A stretch of DNA of 24,172 bases, from the IMG/VR virus record IMGVR_UViG_3300044591_001813, positions 1 through 24,172 of that record. The stretch is one strand, 5' to 3'. The stretch's first letter is position 1. Each line of letters begins with the position of its first letter. This stretch comes from a virus. Below are positions 1-24,172 of this stretch, piece after piece. The notes under the pieces were generated by a model that worked only from the letters and a program-made list of their open reading frames with translations, was not told where the DNA came from and made no database searches. Position numbers and translations under genes: made by a program.

Positions 1-39
1 CGCGTGGGTTATTTTCATTCTTGTTCCCACCCCGCCGCG

Positions 40-78
40 CCCCCCCCCCCCCCCCCGGGGGGGGGGGGGGGGGGGGGG
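40..78. repeat. C17/G22 homopolymer palindrome
   Basis: A run of 17 C (40-56) is joined directly to a run of 22 G (57-78). The two runs are self-complementary and could form a very stable hairpin. A second tract of the same kind lies at 994-1026, and both are followed by GAGCA and then a hairpin with GTGCCAA-type arms. Exact run lengths cannot be trusted, because homopolymers this long are error-prone in every sequencing chemistry and poly-G is a known two-colour Illumina artefact. The recurrence with the same right flank argues for at least a real G-rich core. Confidence 0.6.
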
Positions 79-88
79 AGCAACTATC

Positions 89-107
89 GTGCCAAGGGGG
101 TTGGCAC
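89..107. promoter_or_regulatory. Hairpin GTGCCAA-GGGGG-TTGGCAC (copy 1)
   Basis: A perfect 7-bp inverted repeat with a five-G loop. It lies just after the first C/G homopolymer tract and about 45 bases beyond the stop codon of the - strand gene ending at 152. A near-identical hairpin stands in the same place relative to a paralogous gene at 1038-1054. It could be a DNA-level binding site, an RNA hairpin ending - strand transcripts (though a C run rather than a U run follows on that strand), or part of a mobile module. The function is unknown. Confidence 0.6.
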
Positions 108-123
108 ACTTCCTGCTGTGACC

Positions 124-160
124 CTGTACTACTACAAGGTCGGCGGCTGTATTAGTACAG
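124..160. repeat. 8-bp inverted repeat CTGTACTA/TAGTACAG
   Basis: Perfect arms at 124-131 and 153-160, separated by 21 bases. The right arm overlaps the stop codon of the - strand gene ending at 152, so on that strand it would form a stem at the very 3' end of the message. It may be a transcript-end hairpin. The equivalent place in the second copy of the module (near 1079) has no obvious counterpart. Confidence 0.4.
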
Positions 161-334
161 CTTGTTTAACAGTGTTGTATGTTTATCTAGTGACTCTTCC
201 CAGTATTTAGCACTAATGGGTTGTTGTAAATCATTAGACATTTGTATGTAAGTTTTAATGTTATCAATCTTATCTAACAAAGCAATGCGAATAGTGGCAA
301 GCTCGTTATTGTCAATGTCTTTGAGGTTATTCAT
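152..334 (-). CDS. Small hypothetical protein, paralogue of the gene at 1079-1282
   Basis: Sixty residues, no recognised domain. It aligns without gaps to the protein of 1079-1282 over about 48 residues, sharing D, R, A-L, I, I-K and the block S-x-K-Y-W, which shows the two are duplicates. It is predicted to be mostly helical and charged, consistent with a small phage accessory or host-interaction protein, but nothing shows its role. The ATG at 334 lies 14 bases after the stop of the upstream gene (349-561), so the two are probably co-transcribed; no convincing promoter of its own is visible. Its 3' end abuts an inverted repeat and the first hairpin plus C/G tract. Confidence 0.65.
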   Translation of the reverse strand: MNNLKDIDNNELATIRIALLDKIDNIKTYIQMSNDLQQPISAKYWEESLDKHTTLLNKLY

Positions 335-348
335 GTATTGTTTTATTA

Positions 349-561
349 TTAAAGTTGGTTAAGACGATACCCAGTACGAATACAGACTTGACCATATTGT
401 TCTTGTATTGCGAGCCAGTATCTAGTGTAGTCTCCAGTTGACAAACCCTTCGGATAAACGATAGGCGTGTTGTTTTCGTTCTTACCCTTAAACACAGTAA
501 GAACATATTTACGAATACCGCTCTTGTCAGTAAAACTAATAACTTTAGTAGTTTGAGTCAT
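349..561 (-). CDS. Small hypothetical protein (70 aa)
   Basis: Seventy residues beginning MTQTTKVISF, rich in beta-prone residues, basic toward the C-terminus, with no recognised domain. It starts at an ATG at 561 with no Shine-Dalgarno sequence. Upstream on the - strand a TAGAAA box, 17 bases, and TTATAA end 5 bases before the ATG, a weaker version of the leaderless arrangement seen for the neighbouring genes. A 7-bp hairpin (583-600) overlaps this promoter. The gene at 152-334 follows 14 bases downstream, suggesting a two-gene unit. Codon use is A/T-richer than in the neighbour at 609-797. Confidence 0.6.
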   Translation of the reverse strand: MTQTTKVISFTDKSGIRKYVLTVFKGKNENNTPIVYPKGLSTGDYTRYWLAIQEQYGQVCIRTGYRLNQL

Positions 562-566
562 GTTAT

Positions 567-595
567 TTATAAAAAAGGTTTTAGTAGTATTTCTA
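567..595 (-). promoter_or_regulatory. Possible promoter for the gene at 349-561
   Basis: On the - strand: TAGAAA (595-590), 17 bases, TTATAA (572-567), then 5 bases to the ATG. It is close to the TAGACA-N17-N6 pattern of the neighbours but with weaker boxes. It overlaps a hairpin (AGTAGTA 583-589, TACTACT 594-600). Confidence 0.35.
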
Positions 596-600
596 CTACT
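583..600. repeat. Hairpin AGTAGTA-TTTC-TACTACT
   Basis: A perfect 7-bp stem with a 4-base loop, in the 47-base gap between two - strand genes and overlapping the likely -35 region of the gene at 349-561. It could be a repressor site or the transcript end of the gene at 609-797. Confidence 0.4.
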
Positions 601-608
601 GTTGTTGT

Positions 609-797
609 TTAGTACTTCCTGTTGAACTCCAATTCGTAGATCTCACGACCGTACTTCGCAGTGACCGCCTCGCACTCGTCCTCGGTGAGTTCCCGATCCA
701 ACACCGTGCTGAATGCGCTGGTCACATACGCCACCGTCGAGGTGCCGCCGTCCACTTCGATGTCCACCAAGTCCGTCCAATCAATTTCAATCTTCAT
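609..797 (-). CDS. Small acidic hypothetical protein (62 aa)
   Basis: Sixty-two residues beginning MKIEIDWTDL, acidic, with no recognised domain. GC is clearly higher than in the gene at 349-561, with many C- and G-ending codons. The start at the ATG at 797 is supported by a promoter on the - strand: TTGACG (832-827), 17 bases, TAAGCT (809-804), then exactly 6 bases to the ATG, implying a leaderless transcript. The small size, acidity and own promoter resemble early phage genes that target host proteins, but this is inference from context only. Confidence 0.65.
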   Translation of the reverse strand: MKIEIDWTDLVDIEVDGGTSTVAYVTSAFSTVLDRELTEDECEAVTAKYGREIYELEFNRKY

Positions 798-803
798 GCG
801 TAC

Positions 804-832
804 AGCTTACAGGCGGAGTCGCGACCCGTCAA
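804..832 (-). promoter_or_regulatory. Sigma70-like promoter, leaderless, for 609-797
   Basis: On the - strand: TTGACG (832-827), 17-base spacer, TAAGCT (809-804), 6 bases, ATG. An A-rich stretch about 10-25 bases upstream may act as an UP element. The identical spacing in front of four other genes of the block makes this more than chance. Confidence 0.65.
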
Positions 833-861
833 ATCTTTTGTGCAGTTTTTTTCAAGAATCT

Positions 862-873
862 TTGACTAGTCAA
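862..873. promoter_or_regulatory. 12-bp perfect palindrome TTGACTAGTCAA
   Basis: A perfect palindrome 30 bases upstream of the -35 box of the gene at 609-797, in a 280-base intergenic region. It is a plausible operator for a dimeric regulator. A second palindrome (ACCTAG-ACA-CTAGGT) follows at 898-912. Confidence 0.4.
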
Positions 874-897
874 TGGGCGGTACTAACTACAGCCTGG

Positions 898-912
898 ACC
901 TAGACACTAGGT
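898..912. promoter_or_regulatory. Palindrome ACCTAG-ACA-CTAGGT
   Basis: A perfect 6-bp inverted repeat with a 3-base centre, between the divergent promoter of 609-797 and the + strand promoter at 938-967. The CCTAG/CTAGG word also occurs in the operator-like pair at 2107-2149. Confidence 0.35.
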
Positions 913-937
913 ACTCAAAAATAGTTTGCGAAAAGTG

Positions 938-967
938 TTGACAACGCGCACGGGTCGAGGGTACAAT
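938..967 (+). promoter_or_regulatory. Sigma70-like promoter facing right
   Basis: TTGACA (938-943), 18 bases, TACAAT (962-967): a full consensus -35 and a five-of-six -10. Transcription would start near 973-975, inside a 10-bp inverted repeat (968-990), and run into the second C/G tract and hairpin, towards - strand genes. No credible + strand protein follows, so it may make a small structured RNA or an antisense transcript to the gene at 1079-1282. Confidence 0.55.
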
Positions 968-990
968 GGGGTATCCCAAGGGGATACCCC
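968..990. promoter_or_regulatory. 10-bp inverted repeat over the predicted start site
   Basis: GGGGTATCCC (968-977), AAG, GGGATACCCC (981-990): a perfect stem. It begins directly after the -10 box of the rightward promoter and covers the expected transcription start. This suits a repressor site or a 5' hairpin on the RNA. Confidence 0.5.
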
Positions 991-993
991 CCT

Positions 994-1026
994 CCCCCCC
1001 CTGGGGGGGGGGGGGGGGGGGGGGGG
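994..1026. repeat. C8/T/G24 homopolymer palindrome
   Basis: C8 (994-1001), one T, then G24 (1003-1026), preceded by further C-rich sequence (987-992). This is the second copy of the C-run/G-run arrangement at 40-78, with the same GAGCA right flank. Exact length is uncertain for the reasons given for the first copy. Confidence 0.6.
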
Positions 1027-1037
1027 AGCAGCTTCCA

Positions 1038-1054
1038 TGCCAAGGGGGTTGGCA
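1038..1054. promoter_or_regulatory. Hairpin TGCCAA-GGGGG-TTGGCA (copy 2)
   Basis: A 6-bp perfect stem with the same five-G loop as the hairpin at 89-107, 12 bases after the second G tract. It is followed by a shared CTGCTGTG-like word and by the paralogous gene ending at 1079. Together with copy 1 it defines a duplicated module of about 90 bases plus a gene. Confidence 0.6.
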
Positions 1055-1078
1055 CGGATCTTGCTGTGCCTTATTGTA

Positions 1079-1282
1079 TTACCATACTGGCTTACTGTTA
1101 TTATCTAGTACATCAACAGCGTTTGTCGCTGATACCATCTCGTCTTGCCAGTATTTAACAGAATCTTCTGCATTATGCTGTCGTGCAACAGCCAATTCTC
1201 TTTTGATAAACTCAATTCGGTGTGACAAAGCAAAGCGCAAAACAAACTTAGTTTCGCTGTCGAGTTCGATATTGTATTTCAT
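1079..1282 (-). CDS. Small hypothetical protein, paralogue of the gene at 152-334
   Basis: Sixty-seven residues beginning MKYNIELDSE. The ATG at 1282 is chosen over a TTG at 1327, because the intervening codons are a (AAC)n repeat and translate to poly-Asn. It is homologous to the protein at 152-334 (ungapped match, including S-x-K-Y-W), and both genes end next to the same hairpin and G tract. Upstream, CTAACA (1317-1312), 17 bases, CACAGT (1294-1289) and 6 bases precede the ATG, matching the spacing of the other genes though with weak boxes. The -35 overlaps the stop of the gene at 1314-1517. Function unknown. Confidence 0.65.
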   Translation of the reverse strand: MKYNIELDSETKFVLRFALSHRIEFIKRELAVARQHNAEDSVKYWQDEMVSATNAVDVLDNNSKPVW

Positions 1283-1288
1283 GTTGTT

Positions 1289-1317
1289 ACTGTGGTTGTT
1301 GTTGTTGTTGTTGTTAG
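1289..1317 (-). promoter_or_regulatory. Weak leaderless-type promoter with AAC-repeat spacer
   Basis: CTAACA (1317-1312), 17 bases made almost entirely of AAC repeats, CACAGT (1294-1289), 6 bases, ATG at 1282. The boxes match consensus poorly but the spacing equals that of four better promoters nearby. The AAC repeat could change length by slippage and so alter promoter spacing. Confidence 0.4.
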
Positions 1318-1517
1318 ATAGTGCCAACCAATTCCATCATCCAAGAGTCGCGACGTTCGTCAAACCAGATGTTCGCCTCGGCCTTTTCGGCCTCGGTGAG
1401 TTCCATCGGCTCACCGCCCCAAGACTCAGGGATCGGTCCCGTGAAGTCTTCGATGCGGAGCGCGATCATGTCGCTCAGGTTGCTCTCGGCGCTGATGTTG
1501 GCGAAGTCGTTCGTCAT
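1314..1517 (-). CDS. Small acidic hypothetical protein (67 aa)
   Basis: Sixty-seven residues beginning MTNDFANISA, acidic, with several Trp and Met residues and no recognised domain. GC is higher than in the head and sugar blocks. The ATG at 1517 is fixed by a well-spaced promoter: TAGACA (1552-1547), 17 bases, TAACTT (1529-1524), 6 bases, ATG. There is no room for a ribosome-binding site, so the message is probably leaderless. Its stop codon overlaps the -35 of the next gene (1079-1282). It is likely an early phage accessory protein by context only. Confidence 0.65.
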   Translation of the reverse strand: MTNDFANISAESNLSDMIALRIEDFTGPIPESWGGEPMELTEAEKAEANIWFDERRDSWMMELVGTI

Positions 1518-1523
1518 GTTGTT

Positions 1524-1552
1524 AAGTTAGGGTAGAAACTCTTTTCTGTCTA
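1524..1552 (-). promoter_or_regulatory. Leaderless promoter TAGACA-N17-TAACTT
   Basis: On the - strand, with an A9 tract plus a further A8 tract immediately upstream of the -35, like an UP element. The A-tract and -35 segment are the same in the promoter at 1721-1749, giving a shared 20-base word on the two sites. Six bases (AACAAC) separate the -10 from the ATG. Confidence 0.7.
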
Positions 1553-1570
1553 CTTTTTTTTTACTTTTTT

Positions 1571-1714
1571 TTACCTGACCTTCAGCCTCTCGAAAACGTC
1601 ATTGGTCTCGTTCAGAACCTGAGTTAGAACCTTGTCGCAGAACTCGCGCCACTCGGTCTCGGTGATTTCGTTGTTCTGGAACTTGCGGAACATGATCGCG
1701 TACTCGTTTGTCAT
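1571..1714 (-). CDS. Small hypothetical protein (47 aa)
   Basis: Forty-seven residues beginning MTNEYAIMFRKF, highly charged and probably helical, with no recognised domain. The reading frame is supported by G/C-ending codons and by a promoter that fixes the ATG at 1714: TAGACA (1749-1744), 17 bases, TAAGGT (1726-1721), 6 bases, ATG. The stop at 1571 is followed at once by the A-tract of the next gene's promoter. Its size and layout match the other single-gene units in this block. Confidence 0.65.
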   Translation of the reverse strand: MTNEYAIMFRKFQNNEITETEWREFCDKVLTQVLNETNDVFERLKVR

Positions 1715-1720
1715 GGTGTT

Positions 1721-1749
1721 ACCTTAGTGGATGCGGCGTTTTCTGTCTA
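1721..1749 (-). promoter_or_regulatory. Leaderless promoter TAGACA-N17-TAAGGT
   Basis: On the - strand, with A8 directly upstream of the -35 and 6 bases (AACACC) between the -10 and the ATG at 1714. It shares the A-tract plus TAGACAGAAAA word with the promoter of the gene at 1314-1517. Confidence 0.7.
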
Positions 1750-1768
1750 CTTTTTTTTCAGACTTTTT

Positions 1769-2008
1769 TTAGACCTCAACCATCATCCCGTTGTTGTTGC
1801 GGAAGTAGTTTCCGCTGGTGCTGCGCTTGGGCATCGGGGCGAAGTCAACCGTTTTCGCAGGAACCACCACGCTGATGTTGGCGATTGCTTCCGCCTCAGT
1901 CTTGCCGTGGGACACACCCGTCGTGCCGTCCGCCTTGCGGTACGTCACACCAACCAAAGCCACCGTCTTGAACTTGCTCACCTTCAGAATCGCAATCTCG
2001 TTTTGCAT
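1769..2008 (-). CDS. Small hypothetical protein (79 aa)
   Basis: Seventy-nine residues beginning MQNEIAILKV, beta-rich with a Gly/Thr-rich centre, no recognised domain. The ATG at 2008 is preferred to an in-frame GTG at 2014, because a promoter (TTGACG 2043-2038, 17 bases, CATAGT 2020-2015) places the -10 exactly 6 bases before the ATG, as in the neighbouring genes. It is the first gene of the - strand block and borders the regulatory region at 2044-2541. Moderate GC, unlike the A/T-rich genes to the right. Function unknown. Confidence 0.65.
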   Translation of the reverse strand: MQNEIAILKVSKFKTVALVGVTYRKADGTTGVSHGKTEAEAIANISVVVPAKTVDFAPMPKRSTSGNYFRNNNGMMVEV

Positions 2009-2014
2009 GGACAC

Positions 2015-2043
2015 ACTATGGGTCAGAACTCGGTCAGCGTCAA
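2015..2043 (-). promoter_or_regulatory. Leaderless promoter TTGACG-N17-CATAGT
   Basis: On the - strand in front of the gene at 1769-2008, with two A-tracts 15-35 bases upstream (plus-strand T runs near 2057-2073). The GTGTCC hexamer separates the -10 from the ATG. Confidence 0.65.
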
Positions 2044-2094
2044 GACTTTCAGATGCTTTTTTTTACTTTTTTTCGATGGCCTGGACAGTACAGG

Positions 2095-2161
2095 TTGGCA
2101 CAGAACGTGCTAGGAGGGGGGGGGTTTAATCGCGCACTACACCTAGCACAAACCGTGCCAA
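2095..2161. promoter_or_regulatory. Pair of inverted operator-like palindromes
   Basis: Site A (2095-2113) is TTGGCAC-AGAAC-GTGCTAG and site B (2143-2161) is CTAGCAC-AAACC-GTGCCAA. Each is a near-perfect 7-5-7 palindrome, and the two are mirror images of each other apart from the spacers. They are centred 48 bp apart, with a G9 run (2116-2124) between them. The outer arms use the same TTGGCAC/GTGCCAA word as the hairpins at 89-107 and 1038-1054. This looks like a double binding site for a dimeric repressor, or one long stem-loop if transcribed. No regulator gene that would bind it is visible here. Confidence 0.55.
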
Positions 2162-2172
2162 GGTGAGGGGGT

Positions 2173-2197
2173 GGGGGTCAATCTCCCCCCTTTTTTT
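2173..2197 (+). terminator. Possible G/C stem plus T7 terminator
   Basis: GGGGG (2173-2177), a 7-base loop, CCCCC (within 2185-2190), then seven T (2191-2197), followed by G and A8. This resembles an intrinsic terminator for rightward transcripts from the region of the operator pair. The composition is so simple that low-complexity chance is possible. Confidence 0.35.
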
Positions 2198-2241
2198 GAA
2201 AAAAAAGTTCTTGTTTTTTCTGCTGTAACGGGGGGGGGAGG

Positions 2242-2541
2242 CTATTCTCAATCTCTCAACTCATTTTATTCTATCTTATATATTCTCCAATATACCTAAC
2301 TAATATATTATATTCATATTATATATTTACCTATTCATATATTAATATCATCTTATATCCATTATTTATATCTTCTTCTTATTATCTCAATAACAACACA
2401 ACCCATACCCCCCCCTTTTTCTAAAAATAAAACATAAACAAGCCATAATCCCCTATAAAAAACACAAAAAAAATCCGACCCATATATTTTTCAAAACAAA
2501 AATAATAAAAAACAAGTATTTAAGACATATAATATACTATA
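2242..2541 (+). other. G-depleted A/T/C tract, no gene
   Basis: There is no G on the + strand from 2242 to 2441 (200 bases), and only four G (2442, 2477, 2516, 2524) up to the ATG at 2543. It is flanked by a G9 run (2230-2238) on the left and contains a C8 run (2408-2415). No open reading frame of note is present. It sits between the leftward block and the rightward genes. Such strand-asymmetric, easily melted DNA would suit an unwinding element, a single-strand binding region or an unstructured leader; none of these is shown. Confidence 0.6.
2528..2541 (+). promoter_or_regulatory. A/T-rich late-type box TATAATATACTATA
   Basis: It ends one base before the ATG at 2543 and is almost identical to the box at 21317-21330 (TATAATATAGTATA). 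No -35 is evident. It may be a phage-specific promoter for the sugar operon; see also 9934, 10712, 20057, 21745 and 22035. Confidence 0.45.
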
Positions 2542-2542
2542 A

Positions 2543-2899
2543 ATGTCTACAAAGATCTGCCGCAACTGTAAAAACGAAAAAGATATAAGTGAATTTCCAT
2601 TCTTTTCTACAAGCGATGCTGGCAGAAAGAACACTTGTAAATCTTGTAATAACGAACTCAGTTCATTGCGCCGAAACCTACGCTCTCAAAACCCCCCTCC
2701 TATTCCCGGCAACTGCCCAATTTGTAACAATTATACGACTACATGGATATTAGATCATTGTCACTTTGATAATGCATTTCGCGGATATATATGTAATAGC
2801 TGTAATTTAGGTATTGGGCGCTTTAATGATGACGTTAATATTTTACATAAAGCTATAGAATATCTTAATAAAAATACAATTATAGAGTACCATATATGA
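2543..2899 (+). CDS. Recombination endonuclease VII family (HNH-type) protein
   Basis: A 118-residue protein. The N-terminal part carries two Cys-x2-Cys pairs (CRNC, CKSC) like a zinc ribbon. The C-terminal part has CPIC, the LDHCH core, an RGYICNSCN block and the acidic FNDD, as in the T4 endonuclease VII (gp49) family of Holliday-junction resolvases and HNH nicking enzymes. In T4 that enzyme resolves branched DNA before packaging; in other phages, short relatives are free-standing homing-type nucleases. The stop overlaps the next ATG (ATGA), so it is the first gene of the sugar operon. A mobile nuclease is therefore as likely as a resolvase. Confidence 0.8.
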   Translation: MSTKICRNCKNEKDISEFPFFSTSDAGRKNTCKSCNNELSSLRRNLRSQNPPPIPGNCPICNNYTTTWILDHCHFDNAFRGYICNSCNLGIGRFNDDVNILHKAIEYLNKNTIIEYHI

Positions 2900-5800
2900 A
2901 GGTCTTGTATATTACGCCGCATCTATCTACTGGCGGCGCACCTCGCTATCTGCTAGAAAAAATTAAGCTATTAAATGATTCATGTGATATATATTGCATA
3001 GAATATATAGACATTACTGGCGGTGTTCTTGTCGTTCAGAAATCCGAGATTCAAAAGCTTTTAGGAAATAAATTAATAACAATAGGTGAAGACAAAAATC
3101 AAATATTAAAAGAAATAAGTCACATAGCCCCCGACATAATTCATTTTGAAGAGATGCCAGAATATTTTTGCGATTACGAAGTCGCTAAAGCAATATATAA
3201 TCCTGATCGTAAATATAAAATTTTCGAAACATCTCATGACAGCAGTTTTGACGCAAAGAATAAATTATTTTTCCCCGATAAGTTTCTGTTCGTCAGCGAG
3301 TATCAAAGACAAATGATGAAGTCTATAGATATTGATTCAGAAGTCGTGGAGTTTCCTATAACATATAAAAATAAGTCTAATAGATTAGACGCTTTAAAAA
3401 AACTAAATCTTGATTCTAATCTTGTACATATTATTAATGTAGGACTATTTACGCCACGCAAAAATCAAAAAGAATTAATAGAATATGCGCGAAAACTAAC
3501 GAACTTACCAGTGCAGTTTCATTTTATTGGTTCGTTAGCTGATAATTTTAAGTATTACTGGGAGGACGCTATAAAAGACTTGCCGCCAAACTGCAAAATT
3601 TGGGGCGAGCGTCATGATGTGGATAATTTTTATGATGCCGCAGATTTATTCTTCTTTGCATCAAGAGGTTTCGAGCATGATAAGGAAACAAGTCCATTAG
3701 TAATTAAAGAATGCATAGGTTGGAAACTGCCTATTTTATTATATAATTTGCCCGTTTATTGTAACATGTATGATAAATACGATAATATGATATTTTTATC
3801 TATGGATAAAGATATTAATACTGATACTCTTAAAAATAAGATTATTTCAGTATATGATGAAGTCGTTGGTAAATATATAGATAGTTCTCATTATAGATTA
3901 GATTTTACAAAAGAAGATGGTAAGTTTTGGTTGTGGTGTAATGATAATCCAATCAATAACGAAGAAGTGCGATTACATATTGTATTAAAAGATGTAGATT
4001 CATTGGCGACTTTTTATTCTATTAAAAATCAAAAGTTTACAAAAAATTCAGCTACTTGGATTATGCCGATGGCTCCACAAGTTAATTTTGCTGAAATAGA
4101 AGATTTAAGAGGTTATGTGGTTGATTTCTATGATCTGAATTATAAGCTTTTGTTTAGTAAAGAATTTTTTATAAAGAATACCGCTAAACATCCAGATAAA
4201 ATAGAATTCGCGCTTAATAATCCTTTTGATAGAACGTTTTGGAATTATCAAGAATTTTTTGTATTTAAGAATCTTGAACGAGAGTTTCCAACATTGAATC
4301 TAAATAATTTAAATATAGTTTTAGATCTTGGAGCCAACAATGGAATCTTTATCGAAAAAATGTTGCGGAATGGAACTAAGAGAATTTACGGTTTTGAACC
4401 AAGTCCTAATGCTTTATCTAATCTTTTGCATAGATATGAATCAAATAATAAAGTAACTATTATTAATAAAGCTGTTAGCGATAAAACTGGAAAAATGACT
4501 TTCCATTATCATCCTGATAATTCTACTATTAGCGCTTTTGATAAAAGTCATATTATTGAACATTTGCCTGAGAATGAGATTATCTCTTTTGATGTTGATA
4601 CGATAAGATTGGATGAGTATTGTGACTCGCAAAATATTAATGATATTGATTTACTTAAAGTTGATGTAGAAGGCGCGGAGTATTCAATACTTCATTCTTT
4701 AGATAATAAATTTTTTGACAAAGTAGATAACCTTTTAATTGAAATACATGAAAATAGAAACAATGAAGCTAAAAATCTTGTCGTTTACTTAAGAAGTCTA
4801 GGTTTTAAAATAGAACATTTTGCCATAGGTCAAGCTCCTTGCGAAGAAGAAAAGCTTTATGGATCTGTAATTGGTATGTTCTTAGCTATAAACCCAAAGC
4901 GAATTAAGACAACAAAAGAAAATAAAATAAAAGCAGCTATTGTTACAGATGTATTCTTTCATTCAGAAATAAATTACAACAACTTTATTCAATATGCTAA
5001 TAACATGAAAAAAACTGGTTTGCCAATATTGTTGATGACTAATTCTAAATTTGATTCTTCTATTTTAGATTATGTAGATTATTTAATTTATGATAAAGAG
5101 AATAGACTTTTTGAATATGATTACAAAGATTATAAAACTTTGTATTTATTCTTTGCATATAAAAATCTTCGATTTGAAGCGCCAACAATAGGAAAACAAA
5201 AACACGGTTTATCTGTTTTATGTAATTTTTATAGATCTTTGATTTTTCTAAAAAGTTTAGATTATACTCACATAGTAAAAACAGAAGCCGATTGTTTTAT
5301 AGGCGATACTGATAAAATCAATAAAGACCTGCAAACTTTATTAAATACAAATAAAAAGGGTTTAATATATTTACATAATGATAATGGAGATTTATTTACT
5401 TCTTATCATATTATGTATTTTGAAATCGATTTCTTATTGTCTTTGTTTCCTAAAATGAATAACGAAAAAGATTATCTTGATTATATAAATTCTGAAAAAT
5501 TTTTATCAGCCGAAGAGTTGTTAACTAATATAGTTTATAGTAAAAAAGATCAGTTAATAATTAAAAATAGCGATTTAATTTTCACTGATTACGGAAAAAG
5601 TGATTGGAATAAAATAGTTTCTCCCATTGAAAGTGATAAATTAATTAATGGATCTATACCTAATATCTTTAAGATATGTGAAAATGGAATTTTTTCTGAA
5701 ACCTCTTTTGTTATAGCTTTATTGGATATGTGTCATGGGCAGAAGGAAAATATTTGTGAATTTATAATAGATAATGGAAAAGATATTAAATCTTATAATT

Positions 5801-5952
5801 TCAAAGTGAATAAAGATATTTGCTGCGCTTACGAAACAATTAAATTTGACAAAAATCCTATTAAAATAACTATCATAAAAGATAGTTTTACAAAAACATT
5901 TGAAATAAAAGATTTATCAGATATCGAAAATGTTTTGAAAATTAATTCATGA
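2896..5952 (+). CDS. Three-domain glycosyltransferase / FkbM-like methyltransferase fusion
   Basis: This 1018-residue protein has three parts. Residues about 1-330 form a GT-B, GT4-like glycosyltransferase (STGGAPRYLLEK near the N-terminus, NVGLFTPRKNQ about 180-190, and an acidic-x7-E-like SPLVIKECIGWKLP segment near 265). A beta-rich linker (about 340-440) follows. Residues about 470-650 are a SAM-dependent FkbM-type methyltransferase (VLDLGANNG at about 475, FEPSP near 500, LLKVDVEGAEY near 585). Residues about 690-1018 look like a GT-A glycosyltransferase, with KTEADCFIGD near 793 as the probable metal-binding acidic motif. It probably adds and O-methylates sugars on one glycan chain, in the cytoplasm of the infected cell. 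It overlaps both neighbours by 4 bases. Substrate unknown. Confidence 0.8.
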   Translation: MKVLYITPHLSTGGAPRYLLEKIKLLNDSCDIYCIEYIDITGGVLVVQKSEIQKLLGNKLITIGEDKNQILKEISHIAPDIIHFEEMPEYFCDYEVAKAIYNPDRKYKIFETSHDSSFDAKNKLFFPDKFLFVSEYQRQMMKSIDIDSEVVEFPITYKNKSNRLDALKKLNLDSNLVHIINVGLFTPRKNQKELIEYARKLTNLPVQFHFIGSLADNFKYYWEDAIKDLPPNCKIWGERHDVDNFYDAADLFFFASRGFEHDKETSPLVIKECIGWKLPILLYNLPVYCNMYDKYDNMIFLSMDKDINTDTLKNKIISVYDEVVGKYIDSSHYRLDFTKEDGKFWLWCNDNPINNEEVRLHIVLKDVDSLATFYSIKNQKFTKNSATWIMPMAPQVNFAEIEDLRGYVVDFYDLNYKLLFSKEFFIKNTAKHPDKIEFALNNPFDRTFWNYQEFFVFKNLEREFPTLNLNNLNIVLDLGANNGIFIEKMLRNGTKRIYGFEPSPNALSNLLHRYESNNKVTIINKAVSDKTGKMTFHYHPDNSTISAFDKSHIIEHLPENEIISFDVDTIRLDEYCDSQNINDIDLLKVDVEGAEYSILHSLDNKFFDKVDNLLIEIHENRNNEAKNLVVYLRSLGFKIEHFAIGQAPCEEEKLYGSVIGMFLAINPKRIKTTKENKIKAAIVTDVFFHSEINYNNFIQYANNMKKTGLPILLMTNSKFDSSILDYVDYLIYDKENRLFEYDYKDYKTLYLFFAYKNLRFEAPTIGKQKHGLSVLCNFYRSLIFLKSLDYTHIVKTEADCFIGDTDKINKDLQTLLNTNKKGLIYLHNDNGDLFTSYHIMYFEIDFLLSLFPKMNNEKDYLDYINSEKFLSAEELLTNIVYSKKDQLIIKNSDLIFTDYGKSDWNKIVSPIESDKLINGSIPNIFKICENGIFSETSFVIALLDMCHGQKENICEFIIDNGKDIKSYNFKVNKDICCAYETIKFDKNPIKITIIKDSFTKTFEIKDLSDIENVLKINS

Positions 5953-6887
5953 AAATAGTACATACTCATACAGGATTATTACCGATACCGCCAAACGGAT
6001 GGGGTGCCATTGAGAAGTTAATATGGTTTTATCACACGCATTCATTAAATAAAGGTTATATTAGTGAAATAAGATATACCGATGATATTAAAAAAAATGA
6101 ATTTGATATTGTTCATGCTCATGTAGGTAATCTGGCTAACATCTTGCACGAAAGAAATATTCCTTATTTTTTTAGCATGAATGATCATCATGCTTATTTA
6201 TATGGAAAAGATTCTTCTACTTTTAAAGAAAATTATTTAGCTGCAAAAAATTCTATTCATACATTCGTGTCTGCAAAATTTCTTGTGGACTATTTTGACC
6301 TGCCTAATGTTAGTTATTTATCTTTGGGGGTTGATAATTCATTTTTTAAACCTAGAAACGATACTAAACAACATAAATTATTGTGTGTTGCTAATAATGG
6401 TTTTGGTCATGATAGTAGCGAAGATAGAAAGGGATTTTCTTACGCTATAGAAGCGGCAAGAAGATTAGAAATGCCAATAACTATTGCTGGTCCAAAAAAT
6501 AATAAAAAATTTTTTGATAGAATGAATGTTCAATATGATAAATTGGAAATTCGTTATGATTTAACAGAACAACAATTATTAGAAACATATCAAGAACATA
6601 CTATTTTTATACACCCTTCTATATTAGAAGGTGGGCATCCTAATTTAACTCTATTAGAAGCGCAAGCTTGTGGATTAATAGTTTTAGCTACATTTGAAAA
6701 GGATAATGATTTAAAGGGATTAATCAGAATTGATAGAAATCATAGATTGATAGCAAATAAAATTACACAAGCTATAGAAAACTATGATTATTTTAAGAAA
6801 ATCACTTTAGAATCTGCTTTAGAAAATGATTGGTCAATGGTTGTAGACAAAATTATGGATACATATAAAAATAAATTAAAACAATGA
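5949..6887 (+). CDS. GT4-family glycosyltransferase
   Basis: A 312-residue GT-B enzyme. It begins with MKIVHTHTGLLPIPPNGWGA, the N-terminal Gly-rich loop typical of GT4; FDIVHAHVG follows near residue 55. The C-terminal nucleotide-sugar half shows LCVANNG, the IAGPKNN segment, and the hallmark EGGHPNLTLLEAQACGL near 230-245, where the two acidic residues flank the donor-binding helix. It transfers a sugar from an NDP-sugar to an unknown acceptor. It is translationally coupled to both neighbours by ATGA overlaps and has no ribosome-binding site of its own. Confidence 0.82.
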   Translation: MKIVHTHTGLLPIPPNGWGAIEKLIWFYHTHSLNKGYISEIRYTDDIKKNEFDIVHAHVGNLANILHERNIPYFFSMNDHHAYLYGKDSSTFKENYLAAKNSIHTFVSAKFLVDYFDLPNVSYLSLGVDNSFFKPRNDTKQHKLLCVANNGFGHDSSEDRKGFSYAIEAARRLEMPITIAGPKNNKKFFDRMNVQYDKLEIRYDLTEQQLLETYQEHTIFIHPSILEGGHPNLTLLEAQACGLIVLATFEKDNDLKGLIRIDRNHRLIANKITQAIENYDYFKKITLESALENDWSMVVDKIMDTYKNKLKQ

Positions 6888-8080
6888 AAGAACAATTACT
6901 AAAAAATTATTTTAGAACTCCTTTTAAAATTCAACCAGTTAAAAAACAAAAAAATATAATTAACATTGGATTTCAGAATGGTCCTTTTATAGAAATATTA
7001 GGTCCAAATAATGAAAAATATGAAATAGCATTTGAAGATACTAGAAATGGATCGTTAGTTCATTCTTCTACGATTAGAAATAATATGTGGACATCATGCA
7101 ATGTAAAATACTATGTCCCTTGGAAAATTAAAATAAAGTCGCAATCAAGTTATGATGAAATTAATGTTAATTTAAAAAATGAAAGAGTATGTATCGTAAA
7201 TGAATCTGGCTCTATAGGTGATACTGTAGCTTGGATGGACGCTGTTGATAAATTTCAAAAGAAACACGATTGTATTATTGATTATTATTCTACGCTGCCA
7301 AACATTTTTGATAAAATCTATTATAAAAATATTAACTTTTTTAATTTTTCTGAGGTTAATACAAATAAATATACTTATGTTTATAAAATAGGTTGCTTTC
7401 GTCCGTTTGGTCCAAATGCAAACTGTAGTAAAGATTGGCGCGAATTGTCTCTTGGAGATGTGGCTAATGAAATTCTAGGATTACCGTATGGTTACAATCC
7501 ACCAGAACTGATTAAACAAAAAACAAAAAATAATAAAAAAACAGTTTGTATAGCTACTCAAAGTACGGCGCAAGCTAAATATTGGAACAACGATTCTGGA
7601 TGGCAACAAACTGTAGACTATTTGAAAAGTTTAGGATATGAAGTGATATGTATAGATAAAGATAAAAGCTTCGGTTCTGGAAAAAATTTTAATACAATTC
7701 CAAATAACTGTATTGATAAAACTGGTAATTTATCTTTTGAAGATAGAATTGAAGATTTATATAATTGTGATTTTTTCATTGGTTTAGGATCTGGACTTTC
7801 TTGGTTAGCTTGGGCATGTAAAAAACCAGTTATTTTAATTTCAGGATTTTCAAATCCTAAATCTGAATTTTTTACTAAATATAGAGTTCATAATGATAAA
7901 GTTTGCAATAGTTGTTGGAATAATAAGAAGTATGAATTTGACGCTGGTGATTGGTTGTGGTGTCCAGAGCATAAAAATGATGATAGAATTTTTGAATGTT
8001 CGAAAGAAATTACATTTGACATGGTTAGAGAAAAAATTAATAATTGCATAAAAGATTTAGCAAATGAAAACTTTAATTAA
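6884..8080 (+). CDS. TibC/Aah-type protein O-heptosyltransferase homologue
   Basis: This 398-residue protein resembles the bacterial autotransporter heptosyltransferase family, which transfers heptose from ADP-heptose to Ser residues of repeat proteins. A beta-rich N-terminal domain (about 20-90, with NGPFIEILG and a later NNMW) precedes a GT9-like fold: ESGSIGDTVAWMDAV near 106-120, STAQAKYWN, and the FFIGLGSGLSWLAWACKKPV block near 302-320. A four-cysteine cluster, C341-x2-C344-x15-C360-x11-C372, matches the iron-finger arrangement of TibC. It is part of the ATGA-coupled operon. The next gene is a shorter paralogue. The acceptor may be the Ser/Thr-rich repeat protein at the right end (inference). 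Confidence 0.78.
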   Translation: MKEQLLKNYFRTPFKIQPVKKQKNIINIGFQNGPFIEILGPNNEKYEIAFEDTRNGSLVHSSTIRNNMWTSCNVKYYVPWKIKIKSQSSYDEINVNLKNERVCIVNESGSIGDTVAWMDAVDKFQKKHDCIIDYYSTLPNIFDKIYYKNINFFNFSEVNTNKYTYVYKIGCFRPFGPNANCSKDWRELSLGDVANEILGLPYGYNPPELIKQKTKNNKKTVCIATQSTAQAKYWNNDSGWQQTVDYLKSLGYEVICIDKDKSFGSGKNFNTIPNNCIDKTGNLSFEDRIEDLYNCDFFIGLGSGLSWLAWACKKPVILISGFSNPKSEFFTKYRVHNDKVCNSCWNNKKYEFDAGDWLWCPEHKNDDRIFECSKEITFDMVREKINNCIKDLANENFN

Positions 8081-8915
8081 TTTTGTAACTCATAGTTTAG
8101 GTGATAATATTGCATTTTCTATATATGGAGATGCGTATCAAAAAAAATATGGTGGAACTGTTTACGTTAAAACCAAGTGGAAAGATCTATTTGTTTCAAA
8201 TAATCCAAATGTATTTTTTGTGGATTTAGATTATTCTGATACTTTTGATGTGACAAAGGACGTTCATTTCGTATTCAGAGAAGGTCCTATGCAAAAAATA
8301 GCTTGTGATGCTTTGGGTCTAGATTATGAAGAAATTATACCATTAATTAATACATATAGTAAGCACTGTTTTAATAAAAAGAAAAAATATGTTTGTATAA
8401 GCGTTCATTCAACTAGTCAAATGAAATATTGGAATAATAGTGTTGGTTGGCAAAAAGTTGTACGTTATTTAAAAAAATTAAATTATGATGTTTATGTTAT
8501 TGATAAAGATGAAATGTTTGGTTTGAAAGGAAAATGGAATAAAATTCCTGATGGAGCTATAAATGAAACAGGCAACTATCCTATAGACTATAGAATTCAA
8601 CAGATAAAAAATTGCGCTTTTTTTATAGGACTTAGCAGTGGTTTGTCATGGTTAGCTTGGGCTTTGAATAAAAAAGTAGTTATGATATCAGGTTGCACAA
8701 ATCAAGATAATGAATTTTCTAAGAATTGTTATAGAGTAATTAATGATAATATTTGTCATGGTTGTTTAAATGATAGTTCAATAGACAATGTTAATGGAAT
8801 ATTAAGTCATTGGATGTATTGTCCTAGAAATAAGAATTTTGAATGCTCAAAAGAAATATCTTTTGAAATGGTTAAAGAAAAAATAGATCAATGCATTAAA
8901 GACTTAAATAAGTAA
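8064..8915 (+). CDS. Second TibC/Aah-like heptosyltransferase paralogue, short form
   Basis: A 283-residue protein, clearly a paralogue of the preceding gene: it shares STSQMKYWNN, VIDKDEMFG, the FIGLSSGLSWLAWA block and the SKEISFEMVKEKI end. It lacks the N-terminal beta domain and begins directly in the catalytic region (THSLGDNIAFS). The four-cysteine motif is retained as C231-x2-C234-x18-C253-x7-C261. It overlaps the upstream gene by 17 bases and its last 28 bases overlap, tail to tail, the - strand gene at 8888-9934. The two may act as partners with different acceptor preference or as successive enzymes. An alternative is a lipopolysaccharide-type heptosyltransferase. Confidence 0.75.
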   Translation: MKTLINFVTHSLGDNIAFSIYGDAYQKKYGGTVYVKTKWKDLFVSNNPNVFFVDLDYSDTFDVTKDVHFVFREGPMQKIACDALGLDYEEIIPLINTYSKHCFNKKKKYVCISVHSTSQMKYWNNSVGWQKVVRYLKKLNYDVYVIDKDEMFGLKGKWNKIPDGAINETGNYPIDYRIQQIKNCAFFIGLSSGLSWLAWALNKKVVMISGCTNQDNEFSKNCYRVINDNICHGCLNDSSIDNVNGILSHWMYCPRNKNFECSKEISFEMVKEKIDQCIKDLNK

Positions 8916-9934
8916 TCGTAATAGTTACATTGTTGTTCTATAGTGAATCTTGATAGAGCGTTTTTATAACAATTTTCAGGATTAATAATTTTATCTATAT
9001 TTTGCGCTGCGTAAATCATATCGTTTAAGCTAAAACATCTCAATCCTGTTTCTCCTTGTAAAACAGTTTCAGTAAAACCGCCAAAGTTTGTTGTTATTGT
9101 AGGGGTGCCTGAGAACTGAGATTCTATCACTGTCCAATTACAAGGCTCGGTGAATAACGAAGGAGCAAATAAAAATTTTGCATCGCTTAATAAATGCATT
9201 CGTTGTGTGGGATCGACGAAGCCTGCAAATTTACAATATTTAGTATCTTTAAGATTTAAGATATTTGGTCCTGCAAAAATTATATCTTGTCCTATATGAT
9301 TGCAAATATCATAAGCTAATTTAGCTCCTTTATCTTCAATAATTCTACCTAAAAATAATGCTGTATTTGATTTTTCTTTTTTGTATAAAAAATCATCAGG
9401 ATCAAAACCGGGATAAACTACAAATTCAGATCCTAAACTAACTGATGTTACAGAATGTCCGTGCATTTTGTGCATTTGAGCGTGTGTCTCAAATATTTTA
9501 ATTGGCGCGAACATACTATCATATCCAATACTTGGTTCTACTACAATAGCTTTATTATAAAAATGTTTAACACATGGTTCGTGAGCAAATCCAAACCAGC
9601 ATAATATAAATTCGTTATTTGATTTTATTCTTTTATTTAATTCAATAATACAATTGTTATTAAATATTTTTACAGCTTCTGTATTTACACTTTGATCAAA
9701 TCCTTTAGTCTTCCAATCATTTAAGTTGCCATAACTGTTTTTTAATATATCATTATTAATAACATTAATATGTTCTGTGCAGTTAACAATAGAATCTTCA
9801 TGACCATAATGATAAACAGTATGTCCTCTTTTTGTCATTTCGTCACAGAATTTGTAAACCTTTTGAACAAACGCGCATAATGAAATATTTTTGTTAGTTG
9901 GCGAATAAGGTACGCTCAAGCAGTGAAAAACCAT
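8888..9934 (-). CDS. GT4-family glycosyltransferase (opposite strand)
   Basis: A 348-residue GT-B enzyme with an N-terminal MVFHCLSVPYSPTN loop, a central FLGRIIEDKGAKLA segment typical of the start of the donor domain, IFAGPN, and APSLFTEPCNWTVIESQFSG, in which the two acidic residues and the helix following them match the GT4 E-x7-E region; GGFTETV and GETGLR follow. It is the only convincing - strand gene to the right of 2541 and converges on the heptosyltransferase pair, overlapping by 28 bases. It diverges from the PhoH-like gene across a 27-base gap holding a nearly palindromic A/T box. It probably works on the same glycan as the + strand cluster. Confidence 0.82.
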   Translation of the reverse strand: MVFHCLSVPYSPTNKNISLCAFVQKVYKFCDEMTKRGHTVYHYGHEDSIVNCTEHINVINNDILKNSYGNLNDWKTKGFDQSVNTEAVKIFNNNCIIELNKRIKSNNEFILCWFGFAHEPCVKHFYNKAIVVEPSIGYDSMFAPIKIFETHAQMHKMHGHSVTSVSLGSEFVVYPGFDPDDFLYKKEKSNTALFLGRIIEDKGAKLAYDICNHIGQDIIFAGPNILNLKDTKYCKFAGFVDPTQRMHLLSDAKFLFAPSLFTEPCNWTVIESQFSGTPTITTNFGGFTETVLQGETGLRCFSLNDMIYAAQNIDKIINPENCYKNALSRFTIEQQCNYYDYLFKSLMH

Positions 9935-9947
9935 ACAATATAGTGTA
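9934..9947. promoter_or_regulatory. Shared divergent box TACAATATAGTGTA
   Basis: It lies in the 27-base gap between the divergent genes at 8888-9934 and 9962-10711. Its outer TACA/TGTA arms make it nearly the same on both strands, so it could serve as a two-way promoter. It resembles the TATAATATA(G/C)TATA boxes before other genes. Confidence 0.4.
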
Positions 9948-9961
9948 ACTGAATAAATAAC

Positions 9962-10711
9962 ATGTCAACCAAAAAGAAAAGAATTCCAAAGGAAAAAGAA
10001 GACATCAAACAAAATATTGATGAAAATCATCTTAAACTTGTTAGATTAAATATTAAAGACTTTAAATTGACAGATAAACAAAAAAGTTTCGCTCAGATAG
10101 CTTTTGACAAGAATACTAAAATTATTTTTATCAATGGTCCCGCTGGAAGCTCTAAAACTTTCTTGGCTGTTTATTGCGCTTTGCACATGTTAAATTCAAA
10201 TCCAAAATCAGAAATCAAATATATTCGTACTATAGCTGAATCTGGAGAAAGAGCTTTGGGATCTTTGCCGGGGACTGTAGATGAAAAGTTTAATCCATTT
10301 ATGATGCCTCTTTATGATAAATTAGATGAATTATTGCCAATGTCTCAATCAAAATATTTAGAAACGAATGGTTATATTGAAGCTCTTCCTATTAATTTTC
10401 TAAGAGGCGCGACTTGGAATGATAAAATTATCATCGCAGATGAGTCTCAAAATTATAGTAATAAAGAATTGGTAACTCTTTTGACTCGTATTGGTGAAGG
10501 AACAAAAATGTTTATTTGTGGAGACGCAATGCAATCAGATATTGGTAACAAATCTGGTTTTATGAGAATATACGATCTATTTAATAATAAAGAAAGCGAA
10601 GAGCGCGGTATTTACTGTTTTCAATTTGACGAAGAAGATATTATGCGTAGCGAAATATTAAAATATATTGTAAGTATGTTCAAGAAATTAGATAAAACAA
10701 ATACACACTGA
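9962..10711 (+). CDS. phoH: PhoH-like P-loop ATPase
   Basis: A 249-residue protein with a Walker A motif INGPAGSSKT (about 57-66), a Walker B motif IIADESQN (about 155-162), and the RTIAESGERALGSLPG segment between them that characterises PhoH proteins. The length is typical of phage PhoH. These proteins are common in marine and other environmental phages and resemble the helicase-like ATPase half of PhoH2. Proposed roles include RNA handling and phosphate stress, but the phage function is unsettled. The gene opens the packaging and late-regulation block, and the zinc-ribbon gene follows 11 bases after its stop. Confidence 0.88.
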   Translation: MSTKKKRIPKEKEDIKQNIDENHLKLVRLNIKDFKLTDKQKSFAQIAFDKNTKIIFINGPAGSSKTFLAVYCALHMLNSNPKSEIKYIRTIAESGERALGSLPGTVDEKFNPFMMPLYDKLDELLPMSQSKYLETNGYIEALPINFLRGATWNDKIIIADESQNYSNKELVTLLTRIGEGTKMFICGDAMQSDIGNKSGFMRIYDLFNNKESEERGIYCFQFDEEDIMRSEILKYIVSMFKKLDKTNTH

Positions 10712-10717
10712 TATAAT
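10712..10717 (+). promoter_or_regulatory. TATAAT box 5 bases before the ATG
   Basis: A perfect TATAAT ending 5 bases before the ATG at 10723, in the short gap after the PhoH-like gene. The spacing suggests a leaderless transcript for the zinc-ribbon and sigma-like genes. Confidence 0.4.
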
Positions 10718-10722
10718 ACAAT

Positions 10723-11127
10723 ATGAGTAACATTTACTGTTCAAATTGTGGAACAAAACACGTTCTTGGTTCAAAATTTTGCACAAGTTGTGGCAATTCT
10801 CTAGGGGGATTTAATAATGTAAACAAGCCAACTTTGCAAAACCCAATTCAGAAAAGAAATATTTCTCGCGCTCAAACTTCTGAGGTAGATGAAGACGGCA
10901 TTCCAACAACATTCGTAAGACCTTCCAAATTATCATACGAAATTGAAAAGCCAGCAGGCAATAAATATTCAGGTAAAGATTTATTTAATGCTGCACCAGT
11001 AGATCTTAGTGAAAGAGTGGTATCTAGGCCAAATTCTAATTATAGAAGATTGAGTAAAGAAGAATTTTTAAGTCAATCTTTAAAGGAGTGTAGTTCGCGC
11101 CCAATCCAAGATATTGATGAATCGTAA
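10723..11127 (+). CDS. Zinc-ribbon protein of unknown function
   Basis: A 134-residue protein. The N-terminal 25 residues form a zinc ribbon with two Cys-x2-Cys pairs (YCSNCG and FCTSCG), the common zf-ribbon of many small regulatory proteins. The rest is hydrophilic, low in recognised structure, and rich in Ser, Lys and Pro. It overlaps the sigma-like gene by 11 bases and has its own TATAAT box upstream. Being next to the sigma-like gene, it could help RNA polymerase or late transcription, but that is position only. Confidence 0.72.
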   Translation: MSNIYCSNCGTKHVLGSKFCTSCGNSLGGFNNVNKPTLQNPIQKRNISRAQTSEVDEDGIPTTFVRPSKLSYEIEKPAGNKYSGKDLFNAAPVDLSERVVSRPNSNYRRLSKEEFLSQSLKECSSRPIQDIDES

Positions 11128-11830
11128 AAAGAAAAAATTTGAAGACATGTATGAAACGATTGACCAAGTAATCAAAAAGCGAAAAAATAAATGGAAGTTA
11201 AAAGCGATTACTTGGTTTGATTTTGAAGATATTGAACAGATTATAAAAGTTCATATCTATAAGAAATGGCATTTATGGGATCAATCGCGAGCTATTGAGC
11301 CTTGGGTGAATCGCATAGTTACAAATCAGATTAGAAATATAATCCGTAATAATTATACTAGCTTTGCAAGACCGTGTTTATCTTGTCCATTTAATCAAAA
11401 TAAAGAAGGCGATTCTGGCGCTGAAATGTCTTGCGGATTTACTACAAATGGAAAGCAATGCAATGAATGTCCATTGTACGCCAAATGGGAAAAGATAAAA
11501 AAATCAGCATACGATGTAAAAATAACAGTTAGTTTAGAAAATCATAAAAATTATTTTCTGAATGTTGAATCAACAATTAATCATGATTACAAATTAGCAG
11601 AAAATAAATTGCATGATTTAATGAAAAATTCTTTAAGTGATAAACATTATTTTATTTATAAAATGTTTTTTGTGGATAATTTGACTGATGATCAGGTTGC
11701 TAAAATTTTGAAATTTAAGACATCGGAAAAGGGTAGAAAAGCGGGTTACAAGCAAATAAAAAATTTAAAAAAAATGTTGTATATTAAGGCTCAAAATTTA
11801 TTAAAAGACAACGATATATTCTCTTCTTAA
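11117..11830 (+). CDS. Sigma-like transcription factor with cysteine cluster
   Basis: A 237-residue protein. The ATG at 11117 is chosen over the adjacent TTG at 11114. Residues about 35-80 match sigma70-family region 2: an acidic FDFEDIEQI helix, an aromatic-basic stretch (KKWHLWDQ) and a PWVNRIVTNQIRN helix as in ECF-type factors. Next comes an unusual cysteine-rich insert (CLSCPF, C, CNECPLY, about 86-117) that probably binds zinc. The C-terminal LTDDQVAKILKF helix and following basic helices resemble region 4. This would be a phage factor directing host RNA polymerase to late promoters, like T4 gp55, which recognises A/T-rich -10-only promoters. Such boxes precede several genes in this window. 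Confidence 0.7.
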   Translation: MNRKKKKFEDMYETIDQVIKKRKNKWKLKAITWFDFEDIEQIIKVHIYKKWHLWDQSRAIEPWVNRIVTNQIRNIIRNNYTSFARPCLSCPFNQNKEGDSGAEMSCGFTTNGKQCNECPLYAKWEKIKKSAYDVKITVSLENHKNYFLNVESTINHDYKLAENKLHDLMKNSLSDKHYFIYKMFFVDNLTDDQVAKILKFKTSEKGRKAGYKQIKNLKKMLYIKAQNLLKDNDIFSS

Positions 11831-11831
11831 T

Positions 11832-12902
11832 ATGTTAACAGACGACAATAAAGCATTTATTTTAAGAAAAATTAATGAAGGTATACAAGATTATGTTGTA
11901 TTAGCTAATCTTGTTTTTAATCGTGAAGATCTGACTGGCAGAGCTAAAGAAGCTAAGGTTGTAAGAGATTTTTTAATCTCAACTGGTTTCTCTAAGAAGC
12001 AAGAAAAGCCAAAGCCAACGCAGACAGTAGAAATACTATCAAAAGAAAATTGTGAATTTATTGATCAAAATATAAAAACAGGAATCACACCAAGACAAGT
12101 TACAGAACTAATATTTCATGAAAAGTTTGTAGGCGTTGAGAATTTAAATATTTTTATTACAGCAGAATATCGCGCTGTTCAAAGATATATTAAAGAAAAA
12201 TATCCAGATCATTTAGTAGATAACGAATCTGGGGTTGGAGATAAGTATTCAGTACCCCGTTCTATCAAAACTGTAATAAATAAAGCTAATAAATGGTGCG
12301 GCCAAAATATTTCTGAAGAAAAGTTATCTCTACAGCATAGAAAATGCATGGAGAAACTATTAACTTATTTATCTAGTCCACGATTTGTTGGTAACTATGA
12401 TTCTTATAACAGTTCTACAGACAAAGAGTTATTCGAAGCGGAGTTTGTTAGATCTGTGTGGGATAAACCAGATCTCACGATTGATGAAATTAATTTATAC
12501 ATAAATGTATGCATGGATTATATTAATCTACGGCAGATCGATATAAAAAAGAATAAGATAAATGACATGTTCAATGAGACGCAAGATCAAAAAGATTTTA
12601 CCATGCGTCTAACTGAAGTTCTTAAGACTATCTCTGAAGAATATAATCAATGTGCTGGTCGTATTGATAAAAGCATTCAGAAGCTGAATGGTGAACGCTC
12701 AAAGAGAGTGGAACAAACGCATCAGAAGAACGCTTCTATCCTTAATCTTGTAGAACTGTTCCAAGATGAGCAAGAACGCAAGATGATGATACAGATTGCT
12801 GACATGCAAAAGAGAACAATTAAGGAAGAAGCTGATAGATTAGAGAGTATGTCTTCATGGAAATCTAGAATTTTAGGAATTTCTAAAGAAGATGCTATAT
12901 GA
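11832..12902 (+). CDS. Hypothetical protein in the terminase-small-subunit position
   Basis: A 356-residue protein with no recognised domain. The N-terminal part contains two similar helical units (each an FI-x-I-x2-GI pattern: ILRKINEGIQD and FIDQNIKTGITPRQV), followed by YRAVQRYIKEKYPD; these could be helix-turn-helix-like DNA-binding repeats. The C-terminal half, from about residue 240, is long, charged and probably coiled-coil (around QKLNGERSKRVEQ and DEQERKMM). DNA-binding repeats plus a helical oligomerisation region just upstream of the nuclease and TerL would fit a small terminase subunit, but no family match can be claimed. The stop overlaps the next ATG (ATGA). Confidence 0.6.
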   Translation: MLTDDNKAFILRKINEGIQDYVVLANLVFNREDLTGRAKEAKVVRDFLISTGFSKKQEKPKPTQTVEILSKENCEFIDQNIKTGITPRQVTELIFHEKFVGVENLNIFITAEYRAVQRYIKEKYPDHLVDNESGVGDKYSVPRSIKTVINKANKWCGQNISEEKLSLQHRKCMEKLLTYLSSPRFVGNYDSYNSSTDKELFEAEFVRSVWDKPDLTIDEINLYINVCMDYINLRQIDIKKNKINDMFNETQDQKDFTMRLTEVLKTISEEYNQCAGRIDKSIQKLNGERSKRVEQTHQKNASILNLVELFQDEQERKMMIQIADMQKRTIKEEADRLESMSSWKSRILGISKEDAI

Positions 12903-13858
12903 TTCAGTGTAAAGTCTGTAGCGAGTCTTATAATAATGATAAATCTTTTCATGCTCATTTAAAAAAGCATAATCTTTATCAAGCGGAGTATTATTGTAAA
13001 TATTATCCAAGATATTCTCTTTATTATCGTCAACAAATACCTTTTAAGAATAAGAAACAATATTTTGAAACAGAGTTTCTTGATTATACAGAATTTTTGA
13101 AGTGGGAGGCTGCATCTAATGAGGAAACAGTCAAAACAAAATGTATTGAATTACTAAAGAAGAGAATTGATGAAAAACAATATCATTTTGCGCCATTTCA
13201 TAACGAGTTGATTACTCTTAATCTGCCAAGTTTAAATATTTATAAGAAATATTTTAATTCATACACAGGCGCGTGTAAGCTACTAAATATTGAACCTCTA
13301 TATAATAAAAATTTGCCAGAAGCTTTTAATAAAACAAATGTATCTCATTTACCTATCTTAGTTGATACAAGAGAGCAGGATGCTTTGGAGTTTCCTAAAT
13401 CTAAAATTGAGAAAATATTCGTAGGCGATTATTTAATTGCTGATAAAAAGTATTTTACTAATACTTTCGTTGATAGAAAAAGTGAATCTGACTTTCTTGG
13501 CACGATGGCTTCTGGAATAGAAAGATTTGAAAGAGAATTAATTAAAGCCGTTGAATTAAATTGTTATTTATTTGTGGTTGTTGAGTCTAGCATAAATAAT
13601 ATTTTAATCAACCAGCGCAAGTATAATAGAAAAACAAATTTAGAATATGTTTTTCACAATATGCGTAACTTATGTCATAAATATCCTAGACATATTCAGT
13701 TTATATTTACAGGAAGCAGAAATAAATCTTTAGATATTATACCTAAATTATTGTATCATGGTAAGTCACTGTGGCAAGTAGATATTCAATATTTTTTAGA
13801 CAATGAGCTGGGAAACAGGCAATCAAGCATTAAGGAAGTCGCAGTTAATTTCCAATGA
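12899..13858 (+). CDS. C2H2 zinc finger plus ERCC4-type nuclease
   Basis: A 319-residue protein. Residues 4-24 form a classical zinc finger (C4-x2-C7-x12-H20-x3-H24). The middle region is uncharacterised. From about residue 150 an ERCC4/XPF-type nuclease domain is clear: LVDTREQD (about 153-160), VGDYLIADK (about 174) and FVDRKSESDF (about 189-198), giving the D-x-R-E, GD and (E/D)RK-x3-D metal-binding residues of structure-specific endonucleases that cut branched DNA. The gene overlaps TerL by 56 bases and the upstream gene by 4. A role in trimming branches or the packaging end of concatemers is suggested by its place. Confidence 0.78.
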   Translation: MIQCKVCSESYNNDKSFHAHLKKHNLYQAEYYCKYYPRYSLYYRQQIPFKNKKQYFETEFLDYTEFLKWEAASNEETVKTKCIELLKKRIDEKQYHFAPFHNELITLNLPSLNIYKKYFNSYTGACKLLNIEPLYNKNLPEAFNKTNVSHLPILVDTREQDALEFPKSKIEKIFVGDYLIADKKYFTNTFVDRKSESDFLGTMASGIERFERELIKAVELNCYLFVVVESSINNILINQRKYNRKTNLEYVFHNMRNLCHKYPRHIQFIFTGSRNKSLDIIPKLLYHGKSLWQVDIQYFLDNELGNRQSSIKEVAVNFQ

Positions 13859-15668
13859 GGAATTAGCTAAGATTCCTGGTTATATAGAAGAGCGTGAAGC
13901 GAAGTTGTTGTTTTATCAATTTCTTCGCAACAACACAACTTTCGCTACTGATCTAATAACTGGAGTGAAATTATTTCCTTTTCAACATATGGCTATTAAA
14001 GCGATGTTGGAAAGTGATTATTTTTTAGGAGTATGGTCGCGTGGTATGAGTAAATCTTATACGACTGGTATTTATGCTGTGCTTGATGCTATATTAAATC
14101 AAGGAATTGAAACTGGTATTTTGTCTCGTTCATTTCGTCAGTCAAAAATGATATTTAAAAAGATAGAAGATATTGCTGCCAAGCCAGATGCTTATCTTTT
14201 AAAACAATGTATTACAAAAGTATCAAAGTCTAATGATGAATGGGTAATGGAAATTGGCAAAAGCCGAATTCGCGCATTACCTTTGGGTGATGGTGAAAAG
14301 CTTCGTGGTTTTCGCTTTCATAGAATCATTATTGATGAATTTTTATTGATGCCAGAGCGTATTTATAACGAAGTAATAGTACCGTTCTTATCTGTAGTTC
14401 AGAATCCCACACAAAGAGAAGAACTATATAATCTTGAAACTCAATTGATTGCTAAAGGCGAAATGACTGAAGAAGAAAGATACATTTGGCCTAATAATAA
14501 ATTGATTGCATTGTCTTCAGCGTCGTTTAAATTTGAATATTTATATAAGCTTTATGAGCAGTATGAGAATTTAATATTTAATCCTAAAAATAAAGAAAAG
14601 ACAAAGCGTTGTATTATGCAGTTTTCTTATGATTGCGCTCCAGTGCAGTTATACGATCAGAATTTGATCAATCAAGCGAAAGCTACAATGAGTGAATCAC
14701 AATTCTTGCGAGAGTTTGGCGCACAATTTAGTGATGATAGTTCTGGATATTTTAAAATATCTAAAATGGCCTTATGCACAGTGCCTGATGGTGAGCTTCC
14801 TGCTGTTGAAGTAGTAGGAAATTCTGAAGATGAATATATATTAGCAGTTGACCCTTCTTGGTCAGAAACAGAATCATCTGACGATTTCGCTATTCAAGTT
14901 TTAAAAATTAATGCAGAAAAACAAATAAATACACTAGTACATTCTTATGCTCTTTCTGGATCTTCATTGAAAGATCATATTAAATATTTCTTATATCTAC
15001 TACAGAACTTTAATATTGTGGCAATTTGTATGGACTATAACGGTGGTGTTCAGTTCATGAATTCTTGTAATGAAAGTGAGTTATTTAAAGATGCTAAAAT
15101 TAATTTGAAATCAATGGTGACTGAATTTGAGAGGCCAGAAGATTATGCTCAGAATTTATACGCTGCAAAAAGCGAATATAATAAATCAGATTACAAATAT
15201 GTTTTTTTAAGAAAGCCTACTTCTGGTTGGATACGATTAGCGAATGAAATGTTGCAAGCTAATTTTGATCATCGCCGTACATACTTTGCTAGTCGCGCTA
15301 TTGATGATAACTTCAGAAGTCAGACTAAAAAGCATATTGGTATAACAGATCTAAAATTCTCAAACGCTTTAGATACTGAGAAAGAAAACGAAGAAGCTAA
15401 GATGATTGACTTTGTAGAGCATTTATCAGACATGATTTTGTTAACAAAAACTGAATGCGCTCTTATACAAATAACAACATCTGCTCAAGGTATGCAAAAT
15501 TTTGATCTTCCTGCGAATCTTAAACGCAAATCTGGACCAGATAAACCTAGAAAAGATAGTTACTCAGCATTAGTATTAGGTAATTGGTTATCTAAGGTAT
15601 ATTTCGATATGAATAATACTCATGTTGAAGATATGACAGAAACTTTTGAACCAATGTTTATTGCTTAA
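13803..15668 (+). CDS. terL: Terminase large subunit
   Basis: A 621-residue packaging motor and nuclease. The ATPase half has the deviant Walker A GVWSRGMSKS (about 75-84) and Walker B HRIIIDEF (about 172-179), with the preceding GEKLRGFRFH loop. The C-terminal RNase H-like nuclease half shows AVDPSWSETESSDDF near 347 (first metal-binding Asp), ICMDYNG near 408 and a late acidic helix DFVEHLSDMIL near 537, the standard three acidic positions. The ATG at 13803 lies inside the end of the nuclease gene; the start is kept because residues 1-50 (including PGYIEEREAKLL) read as normal TerL N-terminus. Confidence 0.9.
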   Translation: MSWETGNQALRKSQLISNEELAKIPGYIEEREAKLLFYQFLRNNTTFATDLITGVKLFPFQHMAIKAMLESDYFLGVWSRGMSKSYTTGIYAVLDAILNQGIETGILSRSFRQSKMIFKKIEDIAAKPDAYLLKQCITKVSKSNDEWVMEIGKSRIRALPLGDGEKLRGFRFHRIIIDEFLLMPERIYNEVIVPFLSVVQNPTQREELYNLETQLIAKGEMTEEERYIWPNNKLIALSSASFKFEYLYKLYEQYENLIFNPKNKEKTKRCIMQFSYDCAPVQLYDQNLINQAKATMSESQFLREFGAQFSDDSSGYFKISKMALCTVPDGELPAVEVVGNSEDEYILAVDPSWSETESSDDFAIQVLKINAEKQINTLVHSYALSGSSLKDHIKYFLYLLQNFNIVAICMDYNGGVQFMNSCNESELFKDAKINLKSMVTEFERPEDYAQNLYAAKSEYNKSDYKYVFLRKPTSGWIRLANEMLQANFDHRRTYFASRAIDDNFRSQTKKHIGITDLKFSNALDTEKENEEAKMIDFVEHLSDMILLTKTECALIQITTSAQGMQNFDLPANLKRKSGPDKPRKDSYSALVLGNWLSKVYFDMNNTHVEDMTETFEPMFIA

Positions 15669-15678
15669 AAGTTAAAAA

Positions 15679-15695
15679 GTCACTTTTAAAGTGAC
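15679..15695. repeat. Hairpin GTCACTTT-T-AAAGTGAC
   Basis: A perfect inverted repeat in the 47-base gap between TerL and portal, followed by AATGTGTAACT and then the portal ATG. It has no U run after it, so a regulatory site or mRNA processing hairpin is more likely than a terminator. Confidence 0.45.
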
Positions 15696-15715
15696 AATGT
15701 GTAACTATTATTAAC

Positions 15716-17752
15716 ATGAGTCGCAAATATAATAAAAGATCAGATTATTGGGATAAATTTTCTAAAGCTCAAGAAGGTCAAAATGCACCTCTTGAAGATA
15801 TGTTGAAAGAAGCGGCATCTGAACCTTCTTTAGTTGGTGATCCATTTTATCAACAAGAATCGAAAGCTTCAGCTTATGAAAGGGCTGGATCAGGAGAGTC
15901 TACTAATTTGCGAAGAAATTTGGCTTATATAGGGCCAAAAATTTATAAATATGGCAACATCAGAGAAGGTTTGTTGCCTTTCGAATTTTCGATAAATGGA
16001 TACAATATTCGCGATGCAATTGAGCTTTGCCAAAAAGCTTATGCTAATGTAGCTATTTTTAGAAATGCTGTTGATATAATGTCTGAATTTGCCAACGCAG
16101 AAATATACCTTGAAGGCGGAAGTCAGAAAGCTAAAGATTTTTTTGCAAAGTGGATGAAGTACACAAGAATGTGGAACGTAAAAGATCAGTATTTTCGTGA
16201 ATACTATCGTAGTGGTAACGTTTTCTTTTATAAAATAAACGCTAAATTTGAAATTGATGACTTTCAAAAGATTTTAGAAACATATGCATCATACGATGGA
16301 GCATCATATAATACAGATGTTAAATTATATAATTATCCAACTCCATATGATGTAAAGAATTTAATTCCTGTTCAATATATTCTTCTTAATCCATTTTATT
16401 TAACAACTAATCACACAAGTTCTTGGAATCAAGTTGTTTATCAAAAAATTCTTTCTGAATATGAATTAGAAAGACTTCGCTCACCAAAAAACGAACATGA
16501 TAAAATGGTTTTTGACAATTTGGATAATGAGACCAAAGATAAAATTACTAATGGGCAATGGGCAAGAGATGGTCTAAAGATACAAATAAATCCTACAAAT
16601 ATTATATATTCTTTTTATAAGAAGCAGGATTACGAACCTTTTGCTGTACCTTTTGGATTTGCAGTTCTTGATGATATCAATTTCAAAATGGAAATGAAAA
16701 AGATTGATCAAGCTATTTGCCGCACAATTGAGAATGTAATTCTATTGATTACTATGGGTACTGAGCCAACGAAGGGCGGTATCAATCATAAAAACATTAA
16801 AGCGATGCAAAGTCTTCTCACCAATCAGTCAGTTGGTCGCGTTCTTGTTGCAGACTATACTACTAAGGCTGAATTTGTAATCCCAGACATGAATAAAGTA
16901 TTGGGATATGAAAAGTATAAAGTAGTAAATGAAGATATTAAAGAAGGATTGCAAAATATATTAATTGGATCTGAAAAGTTTGCAAATACAACAGTAAAAG
17001 CTCAGGTATTTTTTGAAAGATTAAAAGAAGCTAGAAAAGCTTTCTTGAATGATTTCTTGCAACCAGAAATGGAATTGATATTCCGTAATTTAGGATTTAA
17101 AGGTAAATGTCCTATAGCTAAATTTGAAGAAGTATCTATTAAAGACGAAACTCAATTCAATCGCGTAGTCACGCGCATGATGGAGCTTGGTATATTGCCA
17201 CCTGAAGAAGGTCTACGAGTTATTGAAACAGGTATTTATCCAACTCAAGAAGAATTGGGCGCTGCTCAAGCTAAATTCGTAGAAGAAAGAAAGAAAGGAT
17301 TTTATAATCCAATCGTTGGTGGTGTTCCTGTTATTCCTCCAGCTATGCCAGAAGTCCCAGGAGCTAAACCACCAATGAAAAAGACCACAACTCCAACTGA
17401 AAGAGGTCGCCCAATGGGATCAAAAGCGACTGTTTATGCCAAAGATGCGATTGCTAAAGTAATGGATAAAACAAAAGATTTATATTCTGTAGTTGAAGCA
17501 GGTTTGAAAAAGAAATATTCTAAAAAATCTTTAAATGCTGAACAAAAGAAACTAGCACAAGGAATTTCTGAAGCAATTATAATTGGATCTGAATCAGAAA
17601 ATTGGATCTCTACCGCTACAGATGTTTTAAATAACACTGATAAATTAGATAAACTAAGTATACTTAATGAAGTGCAAACAACTGCAAGCGATCATGATTT
17701 AGACACATATGCAGCAGCACTTTTATATCACAGTACTAAATATTGTGTGTAA
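15716..17752 (+). CDS. Portal protein
   Basis: A 678-residue protein matching T4 gp20-type portals in layout: after an acidic N-terminus, the ELCQKAYANVAIFRNAVDI helix region (about 105-125), a beta-rich wing with VKNLIPVQYILLNPFYL, a central MKKIDQAICRTIENVILLI stem segment, and a long helical crown. The dodecamer forms the head vertex through which TerL drives DNA. The last about 120 residues, after a Pro-rich linker near 540, are a Lys/Ala-rich helical extension not typical of short portals. Placement between TerL and the protease fits. The start at 15716 follows GTGTAACTATTATTAAC, similar to the PhoH upstream region. Confidence 0.85.
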   Translation: MSRKYNKRSDYWDKFSKAQEGQNAPLEDMLKEAASEPSLVGDPFYQQESKASAYERAGSGESTNLRRNLAYIGPKIYKYGNIREGLLPFEFSINGYNIRDAIELCQKAYANVAIFRNAVDIMSEFANAEIYLEGGSQKAKDFFAKWMKYTRMWNVKDQYFREYYRSGNVFFYKINAKFEIDDFQKILETYASYDGASYNTDVKLYNYPTPYDVKNLIPVQYILLNPFYLTTNHTSSWNQVVYQKILSEYELERLRSPKNEHDKMVFDNLDNETKDKITNGQWARDGLKIQINPTNIIYSFYKKQDYEPFAVPFGFAVLDDINFKMEMKKIDQAICRTIENVILLITMGTEPTKGGINHKNIKAMQSLLTNQSVGRVLVADYTTKAEFVIPDMNKVLGYEKYKVVNEDIKEGLQNILIGSEKFANTTVKAQVFFERLKEARKAFLNDFLQPEMELIFRNLGFKGKCPIAKFEEVSIKDETQFNRVVTRMMELGILPPEEGLRVIETGIYPTQEELGAAQAKFVEERKKGFYNPIVGGVPVIPPAMPEVPGAKPPMKKTTTPTERGRPMGSKATVYAKDAIAKVMDKTKDLYSVVEAGLKKKYSKKSLNAEQKKLAQGISEAIIIGSESENWISTATDVLNNTDKLDKLSILNEVQTTASDHDLDTYAAALLYHSTKYCV

Positions 17753-17763
17753 AATTTAATATT

Positions 17764-19362
17764 ATGTTTCTTTATAGAACTAAATTTGATAATATAGTTA
17801 CAGCTTCATTGAATTTTGATAATAACGTTTTATTGTCTCAAGCTTCATTGGAACCTCTAAGATCAATTATACCTTCTTCAGTTAATTTAGAAAAGAATGT
17901 CGATTTAGTCGGCGCTGCATTTAATGCTGCTGTTGTTAATCGTTTTAATAAGAATGGTGATGGTATCGATACAAATACAGCTATTGCATTTAAAAAATAT
18001 TTTATACATAAGCCAACAAATATTGAACATAAAAAGCAAAGAGTAGTTGGTCACATTGTTAATTCAGCGTTTTCTTCTCATGGGGAAAATAAAATATTAT
18101 CTGATGACGATGTAAGAGGAACTCTTAGTCCATTTAATATTGCTTTGGCGGCTGTTGTATATAAAACAGTTGATCGCCAATTTGCTGATGCACTTATGGA
18201 TTCAAATGATCCACAATCAGCATTGTTCGAAAAAATTAGTGCTAGTTGGGAAATTGGATTTAACGAATATTATGTTGCAGTTGGAAGTTTAGATTTGAAA
18301 CAAGCTGAAATCATTACAAAAAAAGAACAAATAGAAGAGTTTAAGAAATATTTAAAAGGCTTTGATGGTCCTGGTTTTATGAATGATGGTACTCCAGTAT
18401 ATCGTTTGGTTACTGGTCGTATTTATCCTTTGGGTATTGGTTTTACTACTAATCCTGCCGCTGATGTACAAGGAGTTGTAATTGATGATGGCACATCTGA
18501 TGTAGAAACAGAAGATGAAGATGAAAAAGAAGAAATGGAAACAGAAGAAGCTGAGTCTTACGAAGTAAATTCAATAGAATTACTTAACTTTAATAATAAA
18601 ATATTTTCACAAAAAGAAAAACAACCTGTAAATATTACCAAAACAAAAATTATGGATTTAGAACAAATACTATCTGCGCTAAAGACGGTTCTTGCTGAAA
18701 AGCAAGACACTGCGAAGTTTAGTGATGAAGCCGTAGCTTCTATTTCAGCAAAGATCGCTGAAAGCATTAAACTTAAGAATGAAGAAATCAAGCAAGAGAT
18801 CGAAAAAGCTGAAGTCGCCAAGGCTGAAGCTGTCGCTCAAGCTGAACAATTCAAGAAAGATCTTGAAGAAAACAACAAGAAGCTTTCCGAGACCGCTGCT
18901 AAACTCGCAGAACTCGAAAATACAATTTCCGCTCAAGCTGCTCAAGAACTTTATAGTTCAAGAATGAGCTTGCTAGATAATGAATACGATCTTGATGAAG
19001 TTGATCGTCAATTTCTAGCTAAAGAAGTATCTGCTTTGGCCAATACAGAAGAAGCTTTTGCTTCTTATAAAGAAAAGCTCGCTGTTCTTTTTAGACACAA
19101 GAGCAAAGCTTCAAAGCAAGATCAAGACAAGATTTTTCAAGAACGTCTAGAAGCCGAATTGGCTAAGAGAATGGGACAAGCGAAGACTCAACAAACTGAA
19201 GTTGTCGAAAAGACAGTTGAAGTTGAAACAGCTTTGGCTAATGCCAAACGCGAAGAGCCAGCTATACCCACTCAGTCAATTACTCCTTCTGAGACAAAGA
19301 CTTCTTGGAAAGAAAGACTAGGTAAGGCTTTCAGCAAGGAAAACATAACAGTTAAATTTTAA
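17764..19362 (+). CDS. Prohead protease fused to scaffold region
   Basis: A 532-residue product using the ATG at 17764, preferred to the ATG at 17743 which lies inside the portal stop region. Residues about 20-250 read as a prohead maturation protease: NIEHKKQRVVGHIV near 87-100 supplies the catalytic His, and ISASWEIGF near 157 supplies the catalytic Ser, as in the gp21/HK97-type serine protease families. An acidic Glu/Asp-rich linker (about 240-265) follows. From about 297 to the end the protein is a Lys/Glu/Ala coiled-coil typical of internal scaffolding cores. Codon use changes at the join, with more C-ending and preferred codons. An internal ATG at 18652 may start a separate scaffold protein. 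Confidence 0.82.
   Translation: MFLYRTKFDNIVTASLNFDNNVLLSQASLEPLRSIIPSSVNLEKNVDLVGAAFNAAVVNRFNKNGDGIDTNTAIAFKKYFIHKPTNIEHKKQRVVGHIVNSAFSSHGENKILSDDDVRGTLSPFNIALAAVVYKTVDRQFADALMDSNDPQSALFEKISASWEIGFNEYYVAVGSLDLKQAEIITKKEQIEEFKKYLKGFDGPGFMNDGTPVYRLVTGRIYPLGIGFTTNPAADVQGVVIDDGTSDVETEDEDEKEEMETEEAESYEVNSIELLNFNNKIFSQKEKQPVNITKTKIMDLEQILSALKTVLAEKQDTAKFSDEAVASISAKIAESIKLKNEEIKQEIEKAEVAKAEAVAQAEQFKKDLEENNKKLSETAAKLAELENTISAQAAQELYSSRMSLLDNEYDLDEVDRQFLAKEVSALANTEEAFASYKEKLAVLFRHKSKASKQDQDKIFQERLEAELAKRMGQAKTQQTEVVEKTVEVETALANAKREEPAIPTQSITPSETKTSWKERLGKAFSKENITVKF
18652..19362 (+). CDS. Probable nested scaffold protein (internal start)
   Basis: An in-frame ATG at 18652 follows an A-rich, structure-free stretch, like other starts in this window. 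It would give 236 residues of almost pure coiled-coil (starting MDLEQILSAL) without the protease. The reading frame becomes richer in preferred C-ending codons from this point, approaching the usage of the decoration and major capsid genes, which suggests the scaffold part is made in larger amount than the protease. The lambda C/Nu3 pair is the known precedent for such nesting. No internal promoter is clear. Confidence 0.5.
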   Translation: MDLEQILSALKTVLAEKQDTAKFSDEAVASISAKIAESIKLKNEEIKQEIEKAEVAKAEAVAQAEQFKKDLEENNKKLSETAAKLAELENTISAQAAQELYSSRMSLLDNEYDLDEVDRQFLAKEVSALANTEEAFASYKEKLAVLFRHKSKASKQDQDKIFQERLEAELAKRMGQAKTQQTEVVEKTVEVETALANAKREEPAIPTQSITPSETKTSWKERLGKAFSKENITVKF

Positions 19363-19368
19363 AAATAT

Positions 19369-20046
19369 ATGTCACTAAGATTATATCCATTCAGACAGTA
19401 TAGCGACGTTGATGTTGTCAACATGTTCGCGAGCGACACTGTTGATGCCACCCCATCTACAAATGGTAATGGTTCAGCAGGTGTTTTCGTCAAGGTATCT
19501 GCTGGTAACTTGGATCTCGATCCAATTCAGTACACAGCTACCGATATTACAAATACACTTGGTAAGGCAGATTATCCTTTCTTGGGTGCTGCTCAATACC
19601 CCGCTGTACCTTTGAAGTTTACAGCCGCTACTGCTGGTGAGCCAGTTCTAGGCATGACTCTCAATCAGACTCTAGCCACCGATGAAAATGGCGAAAGACT
19701 TCTTTATAATCCTGTAAAGAGAGCTGAACTACAAGCTGTTCTTACTGGACAAGCTGTTCCTGTAGCTACTCGCGGTGTCTTTACATTGGCCGACACAGCT
19801 ATTGACTGGGTTGACGCTAACATGGTTGTTAATAGCCATCTTGTTATCTCAGCTAATGCTGGTAAAGTTTCTGGCCTATTGGCGAGCGCTGTATCCCCAA
19901 TCACTGGAACCACAAGTATCATTGGCCGTATTCTCGGCACTGGTCAACGTGTTTCTCAGAATGGTAAGAGTGATTATTTCGCCGGTACTACTACTGGTAA
20001 ATACGCTCTTGTTCAATTCGATTGTAATTCCTCTTACGTTGTCTAA
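19369..20046 (+). CDS. Probable capsid decoration or head protein
   Basis: A 225-residue protein with no firm family match, Gly/Ala/Thr/Val-rich and mostly beta, with a Gly-rich VFVKVSAGNLDLD segment near 40-52 and GVFTLADTAIDWVD near 135-148. Position between the scaffold and the major capsid gene, and strong codon bias like the capsid gene, indicate an abundant virion component. Phage decoration proteins (lambda gpD type) often occupy this slot and have a similar beta-rich, Ala/Gly-rich make-up. It starts 7 bases after the previous stop with no ribosome-binding site. Confidence 0.6.
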   Translation: MSLRLYPFRQYSDVDVVNMFASDTVDATPSTNGNGSAGVFVKVSAGNLDLDPIQYTATDITNTLGKADYPFLGAAQYPAVPLKFTAATAGEPVLGMTLNQTLATDENGERLLYNPVKRAELQAVLTGQAVPVATRGVFTLADTAIDWVDANMVVNSHLVISANAGKVSGLLASAVSPITGTTSIIGRILGTGQRVSQNGKSDYFAGTTTGKYALVQFDCNSSYVV

Positions 20047-20056
20047 TCCATTTAAC

Positions 20057-20062
20057 TATAAA
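20057..20062 (+). promoter_or_regulatory. TATAAA box before the capsid gene
   Basis: TATAAA ending 5 bases before the ATG of the major capsid gene. This fits a separate strong late promoter giving a leaderless or near-leaderless capsid message. Confidence 0.35.
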
Positions 20063-20067
20063 ATAAT

Positions 20068-21240
20068 ATGAAAATCGTTTTAAAGAGAACAGATGAACAA
20101 GTTGAGCTAATTAAAGCTCTAGCCTCAAAGAACCGTGAAGTAGCCTTCGATGCTCAAGTAGCTTTGGCTGAATTCATTGGACCAGTTTTGGCTGAAGTTA
20201 TTAATAACGCCCCAACTATTTCAAATTTGTTCACAAGTCTTCAATTCAATGCTGAAGATAATCCCTCAATTCCTCTAGATCTCTATTATGATATCTTCGA
20301 TGAGGACTATATCAAGGTTTATAGCCAAAGTGTAGCTGGTGGTCTTCCTCAGAACGTAGTTCAGCCTTTGGCTTCTGAGCTAAAGATCGCTACTTATCGT
20401 CTTGATAGCGCTATCGCTTTCGATAAGAAGTACGCTGCTAAGAGCCGCTTGGACGTAGTTAGCAAGTCTTTCACTCGCATCGCTCAAGAAGTCATGCTCA
20501 AGCAAGAAAGAACTTCTGCTAACCTCGTAATGACTGCTCTAGCTCAAGCTTCCACTGGTAATGATAGTGTTGCTGCCAATAACTTTCATACTTTCCGTTC
20601 TGCTGCTGCTGGACGTTTCGTTCTTAACGACTTGAACAAGTTGTTCACTAAGATCAAGCGTATTAACGCTTCATTCGTTGGTGGCACTCCTTCTGGCGCT
20701 CGTAGAGGTCTAACTGATCTTATCGTTTCTCCAGAAATCGTCGAAGAAATTCGCGGCATGGCATATAATCCAATTAACACTCAAGCTGCTCCTGTAACAG
20801 TTGGTTCAAACACCGCTGGTAATGCTCCTGTGGTAGCTACAGACGCAATTCGTGATCAAATCTTCAACCAAGCCGGTCTACCTGAATTCTATGGTGTTAG
20901 CATTATGGAAATTCTAGAGTTCGGAATTGGCAAGAAGTTCAACACCATCTTCGATACCGTCGCTGGTGCAACAGCTTACGCTGATCACTATAGCATCAAT
21001 TCTTACGGTGGTACTGCTACAGCTTTTAACGGTGCTACTGAAGAAATTATCGTTGGTCTCGACAGAAGTCGCGATTCTCTAGTTCGCGCCGTTGCTGTTG
21101 ATGCTGACAGTGGTTCTGAATTCAACCTCGTCGCTGATGATCAATATACACTTCGTCAGGGTAAGATCGGTTACTATGGTGCTTTGGAAGAGGGTCGTAT
21201 GGTTCTCGACAATCGCGCTCTAGTTGGATTGATTGTCTAA
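20068..21240 (+). CDS. Major capsid protein
   Basis: A 390-residue protein, recognised by its T4 gp23/HK97-like make-up and its place after scaffold and before a terminator. Visible features are a helical N-terminus (possible scaffold contact), RIAQEVMLKQERTSANLVM (about 139-157) as the long spine-type helix, a GARRGLTDLIVSPEIVEEI segment (about 212-230) common in gp23-like proteins, and a C-terminal beta tongue ending NRALVGLIV. Codon use is the most biased of the window, as for the most abundant protein. It is shorter than T4 gp23 (521). An intrinsic terminator follows directly. Confidence 0.85.
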   Translation: MKIVLKRTDEQVELIKALASKNREVAFDAQVALAEFIGPVLAEVINNAPTISNLFTSLQFNAEDNPSIPLDLYYDIFDEDYIKVYSQSVAGGLPQNVVQPLASELKIATYRLDSAIAFDKKYAAKSRLDVVSKSFTRIAQEVMLKQERTSANLVMTALAQASTGNDSVAANNFHTFRSAAAGRFVLNDLNKLFTKIKRINASFVGGTPSGARRGLTDLIVSPEIVEEIRGMAYNPINTQAAPVTVGSNTAGNAPVVATDAIRDQIFNQAGLPEFYGVSIMEILEFGIGKKFNTIFDTVAGATAYADHYSINSYGGTATAFNGATEEIIVGLDRSRDSLVRAVAVDADSGSEFNLVADDQYTLRQGKIGYYGALEEGRMVLDNRALVGLIV

Positions 21241-21266
21241 TATAATAGTCGGTTCGTCATAAATTG

Positions 21267-21296
21267 GGCGTTATCCGAAAGGGTAACGCCTTTTTT
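21267..21296 (+). terminator. Intrinsic terminator after the capsid gene
   Basis: A 10-bp stem (21267-21276 with 21281-21290, one G-T pair) closed by a GAAA tetraloop, followed by six T. A textbook rho-independent terminator ending the head operon. Confidence 0.9.
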
Positions 21297-21316
21297 ATTG
21301 AATAATATATATTTTA

Positions 21317-21330
21317 TATAATATAGTATA
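21317..21330 (+). promoter_or_regulatory. A/T-rich late-type box TATAATATAGTATA
   Basis: It directly follows the capsid terminator and runs into the ATG at 21330. Because a terminator separates it from upstream genes, this is the best evidence that these boxes are real promoters. It differs from the 2528-2541 box by one base. Confidence 0.55.
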
Positions 21331-21749
21331 TGGCTAAAAAGTCAGTTAAGAACAAACCAACAAATGCAAAAAAACCTGAACCTAAGAAGTCAGAGCTAGA
21401 TAATTTAACTCTCGCAGATGGAAAAGCTCATGTTGATCCAGATATTGAAAAAGTAAAAAAGCTAGAAGAAATTCTTGGTATCAAAAAGATGAATCCATTT
21501 GGTACATCTAATATTGATATTTTTAGAGACAAATTGAATGAAATGACAATAGTAGATTTGCAACATATGTGCGAAAAGGTTGGTATTTTTGCAAGCGGTT
21601 CGCGACAACAAATTAAGGAAAAGCTGTTGCGCGAATTCAAGTCAACAAACAAAGGGACTATTTCAATGTTGGTAAATAATCCTTCATTAATTTTAGACCC
21701 TAATAATCCGCAACATCAAAAAACTATAAAAATTCTTCGCGAGATATAA
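21330..21749 (+). CDS. SAP-domain-like small protein
   Basis: A 139-residue protein. A Lys/Pro-rich, disordered N-terminus (1-25) is followed by a helical region and a segment resembling the SAP nucleic-acid-binding fold: MTIVDLQHMCEKVGIFASGS then RQQIKEKLLREF (about 72-103), with the expected helix, Gly turn, helix pattern. The C-terminus holds NNPSLILDPNNPQHQ. A nucleic-acid-binding structural or head-completion protein is possible; position after the capsid gene, between two terminators, suggests a late gene. It has its own box immediately upstream. Confidence 0.65.
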   Translation: MAKKSVKNKPTNAKKPEPKKSELDNLTLADGKAHVDPDIEKVKKLEEILGIKKMNPFGTSNIDIFRDKLNEMTIVDLQHMCEKVGIFASGSRQQIKEKLLREFKSTNKGTISMLVNNPSLILDPNNPQHQKTIKILREI

Positions 21750-21758
21750 TATATAGTA
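21745..21758 (+). promoter_or_regulatory. A/T-rich box TATAATATATAGTA
   Basis: It overlaps the stop codon of the SAP-like gene and lies 11 bases before the ATG at 21770. Same family of boxes as 21317-21330. Confidence 0.4.
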
Positions 21759-21769
21759 CCTAATTAATT

Positions 21770-21976
21770 ATGGAACAAAATAATCAGAATCAAATTAATC
21801 TATCACAAGTTAGCGACATTCAACTCAAGGCTTTTGCCTATGATGAACTAGGCAAGATTGAGGTAGCTCAAGCTAATCTTCGTGTTATCAATCAAGAACT
21901 AGCTGCTCGCGCAAAGACTGCTTCTGGGGCATCAAGCAATGGTGTTGTAAATCCAGATTTGCCAGTAGTTAAGTAA
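21770..21976 (+). CDS. Small helical hypothetical protein (68 aa)
   Basis: Sixty-eight residues with a Gln/Asn-rich start, a central helix likely to form a coiled coil (DIQLKAFAYDELGKIEVAQ then NLRVINQELAARA, about 16-48) and a short Gly/Ser/Pro tail. No family is recognised. It starts from an ATG in an A/T-rich leader and ends just before an intrinsic terminator, so it is the last gene of a short unit with the SAP-like gene. Codon bias is close to that of the structural genes, supporting a real, expressed protein. Confidence 0.65.
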   Translation: MEQNNQNQINLSQVSDIQLKAFAYDELGKIEVAQANLRVINQELAARAKTASGASSNGVVNPDLPVVK

Positions 21977-21993
21977 TAATTAAAAAATTCAAT

Positions 21994-22020
21994 AACCCAA
22001 GCGAAAGCTTGGGTTTTTTT
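21994..22020 (+). terminator. Intrinsic terminator after the gene at 21770-21976
   Basis: AACCCAAGC (21994-22002), GAAA loop, GCTTGGGTT (22007-22015), with a T7 run at 22014-22020. A 9-bp perfect stem with the same GAAA tetraloop as the capsid terminator. Confidence 0.92.
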
Positions 22021-22034
22021 GTCTCCAAAATTAA

Positions 22035-22048
22035 TATAACGTGTAATA
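22035..22048 (+). promoter_or_regulatory. A/T-rich box TATAACGTGTAATA
   Basis: It lies between a terminator and the ATG at 22057. It combines the TATAA start of the late-type boxes with the GTGTAA word found before the PhoH-like and portal genes. Confidence 0.4.
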
Positions 22049-22056
22049 TTTAACAA

Positions 22057-22386
22057 ATGGCAATTCAGTTATCAGTTATAAGAGGAGACACTTTTCCAAC
22101 GCAAACAGTAACTGTAACTTCTGATGTTTTGGATTTTACTAATATTGTTTGTACAGGTCAATTAAGACCACATCCAGATGGAAATTTATTGTATCAATTC
22201 GTTCCAACAGTAGTTACTGGTTTTTTAAAAACAGGCGTTGTGGAGTTTAGTTTTCCATCATCAGTTACTAGAGGTTTTCCGCCAATAAATCTTTATGGTG
22301 ATTTGCATTTTTATTCTACTGGAATAATGGACAGAACATTATTCGAATTCAGATTAGAAGTACAGCAAGATGTAACACAATTATAA
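22057..22386 (+). CDS. Small beta-rich probable structural protein
   Basis: A 109-residue protein made almost wholly of beta-prone stretches. It begins MAIQLSVIRGDTF, an opening similar to small phage baseplate or tail proteins of the BppU N-terminal type (a receptor-binding-complex beta sandwich), although the match is too weak to name the family. It is followed after one base by the large collagen-like gene, so the two are co-transcribed and may assemble together as the base and shaft of a fibre. It has its own upstream box after a terminator. Confidence 0.6.
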   Translation: MAIQLSVIRGDTFPTQTVTVTSDVLDFTNIVCTGQLRPHPDGNLLYQFVPTVVTGFLKTGVVEFSFPSSVTRGFPPINLYGDLHFYSTGIMDRTLFEFRLEVQQDVTQL

Positions 22387-22387
22387 A

Positions 22388-24172
22388 ATGGCTAATATTG
22401 ATGTCAAAGTAGATTCAAATTCTAATGCTGTAAAAGTAGAAGTTGTTGGTGGAGCTACAATAGCCGCAGTTGATACAACTAATAAAAATAACGTTGTAAT
22501 TCAAGCTGTACCACCTCCATCTATATCTGCTACTGTCATTGAAAGAGGCCCTCCCGGTTTACCTGGCACTTCGGGTAGTAGTGGATTATCAGGAACTTCT
22601 GGATCTTCAGGAAATTCTGGATCTAGCGGTTCTTCTGGAATAAATGGAACCAGCGGTTCTTCAGGAAGTTCAGCTTCTTCTGGAACTAGTGGAACTTCAG
22701 CTAGTTCTGGTTCAAGTGGTACGTCTGCAAGTAGCGGCAGTTCTGGATCTACTGGGACTTCAGGTAGTTCTGGTTCTAGTGGAAATTCTGGAAGCTCAGG
22801 TAGTTCTGGTACATCAGCTACTGCTGGAACAAGTGGTACATCTGCAAGTTCAGGAACTTCTGGTAGCACAGGATCTTCTGGAACTTCTGGATCAAATGGT
22901 TCATCTGGAACTTCTGGACAGAATGGTTCTTCAGGCACTTCTGGACAAAATGGATCTTCAGGTTCTTCAGGAACTTCTTCTTCATCTGGCACTTCAGGAA
23001 CTTCAGGGTCATCTGGAAGTTCAGGATCAACAGGTTCTTCAGGAACTTCTGGATCAAATGGTTCATCTGGAACTTCTGGATCAAATGGTTCATCTGGAAC
23101 TTCTGGATCAAATGGTACATCCGGTAGTTCAGGAACTTCCGCATCATCAGGAACTTCTGGATCTACAGGATCTTCAGGATCATCAGGCATAAGCGGATCG
23201 TCTGGTATTTCAGGAAGTAATGGTTCTTCAGGAACTTCTGGGCAAAATGGTTCTTCAGGCTCATCAGGAACTTCGGCTTCATCTGGTAGTTCAGGCACTT
23301 CGGCATCATCTGGAAGTTCAGGGCTAACTGGTTCTTCAGGAACTTCTGGATCAAATGGTTCTTCTGGAACTTCTGGATCTAATGGTTCATCTGGAACTTC
23401 TGGATCAAATGGTACATCCGGTAGTTCAGGAACTTCCGCATCATCAGGAACTTCTGGATCTACAGGATCTTCAGGATCATCAGGCATAAGCGGATCGTCT
23501 GGTATTTCAGGAAGTAATGGTTCTTCAGGAACTTCTGGGCAAAATGGTTCTTCAGGCTCATCAGGAACTTCGGCTTCATCTGGTAGTTCAGGCACTTCGG
23601 CATCATCTGGAAGTTCAGGGCTAACTGGTTCTTCAGGAACTTCTGGATCAAATGGTTCTTCTGGAACTTCTGGATCTAATGGTTCATCTGGAACTTCTGC
23701 TTCATCAGGAACATCTGGATCTACAGGATCTTCTGGTTCAACTGGTTCTTCTGGTAGTTCAGGAATTAATGGCTCTTCAGGAACAAATGGTGAAAATGGA
23801 TCTAGTGGTTCTACAGGAACTTCTGGTAGCTCAGGTTCATCTGGAATGTCTGGTTCTTCAGGATCTAGCGGAAGTTCCGCTTCATCAGGAACTAGCGGAT
23901 CATCAGGAATTTCTGGAAGCAGCGGTTCATCAGGAACAAATGGCGCAAATGGATCTAGTGGTTCTACAGGAACTTCTGGTAGCTCAGGTTCATCTGGAAT
24001 GTCTGGTTCTTCAGGATCTAGCGGATCATCAGGAACAAATGGCGCAAATGGATCTAGTGGTTCTACAGGAACTTCTGGTAGCTCAGGTTCATCTGGAATG
24101 TCTGGTTCTTCAGGATCTAGCGGAAGTTCCGCTTCATCAGGAACTAGCGGATCATCAGGAATTTCTGGAAGC
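22388..24172 (+). CDS. Giant collagen-like Gly-x-y repeat protein, 3' truncated
   Basis: Open for 595 codons, running off the window exactly in frame. After about 52 residues of non-repeat N-terminus (starting MANIDVKVDS, with a VPPPSIS segment) the protein is Gly-x-y triplets to the end: first RGPPGLPG, then about 180 triplets dominated by GTS, GSS, GNS, GSN, GQN and GST, with few charges. Pro is almost absent, so a collagen triple helix would depend on Ser/Thr rather than Pro. Phage tail fibres and side fibres often carry such shafts. Ser/Thr density makes it a likely O-glycosylation target for the glycosyltransferase cluster (inference). The true end, and any receptor-binding tip, lie beyond the window. 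Confidence 0.85.
   Translation, partial: MANIDVKVDSNSNAVKVEVVGGATIAAVDTTNKNNVVIQAVPPPSISATVIERGPPGLPGTSGSSGLSGTSGSSGNSGSSGSSGINGTSGSSGSSASSGTSGTSASSGSSGTSASSGSSGSTGTSGSSGSSGNSGSSGSSGTSATAGTSGTSASSGTSGSTGSSGTSGSNGSSGTSGQNGSSGTSGQNGSSGSSGTSSSSGTSGTSGSSGSSGSTGSSGTSGSNGSSGTSGSNGSSGTSGSNGTSGSSGTSASSGTSGSTGSSGSSGISGSSGISGSNGSSGTSGQNGSSGSSGTSASSGSSGTSASSGSSGLTGSSGTSGSNGSSGTSGSNGSSGTSGSNGTSGSSGTSASSGTSGSTGSSGSSGISGSSGISGSNGSSGTSGQNGSSGSSGTSASSGSSGTSASSGSSGLTGSSGTSGSNGSSGTSGSNGSSGTSASSGTSGSTGSSGSTGSSGSSGINGSSGTNGENGSSGSTGTSGSSGSSGMSGSSGSSGSSASSGTSGSSGISGSSGSSGTNGANGSSGSTGTSGSSGSSGMSGSSGSSGSSGTNGANGSSGSTGTSGSSGSSGMSGSSGSSGSSASSGTSGSSGISGS
23084..23699 (+). repeat. 297-bp exact tandem duplication in the collagen-like gene
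   Basis: Sequence 23084-23402 is identical to 23381-23699, a direct repeat with period 297 bases (99 codons, 33 Gly-x-y triplets) in just over two copies. Identity at the DNA level, silent positions included, shows a very recent duplication or an assembly duplication. Sequence just upstream at the same offset matches with a few substitutions. Confidence 0.9.
23798..24172 (+). repeat. Three direct repeat copies at the window end
   Basis: Copies start at 23798, 23951 and 24050. Spacings of 153 and 99 bases are both multiples of nine, keeping the triplet phase of the protein. Copy 3 matches copy 1 for 123 bases, up to the end of the window. Copy 2 breaks off after about 75 bases and is joined to copy 3, as expected from recombination between copies. 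Confidence 0.85.

Follow-up and report, generated by a model that had tools for sequence, protein, structure and literature searches.

The window (the whole stretch analysed; 24,172 nucleotides, IMG/VR record IMGVR_UViG_3300044591_001813) represents a tailed-phage fragment with genes for terminase, PhoH, endonuclease VII, a collagen-like tail fibre and glycosyltransferases. Positions 609–2043 hold five small genes on the minus strand, with two further small genes 3' of them (Table 1). Searches of Pfam and PHROGs with the five small genes gave no significant family; Rfam and tRNA searches were empty. G+C content is 48% in the small-gene region (1–2200) versus 25–32% in the adjoining module (2200–18,000), a step also seen in relatives. 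Two 81-base direct repeats, at 40–120 and 988–1068, combine C-run/G-run stems with a GTGCCAA-GGGGG-TTGGCAC hairpin; elements of this kind recur between the early genes in relatives, and the ends of many contigs lie nearby.

Table 1 Features of the small-gene region, with promoter words given 5' to 3' on the minus strand.
Feature	Positions	Strand	Description	Basis or relatives
Gene 1	1769..2008	-	79 aa, MQNEIAILKV...; ATG 2008	15 IMG/VR relatives
P1, putative leaderless promoter	2009..2043	-	-35 TTGACG 2043-2038, N17, -10 CATAGT 2020-2015, 6-base discriminator	
A-tracts 5' of P1	2048..2064	-	UP-element-like register	sequence, positional profile
Gene 2	1571..1714	-	47 aa, MTNEYAIMFRKF...	ORF
P2, putative leaderless promoter	1715..1749	-	-35 TAGACA 1749-1744, -10 TAAGGT 1726-1721	
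A-tracts 5' of P2	1754..1770	-		
Gene 3	1314..1517	-	67 aa, MTNDFANISAES...	20 IMG/VR relatives
P3, putative leaderless promoter	1518..1552	-	-35 TAGACA 1552-1547, -10 TAACTT 1529-1524	
A-tracts 5' of P3	1557..1573	-		
Gene 4	1079..1282	-	67 aa; (ACA)n leader; without own -35/-10; probably second gene of P3 unit	
Hairpin-rich intergenic element after gene 4	988..1078	-	C/G runs; possible terminator or insulator	RNA fold z = -4.3
Gene 5	609..797	-	62 aa, MKIEIDW...	8 IMG/VR relatives
P5, putative leaderless promoter	798..832	-	-35 TTGACG 832-827, -10 TAAGCT 809-804	
A-tracts 5' of P5	837..853	-		
Small gene 3' of gene 5	349..561	-	AT-rich leader (TTTATAAATAAC-ATG), without -35; probably co-transcribed with gene 5	
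Small gene 3' of gene 5	152..334	-	60 aa; AT-rich leader, without -35	

The original prediction had placed a promoter of one fixed geometry before each of the five genes. All five hexamer pairs, their 17-base spacers and the 6 bases to the ATG are present, as are the A-tract and -35 word said to be common to P2 and P3; the fixed geometry stood for the ATGs at 2008, 1714, 1517 and 797 and fell for that at 1282 (CTAACA/CACAGT). In the -10 of gene 1, C replaces T at position 1 (CANNNT). The pattern TWGACR-N17-YANNNT-N6-ATG occurs four times in the window (genes 1, 2, 3 and 5), whereas 100 dinucleotide shuffles averaged 0.06 and never reached 4; in this comparison, proposed together with the prediction, the geometry is commoner than in shuffled sequence.

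Relatives were retrieved with the small proteins as queries, and most contigs were read over their full length. A scan of 24 contigs, with spacers of 13–21 and discriminators of 0–20 and a site counted if it opened at least 40 codons, placed 16 non-redundant sites at a 17-base spacer with a 6-base discriminator and 0–3 at all other combinations, although independent origins must number fewer than 16, since the likeness of P2 and P3 and the displacement of P2 in one relative (L012, below) make the promoter copies partly kin. Among 80 non-redundant early-ORF starts, picked from 26 related IMG/VR contigs without a promoter criterion, 16 had the (17,6) geometry and other spacings reached at most 2; 300 shuffles gave a mean of 0.06 and a maximum of 1 at (17,6), a significance that is overstated because the sites are partly related by descent. 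The sigma70 spacing thus has a single peak, at spacer 17 and discriminator 6.

A scan of IMG/VR for an A-tract followed by TTGACG-N17-TANNNT-N5-CATG found at least 119 places, at least 80 of them opening 40 or more codons, versus 33 places in all and 9 opening 40 or more codons for a 10-base control, discriminators of 6 and 10 being the two compared (one control offset). Among the matches listed, many unrelated phages carry the 6-base geometry with an A-tract. Three other phages (L155, L132, L151) have two or three promoters of leaderless geometry each, with a -10 that is mostly TATAAT or TATACT; those of their genes that were tested had no cultured-phage match.

Gene 1 keeps the geometry at 15 loci, gene 3 at 20 and gene 5 at 8. 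Identity among these orthologues is 100% at -10 positions 1, 2 and 6 and 59–72% in the spacer, whose length is unchanged. The hexamers of P1 are almost invariant in 15 relatives (spacer 72% identical); in P3, TANNNT is invariant in 20 relatives, with spacer and upstream sequence diverged. The geometry is retained even in phages with a terminase about 39% identical to that of the window, and the gene 2 protein type stands under a like promoter also in G009, G017 and L119. In L012 the promoter of gene 2 stands before the gene 3 orthologue, and ATG-NNN-AAC-GA is the opening of several different small genes; together these suggest that promoter and start region have been exchanged as one piece.

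Conservation also bears on the annotated starts. For gene 1 the predicted start at 2008, and not 2014, is supported: the ATG at 2008 is invariant, and the codon at 2014 is GTG, CTG, TTG or ATG in relatives. The move of the gene 4 start from 1327 to 1282 likewise holds, the upstream TTG being out of frame in 5 of 8 relatives. By the same reasoning the ORF at 7661 of G018 should start at the ATG at 7700, which would give a gene 3-like protein (MVINASPEISAEDNLRDLIAL). The geometry helps to correct the start codons of tiny genes, which gene finders overlook or make too long.

The proposed promoter of gene 4 was rejected on the evidence of the relatives: its '-35' CTAACA lies inside an (ACA)n tract of varying length among 8 relatives, so that the word slips out of register, and the A-tract is absent too. 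Gene 4 is probably better read as the second gene of the gene 3 unit, the gap between the two being 31 bases. The genes at 349–561 and 152–334 come after gene 5 without a conserved promoter and, with gene 4, form a second class with AAC/AAT-rich leaders. The claim that the units are single-gene was not borne out: these three genes lack a promoter, and no terminator-like hairpins are visible between genes 1, 2 and 3. With gene 4 behind gene 3, two genes behind gene 5 and no hairpin among genes 1–3, read-through is likely; the array thus consists of successive promoters whose transcription units overlap, rather than of separate units with one gene each, with gene 4 probably read from P3 and the last two genes from P5. 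The second-position genes 1079–1282, 152–334 and L065 (G018, 7865–8068) appear to be paralogues from a single family of coiled proteins (..LRxALxxRIxxI....YW...), and their leaders are rich in AAC/AAT.

Phased A-tracts (about -52 and -42), C at -1 and exclusive use of ATG were not part of the original prediction. The class was aligned on the ATG with 17 sites, the rejected gene 4 site (without A-tract) included. A-tracts are located at -56..-49 and -44..-40 from the ATG; at least 5 consecutive A are present in 15 of the 17, compared with 5 of the 63 remaining starts, and C stands at -1 in 17/17 versus 19/63. Position -12 is T in 15 of the 17; -11 is always A and -7 always T. Counted from the transcription start, the A-tracts of the E. 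coli UP-element consensus occupy -57..-54 and -44..-41 (PMC5664571), and the base preceding mycobacterial transcription starts is most often C (PMC3898074). The tracts match this E. coli register and are read as putative UP elements. A-tract register and C at -1 would therefore put +1 at the A of the ATG without recourse to the -10, and a start there gives a leaderless mRNA. GTG, TTG and CTG starts were checked and none had the geometry, which agrees with the dependence of E. coli leaderless mRNA on AUG mentioned in PMC3898074. The 6 bases are all that lies between -10 and ATG, with no Shine-Dalgarno site upstream; such sites are nearly absent phage-wide and rare also before larger genes.

In all likelihood, then, the early array carries UP-element promoters for host sigma70, with the start codon at +1, leaderless mRNAs and downstream genes co-transcribed; the predicted leaderless transcription is upheld by sequence and conservation for genes 1, 2, 3 and 5 and withdrawn for gene 4. 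Positions 609–2043 of the minus strand would be part of the early (host-takeover) region of an uncultured phage, mostly of freshwater, which is our reading of the IMG sample numbers. Four small genes would each have a complete host sigma70-type promoter, ordered as two phased A-tracts (UP element), -35 (TTGACR/TAGACA), N17, a YANNNT-type -10, the 6-base discriminator and C at -1. The A-tracts may bind alpha-CTD; host RNA polymerase would start at A+1 and make mRNAs beginning with AUG, on which ribosomes would initiate without a Shine-Dalgarno site. Genes 1079–1282, 349–561 and 152–334 would follow on the same transcripts by way of short AAC/AAT-rich leaders.

Directly observed are the sequence elements, the fixed register, conservation, exclusive ATG starts and absence of Shine-Dalgarno sites. 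A transcription start 1–3 bases 5' of the ATG would give an identical picture. That the promoters are real sigma70 promoters from which transcription begins 1–4 bases before the ATG, leaving a very short leader, is nevertheless unlikely: spacings such as 16/6 or 17/7 seem to be used in this region by some relatives, but C at -1 everywhere and A at +1 form the dinucleotide at which transcription preferably starts, and the position of the A-tracts agrees with +1 being the A of the ATG. Bacterial transcription starts 5–9 bases past the -10 are common, which counts for such a leader.

Descent alone, with the promoter-like words as duplicates of one ancestral 5' module without common function today, is highly improbable; P2 and P3 are similar in sequence and the promoter-plus-start module is swapped between genes 2 and 3 in L012, yet the hexamers, the lengths of spacer and discriminator and C at -1 were retained as the spacer sequences drifted apart, and the geometry also stands before non-homologous small genes. 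Chance matches in AT-rich sequence do account for the gene 4 site; as an account of P1, P2, P3 and P5 they are refuted by the shuffles and by all other spacings (at most 1–3), and their probability as a general explanation is negligible.

Among the known systems closest to the proposed leaderless array are the TA-led leaderless genes in Actinobacteria and Deinococcus-Thermus (Zheng 2011 PMC3160421; Cortes 2013 PMC3898074; Zhong 2025 PMC12340547). TANNNT about 12 bases 5' of the start codon marks leaderless genes in bacteria (PMC3160421), and the principle of leaderless -10-adjacent promoters is known from there (PMC3160421, PMC12340547). Common to both are TANNNT with its first T about 12 bases before the start codon, absence of a Shine-Dalgarno site, a transcript expected from the start codon and C favoured at -1. 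Unlike TA-led genes, the phage array always has a strong -35, an invariant 17-base spacer and A-tracts (M. tuberculosis leaderless genes have no conserved -35), and is a phage early array with ATG starts only.

A single leaderless phage transcript is that of lambda cI; a sigma70 promoter abuts the AUG in both, but cI is one gene per genome, whereas here the module is repeated along the early region. Phage transcripts are often leaderless, according to a remark in PMC5312081. E. coli UP-element promoters (PMC5664571) share the order of A-tracts (about -57..-54 and -44..-41), -35, 17-base spacer and -10, from which the phage differs in having an A-tract but no T-tract in the distal part, and a start codon at +1. 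New, as read from the sequence, is that a complete putative UP/-35/-10/C-1 module recurs along an early array and is preserved in a group of phages. Accounts of leaderless translation usually concern isolated phage genes or the cellular genes of particular phyla; an array conserved to the exact base, together with enrichment of its geometry in front of ORFs in other viral contigs, suggests that leaderless expression is a common early strategy.

No cultured-phage relatives were found for the early DNA, gene 1, the 678-aa protein or the 390-aa late-module protein, and terminase matches to cultured phages were of only about 22–28% identity. Host leads from gene association were contradictory or weak, and no host is claimed: the glycosyltransferases nearest to 8888–9934 are almost all in Synechococcus phages; G015 carries a GP88 domain; terminase relatives lie in MAG contigs labelled Halobacteriovorax, Flavobacteriaceae and Verrucomicrobiales. 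Two other glycosyltransferase genes (2896–6887) have their nearest matches in the 735-kb uncultured phage LR756501, with 45–47% identity to its proteins in the aligned parts.

A wider joint reading, possible though rather doubtful, is that the phage group almost dispenses with Shine-Dalgarno initiation, using early leaderless UP-element promoters, internal AAC/AAT-rich leaders and late GTGTAA, with early promoter and start region moving as a module between small genes; as part of it, and held just as tentatively, late GTGTAA 8–14 bases 5' of the ATG would also give leaderless or near-leaderless mRNAs. Taken by itself, GTGTAA is likely a late promoter element with a near-leaderless layout. Many late-module genes have it 8–14 bases 5' of their start codon (it was counted in 32 of 145 upstream regions, roughly 18-fold more than expected), with examples upstream of the ATGs at window positions 9962 and 15716 and of structural genes of relatives; in several cases it stands directly 3' of a terminator-like hairpin.
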